DNA of 52,976 nt from the NCBI GenBank assembly GCA_949288455.1, contig CASEKF010000042.1, positions 1-52,976 on the forward strand. Direction: 5' to 3'. Below the pieces are notes generated by a model. The model was not told where the DNA came from and searched no databases. It was given only the letters and a program-made list of their open reading frames with translations. Each line of letters starts with the position of its first letter. Position 1 is the stretch's first letter. Positions 1 to 52,976 of this stretch are shown piece by piece. The position numbers and the translations under genes were made by a program. Source of the DNA: an uncultured bacterium (GTDB lineage: Bacteria > Vulcanimicrobiota > CADAWZ01).

Positions 1-182
1 CGCCTCCCCTGCCCGGCGTTACTTCACCCCCCTCCATGCCCGGCGGTCGTTCTCCCGCTTCCATGCCCGGCGTTCCTTCTCCGCCTTCCATGCCCGGCGT
101 TCCTTCTCCGCCTCCTATTCCCGGCGTTCCTTCTCCGCCTCCTATTCCCGGCGTTCCTCCGCCGCCTCCGGGGGCCGGATAA
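1..182 (+). CDS. C-terminal end of a proline-rich repeat protein (partial)
   Basis: An open frame enters from the left edge (first whole codon at base 3) and stops at TAA 180-182. It encodes about 59 residues made of a nine-residue repeat of the type PPSMPGVPS or PPPIPGVPS, ending PPPGAG. Nothing globular is visible, so the function of the whole protein cannot be told. Such Pro/Gly tails are usually extended, flexible linkers or surface segments. The segment is much richer in G+C than the genes that follow, because of the proline and glycine codons. The stop lies 29 bases before the next gene, so the two may be cotranscribed. Confidence 0.7.
   Translation, partial: PPLPGVTSPPSMPGGRSPASMPGVPSPPSMPGVPSPPPIPGVPSPPPIPGVPPPPPGAG
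3..161 (+). repeat. 27-bp tandem coding repeat (about six units)
   Basis: In-frame units of 27 bp start at 27, 54, 81, 108 and 135, with a shorter unit at 3-26. Each codes for a nonapeptide of the form PP(S/P)(M/I)PGVPS. The units at 81-107, 108-134 and 135-161 are the most alike, and those nearer the left edge are more diverged. The array probably continues outside the window. Such arrays vary in copy number by slippage. Confidence 0.85.
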
Positions 183-211
183 AGAAAATGGATAAAAAGG
201 TGCATATATAA

Positions 212-1615
212 ATGGAATCTATTTTTTTTGATGTAAATCCTTCTATTAAGCAGTTTACCGAAAATGCTTTAAAAGCAAATAATATGCTTCATAAAGCTCA
301 GGATCGGGAAATGAAACATATTAAATCTTCGAAGACGACGAAAGCCGCAAATTCAAATATATCTATGGAATCAGGGCTTTCTGAAGAAGATATGATGAGC
401 GGTATGGAGTTTGGAGATTATAGAGGAGGGGGAGCGTCGTTTGAATTTTTTCAGTCTAGCGACGAAGCTTCGGGAGAAGAATTATTAAAACGAGAAGACG
501 ATAAAAGAAATTCTGAAATGCTGGCGGCATTAAAGCGTTCATATTTTAATTTTGACGAGTCGGATCAAAAAAATAACGGGGTCATTTTAAAGCGCGATAA
601 AACTGAATATGGCTCGGGATCTTCGTCAGAGCTTTCTGAACCGACTTCTCCCGTTTTTGAGTCTCCGCTTGAAAGCTCTTCCGGCGTTTTAAGACAAGGC
701 GCTTCTTCAGACACGGAAGAAACGCTTGAAATTAAAACTACGGAAATTTCCGCTAAGACAGATTATGCTAAAGTTCAGGATAGCGGCGATCAGATTAAAG
801 AGAAGAGCGAAGAGCAAAATTTAGATCGTTCGATTTCTGAACCTTCTAAAAAACAGGCTGAAAACGTTGAAAATACAGGGGGGCATAAATCTGCCTGGAC
901 TTCTCTTTTGTCTTTTGACGAGGGATTTATAATAGCTTCCGACGATAATTTTTTTGAGCAAGTTCAGGAAATACGAGACGAAGACAATATTTCTTTTGAA
1001 GAAATAGATATTCCCGACGCTATGAACGTCCCTGACAAAAAACCCGAAGAGTTAGTAAAATCCATGCTGATAACGGAGAATCTGAACGAATACGAATTGT
1101 CTGCGTTAATCTATTATTTAAGTTCTTACGGAACTAATATATTGACTATGTGTAAAGAGTTTGGAGTGAAAATTTCCGTTCCTGTTTCTTCAGACGGGTT
1201 ATATGCTTCAGGAGCTTATGTGAAAAATGAAAAATTATGCGTTGTGCCGAGAGAATCTTTAACGCGGAAAGAGGAGTTTGTATCCGCCAGGTTTTATATG
1301 GCTCTTGCGTTTGATCATACTTTGGGAGGAGAAGATTTTTCGTCCAGAAATTCCGCGGCGGTTTTAAGCAGTTGGCGTCTTTGCAAAGATAGAACTGCCG
1401 GACATCTTTTTCAAGACGTTTTTACGGCGGGGGATCCGGCTCTTTATTTCGCTCAGTCGGTAGAATCGTATTTGAGAAACGAAAACGACGTTGCCGAAAG
1501 TTCTTTTTTTAATAAAGAACAGCTTTATGATTATGACAGAACCATGTTTTCTTACGTAGATTATCTTTTTAACCGTATGAACCCTGTCAATAAAGAAGCG
1601 AAGGAACGATTATAA
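212..1615 (+). CDS. Acidic protein with a degenerate ATLF/zincin-like C-terminal domain
   Basis: This is a 467-residue protein. Residues 1-280 are acidic, Ser/Glu-rich and low in complexity, probably disordered. Residues 280-425 look globular and recall the anthrax-lethal-factor-like (ATLF) zincin layout: an LSSYGTNIL...FGVKISV segment, then a FDHTLGG segment (367-373) where the family has HExxHALDxxLGG, then DPALYFAQSVESYL (408-421) where the family has a D..EFFAEAF.YL segment. The HExxH positions read FYMAL (361-365) and the expected downstream Glu ligand reads Gln415, so zinc-dependent catalysis is not expected. The family resemblance is my inference from motif layout. There is no signal peptide. 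The next gene follows after a short duplicated segment. Confidence 0.6.
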   Translation: MESIFFDVNPSIKQFTENALKANNMLHKAQDREMKHIKSSKTTKAANSNISMESGLSEEDMMSGMEFGDYRGGGASFEFFQSSDEASGEELLKREDDKRNSEMLAALKRSYFNFDESDQKNNGVILKRDKTEYGSGSSSELSEPTSPVFESPLESSSGVLRQGASSDTEETLEIKTTEISAKTDYAKVQDSGDQIKEKSEEQNLDRSISEPSKKQAENVENTGGHKSAWTSLLSFDEGFIIASDDNFFEQVQEIRDEDNISFEEIDIPDAMNVPDKKPEELVKSMLITENLNEYELSALIYYLSSYGTNILTMCKEFGVKISVPVSSDGLYASGAYVKNEKLCVVPRESLTRKEEFVSARFYMALAFDHTLGGEDFSSRNSAAVLSSWRLCKDRTAGHLFQDVFTAGDPALYFAQSVESYLRNENDVAESSFFNKEQLYDYDRTMFSYVDYLFNRMNPVNKEAKERL

Positions 1616-1626
1616 GGAACGATTAT
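1601..1626 (+). repeat. 13-bp perfect tandem duplication at a gene junction
   Basis: The 13-mer AAGGAACGATTAT occurs twice back to back (1601-1613 and 1614-1626). The first copy encodes the last codons of the upstream gene and the start of its stop. The second copy supplies the AAGGA ribosome-binding site for the ATG at 1628. It looks like a recent slippage event that created the present gene spacing. Confidence 0.9.
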
Positions 1627-1627
1627 A

Positions 1628-1921
1628 ATGAAAGAAATATATTTATATACTTTACTAAAAAGTCACAAGGGTTATGTTCCTTCTAATTTTCCTATAGGAC
1701 GGATCTATAAAAACGGAGAGGTTTTTGAAGTCGAATGTTCTTCGGGAGCTTTGAAAGAAAAAATAACGGAAATTTTTAATACTCCGATTTATGTCAGAGT
1801 CGCTTGCGGCGATAATTTTTCTTTTAAATATTGCCTTTTGGATCCTTGCGACGAAAAATTTTTGGAAGAGGCGATTTACAGACTCAGGGTTCATAATTTG
1901 TGGGGAAAAGAGAATGAATGA
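1628..1921 (+). CDS. Small protein of unknown function (97 aa)
   Basis: I do not recognise this 97-residue protein. It begins MKEIYLYTLLKSHKG, is of mixed alpha/beta character, and contains two clusters of cysteine (VECSSG and VACGD...YCLLDPCDEKF), but no clear metal-binding spacing. The ATG at 1628 has AAGGAA nine bases upstream, supplied by a duplicated segment. It overlaps the following cysteine-cluster gene by 8 bp, which argues for translational coupling and a shared role. No signal peptide or membrane segment is visible. Confidence 0.6.
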   Translation: MKEIYLYTLLKSHKGYVPSNFPIGRIYKNGEVFEVECSSGALKEKITEIFNTPIYVRVACGDNFSFKYCLLDPCDEKFLEEAIYRLRVHNLWGKENE

Positions 1922-2174
1922 TTTTAAACGTTCGAAATGCGCTTCTTGTCCTGATCATTGCTGTAAAAAATTTTTTATCATACTTGAAGGCGTTACGGAT
2001 AAAGATTGGATAAAATGGTTGTCTTACCATAAAGGCGTTAAAGTTGACAAACTTGACGCAAACAATATACAAGTATGGTTCGATTATCCTTGCGGCCAAT
2101 TGAAAGAAGACGGATCGTGCGGAATATATAAAAAACGCCCTGACGTTTGTAGAAATTTTAGGTGTTTACGTTAA
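1914..2174 (+). CDS. YkgJ-family cysteine-cluster protein
   Basis: This is an 86-residue protein. The N-terminus has CASCPDHCC and the C-terminus has PCGQLKEDGSCGIYKKRPDVCRNFRC, read as two parts around a short linker. This is the hallmark of the YkgJ/UPF0153 CxxCxxxCC family, thought to bind zinc or iron, possibly as an iron-sulfur cluster; the exact role is unsettled. I chose the ATG at 1914, which overlaps the end of the upstream gene by 8 bp. A longer in-frame reading from 1791 would run through the upstream gene and adds nothing family-like. Eight cysteines in 86 residues make a metal site very likely. Confidence 0.8.
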   Translation: MNDFKRSKCASCPDHCCKKFFIILEGVTDKDWIKWLSYHKGVKVDKLDANNIQVWFDYPCGQLKEDGSCGIYKKRPDVCRNFRCLR

Positions 2175-2224
2175 TTCAAACCCGTCATTTATAATTACTT
2201 CGTATTTTTGAGGCGCGCGTGTAA

Positions 2225-3217
2225 ATGGAAAATGGAAAACTTGAAAAGTTAAGAGGATATTACGTTAAGGATTTTGTCAATTATCTCTTTGTCGAAAGAA
2301 ACTTATCTAAAAGAACGATTAAGGAGTACGAAAGAGATTTAACCGTTTTTTTAGCGTTTTTTAAACCGTATTTAGATACTGAAATGACGCTTAGTTCAAT
2401 TGACGAAAGGACTATAAGAGAATTTTTGACACATTTAAAAATGGAGTTAAATTATACTCCTAAGGCTATAAACAGGAAATTGGCCTCTATTAAATCGTAT
2501 TTTAATTTTATCGAGCGGGAAGGGTTTATTGAAAAATCTCCCGCGTCGAATATAAAAAATACTAAGTTAGACAAACGTTTGCCAAAAGTCCTTGACGAAG
2601 ACGACGTAGTCAGAATTTTAGACGCTGCGGAAGATACTTGCAGAGAGAAGAGTTCTGAAGAATACGACCCTGAGAATTATAAAAGTTTTGTATACTATAG
2701 AGATTGCGCTATAATGGAATTGTTCTATGCGACCGGAATGCGAATTAGCGAGCTTGTGACTCTGGATATTACCGACGTCGATTTTAGAAATAAAACGGTA
2801 AGAGTGACGGGCAAAGGGAGCAAGCAAAGAACCGTTATTTTAAACGATCCGTCTATAGCCGCTCTTGACAGCTATCTGGCCGTGCGTCCGGATGAGAAAA
2901 CCATGGCTCTTTTTTTAAACAGAAATAAAACCAGATTGAGCGTGAGAGCCGTTGAAATTATGTTTAAAAAAAATAAGCTTAGATCCGGGGTGATTAAACC
3001 GGCGTCTCCGCATACTATGAGGCATTCCTTCGCTACTCATTTGCTTCAAGGAGGATCGGACGTGGTGACGATAAAAGAGCTTTTGGGGCATGAAAATCTC
3101 GCTACGACTCAGATTTATACAAATATTTCTATGGAACATATCAAAGAAACCTATGAACACTCTCATCCCAGAGCGCAGAAACTTAAACGAACGAATAAGG
3201 AAGAGAAAGATGAATAA
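2225..3217 (+). CDS. xerC: Tyrosine recombinase of the XerC/XerD type
   Basis: This is a 330-residue protein with the usual two-domain Xer layout: an N-terminal core-binding SAM-like domain (about 10-105) and a catalytic domain (about 120-305). All catalytic positions are visible: Arg173 in GMRISEL, Lys197 in TGKGSKQR, His263 and Arg266 in HTMRHSFATHL, His289 in LGHENL and the nucleophile Tyr298 in TTQIYTN. Length and gene setting suggest the housekeeping enzyme that resolves chromosome dimers at dif rather than a phage integrase. XerC and XerD cannot be told apart here. The start is ATG 2225, with GAGG about 13 bases upstream. It overlaps the next small gene by 8 bp. Confidence 0.92.
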   Translation: MENGKLEKLRGYYVKDFVNYLFVERNLSKRTIKEYERDLTVFLAFFKPYLDTEMTLSSIDERTIREFLTHLKMELNYTPKAINRKLASIKSYFNFIEREGFIEKSPASNIKNTKLDKRLPKVLDEDDVVRILDAAEDTCREKSSEEYDPENYKSFVYYRDCAIMELFYATGMRISELVTLDITDVDFRNKTVRVTGKGSKQRTVILNDPSIAALDSYLAVRPDEKTMALFLNRNKTRLSVRAVEIMFKKNKLRSGVIKPASPHTMRHSFATHLLQGGSDVVTIKELLGHENLATTQIYTNISMEHIKETYEHSHPRAQKLKRTNKEEKDE

Positions 3218-3407
3218 CGAACTTAGCGATAAGGTTAACGAACTTAACGAAGGTTTGAATAATTTGAATACGGACGAAATCAGAAAAGACGACTTGATAA
3301 GAAAGAACGAGCGTATGGAAGCGACCGCAGATTACATGGATATATCGGACGATTTGACGGGAAAACCTTTGCCGCCGATATTTGATTGCGATATTGGACT
3401 GATATGA
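3210..3407 (+). CDS. Small charged protein of unknown function (65 aa)
   Basis: This is a 65-residue highly charged protein starting MNNELSDKVNELNEGL, mostly predicted helical, ending in PLPPIFDCDIGLI. I do not recognise a family. The ATG at 3210 overlaps the recombinase stop by 8 bp, with AAGGAAGAG upstream acting as ribosome-binding site inside the recombinase gene. An earlier in-frame start at 3090 would lie deep within the recombinase and is unlikely. The tight coupling suggests coexpression with the recombinase. It might instead be a regulatory or structural peptide. Confidence 0.55.
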   Translation: MNNELSDKVNELNEGLNNLNTDEIRKDDLIRKNERMEATADYMDISDDLTGKPLPPIFDCDIGLI

Positions 3408-3500
3408 ATCTATGTTCAGGACATGCCGCGTTTTTTGATTAAAACTTATGACTGTTTGTTATCTTAAGTCGACGTTTATTAAGCTGAGGCGCGAAATATT

Positions 3501-4292
3501 ATGAAAATTAGACAACAAAACGGAACTACTCTTATAGAAACTATTATCAGTCTATGGATTTTAGGCATAGTAGTTCTGTCCGTTTTGTCTGTAACGGTAT
3601 CAAATTTTGCAAAAAAGAATCAGAATAAGACGCAAGCTTTAGCGTTAGCTAAAAGCGAATATCAAAACGTTCTTTTGTCTATAAAATCAGATTGTTTGTA
3701 TCCCGTTCCATATGTTGTTTTAACGGTTCCTAAATCGTCTTTTCTGGTAAAACAAAACGAAGCTTCAAACGAGCTCCCCGCGTCTATTCCCTCGGCAGAC
3801 GAGTCATATTATTATCGGTTAGTATTGTCTAAAAATTCTAATCCTTATATAACTAATTCAAATTTGGCAGGTTTTACGGGATTTGGAAAGGTTTTCGTGC
3901 AAAAAAAGACGCCACTCGAAACTTTTAATTTTACGGAGTTTTCCAACTTAGATGATATAGATTCGCTCGGCCCGGAGGCTCTAAAGATGGTTATTGATTC
4001 TTATCGTAATATGGAAACGTCGCTTTTATCTCCCGATTCGCTTGATTATGCAGGATATCGCCTGTATGTTATTAAAGTGGATTTTGAGCCTGCGGATTCG
4101 GACGGTACTCTGGATTTTGACAGTACGCTGGAACTTATTCCGGCAGGAACCGATATAAAAGTGATTATAACCGTTTTCTGGCAGAGCGACGTGGATCGAA
4201 AAAACGGAAGACTTGATTATTATAAGTTAATTTCTGAGGTTACGGCTTTATCCGATCTTAAAAAGTCTCTTGAATTGATAGAAAATACTTAA
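3501..4292 (+). CDS. Minor pilin/pseudopilin, PilV/GspI-like (module 1)
   Basis: This 263-residue protein has a type IV prepilin signal. A short basic leader (MKIRQQNG) is followed by TTLIETIISLWILGIVVLSVL, read across the cleavage site, with Glu at +5 of the mature protein. It would be cleaved after Gly8 by the prepilin peptidase and inserted in the inner membrane through its hydrophobic helix. The rest is a soluble domain I cannot assign. It is the first gene of a three-gene module (PilV-like, PilW-like, PilX-like), the standard order of minor-pilin initiation complexes. No pilus ATPase, platform or secretin gene is present in the window. Confidence 0.82.
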   Translation: MKIRQQNGTTLIETIISLWILGIVVLSVLSVTVSNFAKKNQNKTQALALAKSEYQNVLLSIKSDCLYPVPYVVLTVPKSSFLVKQNEASNELPASIPSADESYYYRLVLSKNSNPYITNSNLAGFTGFGKVFVQKKTPLETFNFTEFSNLDDIDSLGPEALKMVIDSYRNMETSLLSPDSLDYAGYRLYVIKVDFEPADSDGTLDFDSTLELIPAGTDIKVIITVFWQSDVDRKNGRLDYYKLISEVTALSDLKKSLELIENT

Positions 4293-4353
4293 AACTTAAG
4301 GCGTTTTGGTATTTTTCTGCGTTCCGCCCCGTATGTTTTGGAGCTTGAAGTTT

Positions 4354-5196
4354 ATGAAACGATTACAAAAAGGATTTTCGTTATTAGAGCTTTTAATTAC
4401 TTTGCTTATTACAAGCTGTATATTTATTTTATTTGCTCAGGTTTTTAAAGTCGGATTAAGATTAAATCGAGGAACAGATAATACAGGCGACGTATTTCAA
4501 GGAGGAGTCGTAATCTCGGAAGTTATGGCTAATAAACTTAGCTTCACTTCCCCTTCTCTGGTTACTTTATACCCTGAGATCGACAAGCCTGTAAAAGACG
4601 AGTGCCGCGCTATAGGATTTCCGATTGGAGGCCCTTCCCCGAAAGGAGCTGATAAATATCCTCGCTTGAGTTTAAACGACGTAGGTTTGCAACGCGTTTA
4701 TTTTGATTGTTTTTTCGATTCTTCTCTTGAAGATATCGTTAATTCTAATCCTTGGAATTACTATGTTTTATACTATGTTGAAAAACAGGACGACGCGGTT
4801 AAGCTGTTTTCGGCCGACAATAAAAATAACGATTCCGAACACATTTCTAATATTTTATATGAAATAACTTATTTTATCGGCGACGACGACAATCCGAAGA
4901 GACCTTCCTGTCTTAGAAAAACGCCTTTAGTAAATGTCGGCGAAAACAGTTTAAATGATTATTATTATAATCGTTTGAACGATTTGATCCAAAATAAAAC
5001 GGCCTCTAGATTAATTATAAAAAAGATATCTTCAAATATTAAAACGATGCAGGTTTCTATGAATAATTATCCGGCGATAAATATTAATCTGACGATAGAT
5101 TACGGAACTACGGGGACTTCTGATATTTCGGATAGAAGAGACAGAAATGTTTCTGAAGAAGCCGAGATTACTTTTACCGTTATGCCTATGAATTAA
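4354..5196 (+). CDS. Minor pilin/pseudopilin, PilW/GspJ-like (module 1)
   Basis: This 280-residue protein has the prepilin signal MKRLQKG followed by FSLLELLITLLITSCIFILF, with Glu at +5. I chose ATG 4354 because it gives a normal short leader. An in-frame ATG at 4306 would place 16 odd hydrophobic residues in front of the leader, while GGAG at 4340 can serve the later start. The soluble part has several Tyr/Asn-rich stretches and no family I recognise beyond the pilin fold. It is the second gene of the module, 61 bases after the PilV-like gene. Confidence 0.82.
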   Translation: MKRLQKGFSLLELLITLLITSCIFILFAQVFKVGLRLNRGTDNTGDVFQGGVVISEVMANKLSFTSPSLVTLYPEIDKPVKDECRAIGFPIGGPSPKGADKYPRLSLNDVGLQRVYFDCFFDSSLEDIVNSNPWNYYVLYYVEKQDDAVKLFSADNKNNDSEHISNILYEITYFIGDDDNPKRPSCLRKTPLVNVGENSLNDYYYNRLNDLIQNKTASRLIIKKISSNIKTMQVSMNNYPAININLTIDYGTTGTSDISDRRDRNVSEEAEITFTVMPMN

Positions 5197-5230
5197 ACTA
5201 TATCGTAAATTTATTCCGCGGGAGGACTTT

Positions 5231-6802
5231 ATGAAAAAAAAGAAAAATAAAGGTACTCTTTTAATAGCCGTCGCTTTGACGAGCATAGTTTTGTTGCTGT
5301 TTTTAATGACGGCTATAAATCTTCAGACTAAGAATTCGGTTACCATGACTTTGGCCTCGGAGAGGGAGCAGGCTTTGTTGGCGGCTCAGGCCGGTCTTGA
5401 AGCCGCGGCCGCTTATATAGCCGGAGAATATAGAGCTGATTCTTCCGCTATGTCGGGACAAGATAAACCGGAGCTGAGCGCAAGTTTTAACTCGCTGAAG
5501 CCGGTAGTGCTTGACGAGGATAAAGCTTCCGGAATTAAGTCGATTTATAAGTTTAGCTGTAAAGACGGACTCATCATATCGGAAGGACAGTTGTTAAAAA
5601 AAGGGACGGATAATGAATATAAGGTTATCGTGACTAAAAAGCTTCAGGCAAATTACGTTATTGAATATATGGGCGTATCGGCCGAGGCCGTTAAGTTTTT
5701 TAGAGATGGCATTCCCGTTGCGGCTATAAACTCGATATACTCATACGCTTCGCACTACCCTATGGAGTCTTGGATAGGGATAGAGAATACGGAGACTAAA
5801 TGTTTTGTTCCTTATAACGGGAAGGCTGAAGTCATTGAGAATCCTGCGGGGATACCCGAGTACATGTATTTTAACAAGGATGGAAAATTCGTTCCTGAAA
5901 AGTCTTTTGCAAACGATTATAAAAATTTGCTGGGCATGGCTAAGTCTCTTAAAATTGGCCGGGACGTTTCTGACGGCGCGTATTATGACATGAGGATGAT
6001 AGACGGACTTAGCGAAGAAGATTTTCGAGATGTTTTGAAAGACGAAGTTGATCTGGAAGATAAAGATCTTCATGTTTTTGGCGATGTTGACGGAAGGTTC
6101 AGATTTACAAAAAAATTTGTTCCTAATAGTAAAGATAAAGTTTATTGGCTTGCCGAAGACCAGACGGATGGGCAGGTCGTTATTTCCGGTAAAAATTTTT
6201 GGTTTTATCCTTTTGGGGGAACGGTCGTAATCAACGGTGATTTAGAGCTTAAAAAATCGGCGGGAATTACTGAAGGATCAAAAGGCGATTATCCGGTTTT
6301 ACTGCTCGGAGGCAATTTGGTAGTAAACGGAACGATTAAGGGAACCGGGCTGGTTATGGCTCTTAACAATATTTATATATCCGCGGAAAGCAACGAGCAA
6401 TCTAATTATTGCGATATACAAAATTTTAGCGCTGAAGGCTCTTTGATAGTTCATGCCGCAAATAAATTGTATATTTCTAATTTATCTTCCTATAAAGCTT
6501 GGGCTGACGCTGACGAAAGTCAAAAACTCAGTTATATTATAGGGAGTTCCGACGTAAATCGTTTAGAGAGAATAAATTATTTTAACGATTTGGATAAATT
6601 GCTTTATCAAGTCGACAAGAGCAATCTCCCTGGCGAAGCTTTCTCTTCAGCGTCTTATTTTCCTGATTCCGGAATAATTCCCAGAGGCTTTACTCGCATC
6701 CATATTGACTCTTCTTCTGATCAGCCGTCAAATGGATCCTCTTCCTCTACGAATAGCGGAAGCGCTTACCCTGTCGTTCAGGTTCCTGATGCGGTTATGT
6801 AA
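5231..6802 (+). CDS. PilX/GspK-like minor pilin with repetitive beta C-terminus (module 1)
   Basis: This is a 523-residue protein. The lysine-rich leader ends at KG and is followed by a hydrophobic helix (TLLIAVALTSIVLLLFLM) without Glu at +5, as in PilX/GspK. The QALLAAQAGLEAAAAYI segment is the usual PilX sequence after the helix. Residues about 300-440 are rich in VVINGDLEL, NLVVNGTIKGTG and LNNIYIS type strands, suggesting a beta-solenoid resembling bactofilin-like repeats. The C-terminus is Ser/Asn-rich. GspK/PilX proteins cap the pseudopilus tip. The ribosome-binding site GGGAGG is at 5220-5225. A perfect hairpin terminator follows immediately. Confidence 0.8.
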   Translation: MKKKKNKGTLLIAVALTSIVLLLFLMTAINLQTKNSVTMTLASEREQALLAAQAGLEAAAAYIAGEYRADSSAMSGQDKPELSASFNSLKPVVLDEDKASGIKSIYKFSCKDGLIISEGQLLKKGTDNEYKVIVTKKLQANYVIEYMGVSAEAVKFFRDGIPVAAINSIYSYASHYPMESWIGIENTETKCFVPYNGKAEVIENPAGIPEYMYFNKDGKFVPEKSFANDYKNLLGMAKSLKIGRDVSDGAYYDMRMIDGLSEEDFRDVLKDEVDLEDKDLHVFGDVDGRFRFTKKFVPNSKDKVYWLAEDQTDGQVVISGKNFWFYPFGGTVVINGDLELKKSAGITEGSKGDYPVLLLGGNLVVNGTIKGTGLVMALNNIYISAESNEQSNYCDIQNFSAEGSLIVHAANKLYISNLSSYKAWADADESQKLSYIIGSSDVNRLERINYFNDLDKLLYQVDKSNLPGEAFSSASYFPDSGIIPRGFTRIHIDSSSDQPSNGSSSSTNSGSAYPVVQVPDAVM

Positions 6803-6838
6803 GTAAAGCACGGCCGATAAATCGGCCGTGCTTTACTT
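6801..6838. terminator. Bidirectional terminator between convergent genes
   Basis: An 18-bp perfect inverted repeat (6801-6818 and 6821-6838, centred on AA) has a GC-rich core GCACGGCCGAT and flanking A/T runs on both sides. It overlaps the stop of the pilin gene and lies 7 bp from the stop of the convergent caspase-like gene, so it can end both transcripts. Confidence 0.92.
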
Positions 6839-6845
6839 ATTTATG

Positions 6846-8012
6846 CTATCTTTTTATATAGCAATCGTTTCCTATTTTTCTAAATACCGGTATGGTCGTT
6901 TCTCCGTCGGTTTGGTTCGTATAATACGTTTGAGAGGCTACGTGATTATAAAGCTCGCTTAAAGTTAAACCTGTTCTTACGTAAGATATATCGGCGGAGG
7001 CGTTGGATCTTCCTAGAGCGCTCAGAAGCGCGTAAGTGAATTCGCTTTGGTTTAAATCCATGGATACATAGGAGGAATTGATCGGTCCGCATGCGGCCAT
7101 AACCGCAACGTTAGGCACATCCTCCGAAATTTTTCTAAAATCTCCGGCTGTAGCCGAATCAAAGTTTTTAGGAAGAAAACTTCCGCTGCTGCAGGCGTCT
7201 ATAAGAATAATTTTATGAGCGGTTGCAGGCATCATGCTAAGAAGTTCAGACAGCTCGTTAGCAGTTAAACCTCCCTCCAACGCGAGATAATTAGCGTTGC
7301 CATGTCCGGAATAGTAGAATATAAAAGTGGAATTGGGCGAGCTTTGCATAGCCGTGGATATCTGCATCATTCTTTCGTAAACGCGGCTGTAAGACGCGGT
7401 TTCTTTGTCTACGAACAGATCTGACGTCCAATGAGAGAAAATCCCGTTACCGTTAAGCGCCGTATGCATGTCTGTAGCGTCTTTTACGCAGTAAGTTCCT
7501 ATGCTGGTTTCAGGGTTGCCTATAAATATAGCGTATGCCGGTTGACCGGAATTATTGTCTATGGCGTTCGGAATAATTACGATATTAGGTCCGGATACCC
7601 TGACTCCGTCGTTAGTGGTAATTCTGGTATAATAAGTTCCGGAAATTGCCGTTTGAAGATTTGAAAGCGTTATGTTTATTGAATCGTTGCACCAACTCGT
7701 TATGCTATACGTTATATCGCTTGCCGCATCTTGAGCTTTTATTATTTCTACGTAACCGCCGCCCTGGAAATTTCCAAAGCCGCTGCCTACGATGGATATA
7801 GTCGAAGACGGATAATAATTGGAGGATACCGTGATGTCATTAACCGTTTCCACAATAGGGTTTGAGGAATCGTAATCATTATCGTTATTATTATTAAAGT
7901 AATAATAATATGGGAAATAGGAGGTAGACGTCGACGAATCGTCGTCCCCGCATCCTATTAGCAGAGGCGTTAGCAAAGCCAGAAACGCCGTGAATAGAAT
8001 TATTTTTTTCAT
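6846..8012 (-). CDS. Caspase-like (C14) lipoprotein with IPT/TIG domain
   Basis: This 388-residue protein has a lipoprotein signal (MKKIILFTAFLALLTPLLIGC, lipobox LIGC, lipidated Cys21), then an Asp/Asn/Tyr-rich linker. An IPT/TIG immunoglobulin-like domain (about 55-150) is recognisable from SISIVGSGFGNF-like spacing. The C-terminal half is a caspase-fold peptidase domain with the His of YYSGHGN and the Cys of LIDACSSGSF, which form the C14 catalytic dyad. Both catalytic residues are present. It should sit anchored in the envelope, facing the periplasm or outside. AAGGAG lies 12 bases upstream of the ATG. Substrate unknown. The metacaspase family is often tied to stress or self-processing, but no partner is visible here. 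Confidence 0.88.
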   Translation of the reverse strand: MKKIILFTAFLALLTPLLIGCGDDDSSTSTSYFPYYYYFNNNNDNDYDSSNPIVETVNDITVSSNYYPSSTISIVGSGFGNFQGGGYVEIIKAQDAASDITYSITSWCNDSINITLSNLQTAISGTYYTRITTNDGVRVSGPNIVIIPNAIDNNSGQPAYAIFIGNPETSIGTYCVKDATDMHTALNGNGIFSHWTSDLFVDKETASYSRVYERMMQISTAMQSSPNSTFIFYYSGHGNANYLALEGGLTANELSELLSMMPATAHKIILIDACSSGSFLPKNFDSATAGDFRKISEDVPNVAVMAACGPINSSYVSMDLNQSEFTYALLSALGRSNASADISYVRTGLTLSELYNHVASQTYYTNQTDGETTIPVFRKIGNDCYIKR

Positions 8013-8178
8013 GTTAAATTTCTCTCCTTATTAATTTTTAGTTGCAATAAATTAAAATTCATGCTGCAAGCTTTTATATTTCAATTTTGTTTGGTCAATA
8101 ATCCTTTATTTTTTATTATCATCGAATAGAAATATGCCTACGGTCAAACGTTGAAATCGGCATTTTTTCGGGAGAATT

Positions 8179-11100
8179 TTATTTATCTATATTGCTGTTA
8201 AGGAAGTTTACGTATAACGCTCTTATTTTATCTCTTTTTTCCTTATCTTTAAGATTACCGTTTAACTTTTCTTGTATTTTTGTGTCTATAGATCTTCTGT
8301 TTTGATTTAAAATAGATACCGATGTTTCTCTGTCGGCTCTGTTTTCTGCCGCTTTTCTCTTAATTTCTCTTCCTTCTGAGTTTGGAAGCATTATAATTTT
8401 ATTTAGTTTCTCAATTTCAACGTCAAAATTTTTAATCTTTTCGTCTGCTTCTCGCATTTTACGTTCTAACAGCCTCGTTCTCTCAGCTTTTTCGTGTAGT
8501 ATTTTCGTATACGATTCTTTGTCTTCCGTAAATTTTTCCTGTTCGTCTCTGTATAATTCTATTAAGTCGTTAAATCGCGCGGCATTTCCTTCCGGAGGGC
8601 ACTTTGGAATTTTCGGCCATTTTGGAGCTATGCGTTGAATCTGGAGGGTAATCGAGCCCTTTGTATTAATCCATTTATTTTCTAATGCGGATAAGTCTTC
8701 CCGTATGGCATTTATGTCTTTCTGACTTTTGTCATGAGCTTCCTTCAATTGCTTCAAGCTATTTTGGAGACTTGAAGAAGCGGCCTGCGCCGAAGTTTTT
8801 TCTTGGAGAGCCTTTTCCGCTTCTGCTTCCATTAATTTAAGTTTTAATATGAGGTTTTCATATTCTTCGTCCAGACGCCAGATTTCTAAGGCTTCGGAAT
8901 ATCCGCTGTCAGATAGAGTTTTGGTAATGAGTTCCTTTAAATATGGAGTCGGAGCTTCCGATATTAATCCGAGAAGAATGCCTGTTATTGTGGAATCTGC
9001 GGATTCTAAAATAACATGGAGAACGGCTTCCTTAAGTTTCCAAGAGTTTTCAGGATCGGATAATATTTCTGCGTAGACGGCGTTAGACGAAATAAGGTAT
9101 AAAGACGCAATAGCGTTTATTCCTTCAATTCTGATTTCGTCTTTTTCTTTCTTATCCAGAACTAAGTCGGTAAGCATTTCGAGGAAAGCTGCGTCCGCTA
9201 TTTTTGTAATGCCTTTTAATGCGGCCAGCCTCACTGACATTCTTAATGAATGATCCGTGACGAGCCGCATTATTTTTATCATTATGTGTCCTTCCGTTTC
9301 GTAATAGGGAGGATAAAGGAACTCTGATACGGTATCTATAGCTGCGGCTTGAATTTCGGGATAATTTGGATAATCTCTAAATTCCAATATAAAATCTGAA
9401 TATTTTCTTGCGTATTCTATGCTTTTGAGTAATTCGATAGATTTTAGAACTATATCGATGTCATTAAAGTTTTGCTTAAGCAACGATATAAGTATTGGGC
9501 ATAGTTCCGCTCCCATATTTAATTCAAGCCTGACATAGTCGCATATGTTTAACGGGGAACCCGTTTTAACTGCGTTTATTTTGTCTGAAATTTCATAATG
9601 CTTCAACGCTTTTAAGCCTCCTAGGGCTATCCCCAGGATCTCAGCTTTATTGTCATATTCTTCGTCGTTCAGAGATTGTATGATAAAAGGCAAATATTTA
9701 GTAATGCGAGCTTGTTTCACTATTAGAAATTTAGCGGCTTTAAGCCTTATATTGACGGATACGGAGTTTCTTAAACGTTCGTTTTTTATCAGAGAGTCAA
9801 AAATTAAAGAGGCCTGCTGCGAGCTGGAAGACTCATGGACTGAGGCAATTTCTTCTAGAGCGTCGCATAAAATAATTTTATATTCGTCTGAAATCGGAGA
9901 TACTAACGCCGTTTTTATTTTCGTTAATAGCATCTCTTGGAATATTGGCACGCGTTCGCTTTGCGAAGTTAAAAATCCGCTTACCGCAAAAGCCGTTTTC
10001 TTGTATATATCCTGAAATTTCCAAGATACGTTCGCGATAATATTTGAGAATCTGGTGATTATATCCAAAAATTCTTCGTCATTTTTAGGCGAGTTCATCC
10101 ATGACAGCTGAAGGTCAAAAGCGTCCAGCCTGAAATTGTCATGTTCCCCGTAAATGAAAGAACTCGTTATTTTTATTAACTCCTCGCTGCGTTCCGGATA
10201 ATTTTTTAAGAACTTCAATATCAAGTTTTTCGCGTTTTCCGAAATATTGTTATTCGTAAGAGCCCTGCATATAAAATCTATAAAGTCGTTTGCCATTATT
10301 TTTTTGTTGCGGGCTAATTCGAAGTATGCTTTTAACGCGGCGTCGGAAATCGCGGCGTCAGATTCGTAAACTCCTAATTCTATTAAAGTCAAATTTTCCG
10401 GATTAGCTAAATTTTTTGCTTCCGATATTATTCTCAGCTTGATATCGGTCGGAACTTTATTCGTCATTATCAGCTTTAAATATTTGGAAGCAGTAGGGCA
10501 AAATTGATTTTTCGGGTTGTTTAAAGACGTTATTATAGCGACGGATTCGCAAGCTTCGCTTATTGAAACTTTTATTTTGCCGGTAACCGTTAAAATGATA
10601 AATTCAAGCGTATTTTGAGATATGTTTATCGGAAGTATGCGTTTTGTAAGTTCTTGTATGATATATTCTCCGCAGTCTCTTCGTTTTATAAAGCCCTTAG
10701 TGGCTGCGAGAAGTTTAGAATGAAAAATTTCGTTTATCTTAGCCGTTCTTTCAAGCTCGGAAAAAAAGAATTCGGCGCATAACTGCGGAGGCGTGCTGAG
10801 CATTGAAATGACGGTATCTTGAGCGTTTTCGTCCGTTTGAGCCGCAAACATTAACGCGCCGGTAAGACTTTCGCATATGTCGGGATAATGCGGGGAGTCG
10901 TCCAGAATTAAAGATCTGCACTCGTTATAAACTACAGGCGAACGTATCTCTTTTAAAGATGAGATTGCCAAGTCTCTGAGATCTTTTCTGTCGCATAGAA
11001 CGCAGTTGAGAATATGCGTTAGTTTATTCACCAGCTTTGCGTTTTCATGATAACTTGAAGTTAGGGAGGGAAGGCGAAGCGATTGAGCTATTTTCTCTCC

Positions 11101-11838
11101 ATATCGATTTTTTTCAAGATAGCTGCAGATATCCTCTCTGGATTTATTTAAAATGTCGACATATTGTTTTAGGTAATATGTTTCCTGTTTAATTTGTTGA
11201 ATTTTTTTGTCAGGATCTTGAATATGCTGCATTTGCGAACGTAATTTGTCGTTAATTTGCGCTATTTGCGCGGTAAAATTAAACGACAGCGCTCTGGCGA
11301 AAACTTGCCAGGCGTCCGCTCCAAGTTCTCCGTCGATTTGAAATCTGTTTACTAAAGTGTTAGCTAGAATTTTTTTTGCGTCTATAGTAGTCGTCGACAA
11401 AAAAAGATTGACAATAGCGTCGCTGAGGTCTTGATGTATAGTTTCAAGAGCGGTCGCGAGCAGATCTATAATTTTTTTTCGTCCGATCTCCGGATCGTCA
11501 AGAGCGTTTATTTTTTGCAGAGTATCGGCGGCAGCTGCTCTTACTTCTGCCGCAGAATTGTATTCGCCCAGGACTAAGTCTATAATAATCGCTTTAAATT
11601 CGGCGTCTCTAGACGGATTTCTCTGAATGACTTTAGCTATATTACTCAGCACCGCCGATATCTGTTTAGGCGGAGCCTGCTCGTCCGTAAGGATTTTTAT
11701 TGTGGCAGAAGGGTTTTTTAAGAAAATAGAAGAACAAGTTTCTTTGACTCGTGAAAACACGCCTTTTAGCAGGTTGCCTTCGCCCGACGAAGTATCTTCT
11801 TCGTTGTAGTCTGACCGTAAATTATCGTTAGTATTCAT
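8179..11838 (-). CDS. Very large cytosolic HEAT-repeat protein with coiled-coil tail
   Basis: This is a 1219-residue protein with no signal peptide or membrane segment. Residues about 60-960 are helical repeats of the HEAT/armadillo kind (for example AAADTLQKIN, LAALKGITKIADAAFLEML, EIRIEGINAIASLY). Residues about 980-1150 form a long coiled coil rich in Glu/Lys/Gln. The end is basic and helical. HEAT solenoids with coiled coils serve as protein-binding scaffolds; the partner is unknown. The ATG at 11838 has no clear Shine-Dalgarno sequence. It is divergent from the ABC permease gene, with a 129-bp shared upstream region. Its nearest neighbour downstream is the caspase-like lipoprotein, 166 bp away, so cotranscription is possible. 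Confidence 0.85.
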   Translation of the reverse strand: MNTNDNLRSDYNEEDTSSGEGNLLKGVFSRVKETCSSIFLKNPSATIKILTDEQAPPKQISAVLSNIAKVIQRNPSRDAEFKAIIIDLVLGEYNSAAEVRAAAADTLQKINALDDPEIGRKKIIDLLATALETIHQDLSDAIVNLFLSTTTIDAKKILANTLVNRFQIDGELGADAWQVFARALSFNFTAQIAQINDKLRSQMQHIQDPDKKIQQIKQETYYLKQYVDILNKSREDICSYLEKNRYGEKIAQSLRLPSLTSSYHENAKLVNKLTHILNCVLCDRKDLRDLAISSLKEIRSPVVYNECRSLILDDSPHYPDICESLTGALMFAAQTDENAQDTVISMLSTPPQLCAEFFFSELERTAKINEIFHSKLLAATKGFIKRRDCGEYIIQELTKRILPINISQNTLEFIILTVTGKIKVSISEACESVAIITSLNNPKNQFCPTASKYLKLIMTNKVPTDIKLRIISEAKNLANPENLTLIELGVYESDAAISDAALKAYFELARNKKIMANDFIDFICRALTNNNISENAKNLILKFLKNYPERSEELIKITSSFIYGEHDNFRLDAFDLQLSWMNSPKNDEEFLDIITRFSNIIANVSWKFQDIYKKTAFAVSGFLTSQSERVPIFQEMLLTKIKTALVSPISDEYKIILCDALEEIASVHESSSSQQASLIFDSLIKNERLRNSVSVNIRLKAAKFLIVKQARITKYLPFIIQSLNDEEYDNKAEILGIALGGLKALKHYEISDKINAVKTGSPLNICDYVRLELNMGAELCPILISLLKQNFNDIDIVLKSIELLKSIEYARKYSDFILEFRDYPNYPEIQAAAIDTVSEFLYPPYYETEGHIMIKIMRLVTDHSLRMSVRLAALKGITKIADAAFLEMLTDLVLDKKEKDEIRIEGINAIASLYLISSNAVYAEILSDPENSWKLKEAVLHVILESADSTITGILLGLISEAPTPYLKELITKTLSDSGYSEALEIWRLDEEYENLILKLKLMEAEAEKALQEKTSAQAASSSLQNSLKQLKEAHDKSQKDINAIREDLSALENKWINTKGSITLQIQRIAPKWPKIPKCPPEGNAARFNDLIELYRDEQEKFTEDKESYTKILHEKAERTRLLERKMREADEKIKNFDVEIEKLNKIIMLPNSEGREIKRKAAENRADRETSVSILNQNRRSIDTKIQEKLNGNLKDKEKRDKIRALYVNFLNSNIDK

Positions 11839-11967
11839 AGAATTTTTATTCTATATTATATTATTAAAACCCTTCATTAAATTTAGTATGCGGTTATTTT
11901 ATCGACTCCGATGTTCTACGTATAATTTGACGTTGATAAACATAAAATTTAATAAGAGAGAATTCTA

Positions 11968-13317
11968 GTGATATCGTTTTCTTTAGCTAAAAAAAATATA
12001 GTGCGGAAGCAGGAAAGAAGCCTGCTGACCATAATAGGAGTCATACTTGCCGTAGGCTGTTTCGTCGCTCTCCTTTCAATATCTGAAGGACTGAACAAAC
12101 GCCTTAAGAGCGAGGTTATGAGTCGCAACGTCGATTTATACGTTTTGCCATCCGGATCTCAGCATCTTCCGACAGGTTCCATCGGAGCTTTTGGTTCTGC
12201 CGGAGAAGAGATAAATTTAGGGCAGCTTCTTCCTGAAGAACCTTTGAATACGGAGGCTAAACAAGAAGAAATAGCCGCGGCGTCACGCGTTAAAGGCGAT
12301 TTTATATCTTTTTTAAATTCTTCCGGATTTGATTCGACGATGGTTCCAAACATTAAGTCGGCTATAGGCGTCTCGCGTTTTCAAAAGACTATTAGAGGCA
12401 GAACCGTTGTTTTTTGGGGACTTCCGTTTGGAACTTCCGAGTTTGACGGAGCTTCCGCTTTTTCATCTTATCTTCCCGGTATGCGCATAACGAACGGAGT
12501 TTTCCCTTTAGAGACTAAAGAGCCTGAAGATTTATATGGCTTCAAAACCAAAAGAACGGCGGAGGATTTATCTGATGCCGAGAAGGTTTTCATAGCCGGA
12601 AATAAGATTGTAGAAGAATTGAGCATGTCCATGGAACGTCCTTTGATTTTAAAAAAAGATAATTTGTCTTTAAATTTGGAATGCGTAGTTTCTTTTAACG
12701 CCGGGTTTCAGGATTATTTCTGTTACCTCCCTATACAGACGGCCATGGCTATCGAAGATTCTCACGGAAAAGTGAACGAAATTTGGATACAGGTCGAAGA
12801 TAAATCTAAAATCAACGAGACCAAAGTTCTCCTTATGCGCTATTTTCCTAATTTGGAATTCAAAACGGGTTCCGAATATCTTGGAATCTCGGGAGATTTG
12901 TTGAAATATGCTTGGTTTCTACAATTTGCCATAGCTTTGATAGGCATTTTAATCGCGACTACGGCTTCTATGAATACAATGCTTATGTCTACTTTTGAAA
13001 GAGTAAGAGAATTTGGAGCCTTGAGAGCTATTGGAGCTAATAGATCGACGATTGCTCTTATGATTTTGATCGAGTCTCTGATTCTCTCTTCTATAGGCGG
13101 AGCCGCCGGAATAATCGTTGGAATTTTAGGTTCCACCTTTCTTGACGGAGCCGTACAGGCAATTTTTCAAACGCCTTTTCCTATGGCTAACATAACTTTT
13201 AATTTAATTCTTTACGCGTTGTGCTTATCCGTTTTGATAGGCGTAATAGGGGCTGTAATACCTATTGTCTTGGTTTATAGAATGGAGATTATCAAAGCCT
13301 TAAAATGGGATATGTAG
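11968..13317 (+). CDS. MacB/LolC-type ABC transporter permease
   Basis: This 449-residue inner-membrane protein has the MacB topology. The first transmembrane helix (about 21-42, LLTIIGVILAVGCFVALLSI) is followed by a large periplasmic MacB_PCD domain, then a C-terminal FtsX domain with three helices (about 315-335, 363-392, 413-438). The LRAIGANRSTI segment, a coupling helix conserved in this family, precedes the third helix. The start is GTG 11968, with AAGAGAG eight bases upstream. It is followed 24 bp later by its ATPase. Such pairs move lipoproteins, peptides or drugs or work as mechanotransmitters rather than classical importers. Substrate unknown. Confidence 0.9.
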   Translation: MISFSLAKKNIVRKQERSLLTIIGVILAVGCFVALLSISEGLNKRLKSEVMSRNVDLYVLPSGSQHLPTGSIGAFGSAGEEINLGQLLPEEPLNTEAKQEEIAAASRVKGDFISFLNSSGFDSTMVPNIKSAIGVSRFQKTIRGRTVVFWGLPFGTSEFDGASAFSSYLPGMRITNGVFPLETKEPEDLYGFKTKRTAEDLSDAEKVFIAGNKIVEELSMSMERPLILKKDNLSLNLECVVSFNAGFQDYFCYLPIQTAMAIEDSHGKVNEIWIQVEDKSKINETKVLLMRYFPNLEFKTGSEYLGISGDLLKYAWFLQFAIALIGILIATTASMNTMLMSTFERVREFGALRAIGANRSTIALMILIESLILSSIGGAAGIIVGILGSTFLDGAVQAIFQTPFPMANITFNLILYALCLSVLIGVIGAVIPIVLVYRMEIIKALKWDM

Positions 13318-13341
13318 TATTGCTCGAAGGGATTTAATCGT

Positions 13342-14019
13342 ATGAAAGTGAGCATGCAGGGAATTTATAAATACTGGAAGAGCGAATTTGGCCAGGTTAG
13401 AGTGCTTGAAAACGTTTATATGGATCTCGCCAACGGAGATTTCGTAGCTATTATGGGGCCTTCGGGCACGGGAAAATCTACCTTTCTTCATTTATTGGGA
13501 TGTATAGATCGGCCGAGTTTCGGAAAAATTTTTTTTGAAAACACTGATATCTGCGCTTTGAGCGAAAATGTCAGAGAAGAACTTCGATTAGAACATATAG
13601 GTTTCGTATTTCAAAATTATTACCTCATTCCTACTTTATCCGTTCTTGAAAATGTCATGCTTCCCATGCAATTAGCTAATTCCTACGTTGGACAGCAGGA
13701 AGACAGAGCCATTAAAATGTTGGAACTCGTAGGTATGGAAACGAAATTTAACGAGAATACTTTTAAGCTTTCCGGAGGACAGAGGCAGAGAGTGGCAACC
13801 GCTAGAGCTTTGATTAATAATCCGGGACTGCTGCTTGCGGACGAGCCTACCGGAAACCTTGATACCAGGAGTACCAGAGAAATAATGGATATGCTTAGAA
13901 TTGTCAACAAGGAACAGTCTATTACTACGGTTCTTGTCACTCATGATCCTAAAGTCGCGGCTTATGCGGACAGAGTGTATTACCTTGACGAGGGCAGGAT
14001 TTCTCCGGCTAATTTGTAA
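13342..14019 (+). CDS. MacB/LolD-type ABC transporter ATPase
   Basis: This is a 225-residue ATP-binding subunit, the usual length for LolD/MacB-type ATPases. The Walker A motif is GPSGTGKST, the Q-loop is in FVFQNYYLIPTLSVLENV, the signature is LSGGQRQRVATARAL, Walker B is LLLADEP and the D-loop follows as TGNLDTRS. The switch histidine is in LVTHDP. All are intact, so it should hydrolyse ATP and drive the adjacent permease. It sits 24 bp after the permease and 3 bp before a membrane protein gene, so the three probably make one operon. Confidence 0.93.
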   Translation: MKVSMQGIYKYWKSEFGQVRVLENVYMDLANGDFVAIMGPSGTGKSTFLHLLGCIDRPSFGKIFFENTDICALSENVREELRLEHIGFVFQNYYLIPTLSVLENVMLPMQLANSYVGQQEDRAIKMLELVGMETKFNENTFKLSGGQRQRVATARALINNPGLLLADEPTGNLDTRSTREIMDMLRIVNKEQSITTVLVTHDPKVAAYADRVYYLDEGRISPANL

Positions 14020-14022
14020 TTT

Positions 14023-15381
14023 ATGCATATTGCCATTATATTATTTATTCTTTTGATTTATTTTTTATTTATAGCATACGTCGGAGTAGTTATCTGCGAC
14101 GTATTTATGCTCTCTTCCATTTGTGCTTTTTGGGCGAGCGCGTTGATAATGATCGCGCAGTACGTCTTTTTTCCTAAAATTTTATTGAGCATAATAAATT
14201 CTGCCGTTTCCAAAGCTTCGTTCGACGAATCTTGCGATTTTGTGCCCGAAGGTATCGAGATTTTAACGTGGAAAACCGCTCTTCCGGCTGTTTTTAGCGT
14301 TCCGTCTTTATTTGCTCCTCGTTTCGTAATTATTACGGAAGGTTTATCTTCTAATTTGGACTCTAAGTTTTTAAGTTACGTACTTAAAAGAGAATATTTT
14401 AAAGCTCGTTCTTTGGGCTCTTTTATATTGATGAGCGTATCTTGTTTGCCCTTCGTTATTCGCCATATTTCTATTCTTATAACTAAGCTGGGAGCTAGAA
14501 ATAAATTTTATGGCGGAGCCGGAAGCGTCCTTTCATTCGGCAGAGGTCTTTCTCTTTTTGCTTCCGCTCTTTATTTGCCGCTTTATATCGTTTCGAAGAT
14601 TATGGACGCGCAAGCGGAAGCTTCTGTTAGAGACGAAGCCGGACTTAAAGCCGTTCTTGACGTTCATAAAGAATTATTTTCTAAACCGCATGACATGGAA
14701 TCGGAGATATTTCTCGATTCGATAGATTTTCTTTGTTTTGCGTCTAAAAAGGATTTTGAAATGCTTAACGAGGGGTGTTTAGATTCTTTATGGAGGAGCT
14801 GGTTTCTTTTATTTCGGCCTCATATGCCTTATTTTGCAAGGATTCATGGGTTGAAGCAATCGTTGGATAGGCAAGATTTAAAAGAATATGTTTTGGCGAT
14901 TTTTATCGCCGTCTCGGCTTTTTGTATTTTTATTTTCGCTTCTTTTGGCGTTAATTTCGGGATTCTGATGATTGGGTTTGCAATTTGTTTATTTGCGCTT
15001 CATTTTTTGCAGCGTCCTTTTTTTTCAAAAAAACAACCGATTCTTGAGATTCTTCCCGTTTCGCCTATTAAAGGGTATCAGATTGCGGCTAGAGGAAAAA
15101 TTTTATTAATAGGCCCTAACGAGTATATTTTTGAATTTGGAGCAGCGAAGTTGCCTCTTTATTTTTACGAATTGACTTTTGTCGAACTTGAAGAACAGGA
15201 GTCTGAAGCTTATGTGGAAGGATGGCTGAAAAAAGGAGACAGGACTTATCTTGAACTTATGACTATAAAGATAAACGGCAAAAAAATTTATAGTTCGCCT
15301 CATCCTTTCTTTTATCTCGTCGCCGACGCCGTCGTTTTGATTATCGGAATACTTATGACCGCCGCTCATTTTAGCGCGTGA
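14023..15381 (+). CDS. Membrane protein resembling an inactivated M48/M56 metallopeptidase
   Basis: This is a 452-residue protein with membrane segments at about 2-22, 28-50, 130-150, 175-195, 282-310 and 428-448. Between the second and third, the text VPSLFAPRFVIITEGL followed by FLSYVLKREYFKARS matches the layout of M48/M56 gluzincins, in which VLAHELxH holds the zinc. Here HExxH is replaced by R123-E-Y-F-K127, so the glutamate remains and both histidines are lost. The later QAEAS (197-201) sits where EYEAD is expected, losing the third ligand. This family call is inference. The gene is 3 bp after the ABC ATPase, so it may be a non-catalytic partner of that transporter. Confidence 0.62.
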   Translation: MHIAIILFILLIYFLFIAYVGVVICDVFMLSSICAFWASALIMIAQYVFFPKILLSIINSAVSKASFDESCDFVPEGIEILTWKTALPAVFSVPSLFAPRFVIITEGLSSNLDSKFLSYVLKREYFKARSLGSFILMSVSCLPFVIRHISILITKLGARNKFYGGAGSVLSFGRGLSLFASALYLPLYIVSKIMDAQAEASVRDEAGLKAVLDVHKELFSKPHDMESEIFLDSIDFLCFASKKDFEMLNEGCLDSLWRSWFLLFRPHMPYFARIHGLKQSLDRQDLKEYVLAIFIAVSAFCIFIFASFGVNFGILMIGFAICLFALHFLQRPFFSKKQPILEILPVSPIKGYQIAARGKILLIGPNEYIFEFGAAKLPLYFYELTFVELEEQESEAYVEGWLKKGDRTYLELMTIKINGKKIYSSPHPFFYLVADAVVLIIGILMTAAHFSA

Positions 15382-15851
15382 CGGTAAGTCGTAAATTCTT
15401 GTCGAAGTAGAACAAGGAATAATAGAAAAATTAGAGAATATACATTTGCTTTTGAAAGTAAAATGCGGCCGCTTTTAAGTGGAAAGACAAATTTTGCCGA
15501 GCGAAAAACATATTTCTATGTTTTTGCTTTTAAGTTATGCCGATAAACATTTCATAATATAGTTTGTAAAGTTATATATTGACTTCTTACCTGTAGTTTT
15601 AAGTTTTATATTTATATGTTGACAAATGCCGCCGTTTGCTATAACGGAATCTCGTATTGGATCTTTCAGCTGGCAAGGCGGCTTGAAAACGTTCTTTATT
15701 TTGTTTCCCGTCATTGCGTAGACTTTGATCTATATTTATTATTTTTCGCTTGTTTGATTCGGAAAATATATTTGTTCTGTCGTTTTGCTTTGTTTAATGT
15801 TTAGATAAAGCCGTATTTTCGCTTTATTAATATTATTAAAAGGCTTGAGTA
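15382..15851. other. Gene-poor intergenic stretch of 470 bp
   Basis: I see no convincing gene. A 62-codon reading frame at 15616-15804 has no good ribosome-binding site and an unlikely composition. The stretch contains one hairpin candidate (about 15502-15527) and two TTGAC(T/A) boxes near 15585 and 15620 without a well-spaced -10. It separates the ABC operon from the next gene and may carry its promoter. Confidence 0.5.
15502..15530 (+). terminator. Possible weak terminator after the ABC operon
   Basis: AAAAACAT and ATGTTTTT form an 8-bp stem around ATTTCT, with an outer GC pair beyond a one-base bulge, followed by a short T-rich run. The stem is AT-rich, so its strength is doubtful. It lies 120 bp downstream of the M48/M56-like gene. 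Confidence 0.35.
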
Positions 15852-16424
15852 ATGAATTATTTTGTTTTGATTAGACGAACGGCTATAGTTATAGTTTCGT
15901 TTTGTCTTATCTTAAATATTGGATATAATTTTATAACTTGGATCAAGCTTTCTTTTTTTTCCGGATATAACTTTGACATGGGTACTTTACATATTTATTC
16001 TTCGTCAATATCGGAAATCAAGCGGGCGCAGGAAAAATATTTTCCCTCTGAAAGTTTTAAAACGTCTATTTCTTTTGATACGACTCAAAGAACAGTTTAT
16101 GTTCTTGAATTGCCTTTTGAACGCTATAATACGTCAAAAATGGAAACTTTGCTGAAAGAAAGAAAAGAGCGAATTTTGATCGTTATATCTAAAGATAAGG
16201 AAAAAAGCATAGTCGTAGGTTCAGATTTTGAGACCCCTGAAGACGCCGAAGCTTTCAGGCAATTTTTGAAGGAAAAGACCGGAGTCGACGCTTCCGTAGT
16301 ATCGAGGATTTTACCTAAAATCTATTGCTTGTCAGTTAATGATATTTCTTTTAAAGACGCGGAGTTGTTTGGAGCAAAAGAGCCTGAATTAGACGTTCAG
16401 TGGACTCCGTACATGACTGATTGA
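15852..16424 (+). CDS. Membrane-anchored protein of unknown function (190 aa)
   Basis: This 190-residue protein has an uncleaved N-terminal anchor (about 8-30, AIVIVSFCLILNIGYNFI) followed by a soluble domain. The domain has two similar alternating strand/helix parts (for example VYVLELPFERY, ILIVISKDKEKSIVVGSDF, EDAEAFRQFLKEKTGVDASV). The last part recalls small ferredoxin-like or SPOR-like folds, but I cannot assign it. It stands alone, with 470 bp upstream and 233 bp before rho. Confidence 0.6.
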   Translation: MNYFVLIRRTAIVIVSFCLILNIGYNFITWIKLSFFSGYNFDMGTLHIYSSSISEIKRAQEKYFPSESFKTSISFDTTQRTVYVLELPFERYNTSKMETLLKERKERILIVISKDKEKSIVVGSDFETPEDAEAFRQFLKEKTGVDASVVSRILPKIYCLSVNDISFKDAELFGAKEPELDVQWTPYMTD

Positions 16425-16657
16425 CGCTTGCTCCGCTCTAAAATTTGTTTTTAATCGCTTTTGAGTCTTTTTATTTTTTCTTACGTAACGTCGTGAGTTT
16501 TTCTATTCCATATTCGTAAAACACAACCGTTAGACTGAGTCAAATTATCTTTTAGTTTTGAGTCGGCTAAAATTTTTATGATTTTTTAATGTTATTTTGA
16601 CGTTTTCGTTTTTAAATGAATTTAAATAAATATTAAATAAATATATTAGGAGTATAA

Positions 16658-17926
16658 ATGGTAGATAATATAGCGGATCTTGAAAATATGACCCGCCTCG
16701 AACTTATTGAAACAGCGAAATCCATAGGGGTTATCGGCGCTCAAAAGCTGAAAAAGCAGGAATTGGTTTATAAAATTCTTGAAGAACGCGCTGAAAAGCA
16801 GGGACTAATTTTTGCTACCGGCATACTTGAGATTTTACCCGAAGGTTATGGATTTTTAAGGGGGCGAAGCTATCTTCCGGGAGAAAACGACATATATGTT
16901 TCTCAATCTCAAATTAAGCGTTTTGATTTGCGTGTTGGGGATATAGTTTCCGGACAGGTCAGACCTCCTAAGTCAGGGGAAAAGTATTGCGGGCTTCTTA
17001 AAGTTCAAGGGGTCAATTCTATGAGTTCTGAGACTTTGAAAAAGCGTCCCTGCTTCAATGATTTGACGCCTGTGTTTCCTGATGAAAAACTTACTTTGGA
17101 AACCTCAGGCGACGATATCGCCGCTAGAATAATCGATATTCTTTGTCCGATAGGCAAAGGACAAAGAGGCTTGATTGTAGCTCCCCCTAAAGCCGGTAAA
17201 ACGACTCTTTTAAAGCAGATAGCAAAAGGCATAGCCGTGAATTATCCCGAGATAGAGTTAATTGCTCTTCTTATTGACGAGCGTCCGGAGGAAGTGACCG
17301 ATATGGAGAGATCTATCGAAGGAGAAGTCGTAAGCTCTACGTTTGACGAGCCTCCGGAGGAGCATATTCATGTTTCAGAGTTAGTGATTGAAAAGGCAAA
17401 ACGTCTTGTAGAGTCCGGAAAAGACGTCGTAATAATGTTAGACAGCATAACTCGTTTAGCCAGAGCTTATAATCAGGTGACTCCTCCGTCAGGCAGAACT
17501 TTATCGGGCGGTCTTGATACTTCGGCTTTAAAAATGCCTAAGAGATTTTTGGGATCCGCAAGAAATCTGGAGAACGGCGGAAGTCTTACGATTATCGCGA
17601 CAGCTTTGGTAGAAACCGGCTCTAAGATGGACGACGTTATTTTTGAAGAATTTAAGGCTACTGGCAATATGGAGATGGATCTTTCCAGGAAATTATCCGA
17701 AAGACGTATATTCCCGGCTATTGACATAAAAAAATCAGGCACTCGTCATGAGGAACTCCTTTTGAGCGAAAACGAGCTTAGGCAGTCATGGATACTAAGG
17801 AGAGCCTTGGAAGTTTTTGGCCCTGACGAAATGTCTGAAATGCTTATTGAACAGATTAAAAAGACTAAATCAAATAAAGATTTTTTTGCTTCCCTTTCTA
17901 AGGAGGCTTTATCTTTTTCCAGATAG
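16658..17926 (+). CDS. rho: Transcription termination factor Rho
   Basis: This 422-residue protein is the usual size of Rho. The N-terminal helical Rho_N domain (about 5-48, with [11 protein letters not shown]) is followed by the RNA-binding cold-shock fold (about 50-120: [32 protein letters not shown]). The RecA-like ATPase domain carries Walker [10 protein letters not shown] (Lys181), the [13 protein letters not shown] segment that holds the catalytic Glu, Walker [17 protein letters not shown], and the R-loop region [16 protein letters not shown]. All are intact. AGGAG lies seven bases upstream of the ATG. The 233-bp leader is AT-rich, which may allow autogenous control, but no specific structure stands out. 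Confidence 0.97.
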
Positions 17927-17944
17927 ACGGGAGACTTGGTTTCG

Positions 17945-19195
17945 ATGAAATTTTATACTTTGGAGTCGTCTTACGACGGCAATATTGCCGAAAATACCGA
18001 ATATACGGCCTTAGCCCGCTGTTCTAGGGATAAGTTGAGAGAGCCGGAAGAGAGAGAAATGATTCCTATGCCTTACGCTTCGGAAATTCATTTTCTTAAG
18101 CATAGAGATCCGATGGGAATAAAAAAAGGCAAAAAAACTCATTATTTTACTAGCTATGGAGAACAGGTGTGCGCCGTAGCTTTTATTCCTCCTCCGGGGT
18201 TTACAAGGACTCTTTTGCCAGCTTATCATATAAAAAAGAATGTTCTCTTGCCTTTTTTTGCTTATACTATGGGAGCTTTTGCCGAAGAAAATTTATATAT
18301 AGCCGCCGTTAAGACAGATTCTTCGCTTAGGTGGGAGCCTTCCCAGTATAATAGTCCGGATTTGAAGCGTAAAATAGAGATTAAAATAAAGAAATATAAA
18401 AATAATAGATTAATTAAACATTTGGCGGCGTGCGCTTTGGATTACGGTTGTTACAACGCTCAGAATATTTTTTACGATAGGTGGGAAGGCGGAATTCCTG
18501 TCTCGGTTTCTTGTAACGCAGGCTGTTTGGGCTGTATTTCTAAAAAGAGAACCGCTAAATTGCAGTCGCCTCAAAGTAGAATTTCTTTCGTTCCGTCTGT
18601 TGAAGAGATTTTGGAAATAGCGGTTCCTCACTTAAGAATGGGAAGATCCATAATAAGTTTCGGCCAGGGTTGCGAAGGAGAACCTTTGACTCAAGCGGAT
18701 CTTATAGCAGACTCGATTCGTAGGATAAGGATGGAAACCGATCGGGGAACGTTGCATATGAATACGAACGGAATTAATTTTCAAGGCGCGTTAAAAGTTA
18801 TAGAAGCCGGCATCGATAGTATAAGAGTGAGTATGAATTCTGCAGTGGAAGATACATATTCGCATTATTTCGATATTTCTGCCAGAAATTTGACTTATCT
18901 TAAAAAAACTATACGGGCGGCTAAGGACGCCGGAGTTTTCGTAAGCGTAAATTATTTGGTCATGCCCGGAGTGAACGATAACGAGCGGGAAGCGGAAGTC
19001 TTTTTGAATTTTCTCGGAGAATATAAGCCTGATATGATTCAAATGCGTAATTTAAATATTGATCCCGAGCTTTATTTTCAAAAAATGCCCACTTTGCAAG
19101 GAAAAGCTTTAGGTATAGTAAATCTTTTAGACTTGTTTAAGAAAGAGTATGAGAATATTTTAATCGGTAATTTTAACGTACCTCTAAAAGATTAA
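17945..19195 (+). CDS. Radical SAM protein of unknown substrate
   Basis: This 416-residue protein has a radical SAM core starting at about 185. The [4Fe-4S] cysteines are C190-x3-C194-x2-C197 (CNAGCLGC). Beyond them come the motif SFGQGCEGEPL, the HMNTNG segment and VSVNYLVMPGVND, all usual for activating-enzyme-like members. The N-terminal 180 residues are a separate domain unfamiliar to me. I prefer ATG 17945 to an upstream TTG at 17936 because GGGAGA (17929-17934) is then spaced about ten bases away. It follows rho by 18 bp, and no peptide or enzyme substrate gene is adjacent. Confidence 0.85.
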   Translation: MKFYTLESSYDGNIAENTEYTALARCSRDKLREPEEREMIPMPYASEIHFLKHRDPMGIKKGKKTHYFTSYGEQVCAVAFIPPPGFTRTLLPAYHIKKNVLLPFFAYTMGAFAEENLYIAAVKTDSSLRWEPSQYNSPDLKRKIEIKIKKYKNNRLIKHLAACALDYGCYNAQNIFYDRWEGGIPVSVSCNAGCLGCISKKRTAKLQSPQSRISFVPSVEEILEIAVPHLRMGRSIISFGQGCEGEPLTQADLIADSIRRIRMETDRGTLHMNTNGINFQGALKVIEAGIDSIRVSMNSAVEDTYSHYFDISARNLTYLKKTIRAAKDAGVFVSVNYLVMPGVNDNEREAEVFLNFLGEYKPDMIQMRNLNIDPELYFQKMPTLQGKALGIVNLLDLFKKEYENILIGNFNVPLKD

Positions 19196-19343
19196 TTTTT
19201 TAAAAGGAAAAATTAACAGTTTGGTAATATAATTTACGCTTATTTAATAATCGATTGATATTATTTTGCGTTTTAAGCGCTATACTCAATATATCAAATC
19301 GTTTTTTATTTTTATTATTTTTTATTTTGAAGGGAGATATACA

Positions 19344-19958
19344 ATGAGCGATCTTATTAATTCTATCGGCGGTTCTTCAATGAATTTGAGTTCGATGCAG
19401 CAGGTTTCTACTTCTGCCGCTTCCGGTATTGAAAGCTCCGTTCAACCTAAAGCCGAAACTTCCGAATTGGGAGCCGAACAAAATGCAATAGCGAATCAGC
19501 AGGATAAAACTGAACTTTCAGACGAAGCTGAGGAAATGTCCGGCGCCGCCGGAGCGGCTCAAAACGCTCAGCAAGCCGGAGGCGTAAACGGTCAGGGACA
19601 GATCGATTGGAATACGGAGATTAAGACTACTCTTGAAAATGCGATTGAAGAAAGTAAAAACAAAGCTTCCGGAATTCAGAGCTTACAGGGCAATCAGGCC
19701 GGAACTTCGGCTATAGATATGTTAAAACAGCAGTACAACGCCTGCAAAAATGCCGGCGGTCAGCTTGATTCTACGATTTCGTCCGCCGCTGAAGAAGCTA
19801 TAAACGGAAATATTCAAAAAGCCGAACAGATTTTGAATCAAAGCGAACAGAATCAAGGAGCGGCTCAGGGGCTTAACGAGGATCAGCAGGTAGGTCAAGC
19901 CGGAGAAGCCAACGTGTCGAATATAATTGCCGGACTTCAGGGTATGATGCAGGAATAG
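19344..19958 (+). CDS. Gln/Ala-rich low-complexity protein (204 aa)
   Basis: I do not recognise this 204-residue protein. It is rich in Gln, Ala, Ser, Gly and Glu, low in hydrophobic and aromatic residues (no signal peptide, one Trp), and starts MSDLINSIGGSSMNLS. Residues about 100-180 could form helices (QIDWNTEIKTTLENAIEESKN; AIDMLKQQYNACKNAG). The ATG at 19344 has AGGGAG seven bases upstream; an in-frame start at 19266 would add a hydrophobic segment from non-coding-looking sequence. It ends just before a terminator-like hairpin at 20011-20060. A secreted or assembly-type role is conceivable but unsupported. Confidence 0.6.
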   Translation: MSDLINSIGGSSMNLSSMQQVSTSAASGIESSVQPKAETSELGAEQNAIANQQDKTELSDEAEEMSGAAGAAQNAQQAGGVNGQGQIDWNTEIKTTLENAIEESKNKASGIQSLQGNQAGTSAIDMLKQQYNACKNAGGQLDSTISSAAEEAINGNIQKAEQILNQSEQNQGAAQGLNEDQQVGQAGEANVSNIIAGLQGMMQE

Positions 19959-20010
19959 CAATAACTAACGGTTGCTTTTACGGTTTTTAGCTTGAGTTTA
20001 ACCTCTTACG

Positions 20011-20060
20011 GCAAGTCATTCTTCGTCTCTATAATGCGGAGGATGACTTGCTTTTGTTTT
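20011..20060 (+). terminator. Terminator after the Q/A-rich gene
   Basis: GCAAGTCAT (20011-20019) pairs with ATGACTTGC (20043-20051), and the stem is extended inwards by CTTCG/CGGAG with one wobble. It is followed by TTTTGTTTT. It lies 52 bp after the stop at 19958. The hairpin ends right before a possible structured RNA. Confidence 0.7.
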
Positions 20061-20063
20061 ATA

Positions 20064-20186
20064 GCTCGCCGGCCGCTTAGTACGTTTCTGCTATCGAACT
20101 GGAATAGACCGGTTAGCCAGGAGCGACAGGAAGCTTCTGCCGAATAGAAAAAGAATGTCGCCGTAGGTTGGTTCTTCTTGGCGAGC
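20064..20186 (+). ncRNA. Possible structured RNA of unknown class
   Basis: A 123-nt segment is closed by a 7-bp GC-rich stem (GCTCGCC 20064-20070 with GGCGAGC 20180-20186). It holds an inner hairpin around 20115-20131 (CGACAG/CTGCCG with loop GAAGCTT) and further partial pairing, and a T-rich stretch follows (ACTTTTCGTTTTTC). There is no reading frame of note and the G+C is above its surroundings. It does not carry the SRP RNA GGAA-loop consensus and does not look like 6S, tmRNA or RNase P RNA to me. No promoter with both boxes is obvious. Evidence is structural only. Confidence 0.35.
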
Positions 20187-20248
20187 GACTTTTCGTTTTT
20201 CTTTACTTTGCCGTCGACTTTATATCTATATATTTTTTATAAAATCTC

Positions 20249-20277
20249 TTGACATAACGCCGTCTTTCTTTTATAAT
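20249..20277 (+). promoter_or_regulatory. Consensus sigma-70 promoter for tRNA-Gln
   Basis: A perfect -35 box TTGACA (20249-20254) and a perfect -10 box TATAAT (20272-20277) are separated by exactly 17 bp. Transcription would begin near 20284, only a few bases before the mature tRNA 5' end at 20290. This is the strongest promoter visible in the window. Confidence 0.93.
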
Positions 20278-20289
20278 CTTAAAGGTAAT

Positions 20290-20360
20290 TGAGGCGTCGC
20301 CAAGCGGTAAGGCATCGGACTTTGGCTCCGAGACCGCAGGTTCGAATCCTGCCGCCTCAG
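20290..20360 (+). tRNA. tRNA-Gln (anticodon TTG)
   Basis: A complete cloverleaf is visible. The acceptor stem TGAGGCG pairs with CGCCTCA, and the D arm contains AAGCGGTAAGG. The anticodon loop CTTTGGC (anticodon TTG) closes on the CGGA/TCCG stem, and the T arm has GTTCGAATC. A G discriminator follows and CCA is not encoded. Anticodon TTG reads CAA and CAG as glutamine. It has its own consensus promoter and a downstream hairpin. Confidence 0.96.
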
Positions 20361-20400
20361 TTTTTATTTTGATTGTTCTTTCTTTTGCGATTTTTATTAG

Positions 20401-20433
20401 GCGTAGTTTTTAAAAACTGCGTTTTTATTTTTT
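20401..20433 (+). terminator. Terminator of the tRNA-Gln transcript
   Basis: CGTAGTTTTT and AAAAACTGCG (20402-20421) pair with one wobble around a tight loop. They are followed by a long T tract (TTTTTATTTTTTTAT). It is placed 40 bp after the tRNA and before RNase HII, which would keep the tRNA unit separate from that gene. Confidence 0.65.
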
Positions 20434-20522
20434 TATAAGAATCGATATTTTGTTCTTTAAAGATATATTGTCGGAAATATGAGTTTATAGCGTTTTCCGG
20501 CTTTTTTTTTGAGGAGAAGGCT

Positions 20523-21236
20523 GTGTCTGTTAAAATCAGGTTTTTGAAAGTTTTAGAGACTTGCGGAGACCTATCTTGCGTTTTGGATTTCGATAAGGCC
20601 TTGGCGGCTTTTCCTGTGTTTAGAGATTTTTTATTTTGTGAAAAAGACAGAATTCAAAAGATGATCGATTACGATCTTTCTTTTGAAATTGCGGTCGCGG
20701 GGACTGACGAAGCCGGCAGAGGACCTTTAGCCGGACCTGTGACAGCGGCCTGCGTACGCTTTTTTAAATATCCTTTTATTCCTCTTTTGAACGATTCGAA
20801 AAAAATGACCGAAAGAGAGCGGATAATGGCGGAAAAATTGATACGCCTTTCTTCCGCCGAAGTGGGAGCGGCGTCAGTCTCAAACGAAATTATTGACGAG
20901 ATAAATATTTTAAACGCTTCTCTAAGAGCCATGAACTTGGCTTTTAATAATTTGAAGGAGAAGCCTAATTTGTTGCTTGTGGATGGAAATAAAAAAATAG
21001 TAGGGCTTGATGTTGCGCAAAATTGCGTCGTCGGAGGAGATTCCAAGTCTTTTTCCATCGCGGCGGCGTCTGTTTGCGCCAAAACTTTAAGAGATAGAAT
21101 AATGGAGCGATTCGCCGAAGCATACCCTTTATATGATTTCAAAAAAAATAAGGGATACCCGGTCAAAAGGCATTACGAAGCTATCGCCGCTTATGGTCTT
21201 ACTCCGATTCACAGACGAAGCTTTTGCCGCCAATAG
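20523..21236 (+). CDS. rnhB: Ribonuclease HII
   Basis: This 237-residue enzyme removes ribonucleotides and RNA from RNA-DNA hybrids. The catalytic set is visible: TDEAGRGPLAGPV (Asp and Glu, about 59-70), LLVDGNKK, and GGDSKSFSIAAASVCAKTLRDR. The first about 55 residues are an extension similar to that of some Bacillus-type RNase HII. It starts at GTG 20523, with the strong GAGGAGAAGG upstream. A C-terminal GLTPIHRRSF matches the family ending. The two following genes run in the same direction, with a 62-bp gap to the pseudokinase. Confidence 0.94.
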   Translation: MSVKIRFLKVLETCGDLSCVLDFDKALAAFPVFRDFLFCEKDRIQKMIDYDLSFEIAVAGTDEAGRGPLAGPVTAACVRFFKYPFIPLLNDSKKMTERERIMAEKLIRLSSAEVGAASVSNEIIDEINILNASLRAMNLAFNNLKEKPNLLLVDGNKKIVGLDVAQNCVVGGDSKSFSIAAASVCAKTLRDRIMERFAEAYPLYDFKKNKGYPVKRHYEAIAAYGLTPIHRRSFCRQ

Positions 21237-21298
21237 GATTTTGCCGATAATAATCGAAATAATTATGAATTAGTATTCTTTAATACGAGGGAATCGCT

Positions 21299-22240
21299 AT
21301 GGCTACTTTAATAGAAGGAAATACGTTAAAAGATAGGTATAAAATTGTAGAAGTTATAAGCGATTTTCAAGATTTGTCTATTTATAAAGGCAAAGATCTG
21401 GAATCCCATAATAGTCTTGTGTATATCAGAGAAATCAAACTTGATTCTAAAGGATACGGCAAATTTAATCAGGCGTCCCTGGATCTTCTGGTAGAGATTT
21501 CATCTTCCGTTTCTCATAGATGCCTGCCGAAATTTATCGAATATTATAGAGGAGTGGCTTCCGGATATATTATAGAAGAATTTGTTAACGGACAGACTTT
21601 TGCCGAACTTTTGAAACAGCGTTCTTCGCCGTATTCTTTTAACGACGCTTACGCTTGGATGATAGATTTATGCGATCTGATTCATTATTTTCATTCGCAG
21701 GAAAAGCAGATTATTTTGAGAGGTCTAACTCCTGAAACGCTGTTGGTGACTCCATCCGGAGACTTGAAGCTTATAAGTTTAGATAAAGCGCGTTATTTTA
21801 ACCCTTTAAAGGAAACCTCAGATACGCTTTTCGTATGGAATCCGGGATATACGTCCCCGGAACAATACGGAACGCAAAAATCCGACGTCAGAGCCGACGT
21901 TTATAGCTTTGGGGCCGTGTTTTATCACATGTTTACAAAGCAGAATCTCGGAGCCATGCATTTTAATTTTCCTCCGGTCAGCAAGTTTAACCCTTCTTTT
22001 AACGCGGAACAAGACGCCATTTTCGCAAGATGTTTACATAAAGATATAAACCAAAGATACCAGTCGATTTTAGCGGTAAAAAACGATTTGTTGCCTTTTA
22101 ATCCTCATAAGGCGAGCGACGAAGATTTTGCTGATTTTTTAAAAGACGAAAAAAATGAATCATTCAAAGAAAAAATGACTAAGATTTTAAAGAAGATAAA
22201 GGACTCCTTCTCACGTATTTATGAATGGCTATTTGATTAA
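21299..22240 (+). CDS. Protein-kinase-like protein lacking catalytic residues (pseudokinase)
   Basis: This 313-residue protein has a Ser/Thr kinase fold with clear landmarks but lost catalytic residues. The VAIK lysine is Arg44 (VYIREI). The HRDLKPEN loop reads LRGLTPET (140-147), with Gly142 for the catalytic Asp, Thr144 for Lys and Thr147 for Asn. DFG reads SLD (160-162). The later structural motifs GYTSPEQYG (183-191) and DVRADVYSFG (195-204) are well kept, as in the bacterial family with SPEQYG. Phosphotransfer is unlikely, so a scaffolding or sensing role is inferred. There is no transmembrane segment, so it is cytosolic. It overlaps the next gene by 20 bp. Confidence 0.85.
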   Translation: MATLIEGNTLKDRYKIVEVISDFQDLSIYKGKDLESHNSLVYIREIKLDSKGYGKFNQASLDLLVEISSSVSHRCLPKFIEYYRGVASGYIIEEFVNGQTFAELLKQRSSPYSFNDAYAWMIDLCDLIHYFHSQEKQIILRGLTPETLLVTPSGDLKLISLDKARYFNPLKETSDTLFVWNPGYTSPEQYGTQKSDVRADVYSFGAVFYHMFTKQNLGAMHFNFPPVSKFNPSFNAEQDAIFARCLHKDINQRYQSILAVKNDLLPFNPHKASDEDFADFLKDEKNESFKEKMTKILKKIKDSFSRIYEWLFD

Positions 22241-23021
22241 GACTCATCTTATATGTCTTCTCAGCGATTTTTCATTTAAAGATTATTTTGTAGCCGCTAT
22301 GAAGGGTTCTATTTATCGTGAAAACCCTTCGGCTATGATAGTCGATATAACTCATGATATACCTAAATACAATATTTTAAAAGGCGCCTTAGTCCTTCGA
22401 AACGTTTACCGCAGTTTTCCTGACGGGACTATTTTTGTCGCCGTGGTAGATCCCGGAGTCGGTTCTTCCAGACAGCCTTTAATTATGAGGGCCGGCAATC
22501 ATTTTTTCGTAGGTCCTGATAACGGCTTGTTAAGTTTAGTCCTTTTAGAACATTCTAGAGCCGATTTATTCTCTATCGATATTGCCGCTTTATCGCCGAC
22601 AATAAGCTCCACGTTTCATGGCAGAGATATTTTTGCTCCTATTGCCGCTAAATTATCTATGGGAATTATGCCTGAGTCGTTAGGCTCTCCGTTCTCCGAT
22701 CCGGTAAAGTTGTCTTTTCCCAGACCGAAATTATATAAAAATTCGATATTAGGCAAAGCTTTATGCTGCGATTCTTTCGGAAATATTCAGACAAATATTT
22801 CAGCGCGTTTGCTTGAAGGCAAAAATATAAAACGCGTTCTGTTTGGCGGTTATTGCGCTTTTGGCATATCTTCCTGCTATGAAGACGGCAAAGACTTAGA
22901 TTTCACCGTTTTGATAGACTCTTCGGGATTTCTGGAAATAGCCTCGTATAAAGGTTCGGCAGCCGCTAAACTGGAGAATATATGCGACGTTGACGATTTG
23001 GAAATTATTTTAGAGGTTTAA
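22221..23021 (+). CDS. SAM hydroxide adenosyltransferase (DUF62 family)
   Basis: This is a 266-residue protein of the DUF62/SAM hydrolase family, which cleaves S-adenosylmethionine to adenosine and methionine using hydroxide. Visible family segments are LLSDFSFKDYFVAAMKG at the start, VDITHDIP, VAVVDPGVGSSR, FFVGPDNGLLSLV and TFHGRDIFAPIAAKL. The role in the cell is uncertain. The start ATG 22221 lies inside the pseudokinase gene (20-bp overlap), so expression is probably coupled. A decarboxylase gene follows 4 bp later, giving a run of tightly joined genes. Confidence 0.88.
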   Translation: MNGYLIKTHLICLLSDFSFKDYFVAAMKGSIYRENPSAMIVDITHDIPKYNILKGALVLRNVYRSFPDGTIFVAVVDPGVGSSRQPLIMRAGNHFFVGPDNGLLSLVLLEHSRADLFSIDIAALSPTISSTFHGRDIFAPIAAKLSMGIMPESLGSPFSDPVKLSFPRPKLYKNSILGKALCCDSFGNIQTNISARLLEGKNIKRVLFGGYCAFGISSCYEDGKDLDFTVLIDSSGFLEIASYKGSAAAKLENICDVDDLEIILEV

Positions 23022-23025
23022 TGTA

Positions 23026-24603
23026 ATGAAAGATTTAACTCGGGAATTTGAGATTGAAGACGATCTTTGCTTATCTGAATTTGACGAACTCGTATATAAA
23101 AAAGGTTTCGAAGCCCAGAAGAGCGTTCCTTATTTCGACGCTCTGGAAAGATATGTGGACGACGGAACTATACCTTTTCATGTTCCGGGACACCAACAGG
23201 GCAGAGGGACTCCTGAAATTTTTAAAAAATTCATTAGAGAGAAAGGTTTAGCGGCTGATATCACGCAAGTTTTAGGACTTGACGATATTCATCAGCCTAT
23301 CGACGTTTGTCTTCATGCTCATGAGCTGGCGGCTCAGGCATACGGCTCAGATATGAGTTTCTTTCTGATAAACGGCTCCTCTTCCGGAAATCATGCTATG
23401 ATCCTTTCAGTATGCAATCCGGGAGATAAAATTATAGTTCCTAGAAATTGCCATAAATCCGTTACGGGGGCCGTTATTTTATCCGGCGTAATTCCCGTTT
23501 ATATCGATCCTGAATACGATATGGAAATGAACGTAGATCATGCGGTGACTCCCGAAGCCGTTGAACAAGCTTTGGAAGACAATCCTGACGCCGTGGCGGT
23601 TATGGTCGTAAGTCCGACTTATTACGGAGCCGCGGCCGATCTCGTTTCTATCGCCGATATCGTACATAAATACGGGAAAATTTTAATGGTCGACGAAGCT
23701 TGGGGAGCTCACCTGAATTTTCATGACGGTCTTCCTATCTCCGCTATGGCGGCCGGAGCTGATATTTCCATAAATAGCACTCATAAGATTATTTCCGGTA
23801 TGTCCCAGGCTTCTATGCTCCATATGAAAAGAGAACGCGTCGATCAGGGCAGAGTTCATACCGTATTAAGGCTGTTTTTATCTACGAGTCCGAGTTGTTT
23901 ATTGGTAGCTTCGCTTGACGTAGCTAGAATGCAGATGGCTACCGAGGGCAAAAAGCTTTTAACTCGCGCGATAGAGCTTTCCGATTATCTTCGAGACTCT
24001 ATAAATAAAATTCCGGGGCTGAAATGTTATGGCAGAGAGCTTATAGGCAGACCCGGAGTTTACGATTTTGATCCCACCAGGATTGTCTTTACCGCAAGAG
24101 ATATCGGTTATACCGGATATGACATCGAACGTATTTTAAGATATGATTTCAATATTCAAATAGAGTTGTCGGATATTTTTAATAACGTCGCTCTTTTGAC
24201 TATTGGTCATGACCTTGAGATGGTTGATATGCTGTTAAACGCTTTGAAAAAGATAGCCTCCGGAAGAAAGTATCCTACCAGTATCGACGTTATAAGGCAA
24301 TACGGTTCTAAACGAGGCAAAAGATTTGAGCTTCCGGATTGGCCTCAGCATGTGATGCTTCCGCGAGAAGCGTTTTTCGCTCCTTACGATACCGTAGATT
24401 TTAATAAATCTCAAGGAAGAATATGCTGCGAAATAGTGACCCCTTATCCTCCGGGCATTCCGATTCTTCGTCCGGGAGATTTGATTACCGAAGAAATCGT
24501 GGAATACGTTAATGTCGAGCTTGCCGGCGGAGTTCATATTCAGGGTCCGGTCGATTTTTCTTTAAAGACTTTGAGAGTAGTTAAGCAAAATGTCAAATTA
24601 TAA
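23026..24603 (+). CDS. speA: Orn/Lys/Arg decarboxylase family protein
   Basis: This is a 525-residue PLP-dependent, fold-type I amino acid decarboxylase similar to Bacillus SpeA (about 490 residues). It carries HVPGHQQGRG at the start, NGSSSGNHAM for the phosphate site, HKSVTGAVILSG, DEAWGAHLNFH and the PLP Schiff-base lysine in STHK (Lys254). The C-terminal region has PYPPGIPILRPGD. It would make agmatine, cadaverine or putrescine; arginine is likely but not provable from sequence alone. The 14-bp overlap with the next gene indicates translational coupling. Confidence 0.92.
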   Translation: MKDLTREFEIEDDLCLSEFDELVYKKGFEAQKSVPYFDALERYVDDGTIPFHVPGHQQGRGTPEIFKKFIREKGLAADITQVLGLDDIHQPIDVCLHAHELAAQAYGSDMSFFLINGSSSGNHAMILSVCNPGDKIIVPRNCHKSVTGAVILSGVIPVYIDPEYDMEMNVDHAVTPEAVEQALEDNPDAVAVMVVSPTYYGAAADLVSIADIVHKYGKILMVDEAWGAHLNFHDGLPISAMAAGADISINSTHKIISGMSQASMLHMKRERVDQGRVHTVLRLFLSTSPSCLLVASLDVARMQMATEGKKLLTRAIELSDYLRDSINKIPGLKCYGRELIGRPGVYDFDPTRIVFTARDIGYTGYDIERILRYDFNIQIELSDIFNNVALLTIGHDLEMVDMLLNALKKIASGRKYPTSIDVIRQYGSKRGKRFELPDWPQHVMLPREAFFAPYDTVDFNKSQGRICCEIVTPYPPGIPILRPGDLITEEIVEYVNVELAGGVHIQGPVDFSLKTLRVVKQNVKL

Positions 24604-25912
24604 TTCTGATTTAGAAGCGGAACTTCTTCTGGCCGTTTTGCCGGATAAAATCTCTTCAATGATATCGGAAATTTGTAAGCCGTCGGAACTTATAGAAATA
24701 ATTATGGATTTAGGCAGGATTCCCGAAGTCAGATTTACCTCTGGGATTGCTTTTATAGGGGAAGAACCCGTGTCCGGCGACGATATATCTTATACTATTT
24801 CTAGGATAGGAGATTTTGGAGAGGATAACAGAGCGGGTATTGAAAAAACGTTGCATAGGATTTCCGCGATAAGAAACAGGCTCGGGAAAATAATAGGTCT
24901 TACTTGCAGAGTCGGGAGAGCCGTTTCCGGTACAATCGATATTGTCAGAGATCTTTTGGACGCCGAAGGAGGAATTCTTATTATGGGGCCTCCGGGAGTA
25001 GGCAAGACTACCATGCTCAGAGAGATGGCAAGAATTCTTGCCGAAACTAAAAGAGTAGTGATAGTAGATACCAGCAACGAAATAGCCGGAGACGGCGATA
25101 TACCTCATCCCGGCATAGGAAGAGCCAGAAGAATGCAGGTCCCTTGCCCCGATAAGCAGCATTCCGTTATGATAGAGGCAGTTGAAAATCATATGCCTGA
25201 AGTGGTGGTAATTGACGAAATAGGAGTCTTGGAGGAATCCTACGCCGCTAGGACGATCGCCGAGAGAGGCGTAAGATTGATCGCTACGGCTCATGGCAGC
25301 TCCTTGGAAAATCTGATTCAAAATCCTACCTTATCTGAATTGGTAGGAGGTATCGAATCTGTTACTCTTTCCGACGAAGAGGCAAAAAAAAGAAAAACTC
25401 AAAAAACTGTTCTGGAAAGAAAAGCCGCTCCGGCTTTTGAATTCCTTATAGAGATTAAAAATCGCAGCCGGATAGTTTTGCATAAGGATCTTGCTCTTTC
25501 CGTAGATATGCTTTTGCGGGGTTTCTCTCCTCATTCTGAGGAACGGGTGAAAACTGATTCGGGACAGATCGAATTCTTTGAGTCTAAACCGTCCGAAGTT
25601 CAAAAAAATACATATTCTGAAGACTCGTTTCCCGTAGTTCATCCGTCCGATTTTAGAGGAAGAGAAAACGTAAGGATATATCCTTACGGCATAAGTCGCG
25701 ATAGACTGGAAAAAGCTATTTCAGGGTTAAGTTCTTCAGCCGTTATAGCGAGGCGTCCGGACGAGGCGGATCTTGTTCTCGCCTTAAAAAGCAGATGTAG
25801 GCGCAACGGGTCTAAAATTTCTATAATAAAAGATAGAAATATTCCCGTTTTTACCGTAAGAGCCAATACTATTGCTCAGATTGAATTTTTTATCGCCGAT
25901 AATTTAATGTGA
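24590..25912 (+). CDS. YCF45/SpoIIIAA-like AAA ATPase
   Basis: This is a 440-residue protein. The ATPase core is similar to SpoIIIAA: Walker A GPPGVGKTT (about 133-141), Walker B VVVIDEIG, and the conserved TSNEIAGDGD, GRARRMQVP and ATAHG segments. The C-terminal part (about 355-440: RIYPYGISRDRLE..., ALKSRCRR..., TVRANTIAQIE) matches the domain found at the end of YCF45 proteins, often followed by R3H, which is absent here. The YCF45 family occurs in cyanobacteria and other non-sporulating bacteria, so sporulation is not implied. The gene overlaps speA by 14 bp. Confidence 0.85.
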   Translation: MSNYNSDLEAELLLAVLPDKISSMISEICKPSELIEIIMDLGRIPEVRFTSGIAFIGEEPVSGDDISYTISRIGDFGEDNRAGIEKTLHRISAIRNRLGKIIGLTCRVGRAVSGTIDIVRDLLDAEGGILIMGPPGVGKTTMLREMARILAETKRVVIVDTSNEIAGDGDIPHPGIGRARRMQVPCPDKQHSVMIEAVENHMPEVVVIDEIGVLEESYAARTIAERGVRLIATAHGSSLENLIQNPTLSELVGGIESVTLSDEEAKKRKTQKTVLERKAAPAFEFLIEIKNRSRIVLHKDLALSVDMLLRGFSPHSEERVKTDSGQIEFFESKPSEVQKNTYSEDSFPVVHPSDFRGRENVRIYPYGISRDRLEKAISGLSSSAVIARRPDEADLVLALKSRCRRNGSKISIIKDRNIPVFTVRANTIAQIEFFIADNLM

Positions 25913-26205
25913 TTTTTGCCGTCGGAAGGTAACGAAGCGAAAAAGGCGTAATATTAAAACTATTAAAACGCGGGTTTTTTATATAAGATTTTCTCGCTCG
26001 TTTTTTATGGTTATGACGATTTAATAGTTTGTGCAGAATTTTTGCTCGTTTCGCCTTAGTGACTTTTTTATTGTCGAGTCTATGGAATTTCCGTTTTATA
26101 TAGTTGGATTTGCCATGCGAACTAATCGCGTGGCAGTTAATATTCAGAAACTGAGCGTTAAACGAGAGCCGCATATATGTTGTCTTATCGGCTGGAGGAT
26201 TATTT

Positions 26206-26895
26206 ATGAAAGGCTTTTTTATAACTTTTGAAGGGATAGAAGGAGCGGGAAAAACGACTCAGGCTAAAGCTTTGAGCGAAGAATTGTTGAAATGCAATTT
26301 TCCCGTAGTTCTGACCAGAGAACCCGGAGGTTCGCCTGTCGGCGATAAAATAAGGAAAATTCTTGCGGATCCTGAAAACGATATAAGTCCTATGACCGAA
26401 TTTTTGCTTTATGCGGCGGCAAGAGCCGAGCATGCCGATAAACTTTTGAGGCCTTATCTTGAAGAAGGGTATGTCGTAATATCAGATAGGTTTATGGATT
26501 CTTCGGTAGCTTATCAGGCTTTTGCTCGCGAGCTTCCGTTGAGCTTTGTCGATGAAGTTAACTCCGAGGCGGCTTGGGAAATTTTTCCTGATTTGACTTT
26601 TTATTTGGATCTTACGCCCGAAGAGTCCGTAAAGAGAGTGAAACTTAGAAATGAAGAGATGGAATTGCTTCCGGAGAGACTTGAAAGAGAAAAAACTGTT
26701 TTTTTCAGGAAGGCGCGAGAAGGATATATGCATATTAGGAACAACGAGCCTGCCAGGTTTAGACTTATGGACGCTATGCTTCCGCCTGAAGAACTTCATA
26801 GAAAAATCGTCGATTCGGCTTTAAAAGAGCTGCGCAGAAGGGGCATCTATCCTGCCTCCGGAGTAAATCCGGAGACTGTGGGATTAAATTTTTAA
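26206..26895 (+). CDS. tmk: Thymidylate kinase
   Basis: This 229-residue enzyme phosphorylates dTMP to dTDP. The P-loop GIEGAGKTTQAK (about 10-21), the REPGGSPVGDKIR substrate loop, DRFMDSSVAYQAF (about 91-103) and the DLTPEES LID-adjacent segment are all present. The start is ATG 26206, with GGAGG 10-14 bases upstream (GGCTGGAGGATT). The next genes are a small protein, holB and ricT, the same order as Bacillus tmk-yaaQ-yaaR-holB-yaaT apart from the small gene. Confidence 0.95.
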   Translation: MKGFFITFEGIEGAGKTTQAKALSEELLKCNFPVVLTREPGGSPVGDKIRKILADPENDISPMTEFLLYAAARAEHADKLLRPYLEEGYVVISDRFMDSSVAYQAFARELPLSFVDEVNSEAAWEIFPDLTFYLDLTPEESVKRVKLRNEEMELLPERLEREKTVFFRKAREGYMHIRNNEPARFRLMDAMLPPEELHRKIVDSALKELRRRGIYPASGVNPETVGLNF

Positions 26896-26914
26896 CGAAC
26901 CGTTAAAAATTTAA
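26884..26914. repeat. 14-bp AT-rich palindrome over the tmk stop codon
   Basis: TTAAATTTTTAACG (26884-26897) and its exact complement (26901-26914) flank AAC. The stop TAA of tmk is inside the left arm. There is no T tract on the + strand after it, so intrinsic termination is doubtful. The hairpin could protect or process the 3' end. Confidence 0.6.
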
Positions 26915-26950
26915 AGTTAATAAAAATATATTTTTTTGGAGAATAGTTAA

Positions 26951-27268
26951 GTGTCCGGTGATTTTTTAAAAAAAAGTTTTATTTTTGCTTCTGAAGAAAG
27001 AAAACCATATGATTACAGATATATATCTTCTTTTCCTCAGGCAAGCGGAGTTTTGCAGATTGACGGAAGAATGGTCAGACTTATGGAAAGGGAATTGATT
27101 CGGACTGTAATATCTCTTCCTCCTTCCGAACAAGCGGTAAAATTGGATGCCGTTTCTATTTTTACGGGGAATAAGAGGTTTTTGAATACTATGTTTTATT
27201 CTAGACTTTCATCTTTTGCCGATTCCGCTAAATTATTTGTTTTTAAATCTATTTTTCGACAAAATTAA
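26951..27268 (+). CDS. Small protein of unknown function between tmk and holB (105 aa)
   Basis: This 105-residue protein starts at GTG 26951, with TGGAG ten bases upstream. I do not recognise the sequence, which ends in FVFKSIFRQN and contains a QIDGRMVRLMERELIRTVISLPPSEQAVKLDAV-like region, given here in parts: DGRMVRLMER and LPPSEQAVKLDAV. It sits where Bacillus has yaaQ and yaaR, but the sequence does not look like either. It lacks a signal or membrane segment. The gap to holB is 30 bp, so it is likely in the same operon. Confidence 0.6.
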   Translation: MSGDFLKKSFIFASEERKPYDYRYISSFPQASGVLQIDGRMVRLMERELIRTVISLPPSEQAVKLDAVSIFTGNKRFLNTMFYSRLSSFADSAKLFVFKSIFRQN

Positions 27269-27298
27269 TTTTGTTTGCGCTTTTGTAGAGGTCTTAAA

Positions 27299-28324
27299 AT
27301 GATAGACATATGTGGGCGCGACGATATGCTTGATTTATTGAGGAACTCTGCGCGGAAAGGCGCTCTTCCGGGAGTTCTTTTGTTTTTAGGGCAGCCCGGT
27401 TCCGGTAAGTTTTCAACCGCTCTGTGGCTAGCTTCCTTAGTGAATTGTCAGGCGGATGTCGGCAAACCTTGCGGAGAATGTATTTTATGCAGAAAAATTG
27501 AACGTTTAAATTCTCCTGATCTACTTATAGTTAGGCCTGATCCCGACACTTGGAATATCAAGCTGGAACAGGCCAGAGGCCTTGCCTCGGAGACATGTTT
27601 CGCTCCTATAGAAAGCGGTCGAAAAGTCTGCGTTATTAAAGATGCGGATAGAATGACGGAAGAAGCCTCTAACGCTCTTTTGAAGATCTTGGAAGAACCG
27701 CCTTCATATATGCTTTTTATCCTGACCGCGACAGATTCGTCCTTAATGCTCCCTACGGTAGTTTCAAGATGCTTTAGATTCCGGTTCAGCGATCTTTCTG
27801 ATAAGATTATAGCCGAGCGGCTTATCACAAACAGGCGATTGCCGCCTTCAGAAGCCGGAATCTTGTCGTCTATATCATGCGGAAGCCTGGGAACGGCTTT
27901 AGCTTTTGCCGATAATCCCGAAAAAATGAATCGTAGGATTAAATTAATGGAGCTTTTGACTGAACTTCATGTTATATCTTCTTTTTCTTTGTCTGTTAAA
28001 CTTGACGGACTTTGCGGTTCTCCATCCGATTTTATTTTTATTAAAAATATAATTTTGACTTGGCTGAGGGATTTGATATTGTCTAAGACTGGAGCAGACT
28101 TTGGTCGCTTTATTAATTACGATTTTGATTCAAGGTTGCGCGAACAGTCCGCAAACGTATCTTTTGAGTCTCTTAGAGAAATTGCCAGTTTTATGTTTGA
28201 AATTGGAAAAGCGTCAGAATATAACGTAAATCCCGTTTTTTGCGCCGATTGGCTTTTTCAGAAAATATGGCTTGTTTTTAGTTCCGGATTAGACTCCGGA
28301 AGAAAAGGCGAAATTTTTGGATAG
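27299..28324 (+). CDS. holB: DNA polymerase III clamp-loader subunit delta'
   Basis: This 341-residue protein is a clamp-loader AAA+ protein. The P-loop reads GQPGSGKFS, the zinc-binding cysteines are C50, C58, C61 and C64 (NC...CGECILC), and LLKILEEPP and the SRC arginine-finger motif (VVSRCFRF) are intact. The delta' subunit does not need a fully functional P-loop, so the change at its last position is not surprising. I chose ATG 27299, with AGAGG nine bases upstream, rather than an in-frame TTG at 27275. It sits between a small gene and ricT. Confidence 0.9.
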   Translation: MIDICGRDDMLDLLRNSARKGALPGVLLFLGQPGSGKFSTALWLASLVNCQADVGKPCGECILCRKIERLNSPDLLIVRPDPDTWNIKLEQARGLASETCFAPIESGRKVCVIKDADRMTEEASNALLKILEEPPSYMLFILTATDSSLMLPTVVSRCFRFRFSDLSDKIIAERLITNRRLPPSEAGILSSISCGSLGTALAFADNPEKMNRRIKLMELLTELHVISSFSLSVKLDGLCGSPSDFIFIKNIILTWLRDLILSKTGADFGRFINYDFDSRLREQSANVSFESLREIASFMFEIGKASEYNVNPVFCADWLFQKIWLVFSSGLDSGRKGEIFG

Positions 28325-28492
28325 ACTAGATTTCGAGCGTCGCGTATTTTAGTCTATTGCCATTTGCAAGCAATAGCCGCTCGTTTTATATAATTTTTCC
28401 GTTTAGTATTGTTTGTTAATTTTGAGAGTTTGTAAATTTTATGTCTTTGGCGAAGATATTTAGACGTAATTAGAGAAGGAATTTTGGTTGTT

Positions 28493-29860
28493 ATGCTACA
28501 AGTCGTTGGTGTCTCTTTTAGAAGAGCCGGCAAAATTTATTATTTTGATCCAAACGGTCTGCGTTTACGTAAAAACGAAAAAGTTTTAGTTGAAACCGCC
28601 AGAGGTTTGGAATTGGGATTTGTTTCAAAAGAGCTTGTCAATATTGACGAATCCGAATTTGAAGGAGAGTTAAAAAAAGTCGTAAGATCCGCTTCTCAAG
28701 AAGATTTTATAACGCGTTACAAAAAGAAATTGTCAGCTTACAGGGCTTTGAAAATCTGCAGAAGGAAAATCAAGGAGTATGGCCTTGACATGAAGCTTGT
28801 AGAAGTCGAATATGCATATGACGACAGCAAGATTATTTTTTATTTTAGCGCTGACGGACGAATTGATTTTAGAAATTTAGTTAGAGAATTAGCTCTTATC
28901 TTTAAGAAAAGAATAGAATTGCACCAGATAGGAGTTAGGGACGAAGCTAAAATTTTAGGAGCGATAGGACTTTGCGGACGCCCCGTATGCTGCAATTCGT
29001 TCATGCCTGAATTTGTTCCGGTATCGATAAAAATGGCTAAAGAACAAAGTCTTTCTCTTAATCCAGAACGTATCTCCGGAGTTTGCGGAAGATTTATGTG
29101 TTGTCTTAAACATGAGTATGATTTTTATCATGAATGCGCTAAGTTGTATCCTAAAGTAGGCGATGTCGTTGAAACTCCTCAAGGTTTTCTTAAGGTTTTA
29201 GAACAAAGAATCGCCAAAGGTTCCGTAGTTTTTGAGCGAGAAGATCAAGAACATGTCGAGTATAAACTTTCGGAATTGCCGGGATTTTCTATGATTTTTG
29301 AAGACTCCGGAAAGTTGCCCGAACATGCCGCCGGATTTTCCGAGAAAGTCCGCGAGCTTCCTAAGGAAGAAGTTCGCCTTGACGATACTGAATTAGAACC
29401 GGAAGGCGCAATTCGGGAACAGTCTGAAAAAGTCGACTCGGTTATCGCTTCCGTTTCAGAGGAAAAAACGGAAGAGCCGTCTGCGAAGCCTAAGGTTTCT
29501 AAGTTTCGTATTTTATCTTACGAAGAGGTCAGGATCGATCCGAGACAGGAACAGAAGGTTTCGGAAGAACATACGGACAAAAAGAAACGCGTGAAAATAA
29601 AGTTTTCGGCCGAGTTTATTAGCGGAAAAATTTCCGGGAGTTGGAACGGAGTTCCTTCCGCGTTTGGATCCGCCTCAGATAGCGCGAACGTTTCAGAGGA
29701 CGAGAATGCCGCCGGAGATTTTAATGGCTCCGGCGATTTAGAATTATCCAAAACTACGCGCAAAGCTAAAGAAAAACCTTATAAAAACAGAAAAAATAAG
29801 AAAACAAGGCGGCAAACCGGCGTTAAACAGGAGAAGAAAGATGACGTTGTCAGGACTTGA
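28493..29860 (+). CDS. ricT: RicT-like PSP1 domain protein
   Basis: This 455-residue protein has a PSP1 domain in the first 250 residues. It has the two conserved cysteine clusters GLCGRPVCC and GVCGRFMCC, and KMAKEQSLSLNPERISG between them. Its Bacillus relative YaaT/RicT belongs to the RicAFT complex that carries [4Fe-4S] clusters and promotes RNase Y-dependent RNA processing. Residues about 275-455 are a charged, low-complexity tail (Glu/Lys/Ser) ending in KNRKNKKTRRQ-type basic sequence, absent from the Bacillus protein. The ATG at 28493 is preferred over TTG 28484, which is only three bases from AAGGA. It overlaps the next gene by 20 bp. Confidence 0.88.
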   Translation: MLQVVGVSFRRAGKIYYFDPNGLRLRKNEKVLVETARGLELGFVSKELVNIDESEFEGELKKVVRSASQEDFITRYKKKLSAYRALKICRRKIKEYGLDMKLVEVEYAYDDSKIIFYFSADGRIDFRNLVRELALIFKKRIELHQIGVRDEAKILGAIGLCGRPVCCNSFMPEFVPVSIKMAKEQSLSLNPERISGVCGRFMCCLKHEYDFYHECAKLYPKVGDVVETPQGFLKVLEQRIAKGSVVFEREDQEHVEYKLSELPGFSMIFEDSGKLPEHAAGFSEKVRELPKEEVRLDDTELEPEGAIREQSEKVDSVIASVSEEKTEEPSAKPKVSKFRILSYEEVRIDPRQEQKVSEEHTDKKKRVKIKFSAEFISGKISGSWNGVPSAFGSASDSANVSEDENAAGDFNGSGDLELSKTTRKAKEKPYKNRKNKKTRRQTGVKQEKKDDVVRT

Positions 29861-31004
29861 CGTTTTAATTGAGAATAATTTTGACGTTTTAACGGGCTTG
29901 AACGTAGGTTTACTTGTTAATCAGGCTTCCGTAGATAAAAAATTGATTCATGCTGCGACATATTTTGCGTCTGCTTCTAATTTTCGTTTAAAAGCTCTTT
30001 TTGGACCTCAGCATGGGATAGACGGGCATACGCAAGATAATATGATAGAATGGCGGGGATATAAGGATATGAAATTCCAAGTTCCCGTTTACAGTCTTTA
30101 CGGAGACGTTAGAGAACCTTCTGACGCTATGCTGGAGGGATTAGACGCCGTAGCGATCGATTTGCCTGACGTTGGAGCAAGATATTATACTTTTCTATGG
30201 ACGTCTTTATTAACGCTTAAAAGGTGCTGCGAGCTTGGGATTAAAGTGGTGGTATTGGATCGGCCTAATCCTTTGAACGGCGTTTCGATCGAAGGGCCTC
30301 CGCTGCTGGAAGAATACAGGTCTTTCGTAGGATTGTATCCTATTCCCGTAAGACATGGTATGACTATCGGAGAGCTGCTGTTTATGATGTATATGGAGAT
30401 GGGACTTAAAGGCAGCCTGACCGTCGTTTCTATGAAAAATTGGCGAAGGCATATGTGGTTTGATCAAACCGGTCTTCCTTGGGTTCTCCCTTCGCCTAAT
30501 ATGCCGCATTTGGATACCGCTACGGTTTATCCCGGAATGTGCCTTCTCGAGGGAACTTGTTTATCTGAGGGGAGAGGAACTACCAGGCCGTTTGAGCTTT
30601 TTGGAGCCCCTTATATTGATTCTGGGGCTTTAGCCGAAGATTTAAAGAATATCGACGGTCTTATTTTTCGCCCGGCGTCTTTTCAGCCGACTTTTCAAAA
30701 ATTTGCGCAAGAACTTTGTTTTGGAGGCCAACTGCACGTTTATGACAGAGAATCTTTCGAGTCGGTGTTTACCGCTTTGAAAATTTTGGAATCCGTTTTA
30801 AAACGCTGGGGCAGCGATTTCAAATGGAAACGGCCGCCATACGAATACGAGTATGAAAAACTTCCTTTTGATATTTTAGCCGGTTCAGATAAAGTTAGAT
30901 CAGCTTTGGAAGCCGGAGCGAGCGCGGAAGATATAAGACGCTCTTGGATTTCATACGAAAGCGACTTCAGGCGTCGGAGACAGGATTTTCTTTTGTACGA
31001 ATAG
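29841..31004 (+). CDS. namZ: DUF1343 protein, NamZ-type exo-N-acetylmuramidase
   Basis: This 387-residue protein is of the DUF1343 family. Characterised members (NamZ of Tannerella and Bacillus YbbC) remove N-acetylmuramic acid from the non-reducing end of peptidoglycan fragments. Typical segments are GLNVGLLVNQASVD, FGPQHGIDGH, DLPDVGARYYTFLWT, VVVLDRPNPLNG and the PSPNMPHLDTA region. No signal peptide is visible, so it would act in the cytoplasm unless exported otherwise. It overlaps ricT by 20 bp and precedes MurU- and AmgK-like genes, a setting that supports MurNAc salvage. The specific activity is inferred. Confidence 0.85.
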   Translation: MTLSGLDVLIENNFDVLTGLNVGLLVNQASVDKKLIHAATYFASASNFRLKALFGPQHGIDGHTQDNMIEWRGYKDMKFQVPVYSLYGDVREPSDAMLEGLDAVAIDLPDVGARYYTFLWTSLLTLKRCCELGIKVVVLDRPNPLNGVSIEGPPLLEEYRSFVGLYPIPVRHGMTIGELLFMMYMEMGLKGSLTVVSMKNWRRHMWFDQTGLPWVLPSPNMPHLDTATVYPGMCLLEGTCLSEGRGTTRPFELFGAPYIDSGALAEDLKNIDGLIFRPASFQPTFQKFAQELCFGGQLHVYDRESFESVFTALKILESVLKRWGSDFKWKRPPYEYEYEKLPFDILAGSDKVRSALEAGASAEDIRRSWISYESDFRRRRQDFLLYE

Positions 31005-31010
31005 ACTTTT

Positions 31011-31034
31011 GCGGCTTTGCTCGGCCGCTTTTTT
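31011..31034 (+). terminator. Probable terminator after namZ
   Basis: GCGGC (31011-31015) and GCCGC (31024-31028) form a short GC stem with one extra wobble pair, followed by TTTTTTA. The stem is only five or six base pairs, so it may be partial and let some transcription through to murU. Confidence 0.5.
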
Positions 31035-31094
31035 ATTATTAATCGTTGTCATAAATGAAAAATTGTCTTAATCCTTAAAGGCGGGATTTATTTT

Positions 31095-31817
31095 ATGAAA
31101 GCTCTTATTTTATCCGCCGGTCTTGGCTCCAGGCTCAGACCGTTAACATTATCCGTTCCTAAACCTCTGGTTACGATAAATTCGAAGCCGACGATAGATT
31201 TTATTATAGATAGGCTTTTATCTGCGGGAGTAGACGAGTTCGCTTTTAACCTTCATTATCTTCCCGAACAGATCCAAAAGCATGTTTTGGCTCGTTTAGA
31301 GGGAAAAGCGTATTTTAAATTTGAAGAGACTCTTCTAGATACGGGAGGATCGATTGCGTCTTTTAAAAAATGGGCTTTAGAAGATAAGTTTTTAATCGTA
31401 CATAACGGAGATATTTTTACTACTCTTGACGTAAAGAGTTTGATCGACGAAATTGAGCGATGCGACGCGGTTTTGGGCCTTGTCGGCGGCAAACCTTCCG
31501 CGAACGTGCTTTTTAGACCCGGAGACGGCAAAATAGTCGATATGAGAGGAAAATTGAAGTATAGGAACGGAGACGCTCTTTTTCTTACTTTTAGCGGAGT
31601 AGCCGTATATTCTTCTTCTTTTATTAAGGCTATGCCTGAGGGACAATATTCCATAGTGGATTTTATTGTTGAAAAGATAGCCGATTCTTCCAAGAATATA
31701 CATGGAGTTTTTTTTGAAGACGTTTATTGGAGCGATATTGGGGATATGGAATCGCTTGAAAAAACAAGGAGAGACGTTGCGTATTATGATAAGACGGGAA
31801 ATTTTAAACGCTCTTGA
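31095..31817 (+). CDS. murU: Sugar-1-phosphate nucleotidyltransferase, MurU-like
   Basis: This is a 240-residue nucleotidyltransferase with the signature LSAGLGSRLRPLT...PKPLV at the N-terminus, DTGGSIASF and the metal-binding Asp in VHNGDIF. Size and the pairing with an AmgK-like kinase suggest MurU, which converts MurNAc-1-phosphate to UDP-MurNAc. Mannose-1-phosphate guanylyltransferase is the main alternative, since the two share these motifs. The gene overlaps the kinase start by 32 bp, which makes joint function likely. Confidence 0.78.
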   Translation: MKALILSAGLGSRLRPLTLSVPKPLVTINSKPTIDFIIDRLLSAGVDEFAFNLHYLPEQIQKHVLARLEGKAYFKFEETLLDTGGSIASFKKWALEDKFLIVHNGDIFTTLDVKSLIDEIERCDAVLGLVGGKPSANVLFRPGDGKIVDMRGKLKYRNGDALFLTFSGVAVYSSSFIKAMPEGQYSIVDFIVEKIADSSKNIHGVFFEDVYWSDIGDMESLEKTRRDVAYYDKTGNFKRS

Positions 31818-32757
31818 AGCGATGTTCGGAGGGAGAGCTTTTCAAATCGAGGAATTATGCGGCGGAGGCAGCGCGAGAAAATTTTATAGAGCGGCGTCTT
31901 CGGCAGTTTCTTTTGTCGCGTCTATATCCGAAGATTTGGAAGAGTTCGAGTTTTACTGCGAATTCGGCAGGTTTTTTGAAAAGAGCAAGGTTCCTGTTCC
32001 TCATTTTTACGAAGAATTTCATGAATTCGGCGCGGCGATTATGGAAGACGCGGGAGATATGTCTTTATATAAGGCGGCGCTGCAAAACGACAGAGGACAT
32101 AACTTGAATTTATATAAAAAAGTTCTTGACGAGCTTGCTCATTTTCAGACTATAGACGCTTCTAACTGCAAAAAGTTATTTGAAAGGATTTTCGACGAGT
32201 CGTCTTTCCTTTGGGAAAGTTCATATTTCGCTTCTTTTTTTCTTAAGGAGTATGCGGGAGTTAAGGCTATCCCTTCCGCCGTTTCCGCAGAGTTCGAACT
32301 CCTCGCTTCCTTGCTGGCAGATCTTCCTAAATTCCCGATGCATAGAGATTTTCAAAGTCAGAATATTTTTATCAGGAACGGTCGCGTAATATTTATTGAC
32401 TTTCAAGGCGCTCGTATGGGAAATCCTTTTTATGACGCGGCTTCTTTAATACAAGATCCTTACGTTTGCCTAGACTTTGAGTTAACCGAGGATCTAATTA
32501 GTTATTTTTATGCGCTTAGGAGCGCTGACTTATCTATTGACGAAAGAGACGCTAAGCGTTATTTTCTCCTTACTTCCGTCTCTCGTCTCATGCAGGCTTT
32601 GGGGGCTTATTCCAATTTAAGTAGAAATAAAGGGAAACCGTTATTTTCGCGTTATATAGCTCCTGCGCTTATGCGTTTAAATTTTGTTCTTTCTCAGGTT
32701 GAAGATCTGCCGGCGTTGCGCAATTTTATGTTAAACGTTGCCGATAGCGTTCTATAG
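31786..32757 (+). CDS. amgK: Sugar 1-kinase, AmgK-like (aminoglycoside phosphotransferase fold)
   Basis: This is a 323-residue protein of the aminoglycoside phosphotransferase fold. The catalytic loop HRDFQSQNIFI and the metal-binding IDFQGARMGNPFYDAASLIQDPY, read in two parts, are the particular form seen in AmgK, the anomeric N-acetylmuramate/N-acetylglucosamine kinase. AmgK and MurU together bypass de novo UDP-MurNAc synthesis. The ATG at 31786 has AAGGAGAG about 12 bases upstream; a reading from 31702 would lie almost entirely in murU. It is the last gene of the set, followed by a 270-bp gap. Confidence 0.82.
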   Translation: MIRREILNALEAMFGGRAFQIEELCGGGSARKFYRAASSAVSFVASISEDLEEFEFYCEFGRFFEKSKVPVPHFYEEFHEFGAAIMEDAGDMSLYKAALQNDRGHNLNLYKKVLDELAHFQTIDASNCKKLFERIFDESSFLWESSYFASFFLKEYAGVKAIPSAVSAEFELLASLLADLPKFPMHRDFQSQNIFIRNGRVIFIDFQGARMGNPFYDAASLIQDPYVCLDFELTEDLISYFYALRSADLSIDERDAKRYFLLTSVSRLMQALGAYSNLSRNKGKPLFSRYIAPALMRLNFVLSQVEDLPALRNFMLNVADSVL

Positions 32758-33027
32758 CGCGTTTTTATTGTCGCCGTATGGTCTTTATGCCGCTATACTC
32801 TTTAAGTAGGCCGTTAATTTTGCGCCGTCTCGATAAAATTAATCTTTAAGGTTTTCTCTTTGCTGACTCAGGGTCTTTAAAGGGGAAATTTTCTTTTTTA
32901 TCGAACAATACAAAAGAGACATATTTATCGTTATTGTCTCGTAGTTTGTAGAATTTTTTTCTAAAGATATTTTAACGTTTTATTTAATAAATTTTCAGAT
33001 TGTTTTTAATAATTTACGGAGGACGGT

Positions 33028-34683
33028 ATGTTAAAGAAAATTGCTGCTATTATTTTGCTTTCATGCTCTATGGGAGCTTCCGTATTCGCTCAATCTCAGG
33101 ACGTAAGCTCCGCGGTTAACGATCTATCCAGTAAAAGTGGAGCCGTAAGACAAAATGCGGTGATGACTTTGGGAAGCTCCAATGATAAAAGATATGCTTC
33201 CGATATAGAAAGGTTGGCCAGGGACAGCGATTCGGGGGTTCGTACGGCAGTTTGTTGGGCTTTAGGTCAATTTAAGTCTCCTTCAAGCGAGCAGATTCTT
33301 AACGTTTTAGCGAGAGATTCTCGTCCGGAAGTAAGACAAGCCGCCGTAAACGCGCTTGGAAATTATAAGAGCGTGGCGACAGGCGAAACTCTTTTGCGAG
33401 CTACTTACGATTCCGATATAAACGTTAAAAAGAGCGCTATTAATTCTTTAGCCAGAGTTAAATATCAGCTTGCCGGTTCAAGATTGTCTGCTTTGCTTTC
33501 GGATTCTGACGCGGACGTTAGAGCCGCGGCGGCGATAGCTATAAAGAGTATGAATTTCAACGCTCCTTCTTCTATGGTAGCGGCCGGCATGCGAGACGAG
33601 GATTCGAGAGTTCGCTCGGGATCGGCCGAAAATCTTGGAATAAGCGGAAATGAAGACGCTATATCCGTTATACTTCCGGGTTTGAAAGACCTCAATCCTT
33701 CCGTAAGAAAGAACGCGGCCGCGTCTCTTGGCAATACTAAAAGTCCAAAAACTATTCCGTATCTTATCGAAGCTATGTCGGATCATAATAAAGACGTTGG
33801 ATTAGCCGCTTCGGAATCCTTGTCTAAAGTTGGGGCGCCTGCCGTAGAGTCCATTGCCGAAACAATTGAAAAATCAGGAGTTGAAGTACAGGAATTATGC
33901 GTGAGGGCTCTTGCCGGAATGGGCGATTTGAACGTCGATTTATTGGAGTCTTATTCGAAGCGTCCCGAGATTAGAAATATTGCAATTTGGGGATTGGGCG
34001 AAACAAGATCGAAGCGAGCTTTTTCCGCTGTGCTCGACGGAATGAACGACGCTTCTCCCGAGATTAGACAGACTTCCGTAGAAGCTATGGGAAAACTTGG
34101 AACAGCCGTTATACCTGATTTAAAGGGAGCGTTAGAGGAAGCTCCGACTCAAGTAAGGGAATGTATAGCCAAGTCGCTTGGATATATGCCATATACGACT
34201 GAAAACGCAGATTTCTTAGTCTCTATCATGGCTGACGAAGAAGATACCGTAGCTGCGGAGGCTTCAGTGTCTCTTTCTCGTTTCGGAGAATATGTGCGTC
34301 CGCTTCTTCTTGATATGTTGAAATCAGACGATGAGATGCAAAGAACAGGCTCTATAAACGCTCTTGCCTTAATGGGCAAGGAGTCGACTCCGCAGTTGAG
34401 AGAATGTTTGAACGACAGAAGCGCGAAGGTTAGAGCAGGAGCCGCTTTAGGGCTTGGTCAAATGGGAGCCCAGGAAGCGGGTGACGAGATTATAACGCTG
34501 TTTGAGCAAGACAACGATCCGGACGTCAAGCAAGCTTGCGCTTGGACTATCGGCAAAATATGTTCTCCTTCGGATTATTTGATGCACAGGCTTGTTCTTG
34601 AAAAGACCAGGGCCGCCAGTAAAAATCAAACCGCTTTGCAGAGAACGATCGAAGAAACCATAGCTATTTTTGAAAATCAATAA
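33028..34683 (+). CDS. Exported HEAT-repeat protein
   Basis: This 551-residue protein has a Sec signal peptide (MLKKIAAIILLSCSMGASVFA, cleavage near AQS) followed by a string of about 15 HEAT/PBS-lyase-like repeats. Examples are SDADVRAAAAIAIKSM, LNPSVRKNAAASLGNT and ASPEIRQTSVEAMGKL. The repeats cover almost all of the mature protein. It should be a periplasmic or surface protein-binding solenoid. The start is ATG 33028, with GGAGG seven bases upstream. A strong terminator follows, then the moxR/Bat operon; a functional link is suggested by position only. Confidence 0.85.
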   Translation: MLKKIAAIILLSCSMGASVFAQSQDVSSAVNDLSSKSGAVRQNAVMTLGSSNDKRYASDIERLARDSDSGVRTAVCWALGQFKSPSSEQILNVLARDSRPEVRQAAVNALGNYKSVATGETLLRATYDSDINVKKSAINSLARVKYQLAGSRLSALLSDSDADVRAAAAIAIKSMNFNAPSSMVAAGMRDEDSRVRSGSAENLGISGNEDAISVILPGLKDLNPSVRKNAAASLGNTKSPKTIPYLIEAMSDHNKDVGLAASESLSKVGAPAVESIAETIEKSGVEVQELCVRALAGMGDLNVDLLESYSKRPEIRNIAIWGLGETRSKRAFSAVLDGMNDASPEIRQTSVEAMGKLGTAVIPDLKGALEEAPTQVRECIAKSLGYMPYTTENADFLVSIMADEEDTVAAEASVSLSRFGEYVRPLLLDMLKSDDEMQRTGSINALALMGKESTPQLRECLNDRSAKVRAGAALGLGQMGAQEAGDEIITLFEQDNDPDVKQACAWTIGKICSPSDYLMHRLVLEKTRAASKNQTALQRTIEETIAIFENQ

Positions 34684-34694
34684 TTTGACGCATT

Positions 34695-34757
34695 ATTTTC
34701 TGCGGAAAAAGTGGCCGAGAGAATCGGTCGTTTTTTCCGCAGAAAATATTTTTTTTT
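34695..34757 (+). terminator. Strong intrinsic terminator after the HEAT gene
   Basis: A 16-bp outer stem (34695-34710 with 34732-34747) is stacked on an inner stem GGCCGA/TCGGTC around GAGAA. It is followed by a T-rich tract (ATTTTTTTTTGTT). It ends the HEAT gene transcript 11 bp after the stop and isolates the moxR operon. Confidence 0.92.
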
Positions 34758-34803
34758 GTTGATATGCAATAAATTTCTAAAAAAAGCTTCTTTTTTTATG
34801 TTT

Positions 34804-34833
34804 TTGACAGTAAGGAACGGTATGGTTCATATT
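34804..34833 (+). promoter_or_regulatory. Possible promoter of the moxR-bat operon
   Basis: A consensus -35 box TTGACA (34804-34809) is followed 18 bp later by CATATT (34828-34833), which matches four of six -10 positions. It lies between the terminator at 34695-34757 and moxR, with a leader of about 60 bases. The -10 is weak. Confidence 0.5.
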
Positions 34834-34898
34834 AAAATTTATGAATAAAATTACGTCGATAGCTTATGTTTTATTAATAACAAAGATATGGAGCCGAT

Positions 34899-35891
34899 AT
34901 GGAAAATAAAGATATAAAAGATTTAGCTAAAGTAGTTGAAAAAGAGTATCCGATTATAAGACAGATACAAAGCGAAGCCTCTAAAGTAATAGTAGGGCAG
35001 ACTGAAATAATTGAAAAACTTATAATAGGACTTATAACGAGAGGTCATATTTTGATAGAGGGAGTGCCCGGTCTTGCCAAAACCCTTACCGTTAAAACGC
35101 TTTCAGATATTATACAAACCAGTTTTCACAGAATTCAATTTACTCCGGACCTTCTTCCGGCGGATATAGTTGGCACTACGATTTATAATCCTAAGAAACA
35201 TGAATTTACTACTAAGCAGGGGCCTGTTTTCGCAAATCTTATTCTTGCCGACGAAATAAACAGAGCTCCCGCTAAAGTTCAAAGCGCGCTTCTTGAAGCT
35301 ATGCAGGAGAGGCAGGTAACTATAGGCGATTCGACTTTTAAGTTGGAAGAGCCGTTTATGGTTATGGCTACTCAAAATCCTCTTGAACAGGAAGGCACTT
35401 ATCCTCTTCCCGAGGCACAGATAGACCGTTTTATGCTTAAATTGAGAATTTCTTATCCTTCGAAAGAAGAAGAACTTGCTATTATGGAGCGTATGGTTTC
35501 TAACGAACAGCCTAAAGCTTCTAAAACGATATCTCCCGAAGATATTTTGAGAATTCAAAAAATTATACCGGACATATATATGGATCCAAAAGTAAGCAGA
35601 TATATAGTAGATTTGATTTTCGCTACCAGGTATCCGGATCAGTTTAAACTTGAAGATTTAAAGTCGTTAGTCGCTTGGGGAGCTTCTCCTAGGGCTACGA
35701 TTGCTTTGTCTTTAGCTTCCAGGGGCAACGCTTTTATGTCGGGAAGATCGTTCGTTACTCCGGACGACGTTAAAGCCATGGCTTACGACGTTCTTCGCCA
35801 TAGAATTATTTTGACTTATGAAGCTGAAGCTGAGGAAATAACGTCTGAAGACGTGATAAAGAAAATTTTAGCTAACGTCGACGTGCCTTAA
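34899..35891 (+). CDS. moxR: MoxR family AAA+ ATPase
   Basis: This 330-residue MoxR-type chaperone ATPase has Walker A GVPGLAKT (about 51-58), ILADEINRAPAKVQSALLEAMQERQVT as the Walker B to sensor region (read in parts), the ATQNPLEQEGTYPLPEAQIDRF segment (also in parts) and a C-terminal lid domain. These ATPases are thought to act on VWA-containing partners, which are encoded just downstream. The start is ATG 34899, after GGAGCCGAT. It starts an operon that runs through DUF58, BatA, BatB, BatC, BatD and BatE. Confidence 0.95.
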   Translation: MENKDIKDLAKVVEKEYPIIRQIQSEASKVIVGQTEIIEKLIIGLITRGHILIEGVPGLAKTLTVKTLSDIIQTSFHRIQFTPDLLPADIVGTTIYNPKKHEFTTKQGPVFANLILADEINRAPAKVQSALLEAMQERQVTIGDSTFKLEEPFMVMATQNPLEQEGTYPLPEAQIDRFMLKLRISYPSKEEELAIMERMVSNEQPKASKTISPEDILRIQKIIPDIYMDPKVSRYIVDLIFATRYPDQFKLEDLKSLVAWGASPRATIALSLASRGNAFMSGRSFVTPDDVKAMAYDVLRHRIILTYEAEAEEITSEDVIKKILANVDVP

Positions 35892-35986
35892 GAAAGATAA
35901 GGCGGTTTTTGAAAATCTTTTGACTTTGATAATGTGCCTTGGCATATTTTAGCATTAATTCAAGCGTTTTGTTTGGAGCTTTATTT

Positions 35987-36874
35987 ATGAACTCAGAAAA
36001 ATTAACCGCGCTAAAGAAAATAAAGGGTATCGAAATAAAAACGAGGCGTCTCGTCGAGGATTATTTTTCAGGAAAATATCAAAGTATTTTTAAAGGCGTA
36101 GGCATGAACTTTTCCGACGTGCGGGAATATTATCCGGGAGACGATATAAGGAACATTGACTGGAACGTGACGGCGCGTTTAGGCAAGCCTTTTGTAAAGG
36201 AATTTGTGGAAGAGCGGGAGCGAACCGTTATAGTGGCGGCCGACGTTTCCGGATCGGGAGATTTCGGCAGCTTTCTTAGAACTAAGATTGAAACCATTTG
36301 CGAATTAGCGGCCGTGTTAGCTTTCTCTGCTCTTAGGAACCAGGATAAAATAGGTTTAGTTCTTTTCAGCGAAGGAGTAGAAAAATATTTGCCTCCTAAG
36401 AAAAATTCTCAATACGCTATGAGGATTATTCGCGAGATTTTATATTATAATCGTGAAAATTCGAAAACTGACATTTCGAAGACGTTAAAGTTTTTAAACG
36501 ACGTAGTTAAAAAAAGAGCGGTTATTTTTCTTATTTCCGATTTTATTGATTCCGGTTTTGAAAAATCGCTTGCCATGCTTAACGGTAAACATGACGTTAT
36601 AGCATTGAGAGTGAGCGATCCTATCGAGGATTCTTTGCCGGATATCGGATTCATCGAGTTAGAGGACAGCGAAAGCGGAGAAAGGTTTATAGTAAATTCT
36701 TCGGATCCTGCGTTTAGACGCGAGTATGAAAAAAATATCATGGAAAGGAACGACGAGCTTAAGCTTATGTTTGGCAAAGCGAAAATAGATTATGTCCTTT
36801 TAAATACCGTTCAGTCTTATATAAAACCTTTATACGCTTTTTTTAAAGCCAGAGAGAGGCGGCTTAGAGTATAA
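35987..36874 (+). CDS. DUF58 (VWA-like) protein of the Bat operon
   Basis: This 295-residue protein has the DUF58 signature region GMNFSDVREYYPGDDIRNIDW (two parts: GMNFSDVREY and YPGDDIRNIDW) followed by a von Willebrand A-like fold with IVAADVSGSGDF as the metal site region. It is soluble. DUF58 proteins accompany MoxR ATPases. ATG 35987 is supported by GGAG nine bases upstream, whereas an in-frame ATG at 35939 has no such site. Its stop shares one base with the next ATG. Confidence 0.9.
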   Translation: MNSEKLTALKKIKGIEIKTRRLVEDYFSGKYQSIFKGVGMNFSDVREYYPGDDIRNIDWNVTARLGKPFVKEFVEERERTVIVAADVSGSGDFGSFLRTKIETICELAAVLAFSALRNQDKIGLVLFSEGVEKYLPPKKNSQYAMRIIREILYYNRENSKTDISKTLKFLNDVVKKRAVIFLISDFIDSGFEKSLAMLNGKHDVIALRVSDPIEDSLPDIGFIELEDSESGERFIVNSSDPAFRREYEKNIMERNDELKLMFGKAKIDYVLLNTVQSYIKPLYAFFKARERRLRV

Positions 36875-37782
36875 TGGCTCGTTTGATAGTTTTATTTGTC
36901 CTTACGTCGTTAATTTTATTTTCTCCCGTTTGGCCCGCGGAAAAAAAAGCTGTTTTATCCGTATCTCCGGCTAAGGTTCAGATTGGCGATCCTATAAACG
37001 TAACTCTTGAAGTTAAAACTTCTAAATCTGAGCGCTTTTCGGTTAGCGAAGGTTTTAATTTGTCTGATTTGGAACTTTTGAACGAAAAGACGCCCGTATT
37101 TTTTGAAAAAGAAGGAGAGTTTATATCAGCTTACCAATTTGAGGCCGTAGCTTGGAGCGTAGGAGAAAAAAAGCTAGGTCCCGTTGTCATAATTTTTGAT
37201 TCCGGCGAGAAATTGATGTCAAACGAAGCTTCCGTCGTTATAGAAAGCGTTATTTCCGAAGAAAATTCTTCTTTCGCCGATATAAAAAATAATTTAGACT
37301 CTATTCCTGCGGCATATATATGGCTTATCGTTCTTTTTCTGATTATCGTTCTTATAGTTTTAATAATATTCATCGTTAAATTAATTAAAAAGAAAAATAC
37401 GAAAGATGAGAATGTGGAAAAAATAAGGACTCCTGAAGAAATTGCGGAAGAATCTTTGCAAAAACTTGCGGAATACGATTTAACGGAAGAAAAATCGCTT
37501 AAGGAATATTACGTTCAGCTTGCCGAAATACTGAGGCGATATATAGAAGCCCGTTATTCTTTGCCCGCTTTAGATTCCACGACGGGAGAGCTTTACAAAA
37601 TTTTAAGGGACAACGAATATTTAAAAGAAAGAGCTTCTGATATAAAAACTTTACTTTCTCAGTGCGATTTGGTTAAATTTGCGAAATATTTACCCGATAC
37701 GCATAAAGACGATTTTGATATGACGGAGACTATTTATAATAAGATTAAATATCGAGAAAAAAAAGAGGATAGTAAATCATGA
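36874..37782 (+). CDS. Membrane-anchored Bat-operon protein (DUF4381-like position)
   Basis: This 302-residue protein has a signal peptide (MARLIVLFVLTSLILFSPVWPA), a beta-rich extracytoplasmic domain starting VLSVSPAKVQIGDPI that resembles the first domain of BatD, one transmembrane helix (about 148-171, WLIVLFLIIVLIVLIIFIV) and a cytoplasmic helical tail (LKEYYVQLAEILRRYIEARY, ALDSTTGELYKIL). This is what is usually found between DUF58 and BatA. It starts in an overlap with the DUF58 stop and overlaps BatA by four bases (ATGA), so all are coupled. Confidence 0.8.
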   Translation: MARLIVLFVLTSLILFSPVWPAEKKAVLSVSPAKVQIGDPINVTLEVKTSKSERFSVSEGFNLSDLELLNEKTPVFFEKEGEFISAYQFEAVAWSVGEKKLGPVVIIFDSGEKLMSNEASVVIESVISEENSSFADIKNNLDSIPAAYIWLIVLFLIIVLIVLIIFIVKLIKKKNTKDENVEKIRTPEEIAEESLQKLAEYDLTEEKSLKEYYVQLAEILRRYIEARYSLPALDSTTGELYKILRDNEYLKERASDIKTLLSQCDLVKFAKYLPDTHKDDFDMTETIYNKIKYREKKEDSKS

Positions 37783-38789
37783 CTACGGTTATAGCCTCTT
37801 ATTGGTTCGGTCTTCTTGTATTCTTGCCTTTAGCCGTACTTTATTTTGTTTTTAGACGTAAAGCGAGGCGGACTTCTGCCGTAAGATTTCCTTTATTGTC
37901 TATTGTTAAAAAGTCCGGAAGCGGAGTTCAGGGAAAGTTTTTTAGTTTATTATCTTTCTTTCTTAATTTTATCGCGTTAATTTTAATTATTTTGGCCCTT
38001 ATGCGGTTTCAGTCTAAGGTTCCAATGCCGGCTGATTATTCTTCTTCTTTCGACGGCACCGATATAATGATTTGTTTGGACACTTCGCCTAGTATGCTTG
38101 CGGTCGATTTTGGGCGCGACGACAGAATTACCGTAGCTAAGGAAGTTATATCCGAATTTATTAAGGGACGTCCGAACGACAGGATAGGCCTTGTCGTTTT
38201 TGCCGGGGCAAGTCTTACTATGTGCCCTTTAACTCTTGATCACGGCACTTTAATCGATTTGACTTCGAGTTTGGAACAGGATGTTACTAAGACAGACGGA
38301 ACCGCTATTGGAGACGCTCTGGCTACTTCTATAAACAGACTTAAAAATAGCGCGGCTAAAAGTAAAGTAATTATACTTGTCACCGACGGCAGCAACAATA
38401 TGGGGCATATTGATCCTAACACGGCGGCGGAGATCGCAAAAAAGTTAGGAATAAAAATATATTCCATAGGAGTCGGCAAGGAAGGAATAAGCCAGATGCC
38501 CATTAGGGGGCCTTTGGGGATAACCAGATACGTTCCTATAGAAGACAGCTTGGATGAGCCGGCTTTAAGAAAGCTTGCTGATATTTCCGGCGGAGAGTAC
38601 AGTAGAGCTAAGAGTATCGACTCTTTGAAATTGATTTTTAATAGGATCGACTCTTTGGAAAAGACAGAGTTTAAGAAACAGGCTTCTTTTATCTATTCGG
38701 AATTATTTAATTTTTTCTTAATTCCGGCTTTTATAATGCTTTTACTCGACGTTTTGCTTACTAATACTATTGCCCGCCGTATTCCATAG
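37779..38789 (+). CDS. batA: BatA, von Willebrand A-domain membrane protein
   Basis: This 336-residue protein has membrane segments near the N-terminus (about 8-24 and 55-76) and C-terminus (about 308-328), bracketing a VWA domain. The metal-ion-dependent adhesion site reads DTSPSM (D-x-S-x-S), with the later residues in TDGTAIGD and LVTDGSNN. It matches BatA of the aerotolerance operons. In Bacteroides and Leptospira these operons affect oxygen or oxidative-stress tolerance, but the molecular role is unsettled. Confidence 0.9.
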   Translation: MTTVIASYWFGLLVFLPLAVLYFVFRRKARRTSAVRFPLLSIVKKSGSGVQGKFFSLLSFFLNFIALILIILALMRFQSKVPMPADYSSSFDGTDIMICLDTSPSMLAVDFGRDDRITVAKEVISEFIKGRPNDRIGLVVFAGASLTMCPLTLDHGTLIDLTSSLEQDVTKTDGTAIGDALATSINRLKNSAAKSKVIILVTDGSNNMGHIDPNTAAEIAKKLGIKIYSIGVGKEGISQMPIRGPLGITRYVPIEDSLDEPALRKLADISGGEYSRAKSIDSLKLIFNRIDSLEKTEFKKQASFIYSELFNFFLIPAFIMLLLDVLLTNTIARRIP

Positions 38790-38810
38790 TTATCGAAAAG
38801 AGGAACTAAT

Positions 38811-39812
38811 ATGAATTTTGCGCATTCAGATTATTTTGCCGTTCTTTTTATATCTCTCTTTGCGGCCGCTTGCCTTATTGTAGGCGGGTTAATTATTAAG
38901 AAAAAGAAGATTGATAAATTGGCGTCTTCGGGTATAATGGGGAAAATAGCTCCTGATTTTAGCCGGAAAATGCAGACTCTGCGCGCCGTGTGTCTTTTTT
39001 TAGGTCTAATTTTTTTAGCTTTGAGCATCGCCGGTCCTCAATGGGGCAGAAAAGTTGCAGAAGAAACTTTGAAAGGCATTGAAGTTATTATAGCTTTAGA
39101 TTGTTCTCAAAGTATGGCCGCTCAGGATTATAAACCCTCTAGACTAGATTTTTCAAAAGCGGTGGCAATTAAACTTATCGACGCTTTAAAAGGCAATAAA
39201 ATTGGAATTATAGCTTATGCCGGAGAAGCTTATCTTGAATGTCCTCTGACTACCGATTTCGACGCGGCCAAATTATTTATGGATTACGCCGATTATTCTA
39301 TTATGCCTATCCAAGGCACAGATATAGGAAAAACCATTAATCTTGCTTTAAGTATTTTTACTCCGGGCGATAGTTCTTCGAAAGCCCTTATACTTATTTC
39401 AGACGGAGAAAATTTTTCAAGCGACGTTATAAAAGCCGCCGAATTGGCTCGTAAACAAGGCGTGTCGATTTACGCTATAGGTATAGGCTCTCCGGAAGGA
39501 TCCACGTTGATTATAGACGGTAAAGAAAAAAAAGATAGAAACGGCAATACGGTCGTTTCCAGATTAGACGAAAATCTTTTGAAACAGATATCTTCGTTAA
39601 CCGAAGGAACATATATACATGCCGATTATGAATCGGCTACTTTGGAGAAGACGATCTCGGCGGTTTTATCTTTAGAGAAAAAAGATTTGGGCGTTAAATC
39701 TGAAAATTTATATATTAATCGTTTTCAGTATACTCTTTTCCCCGCTTTCGTATTTTTATTTATAAGCTTTGCTATGGGAGAGAGGCGGATTTTGATATAT
39801 GGAAAAAAATAA
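38811..39812 (+). CDS. batB: BatB, von Willebrand A-domain membrane protein
   Basis: This is a 333-residue paralogue of BatA with membrane helices at about 10-27, 60-78 and 309-327. The metal site reads DCSQSM, with GTDIGKT and LISDGENF further on, so metal binding should be intact. A segment IIDGKEKKDRNG is an insertion compared with BatA. It follows BatA by 21 bp, with AGAGGAACT upstream of the ATG. It overlaps BatC by 14 bp. Confidence 0.9.
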   Translation: MNFAHSDYFAVLFISLFAAACLIVGGLIIKKKKIDKLASSGIMGKIAPDFSRKMQTLRAVCLFLGLIFLALSIAGPQWGRKVAEETLKGIEVIIALDCSQSMAAQDYKPSRLDFSKAVAIKLIDALKGNKIGIIAYAGEAYLECPLTTDFDAAKLFMDYADYSIMPIQGTDIGKTINLALSIFTPGDSSSKALILISDGENFSSDVIKAAELARKQGVSIYAIGIGSPEGSTLIIDGKEKKDRNGNTVVSRLDENLLKQISSLTEGTYIHADYESATLEKTISAVLSLEKKDLGVKSENLYINRFQYTLFPAFVFLFISFAMGERRILIYGKK

Positions 39813-40683
39813 ATTTTATTATTTGATATTTTTATTTGCGGCATTTTTCGTGTCGTGGCGTCCCGTATACGCTTTTGGAGGATATGTCGACGCGTTTAAA
39901 GCCGATTTAGATTATAAAAAGAGCTTATATGAAAAGTCGGCTTCGGGATACCGTAAAGCTATTTCCGATAATCCAAGTTGGAAAGAGCCTCAGTTTAATT
40001 TGGGTAATTCGCTGTATCGTTTGGGTAAATATGACGCCGCATTAAAAGAGTATGAAAGTTTGCTTGACGGAGCTTCTTTAAATTTGCAGGCTAAAGCTTT
40101 ATATAATATGGGAAACGCTTATTATCAAAAGGGAGAGCTTGATAAAGCTATAGACGCTTATAAAAGATCTTTGAGAATTAATCATAGAGATATGGACGCA
40201 AAACATAATTTAGAATTATGTCTTAAGGAAAAGAATAACAAAGATAACCAGGATCAAAACAAAGATAACCAGGACCAAAACAAAGATAATCAAGACCAAA
40301 ACAAAGATAATCAAGACCAAAACAAAGATAATCAAGACCAAAATAAAGATAATCAAGACCAAAACAAAGATAATCAGGATCAAAACAAAGATAATCAAGA
40401 CCAAAACAAAGAGAATCAGGACCAAAACAAAGATAATCAAGACCGGAACAAAGATAACCAGGATCAAAACAAAGATAATCAAGACCAAAACAAAGATAAT
40501 CAAGACCAAAACAAAGACAATCAGGACCAAAACAAAGATAATCGACAAAATAAAGATCAGCAGGATAGAGAACTTGAAAATGCAATAAAATATTTGCAGA
40601 ATTTTGATAATTTAGAGAAAGAACATCGCAAGGCAACCGCTGGAAAATATTTACAGCGAAGTTACTCTGATAAAGATTGGTAA
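39799..40683 (+). CDS. batC: BatC, TPR protein with an Asn/Asp/Gln/Lys heptad array
   Basis: This 294-residue protein has a signal peptide or anchor (about 1-22), TPR repeats at about 35-150 (NPSWKEPQFNLGNSLYRLG, ALYNMGNAYYQKGELDKAI), then an NKDNQDQ heptapeptide array (about 147-245) and a charged end (LQRSYSDKDW). TPRs suggest protein-protein contacts in the Bat complex. The array is highly polar and probably disordered, acting as a spacer. It starts inside batB (14-bp overlap) and BatD follows after 6 bp. Confidence 0.88.
   Translation: MEKNKFYYLIFLFAAFFVSWRPVYAFGGYVDAFKADLDYKKSLYEKSASGYRKAISDNPSWKEPQFNLGNSLYRLGKYDAALKEYESLLDGASLNLQAKALYNMGNAYYQKGELDKAIDAYKRSLRINHRDMDAKHNLELCLKEKNNKDNQDQNKDNQDQNKDNQDQNKDNQDQNKDNQDQNKDNQDQNKDNQDQNKDNQDQNKENQDQNKDNQDRNKDNQDQNKDNQDQNKDNQDQNKDNQDQNKDNRQNKDQQDRELENAIKYLQNFDNLEKEHRKATAGKYLQRSYSDKDW
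40237..40530 (+). repeat. 21-bp tandem repeat, 14 full copies, inside batC
   Basis: Fourteen consecutive 21-bp units begin with AACAAAGATAA and encode NKDNQDQ, with single changes to NKENQDQ (unit 9) and NKDNQDR (unit 10). A partial unit follows from 40531. The minus strand is also free of stop codons because of the repeat. Copy number is likely to vary between strains. Confidence 0.95.
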
Positions 40684-40689
40684 TAATTT

Positions 40690-42495
40690 ATGATAAGAAA
40701 GAATATTTGGCTGCAGTTACTTTTCATGTTTTTTATATTGTGTGCCGGAGTTTCTATCGCTTCAGAGATTAAAATATCGACTGAAATAAGCAAAGCTTCT
40801 ATAAGCAGATATGAACCTCTTATCTTAACCGTGTCCATAGAGGATGGAGAAGGTAAACCTTCGGTTTCGGAAAATGAAGATTTTAAAGTTGCCGGAGAAT
40901 CCGTTTTCCACTCTACCGAAATTATAAATTTTAACGTACAAACTAAAAAGACTTTTTCATATACTTTGATTCCTAAGCGGACCGGAAATTTAAAAACCCC
41001 CGTCGTTTTTGTAGAGTCAGACGGACAAACTTACGAGGCTCCCTCTAAGGATGTCGTAGTGAGCGACTCCATAGCTCCTTCTGTCCCAGGGAATCCTGTT
41101 CCGCCTTCGCCTTTTGGTTTTGGAGAAGATGACGAAGACGATATATCTAATCTTTTCCAACGTTTAAATCAAATGCAGAGAAGAGTATTGGGAGAAGAAC
41201 AAAGTCGATTCCCGTATCCTTTTAGAAGAATCTTTAACGAAGTCTTTTTAGACGCGGAAATTTTTGACACAGATATTTTTGTAAATCAGCAAGCGCTTTA
41301 CAACGTAGATCTTTATACGCCGGCCGATTTTCCGGTTGAGATACGCGCGATTCCGTCTGTTAACGAGGGAGTTCTTATCCAGCAAATAGAGCCTATTCAG
41401 ACCTTGCCTTTTGAAAAAGACGGAGTTTCATATATAATTAACAGAATTTCTTTCGCGTTGTATCCTATGCGTTCGGGAGAGATGACGATCAAGCCGTTCA
41501 ACGTTACTTATTTATCTCGTCTGGAAGGCTGGAAGTCGCTTATGACTAAAGAATTTACCTTGTCCGTATCTGAGCTTCCAACGCCGTATCCCGAAGATTT
41601 TTCTCAAGGAATAGGCGAATTTGAATTGAGCGTCAAGGCGGATACCGAAACGGCCGAGGTTTCTAAACCTTTTTCTTTGACTTTATCCGTCTCGGGAAAG
41701 GGAAACGCTTCGTCCGTTAATCTTTCTGCCCCGATCGTGGAAGGTGCGAATAAATTTGATTCGTCTGAGACTGTAAAAAAAATAATTTCCGGAGAAAATT
41801 TAATTGAAACTAAAGAACTTAAGGTAACTTTAGTTCCCGAGCGCTCCGGCGAGATTGAAATACCGGCTTTATCCGTCTCGTTTTTTGATCCAAATTTTAA
41901 ACGATATTATTCTAAAAGTTCGGCTCCTATAAAACTGAAAGTAATAGGAGAAAATAGACCGGGAACCGTTAACGTTACTAAATATCCTCAAACTTCGGCT
42001 TCTTTTTCTATTAAAACAGAGATGACCGGAAGGACGGGCAAAGGTCTTCTTGCTAATCCTATCGCGCTTTTTATATTTTGTCTGCCGTTTTTTATTTACG
42101 TCTTTATAATTTTGAAAACGAAAGTTTTAGAGTTTTTAAAAGCCGAAGACAATTTTTCCGGTTCCGGAAAGGCGTATAGTAAATTGAAAAATGATTTAAA
42201 ACATTGTCAAGAAGGCGGCTATGATTTTATAGCTCAGAGCTTTTTTAATTATTTAATAACTCGTCTTGATTTTAGGGACTCAGCCCTAACTACTCGCGCC
42301 GCCGTAGATCAAGTTGAAAAGATAACGGGAGATCCCGATTTGGCTACTAAAATCAGGAATATTTTCGTTATTTGCGACGAAGCGCGTTTTTCGTCGGACG
42401 AGGTTGGAGCTGCAGACAGCGAGCCTCTTATAAAAAATTGTCTTGCTTCTGCCGCTGAGTTGGAAAAAATATTAAAGGATAAATCGAATGTTTAG
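40690..42495 (+). CDS. batD: BatD-like membrane protein
   Basis: This 601-residue protein has a signal peptide (about 1-22), a periplasmic beta-rich region with several immunoglobulin-like parts (TEISKASISRYEPLILTVSIE at the start, given in pieces; KPFSLTLSVSGKGNASS), a transmembrane helix (about 458-478, LANPIALFIFCLPFFIYVFIIL) and a cytoplasmic tail with DFRDSALTTRA. This layout is BatD (oxygen tolerance family). It overlaps BatE by 8 bp. Confidence 0.88.
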   Translation: MIRKNIWLQLLFMFFILCAGVSIASEIKISTEISKASISRYEPLILTVSIEDGEGKPSVSENEDFKVAGESVFHSTEIINFNVQTKKTFSYTLIPKRTGNLKTPVVFVESDGQTYEAPSKDVVVSDSIAPSVPGNPVPPSPFGFGEDDEDDISNLFQRLNQMQRRVLGEEQSRFPYPFRRIFNEVFLDAEIFDTDIFVNQQALYNVDLYTPADFPVEIRAIPSVNEGVLIQQIEPIQTLPFEKDGVSYIINRISFALYPMRSGEMTIKPFNVTYLSRLEGWKSLMTKEFTLSVSELPTPYPEDFSQGIGEFELSVKADTETAEVSKPFSLTLSVSGKGNASSVNLSAPIVEGANKFDSSETVKKIISGENLIETKELKVTLVPERSGEIEIPALSVSFFDPNFKRYYSKSSAPIKLKVIGENRPGTVNVTKYPQTSASFSIKTEMTGRTGKGLLANPIALFIFCLPFFIYVFIILKTKVLEFLKAEDNFSGSGKAYSKLKNDLKHCQEGGYDFIAQSFFNYLITRLDFRDSALTTRAAVDQVEKITGDPDLATKIRNIFVICDEARFSSDEVGAADSEPLIKNCLASAAELEKILKDKSNV

Positions 42496-43228
42496 AGCAT
42501 GCATATGTTTCATTCTCTTATTTTCAGCGCTGTGTAACAACGTTTTCGGCGAAGATTTTAAAGCTGAATTTTCGGCCGCCAACGATTTGTATTCCAATGG
42601 AAATTATTCTCAAGCTTTAGAGAAATATGAAAAAATTTTAGAAAGCTACTCTTCTCCGGAGGTTATGTATAACGCCGGGTGCGCGGCTTTAAGAATGGAT
42701 AGAAAAGGGATAGCTTTATATTATTGGCGACATGCTTTAGAAAACGCTCCTCGCGATCATGCTTTGGCGAATGCTGAAAAAACTCTGGAAGAGCAAATAC
42801 TGAAAGACGGAGGGATAATTTCAAGGCCGTCGGATATACCTATTATCAGCAATTTTACGGAAAATGAAATAGCTTTTATATTTTTATCTTTCTTTTTCTT
42901 TATCTTTACTTTGACGCTAATTAATAGAAAATGGAAAAAAGATCTATTTTGGGTTTACTTCGCGCTATGGAGCGGTTTCGTGTTGTCCGGAGCGTCTTTA
43001 GCGGTTTCGGAAATTAGATTTTCCGGAAGTTTCGCCGCAGTTTCTTCTCCCAGCGCAGAAATAAGAGACAGTCAGAATATTAATAGTCCTTGTTTTTATA
43101 TACTTAAGGACGGCAGCGAAGTAAAAATTCTGGCTATAGAACATGGCTGGCTTAGAGTCGCGTTTGTCGAACAAAATGGAAAATACCATGAGGGCTGGGC
43201 TCCTGAAAAAGATTTTATTAAATTGTGA
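42488..43228 (+). CDS. batE: BatE-like protein with TPR and SH3 parts
   Basis: This 246-residue protein has a signal peptide (about 1-21), TPR-like repeats (NDLYSNGNYSQALEKYEKIL, EVMYNAGCAALRM), two transmembrane helices (about 133-152 and 158-178) and a C-terminal SH3-like domain (about 185-245: SAEIRDSQN, ILKDGSEVKILAIEHGWLRV, GWAPEKDFI). The layout is that of BatE. It is the last gene of the operon, with 233 bp to the next pilin module. Confidence 0.85.
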   Translation: MFRACICFILLFSALCNNVFGEDFKAEFSAANDLYSNGNYSQALEKYEKILESYSSPEVMYNAGCAALRMDRKGIALYYWRHALENAPRDHALANAEKTLEEQILKDGGIISRPSDIPIISNFTENEIAFIFLSFFFFIFTLTLINRKWKKDLFWVYFALWSGFVLSGASLAVSEIRFSGSFAAVSSPSAEIRDSQNINSPCFYILKDGSEVKILAIEHGWLRVAFVEQNGKYHEGWAPEKDFIKL

Positions 43229-43383
43229 TTTTACGTTTAAGAGCCATCGCGGAAAATACGTTCCTTTTTTCGCTTTTAATTTATGCGATATGAATATTAC
43301 AGTCGATTCTTTTAGCGTATTCTTCCCCTTACAAGCTTGTTGTGCCACGCCTTTTTCTCCTTATTTATAGGCGTTTTGGAACG

Positions 43384-43412
43384 TTGCCGATTAGATAAAT
43401 TAGCGCTATAAT
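43384..43412 (+). promoter_or_regulatory. Promoter of minor-pilin module 2
   Basis: TTGCCG (43384-43389) and TATAAT (43407-43412) are separated by 17 bp. Transcription would start near 43419 and give a leader of about 43 bases before the ATG at 43462. The same arrangement is found before module 3. Confidence 0.65.
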
Positions 43413-43461
43413 TTACAATATATGACTATTCCGACAAGTTGCAAAGAGAGAATCCTTCTTT

Positions 43462-43857
43462 ATGTCTCCCCAAAAAAATAGCGGCGTTACGATGCCCGAA
43501 CTTTTAGTGTCTTTAAATATAATTTGTTTTGCTATTTTTGTAATGGCGGTAGTTATGCTTATGCTTATAAGAAGCGGGCAGAAGAATATAGACAATTCTT
43601 CGGCATATATCGTAGCAGATTCCGTTATGAAGGTTTATCTTGCCGATAATAAGGGAATGTTGAAAAATGAAGTCGTTAACGGAGTTGAAAATTACGGGCA
43701 TAAAAAGTATAAGTATCAAATAGAAACTTCAAGAAGCGACGTTTATCAAGCGATGTTTTACGTTAAGGTTTCGGTTACTTCCGTAGAAGCCGACGGGGCG
43801 GGTACGGCCGTAAACGCGGTGATTAGCACTATTGTTTCCGAAAGGGCCGGATTATGA
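43462..43857 (+). CDS. Minor pilin, first gene of module 2
   Basis: This 131-residue protein has the prepilin signal MSPQKNSG followed by VTMPELLVSLNIICFAIFVM, with Glu at +5. After the helix comes RSGQKNIDNSSAYIVADSVMK, shared almost exactly with the first gene of module 3. It is shorter than most pilins but complete. It starts a module with PilW- and PilX-like genes, overlapping the next by four bases (ATGA). No clear ribosome-binding site (GAGAG about 15 bases upstream). Confidence 0.82.
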   Translation: MSPQKNSGVTMPELLVSLNIICFAIFVMAVVMLMLIRSGQKNIDNSSAYIVADSVMKVYLADNKGMLKNEVVNGVENYGHKKYKYQIETSRSDVYQAMFYVKVSVTSVEADGAGTAVNAVISTIVSERAGL

Positions 43858-44609
43858 GATATTGCGGGAAAAAGGTTTCAAAAGGATTTACTTTATTAGA
43901 GGCTTTGATTGTCACCGTAGTATTCGGAGCTTTAATGTCAGTTATTTTTTACGCTATGAATTCTTTTCAGAAGGCTTCTTTAAAAGCGGGAGCCAAACAG
44001 GATATTAACGGGCAGATAGCCAGAATTTACAGAGATATCAATAAAAACGTATCGGGAGGCACGGCGATATATTTTGAATTTTACGATAACGGCTCTAACC
44101 ATGATATAAGCTCGATTAATTCAAATAAATTTTCCGTCGAGAAGAGATGGTTTGTATTCCCTGTCAGCAGAGTCTCGAATTCCTCTCAGATGAATTATAC
44201 CGGCAATATTATATACAATAAAATGATATTATATTTTTTGTATTATCCGGGTTGCTGCAACGGTTTTAATAATTGTCCTCATAAATCTCTTTACAGAAGA
44301 ACTTATGATTGTTATATAACCGGAGGCGTAGCTTTACGCAATCCGATGAAAAATTTAGCGTCTCAGTCGGTATTGGAGAGTAAGATGTCGCTTAGCGATT
44401 GGAACGGCTTGCATAAAGTTGACGAAGGCATAGTTGATTTGACTGTTTCTCAGAGAGACGATATTATCACTTTTAATTTAACTCTTCTTAGATTGGAAGA
44501 CGCCGCGAGACATATTGATATAGGAACTAAGAATTTGGTTTCTCCCGATCAAGAAACAAAAAAATATCTTGAGACTATATCTTGGAACTCCGTTCCGGAA
44601 AACACTTAA
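43854..44609 (+). CDS. Minor pilin, PilW/GspJ-like (module 2)
   Basis: This 251-residue protein has the prepilin leader ending in KG, followed by FTLLEALIVTVVFGALMSVI, with Glu at +5. The soluble part has a cysteine-rich YYPGCCNGFNNCPHKSLYRR region that is mirrored in module 3 (YKNGCCNNFDCCPHK), so these cysteines are probably important. The end DSWNSVPENT-like segment (SWNSVPENT) also matches module 3. It overlaps the preceding gene by four bases. Confidence 0.83.
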   Translation: MRYCGKKVSKGFTLLEALIVTVVFGALMSVIFYAMNSFQKASLKAGAKQDINGQIARIYRDINKNVSGGTAIYFEFYDNGSNHDISSINSNKFSVEKRWFVFPVSRVSNSSQMNYTGNIIYNKMILYFLYYPGCCNGFNNCPHKSLYRRTYDCYITGGVALRNPMKNLASQSVLESKMSLSDWNGLHKVDEGIVDLTVSQRDDIITFNLTLLRLEDAARHIDIGTKNLVSPDQETKKYLETISWNSVPENT

Positions 44610-44623
44610 GGAGATATTACGTT

Positions 44624-47266
44624 ATGAAAAAAAAGAAAGGCATAATTCTTCTTTATACTCTCGCTATCACGTCTATTTTAAGCATTCTTCTTATGGGCGT
44701 AGTGTGGAAAATGCAAAACAGCGTTTTATTGACTAAACGGACGGTTCAAGAAATAAAGTCTTATTGGTCTGCTCGAGCCGGCCTGGATTTCGCCGCGGAC
44801 AGACTTACTTCCAACGTCAGTTGGCCCGTTTCGGAAGCGTGCGTTATAGGAGGCTATTCAATAAACGTAATTCCTAACGGAAAAATAACGGGTTTAGACA
44901 GTTCAAGCGATTCTTCGTTCGATCTTCGTTATTACAAAAGCGCGTCTAATACCAACGACGCCGATATTATTAAAGATATCCAAAGAACTTCGACCAGAGT
45001 TTTTCTTTCTAAAAATGAAATTTATTTTTTATCTACCGGAAGATGCGGCTCTAACGATGGAACCAAGATTAATTCCGGGGCTTATACGTCCAGTCTCGAA
45101 TCGGTTTACGCTATGGCTCAACCGGTTAATTTGACGTCTAATTCTTCCGAAACTTCGACCGCTTCGGATATTACGACTGCCAGCGCGGCAATTTACGCCA
45201 ACGGAAGCATAGTCGCAAATATTGACGGAGGATTTTATGTTACTCAGACAGGCGGCTCCCGTCCCGGGCTTGTTTCTAAAGGCAGCGTGACTATTAACAG
45301 TTCGGGAAAATCAAGTCCGCCGAACAGATATTCCAGTTCTCCTCTGTATATGGGGGAAGGAAACGTTTTCGTAGGAGGCTCCGTCTCTCTTAACGGCGCT
45401 ACCATTAAGCCTTCAAATACCAGCAAAAATTTAGTTAATTACGGTCTTAGAGTTTATAATTCTTCTTCCGCTTCAATTCCTCGGGTTTCTATGCCCGCTC
45501 AGAAAGGAATTGATATTCCGGCCGGAATTTACGCTTATATAGAAAAACCTGACGGAGAGCAAACAGACTATATAGAAGATCTGTGCAAAAGAATTTATAA
45601 TATTAAGTTTTATAAAAAATATATTTTAAAAGACGACTCCGAAGGCGATACTCTTGATCCAAATCAAATGGAGGCTTACAATTCTTTTATTGTAGACAGA
45701 GGAAGCGAGTTTACCAGTTTGTCTGCCAATCTTACGTCTACTTTGGGAACTAAACAGTATGAGCCTTTTTTTATACCCGCTTCCATAGCTACAACAAGCG
45801 AAAATTTTCCTCTGAGCTTTGAAGAATATACGAAAGCCAGAAATTTGTCAACTCAGCTGGATCTTCTTGAAAACGCTAAAAAAAATTATGAAGAGTCGAT
45901 AGAGAACCTAAACGAGGCCAAAAGCGAATTCAGCATATTTAATATATTTAACTTGTTTAACAATATAAAAAATATCTTTGAAGCCATGGATGACGAACAG
46001 GAGGCCAGAGATGCTTTAAAATTTATAGAAAGCAACGTTGAGACATACGTGGAAGACGAAGGTTGCAAGTATGTTTTTGAAAAAATTTATTATAAAGGGG
46101 ACGGTTCAGGCTCCTCCGCTCCGTATTTTACTATTATAAAGCCCGTAGAGGACTACGATGTTTCTTACGCTTCCAACAATAAGTCTTTTGATACGAGCAA
46201 CAATATGTTTAATACCGACGTATTAAGAGCTTTTACTTTTGAAGAAGAAGGGGAAAAACTTCTGTTAAAATTCAACGATTCCGTTTATACTAAAGGCGAT
46301 TTTTCGTTTCAGGCTTTTGAAAGAGGAGACGGCGCGTATGAACAGGCTACAATCAAGAGACCCGTTATCGATTTAGGCAATACTTCCGATTCCGGCGCGA
46401 CCTGTCTTCATGCAAACAATATAGATATTAGAGGCATAGTGAACGGCTCCGGCAGAATAGTCGCGTCTAACGATCTTAAATTGGAAGCCGGAGCTAAGCT
46501 GAACGCAGGCGACAGCAATTGGCTGGCTTTGTACGCAGGAAACGAATTGAATCTTTCTTATATTAGCGCAGGTTCGTCTCAGATTGTTACGGCCGAAGAG
46601 CTGCAGCAGGGGAAAACCGCTACGGGGGAAGCATTAGGCCAGGATTCTTTGGCAAGACAAGTCGTATCTTTTGTAGAAAAAGCTTTTGGCGTTGAGCTTA
46701 TGAAAGACGGCAATCTTAATCTCGATGATCTTAATAATATTCTTAATAATACCGGCGACGAGGAATTAGAGAATCTTCTTAAAAACACTAAAAACGGCGA
46801 CGGCGTTTCTTACGCGGAAGTGTTGGGCGGACTTGACACGCAATCAGGAAATCTGGAAGAAGAATTTGCCAACGATTACAGCTCAAGAGATCTGATTGAG
46901 GCTCCTTCCGAAAAAGTTATATCTCAGCTTTCTTGTTGGGCGACTGATCAGCCTTATATCGTTCAGTCAAATTTTAGAGGGTTGCTTTATTCCAACAACG
47001 TCATAAATATAAACGGAGGCGGACAGGGTAATGATTTTTGTCTTGAAGGAATCGTTATATGTAATAACGGCGGAATTATTAATATTTCGGGAGTGCAAAA
47101 CGTAGGAATTCAGTACGACGCCGAGCTTTCAAAAATAATTTTGCCTGATAGTTTCGACAGTTTAAGTTTGACGCTTAAAGATATTATGGTAGAGCAGGAC
47201 GGAGAATTATCAAATACTGTTTATAGTATTAACACGCCTATTTTCAGAGCTTTTAATCGATATTAA
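44624..47266 (+). CDS. Giant PilX-like minor pilin (module 2, 880 aa)
   Basis: This 880-residue protein starts MKKKKG, then a hydrophobic helix IILLYTLAITSILSILLMGV without Glu at +5, then a PilX-like SYWSARAGLDFAADRL. It is far longer than ordinary PilX (about 200) or GspK (about 330). Several parts look beta-solenoid-like (GSIVANIDGGFYVTQTGG; VFVGGSVSLNGATI; NNIDIRGIVNGSGRIVASN), separated by a helical part (about 415-470). ATG 44624 has AAGGAG eleven bases upstream; an in-frame start at 44582 would overlap the PilW gene. It is probably a tip or adhesin-like subunit (inference). Confidence 0.8.
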   Translation: MKKKKGIILLYTLAITSILSILLMGVVWKMQNSVLLTKRTVQEIKSYWSARAGLDFAADRLTSNVSWPVSEACVIGGYSINVIPNGKITGLDSSSDSSFDLRYYKSASNTNDADIIKDIQRTSTRVFLSKNEIYFLSTGRCGSNDGTKINSGAYTSSLESVYAMAQPVNLTSNSSETSTASDITTASAAIYANGSIVANIDGGFYVTQTGGSRPGLVSKGSVTINSSGKSSPPNRYSSSPLYMGEGNVFVGGSVSLNGATIKPSNTSKNLVNYGLRVYNSSSASIPRVSMPAQKGIDIPAGIYAYIEKPDGEQTDYIEDLCKRIYNIKFYKKYILKDDSEGDTLDPNQMEAYNSFIVDRGSEFTSLSANLTSTLGTKQYEPFFIPASIATTSENFPLSFEEYTKARNLSTQLDLLENAKKNYEESIENLNEAKSEFSIFNIFNLFNNIKNIFEAMDDEQEARDALKFIESNVETYVEDEGCKYVFEKIYYKGDGSGSSAPYFTIIKPVEDYDVSYASNNKSFDTSNNMFNTDVLRAFTFEEEGEKLLLKFNDSVYTKGDFSFQAFERGDGAYEQATIKRPVIDLGNTSDSGATCLHANNIDIRGIVNGSGRIVASNDLKLEAGAKLNAGDSNWLALYAGNELNLSYISAGSSQIVTAEELQQGKTATGEALGQDSLARQVVSFVEKAFGVELMKDGNLNLDDLNNILNNTGDEELENLLKNTKNGDGVSYAEVLGGLDTQSGNLEEEFANDYSSRDLIEAPSEKVISQLSCWATDQPYIVQSNFRGLLYSNNVININGGGQGNDFCLEGIVICNNGGIINISGVQNVGIQYDAELSKIILPDSFDSLSLTLKDIMVEQDGELSNTVYSINTPIFRAFNRY

Positions 47267-47338
47267 TTTCTGATGGAGCCTACTGTTTTCCCCGGCTGCC
47301 TCGGAGTTCGCATTATAATTTTGAGCAGTTAAGTCTTT

Positions 47339-47372
47339 AAAATTCCGATATATATATATCGGAATTTTTTTT
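47339..47372 (+). terminator. Terminator after minor-pilin module 2
   Basis: AAAATTCCGATA (47339-47350) and its complement (47357-47368) form a 12-bp stem with loop TATATA, followed by TTTT. It separates module 2 from module 3. Confidence 0.88.
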
Positions 47373-47383
47373 ATGTAAAGAAT

Positions 47384-47412
47384 TTGTTTTTTTTTAGTTT
47401 TTTATGTATAAT
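47384..47412 (+). promoter_or_regulatory. Promoter of minor-pilin module 3
   Basis: TTGTTT (47384-47389) and TATAAT (47407-47412) are 17 bp apart, giving a start near 47419 and a leader of about 31 bases. It follows immediately after the terminator of module 2, so module 3 is independently transcribed. Confidence 0.6.
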
Positions 47413-47449
47413 TAATTTTAAGGATATTTTATATTTCAGGAGGTCTTTT

Positions 47450-47899
47450 ATGCGGCGTAAGATGACTCGCGGCGTTACTATGACGGAACTGCTGGTCTCT
47501 TTGAATATCATAGTCTTTGGTATTTTTGTCATGGCTATGGTAATGATGATGCTTTTAAGAAGCGGCCAAAAAAATATAGATAATTCTTCGGCATATATCG
47601 TGGCCGATTCCGTTATGAAAGAATATCTCAGTAAGCATATAGATTCTTTGGAACATGGGTACGATAGCAGAACAGAAAATACGCCTTTTTCTTACGCCGA
47701 TAAAAAGTTCCATTATAAAATAGAAGCTTCTCAGATTTCCGGTTATGGAGATATGATATACCTTAAAGCCAGCGTAGAGGAAATAGAAGCTTCGGGAGGA
47801 TCCTCCGATATGAAAGCCGTTATAAGCACCATAGCTTCTAAGAGAATAGGCGGTATCAGCGTTCAGGAGACTCATAATATGGGAGGAAATTCAATATAG
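47450..47899 (+). CDS. Minor pilin, first gene of module 3
   Basis: This 149-residue protein has the prepilin signal MRRKMTRG followed by VTMTELLVSLNIIVFGIFVM, with Glu at +5, then RSGQKNIDNSSAYIVADSVMK. ATG 47450 has CAGGAGG six bases upstream. A longer in-frame reading from 47384 would add a hydrophobic segment without coding character. Its last residues (SVQETHNMGGNSI) have no match in the module 2 gene, and the stop TAG at 47897 lies in the first bases of a duplicated segment, so the present end seems to be newly formed. Confidence 0.82.
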   Translation: MRRKMTRGVTMTELLVSLNIIVFGIFVMAMVMMMLLRSGQKNIDNSSAYIVADSVMKEYLSKHIDSLEHGYDSRTENTPFSYADKKFHYKIEASQISGYGDMIYLKASVEEIEASGGSSDMKAVISTIASKRIGGISVQETHNMGGNSI

Positions 47900-48162
47900 A
47901 TAATTCTTCGGCATATATCGCGGCCGATTCCGTTATGAAAGAATATCTTAGTAAGCGTATATTGGTACGACGGCGGAGCAATAAATACGCCTTTTTCTTA
48001 CGCCGATAAAATTGCCGCTATGAAATAGAAGCTTCTTAAATTTCCGGTTATGGAGATATGGTTTATCTTAAAGCTAGCGTAGAGGAAATAGAAGCTTCGG
48101 GAGGATCTTCCGAGATGAAATCCGTGATAAGCGCCGTATTTTCTACAAGAACAAATTTATGA
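47893..48162 (+). pseudogene. Decayed tandem partial copy of the module 3 pilin gene
   Basis: The text from 47893 repeats 47573-47848 closely (for example NIDNSSAYIAADSVMKEYLS and VEEIEASGGSSEMKSVIS). It lacks the leader and helix, has a frameshift after about 30 codons near 47962, and carries an in-frame TAA at about 48036 where the intact copy has CAG. Its 3' end (VISAVFSTRTNL then TGA, 48160-48162) probably is the original end of the gene, just before the PilW-like gene. Confidence 0.92.
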
Positions 48163-48172
48163 CGAGGCTCGT

Positions 48173-48952
48173 ATGAAGTTTAAAGGTTTTACTCTTTTGG
48201 AAACATTAGTGTCTATAGCTGTTTTTACGGCGCTTATGACTATCGTTTTTAACGCTTGGATTACATTTCAAAGAACCGCTTTAAAAAACGAGGGGAAACA
48301 AGACGCTAACTCTCAATGTATAAAAATTTACCGAGACGTAAATAAATATTTGTCTTCGTCAAGCATAAGATATTTCGAATGTTATAATAGTTTCGGCAGC
48401 TCTCAGGATGCCGGTAAGCGTTGGTTCGCTTTTTTATTGAGCAGAAAAAAAGATGAAGCTGCGGCTTATCCAGATTTATTTGCGCCTATGGACTATGAAC
48501 AGATGACTACCTCTCCTATTTTAGTTTATAATACTTTGATGGTTTACAGGCTGATTTATAAGAACGGATGCTGCAATAATTTTGATTGCTGTCCTCATAA
48601 AGTTTTGGGCAGACGGGCGTTTTACGCTAAAGAACCTATATACGTCGGCAAAACGTCTTACAAATTTTCTTCCGAACTTCAGGAAAATTTACAATATGCC
48701 ATAGCTTCCGAAGATATCAAAGATTATGTTGTCGTTGAAAATAACATAATAGATTTAACCGTCAATCAAGACGACGATAGAGTTTCTTTTTATTTGTCGA
48801 CTCTGCGTATTGCGGATGCCCGGAGAGAATTTGAATTCGGAACTGTGCCTTTGACGTCGGAAGCTTCCGGAAATCAGAATTTTCAGGCTTCTGATAAGGC
48901 AAAAAACTACTTGGAGAATTTATCTTGGATTACTGTTCCCGGTAATACTTAG
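48173..48952 (+). CDS. Minor pilin, PilW/GspJ-like (module 3)
   Basis: This 259-residue protein has the leader MKFKG followed by FTLLETLVSIAVFTALMTIV, with Glu at +5. It is paralogous to the module 2 gene: it shares the cysteine cluster GCCNNFDCCPHK, RDVNKYLSSS, and an ending of the form LSWITVPGNT. The start is 10 bp after the pseudogene stop, with GACGAGG upstream. The next gene begins 9 bp after the stop. Confidence 0.85.
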   Translation: MKFKGFTLLETLVSIAVFTALMTIVFNAWITFQRTALKNEGKQDANSQCIKIYRDVNKYLSSSSIRYFECYNSFGSSQDAGKRWFAFLLSRKKDEAAAYPDLFAPMDYEQMTTSPILVYNTLMVYRLIYKNGCCNNFDCCPHKVLGRRAFYAKEPIYVGKTSYKFSSELQENLQYAIASEDIKDYVVVENNIIDLTVNQDDDRVSFYLSTLRIADARREFEFGTVPLTSEASGNQNFQASDKAKNYLENLSWITVPGNT

Positions 48953-48961
48953 GAGGACTTT

Positions 48962-51694
48962 ATGGGCCGAAATAAAGGCGTTATTTTATTATGTACCTTG
49001 GCCGTAATGACTGTTATAAGCATATTCTTAATGGCGGCCGTATGGAGAACTCAAAATAGTATTTTGATGACAAAGCGCGTAACGCAGGAAATAAAGGCTT
49101 ATTGGTCCGCTAAAGCCGGAATAGTTTTTGCCGCCGCAAGCGTGGTTAATAACGTCGAATGGCCTTTTAGAACTTCGACTCAGCAGGGCGGCGGCTTTAG
49201 GGTGACTTTTGACAACAATGTCGTAAAGGGAGAAGACGAAGAATCAGGCGGAGCGTTTTCCATATTTGTTAAAAGCCGATTGGCGTCGTCCTCAGCTTCG
49301 TCTTCCCTGGAACTTTGTCCTTATGCGAGAATGCTTAACAGAATCGACGAGTCTTATCCGCCGGAAAAGGAAGCTTATATTCTTTCGGTAGGTTCCTGCG
49401 GTTCTTCTGTGTGCGGTCTTGAAATTATATACGGAGTCGATCAAAATATTGAAGAAATCAGCACGTCTGCGGCCGTATACGCCGGAGGAAACATTAACGC
49501 TTTCGTAGACGACAAAGTATATATTCTTCAGACTTCGGGGACCAGACCTTCAATTATTTCAGGCAACGGAACTATAATTATTAATGGAACGGGAAATCTC
49601 GGCAAAGAAAACGACGGTCCTTTGGTTATGGGGGAGGGAATAGTATTTTTAAATAATTCCGGAAAACTGAGTTTGACAGGCTCCTCCTCTTCCGTAACTT
49701 TATATCCAAGTTATACCGCTTCAAATCTTGTCAAATACGGTCTGAACGTTTACCCTGTGTCAGGGATTAAAAAACCTGAAGTAACTATGCCTTCCAGACC
49801 CGCTGACGCGTTAAAGATTCCTTCCGGCACTTACTGTTATGTGGAAATGCCCGAAAGTTATACTTTAAATGAATTTCAGTCTGTCCTTAACAATTTGCGA
49901 TATTATCCTATCGAGGATTTTGTAGAATATTATGATAAAGCTAAAACTATAAACGGATATACTTACGGTTCAGGCTCAGACGTCTTAAATACGCAGATGA
50001 GCGTCGTTAAGTGCAACGGCGAAGACATTCAGGCTTCCGACACTTATAATTATGATCCTCAAACAATGTTTGACAAATTTTTTAACGATATGAAGAATAG
50101 TTTTAACGACGCTTTGGGAAAACGTGGCGACGAGGAAAAAAATAAAATTATAGATCAATATAAATTCTATTTAACGGATAAAGTCAATAATACCGTTACT
50201 TCTTATTCGGCAAACTCCGAAGTGGGGAATAAAAAATACGAACCTTTTTTTATACCTCCCGGAGTAGCGAATACCGATAAAGAAAATAAAAGTTTAAGCC
50301 TTACGTTTAAACAGATTACCGAAGCAAGAATTTTTGCGGATATTGTCGATTCTTTAGAGCGAGCCGAAGAACGAATGGAGAATTCCGGATCCGGTTTTTT
50401 TGGCTTGCTAAAAAAACTAGTGGCTTATTTCGAGGTCCGCAATATAAGAAACCGTATAGAGGAACAAGTTAAGGCGGCCGGGGATGACGAATACGTGGCC
50501 GAGAAGATTTATTATTCGGAGACGGAGGACGGCAAATTTTTTACCGTCTTGAAGCCAAAAAAGGAGTATAATAAGCATTATAAAGACGAATTCTCGTTCG
50601 ACGCTTTACGGAAGCTTAACTTTACGGTAAACGATCAAGAATTGGGCTTAAAACTTTCTTCTTCTTTTTATACCGAAGACAGCGATAATTATTTTAATTT
50701 CGCTACTTATGAGCGCGGAGTAACTATCTACAAAACGGCTGAAAAACGACGAGGTTTTGTAGATTTAGGTTTATCGGCGAATGGAGCCGAAAAGGGAATT
50801 TATTCCGATAATATAAATATCAAAGGAATTATAAGCGGGAACGGTCAGCTTGTCGCCGAGAGAGGCGACGTTTCCATAGAAGCCGGTTCGGCTTTAAACG
50901 CGGGAGAAGAAAATTGGGTCGCTATTTATGCCCGTAATGATATAAAATTATCTAAAATTTCTGCGGAAGCGGGCAACGTTACTTCTTTAGAAGATATGTC
51001 CAGCGGCCATACAAGCGATTTTTCCGTTATTATAAAAAATATGCTTGAACAATATTTGCTTTCCAAAGGCTTAATAACCGGAAAAATTGATTTTTCTAAC
51101 AAGAAACATTTAGATATTATAGCCGGTTTGGATTCCGCGGCTATTAGTAATATTTATTTTCAGAAAGATAACTCAGGCGATTATTATTTAAATAAACTTA
51201 GAGGATTCGACGTGCCTGCAGGGGCTTTGGAAGACAAAAATAACGAGAGCGGAGATTACGTTACAAAATTTAACGAAATGATGGATCCAAGTCAAGAACC
51301 GTTATTGAGAGGTTCTTATAATAAGGTTAGAGAACAGATTAAATGTTGGGGTAGCGGCGAGAAATATATAGTCGCTTCTAATTTTAGAGGGTTAATATAT
51401 GGGAATAATTTATATTTGGACGGATGCGGAAACGCTTCCGCAGAGAGCGACGGATCCTATTCTACGACGCAAGTAAAGCCAAGTTTCGCTTTAGAAGGCA
51501 CTATCATATGTTCGGGCGATATTAATATAGTAAATTATTATTCGGTAGTTATAAAGTATAATCCCGAGTTGTCAAGCATAATTTTTTCACAAAGCCCTAA
51601 TTGGGATTCCGCGATGAGTTTGCTGGAAAGATCGATTAGAGACGCGGGAGGAGTTAATAACGAGGGAAAATTTAAGGCCTTTAATCGTATATAA
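48962..51694 (+). CDS. Giant PilX-like minor pilin (module 3, 910 aa)
   Basis: This is a 910-residue paralogue of the module 2 PilX-like protein. The N-terminus is MGRNKG, then VILLCTLAVMTVISIFLMAA, then YWSAKAGIVFAA. Shared landmarks include the beta-repeat parts (NINAFVDDKVYILQTSGTRP), KKYEPFFIPPG, DNINIKGIISGNGQLVAE, LNAGEENWVAIYA, SNFRGLIYGNN and the end GKFKAFNRI. The proteins differ mostly in the variable middle regions. A leader peptide for prepilin peptidase is present. AGGAGG (48951-48956) precedes the ATG by five bases. Confidence 0.8.
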   Translation: MGRNKGVILLCTLAVMTVISIFLMAAVWRTQNSILMTKRVTQEIKAYWSAKAGIVFAAASVVNNVEWPFRTSTQQGGGFRVTFDNNVVKGEDEESGGAFSIFVKSRLASSSASSSLELCPYARMLNRIDESYPPEKEAYILSVGSCGSSVCGLEIIYGVDQNIEEISTSAAVYAGGNINAFVDDKVYILQTSGTRPSIISGNGTIIINGTGNLGKENDGPLVMGEGIVFLNNSGKLSLTGSSSSVTLYPSYTASNLVKYGLNVYPVSGIKKPEVTMPSRPADALKIPSGTYCYVEMPESYTLNEFQSVLNNLRYYPIEDFVEYYDKAKTINGYTYGSGSDVLNTQMSVVKCNGEDIQASDTYNYDPQTMFDKFFNDMKNSFNDALGKRGDEEKNKIIDQYKFYLTDKVNNTVTSYSANSEVGNKKYEPFFIPPGVANTDKENKSLSLTFKQITEARIFADIVDSLERAEERMENSGSGFFGLLKKLVAYFEVRNIRNRIEEQVKAAGDDEYVAEKIYYSETEDGKFFTVLKPKKEYNKHYKDEFSFDALRKLNFTVNDQELGLKLSSSFYTEDSDNYFNFATYERGVTIYKTAEKRRGFVDLGLSANGAEKGIYSDNINIKGIISGNGQLVAERGDVSIEAGSALNAGEENWVAIYARNDIKLSKISAEAGNVTSLEDMSSGHTSDFSVIIKNMLEQYLLSKGLITGKIDFSNKKHLDIIAGLDSAAISNIYFQKDNSGDYYLNKLRGFDVPAGALEDKNNESGDYVTKFNEMMDPSQEPLLRGSYNKVREQIKCWGSGEKYIVASNFRGLIYGNNLYLDGCGNASAESDGSYSTTQVKPSFALEGTIICSGDINIVNYYSVVIKYNPELSSIIFSQSPNWDSAMSLLERSIRDAGGVNNEGKFKAFNRI

Positions 51695-51872
51695 GGCAGC
51701 TTACCGGCTTCAAGAACGGCTTTTATTGTCGATTGCCGCGGAAAGTAGGTTTCCATCTGATTCGGCTGTCTCCGGCAAGGGCTAAGAGAACTTTTTATTT
51801 CACGCATATTAGAAATACTTCCATTATAAAAAACGATCTGATTTTGGATTATACTTTCTAACAGTGCCGGTT

Positions 51873-51897
51873 CCAACTTCTATATTAGTTGGCTTTT
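51873..51897 (+). terminator. Possible terminator after minor-pilin module 3
   Basis: CCAACT (51873-51878) and AGTTGG (51887-51892) flank TCTATATT and are followed by CTTTTT on the + strand. It lies 179 bp after the giant pilin and abuts the stop of the convergent kdpE. Confidence 0.5.
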
Positions 51898-52602
51898 TCA
51901 TGACTCCACTCGCATCATGCGATACCCGATTCCAATATGAGTTTGGATATATTGCGGAGAACCGGGCTCTTTTTCCAGTTTCTTACGTAGAGTAGCCATA
52001 AATACGCGCAGGGAGGCAACGTCGTTTTCCCAGCTTCTTCCCCAAATCTGCCGGGTTATGAACGTATGGGTCAGTACCTTGCCTACATTTTTGCAGAGCA
52101 GGCATAGCAGTTTGTATTCACTGGGAGTTAAGTGGAGCTCTTGATTATCCAAAAAAGCACAGCCGGCTGCGTAATCCACTTTTAACTTGCCATTTGTAAA
52201 AACCGCATCCGTATTCATGGAGCCTATCTGTAGTGCGGATAAGCGCCGTTGTGTCACTCGCAGCCTTGCGAGCAGTTCTTCCACGGAAAAGGGCTTTGTC
52301 AGATAATCATCCGCACCGGCATCCAGCGCATCGATTTTATCCGTATCTTCACTCCGAGCGCTGATTACAATAATGGGCATATTGGACCAGGAACGAACTT
52401 TGTGAATGACTTCCACGCCATCCATATCCGGCAGCCCCAGATCCAACAAAATGATTTCAGGATTGTGGGAGGAAGCCTCCAGAATAGCCAATTCTCCGTT
52501 CGCCGCAGTCAAAAAGCGGTATTTATGGGCTTTTAATGTTGTGGTAATTAAGTTGCGAACGGGCGTATCGTCCTCTACCACTAAGATCAAAGGTTTATTC
52601 AT
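51898..52602 (-). CDS. kdpE: KdpE response regulator
   Basis: This 234-residue OmpR/PhoB-type response regulator has a receiver domain with acidic residues D11 and D12, phospho-acceptor Asp54 (ILLDLGLPDMDG), the switch Ser/Thr and the KPF lysine, followed by a winged-helix domain (about 130-234; LTPSEYKLLCLL, VFMATLRKKLEKEPG). KdpE activates high-affinity potassium uptake genes. ATG at 52602 has GGGAGGTGG upstream on the minus strand; longer readings would be inside kdpD. It overlaps kdpD by 8 bp. Codon use and G+C are higher than in the rest of the window. Confidence 0.9.
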   Translation of the reverse strand: MNKPLILVVEDDTPVRNLITTTLKAHKYRFLTAANGELAILEASSHNPEIILLDLGLPDMDGVEVIHKVRSWSNMPIIVISARSEDTDKIDALDAGADDYLTKPFSVEELLARLRVTQRRLSALQIGSMNTDAVFTNGKLKVDYAAGCAFLDNQELHLTPSEYKLLCLLCKNVGKVLTHTFITRQIWGRSWENDVASLRVFMATLRKKLEKEPGSPQYIQTHIGIGYRMMRVES

Positions 52603-52976
52603 GTAGTTCCACCTCCCTGGTTGGTATAGAAAATGTGAAAATGGATCCATGGGGCAAATTATCGGCAACCATGATTTCTCCTCCATGCGCATTGACAATA
52701 GATTTGCACAGCGCCAAGCCCAGCCCCATACTGCGGCGGCTGTCCGCAATTTGATTGGACGCGCTGTAAAACATATCGAAAATATGCGGCTTGGCTTGAT
52801 TAGAAATTCCCGGGCCGTTATCTGCGATGGAAATATAAATGTAGTTTCCTTTTTGTTTCCACTTAATATCTATTTCAGATCCCGCTGGAGTATACTTGAT
52901 GGCATTATCGACGATATTAATGATAACCTGAACAATAAGCTTTGCGTCAATTTGGGCCAAAAGGTATTCCTCGCTG
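52595..52976 (-). CDS. kdpD: KdpD sensor kinase, C-terminal part (runs off the window)
   Basis: The partial 126-residue C-terminal end of a histidine kinase is open at the right edge, its N-terminus being outside. The ATP-binding domain shows the N box (VIINIVDNAIKYTP), the G1 box (DNGPGI), the F box region (IFDMFYSA) and the G2 box (GLGLALCKSIVNAHGG). KdpD senses potassium limitation and phosphorylates KdpE. The kdpFABC transporter genes, if present, lie beyond the window. Confidence 0.85.
   Translation of the reverse strand, partial: SEEYLLAQIDAKLIVQVIINIVDNAIKYTPAGSEIDIKWKQKGNYIYISIADNGPGISNQAKPHIFDMFYSASNQIADSRRSMGLGLALCKSIVNAHGGEIMVADNLPHGSIFTFSIPTREVELHE

Follow-up and report, generated by a model that had tools for sequence, protein, structure and literature searches.

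By what means bacteria change the targets of their type IV pili is still an open question, and it is posed here by a 2.1-Mb genome that encodes a full pilus machine together with nine paralogues of a cap-type pilin. Two giant members of this set lie within the window (the whole stretch of DNA analysed, 52,976 nt), where each closes a three-gene module whose products resemble PilV, PilW and PilX (here V, W and X) and in which X is very large. What such trios might be for can be answered with a probability of about 0.72: modules 2 and 3 would be V-W-X trios that start and cap the type IVa pilus of a single machine, the giant X would be a ComZ-like cap with a ligand-binding solenoid head, and the several modules would provide alternative tips.

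Module 2 consists of V2 (131 aa; positions 43462–43857), W2 (251 aa; 43854–44609) and X2 (880 aa from its ATG; 44624–47266), and module 3 of V3 (149 aa; 47450–47899), W3 (259 aa; 48173–48952) and X3 (910 aa; 48962–51694), all on the forward strand. The six ORFs are present and intact, and the gene order of both modules is V-W-X, that is, GspI/GspJ/GspK-type. V2 and V3 share 81% DNA identity across 160 nt, and the X2 and X3 proteins are 42% identical across X3 residues 2–318 and 37% identical across residues 394–897 (E = 1e-47 and 3e-49). These findings uphold the paralogy and common gene order proposed in a preliminary description of the locus and, as judged by sequence, the two modules are true paralogues. 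The same window holds a smaller paralogous trio on the forward strand, module 1 (3501–6802), encoding V1 (263 aa), W1 (280 aa) and X1 (523 aa), which supplies the remaining three of the nine prepilin-like genes counted by that description. X1 has a weak match to an ice-binding-like adhesive domain (E = 0.02).

An intrinsic terminator (47339–47368, forward strand), formed by a 13-bp stem and a subsequent T run, marks the end of module 2, and because this terminator is strong, module 3 requires a promoter of its own. The "parallel promoters" of the preliminary description hold in part: a sigma-70-like site (10/12) precedes V2, but before V3, where the terminator also lies, a perfect TATAAT is accompanied by a poor −35 box. 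V-W spacing is unlike between the modules, since a decayed partial tandem copy of V3 (47893–48151, forward strand; 84% identity to 47573–47846) has been left in module 3. This pseudogene remnant had previously been overlooked. Directly upstream of module 2, on the same strand, is a MoxR/Bat operon (34899–43228) encoding a MoxR ATPase, BatA/BatB-like vWA proteins (1e-33 to 1e-35), a TPR protein and BatD/BatE-like proteins.

By inspection, all six proteins of the two modules carry a class III signal peptide, in which a short basic leader extends to a Gly residue and is followed by about 20 hydrophobic residues. Comparison with NCBIfam models revealed an affinity of the V proteins to GspI, PilV and ComGE (V2: ComGE, 1e-3; GspI, 2e-3; PilV, 0.016; V3: PilV TIGR02523, 1.4e-3) and the general GFxxxE prepilin signature in the W proteins; the Pfam N_methyl model is matched above its cut-off by W2 (1.5e-5) and W3 (2e-5), and more weakly by V. 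Glu5 of the mature protein is seen by inspection in V and is found in 21/21 W-like proteins from four genomes, in the alignment of which two cysteines, the following lysine, Glu5 and a few other residues are invariant. The cysteine cluster matched between modules (CC-x5-C-P-H-K in W2, with a similar cluster in W3) is therefore real and family-wide. In contrast, none of the giant X proteins examined has Glu5. Another landmark of the preliminary description, YEPFFIP, is real in X2 and X3, although only its F-x-P part extends across the family (F430 and P432 are invariant in 11 clade-A sequences, see below) and the full motif is a local form.

The affinity of X to GspK and ComGG is limited to the first 60 residues (NCBIfam), as seen in X2 (GspK, 1.7e-5; ComGG, 2e-4), X3 (GspK, 3e-4) and 10/12 members of clade B. 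The GspK matches of X2 and X3 cover residues 5–63 and score far below the equivalog cut-off of 130 bits. No full-length match to GspK, with its alpha-domain insertion, or to PilX was detected, the N-terminal 55–60 residues alone being matched, and for this reason X is not classed as an orthologue of either. The features of V, W and X are nonetheless those that define the I/J/K-type core minor pilins, where the subunit without Glu5 (K) caps the tip complex (reviewed in PMC10191384 and PMC9934059). By its GspK similarity, the absence of Glu5 and its third position after I and J types, X is classed on sequence as a GspK-class cap pilin, one that carries a very large addition. Searches of Pfam, NCBIfam and PADLOC found no domain in this giant part, and the X family is new in that it has no Pfam or NCBIfam model. 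A role as a defence system was considered and rejected, as PADLOC returned no match.

The giants of the family form two clades, A (modules 2 and 3 of the window) and B (found in this genome on contig C8), and homology between the two covers their first 300 residues (probability 99.9 by hhalign). AlphaFold models built separately from the clade A and clade B alignments are of moderate confidence (pLDDT 65.6 and 68.8, respectively) and agree on a long N-terminal helix, a beta meander, solenoid-like strands broken by helical inserts, and a short last C-terminal strand, lending support to the earlier view of large PilX-like proteins with beta-rich domains. In a Foldseek search against 350,542 PDB chains, the top match of the clade A model was ComZ of Thermus thermophilus (E = 0.010, probability 0.35), and the clade B model placed all three ComZ chains on top (E = 4e-5, probability 0.95–0.97). 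TM-scores of the models to ComZ are low (0.12–0.24) which, taken with the moderate model confidence, means that the models speak for the class of fold but not for any precise arrangement of the domains. A PDB sequence search with the clade A profile detected no similarity to ComZ, nor any PDB match at all. In ComZ, which is a GspK-like pilin, a beta-solenoid interrupts the pilin fold between the last strand and the one before it (PMC6561018). For X, too, a beta-solenoid set into a pilin fold is predicted, along with helical inserts, suggesting that X most probably serves as a modular pilin of the tip. A short strand is conserved at the C-terminus, as FKxFNRI in clade A and as YxNKL in clade B, and agrees with a chain that comes back to complete the pilin fold, as expected from insertion before the last pilin strand. 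Within clade A, variability is greatest in the helical inserts (14–21% pairwise identity) and smallest in the N-terminal helix (57%).

A clade-A trio is found directly downstream of the MoxR/Bat operon in 4/4 family genomes (the window, L037/L089, L088 and L041). The intervening gap is 233 bases in the window and about 25 bases or less in the relatives, a distance which suggests that the Bat genes and the trio constitute one operon there. Clade-B trios have a different set of neighbours in common, including genes for a conserved exported protein of 246 aa, a membrane protein and a phosphohexomutase-like protein. An assembly chimera could be rejected because the same modules are found in four genomes.

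When an N-terminal profile (A4) was used to count X across 58 genomes of the phylum, X-like proteins were detected in 37, at 9 in the present genome, 17 in G002, 26 in G004 and 41–43 in several genomes of 7–8 Mb, and none in family f9; the expansion is not, as had been supposed, peculiar to this locus. PilX-like proteins of more than 700 residues, which the preliminary description had proposed seeking in related genomes, do occur: the 150 X-like open frames listed have a median length of 710 aa and are mostly 600–1000 aa (measured stop-to-stop, with some cut at contig ends), and 80 of them are at least 700 aa, including 54 from 20 genomes outside the family of the window. The V-W-X order holds in relatives as well as in remote members of the phylum, having been confirmed in G010, G012, G018 and G026, while in G024 X genes form a tandem array. 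Among public genome contigs, an alignment search yielded matches in the rumen MAGs RUG13580 and RUG13696 and in one horse-faeces MAG; a single-protein search of these contigs gave no match. In the tree, modules 2 and 3 occupy separate, supported branches outside the expansion seen in G002 and G003, suggesting that they are probably old duplicates, although the branches are long. On the same grounds, a recent lineage-specific duplication of the two modules was rejected.

Genes for a whole type IVa pilus machine (PilB, T, C, A, D, M, N, O, P and Q) are present in the genome, which spans 2.13 Mb at 98.9% completeness; pilB-pilT-pilC-pilA lie on contig C9, and pilD and pilM-N-O-P-Q on C13. A prepilin peptidase (PilD) and pilus motors (PilB and PilT), on which the preliminary description had made its proposal depend, are present, and the modules co-occur with both a type IV and a type II machine, as a separate T2SS with ordinary GspI, GspJ and GspK of 128, 204 and 297 aa is located on C22. 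The presence of this locus, together with GspK being the best NCBIfam match of X and the match of V to GspI, could be taken to mean that the trios are T2SS pseudopilus tips that export specific exoproteins, with the large X proteins as substrate adapters. Since the T2SS already possesses a complete I/J/K set it has no need of the giant modules, which moreover are situated apart from any T2SS gene, adjoining the Bat operon, and this explanation is regarded as quite improbable. The "distinct adhesive or secretion tip" envisaged earlier is accordingly retained as far as a tip role, which is probable; of the two, a tip for the pilus is favoured over one for secretion.

A role in natural transformation has more in its favour but is still considered unlikely. 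Under this scheme the trios would be DNA-catching tips, X acting as ComZ does in Thermus, where it binds DNA (PMC6561018), and the pilus would retract DNA to ComEA and ComEC. The predicted fold is indeed closest to that of this DNA-binding protein, and the genome encodes ComEC (1e-51), ComEA-type helix-hairpin-helix proteins and, beyond the PilT of the machine, several further PilT-type retraction ATPases. However, ComEC and ComEA are widespread, and nine X paralogues in this genome, and as many as 43 in relatives, are hard to fit to one task. It could also be argued that most of the additional modules are surplus or degenerating copies without separate function, in keeping with the decayed V copy inside module 3 and with tandem arrays in G002 and G024 that resemble ongoing duplication. 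The six intact ORFs, the retention of orthologous pairs between the species G002 and G003, the greater age of the module 2 and 3 lineages relative to that expansion, and the Bat-linked synteny kept in every family genome all speak against mere decay, which is the least probable of these explanations and very doubtful.

The reading preferred here is that of alternative caps for one type IVa pilus. Each I/J/K-type trio would start and cap a pilus assembled by the machine encoded elsewhere in the genome. The N-terminal helix and pilin sheet of X would fix it to the tip of the pilus, a location suggested by the loss of Glu5 and the bulk of the protein, and the beta-solenoid with its helical inserts, predicted to precede the last pilin strand, would face outward from the cell surface as a ligand-binding head. 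The nine X genes would then represent a set of alternative, exchangeable tips for one filament, for which a precedent exists in Myxococcus xanthus, whose single machine is supplied by three clusters of minor-pilin genes (PMC7541494). The further PilT-like ATPases and the extra pilin-like genes of the genome may mean that not all modules use one filament. Adhesion would be the likeliest use of such tips in bacteria of gut and rumen.

Should the tips prove exchangeable, the phylum would offer a natural experiment on how tips diversify, and ComZ, a structure that has so far stood alone in Thermus, would join a large class of tip pilins with solenoids. It is possible, and put forward tentatively, that in this mostly uncultured phylum genomes with as many as dozens of V-W-X trios, exchangeable and differing in their solenoid heads, allow one machine to switch among many ligands, and that the modular cap pilin stands in for PilY1.

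Several known systems share parts of this organization. The minor pilin/PilY1 clusters 1–3 of M. xanthus likewise comprise several paralogous minor-pilin sets with one pilus machine, but in that species the effector at the tip is PilY1, a protein outside the pilin family, which was found in 0/58 genomes of the phylum by a search that had no positive control, since no control genome matched either. The core minor pilins PilHIJK/GspHIJK and PilVWX agree with the trios in gene order, in the sizes of V and W, and in having Glu5 in V and W and not in X; they differ in the size of the K subunit, the GspK model having 307 positions and the GspK of this genome 297 aa, and the modules described here have no H/FimU-type gene. 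The Verru_Chthon cassette, which consists of four genes for proteins A–D (TIGR02600 and partners), is also a prepilin cassette with one very large member, represented by a model of 1,296 positions. W3 matches TIGR02599 (3e-4) and an X of the same genome on contig C58 aligns to positions 1–58 of TIGR02600 (8e-4), but matches end at the N-terminus, and X2 and X3 gave no match to TIGR02600 at E ≤ 1. Modular pilins such as PilB and PilC of Streptococcus sanguinis (PMC8179133, PMC9934059) are tip pilins that bear an effector domain, although there a vWA or lectin domain is grafted C-terminally, whereas in X the addition is predicted to be inserted within the fold. Published modular type IV pilins reach 860 aa (PMC8179133) and, together with the length of TIGR02600 and the predicted architecture shared with ComZ, this makes the earlier wording "far beyond known PilX/GspK" an overstatement.

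The closest counterpart is ComZ (PDB 6QVI; PMC6561018), a GspK-like pilin that lacks Glu5, carries a large beta-solenoid in a pilin framework, is encoded beside minor pilins, and is the best PDB fold match for both X clades. Its solenoid spans about 380 residues, with about 518 residues resolved, whereas X proteins here are 750–1125 aa with extra helical inserts, have many paralogues per genome and show no match to ComZ at the sequence level. Large modular pilins, ComZ and TIGR02600 were thus already known, and what is new is the X family itself, the pairing of a solenoid like that of ComZ with large helical inserts, and the multiplication of such proteins across the phylum. The giant-X trios, a trait common to most of the phylum, are thus a striking variation on a known device rather than a new machine.

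Immediately 5′ of a minor-pilin trio (PilV/PilW/PilX-like) in the window lies a MoxR/Bat operon of the aerotolerance type (34899-43228). The same arrangement, with the operon directly before such a trio, recurs in each of the family's four genomes; in the relatives the two are separated by at most about 25 bases. A link between the Bat chaperone-like proteins and the putative pilus-tip proteins is possible. A TPR protein of the operon contains a long run of ∼15 near-identical copies of DNQDQNK (40200-40560).

In module 3, the pilV-like gene is followed by its own decayed, partial tandem duplicate (47893-48151; 84% identity to 47573-47846), and the C-terminus of the V3 protein reads into the junction with this copy. 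Module 1 is adjoined on the opposite strand by a gene (6846-8012) whose product is, by appearance only, a caspase-like (peptidase C14-type) lipoprotein.

About eight PilT/PilU-like ATPases are encoded in the 2.1 Mb genome from which the window derives (contigs C39, C65, C5, C9, C44, and C16), three of them on C39 alone. Elsewhere in the phylum, genomes G018, G026, G028, G032, and G044 each encode 37-43 PilX/GspK-class proteins, many exceeding 700 aa, and per-genome counts for family f9 were zero.

Several modules of clade B, the giant X proteins found on contig C8 of the window's own genome, include an exported protein that is conserved, about 246 aa long and marked by an L[RK]GGFPxT motif (loci L031, 10934-11674; L033, 1762-2493; L039, 4788-5555; L042, 2863-3618), which had no match in Pfam or PADLOC and is a candidate dedicated accessory factor. 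The W-like proteins of clade A, to which modules 2 and 3 belong, carry CC-x5-C-P-H-K, whereas most clade-B members in alignment A3 exhibit C-x4-C-x2-C-x(n)-C-[PS]-D-K, a pattern that resembles a four-cysteine metal site and may have a metal or disulfide role.
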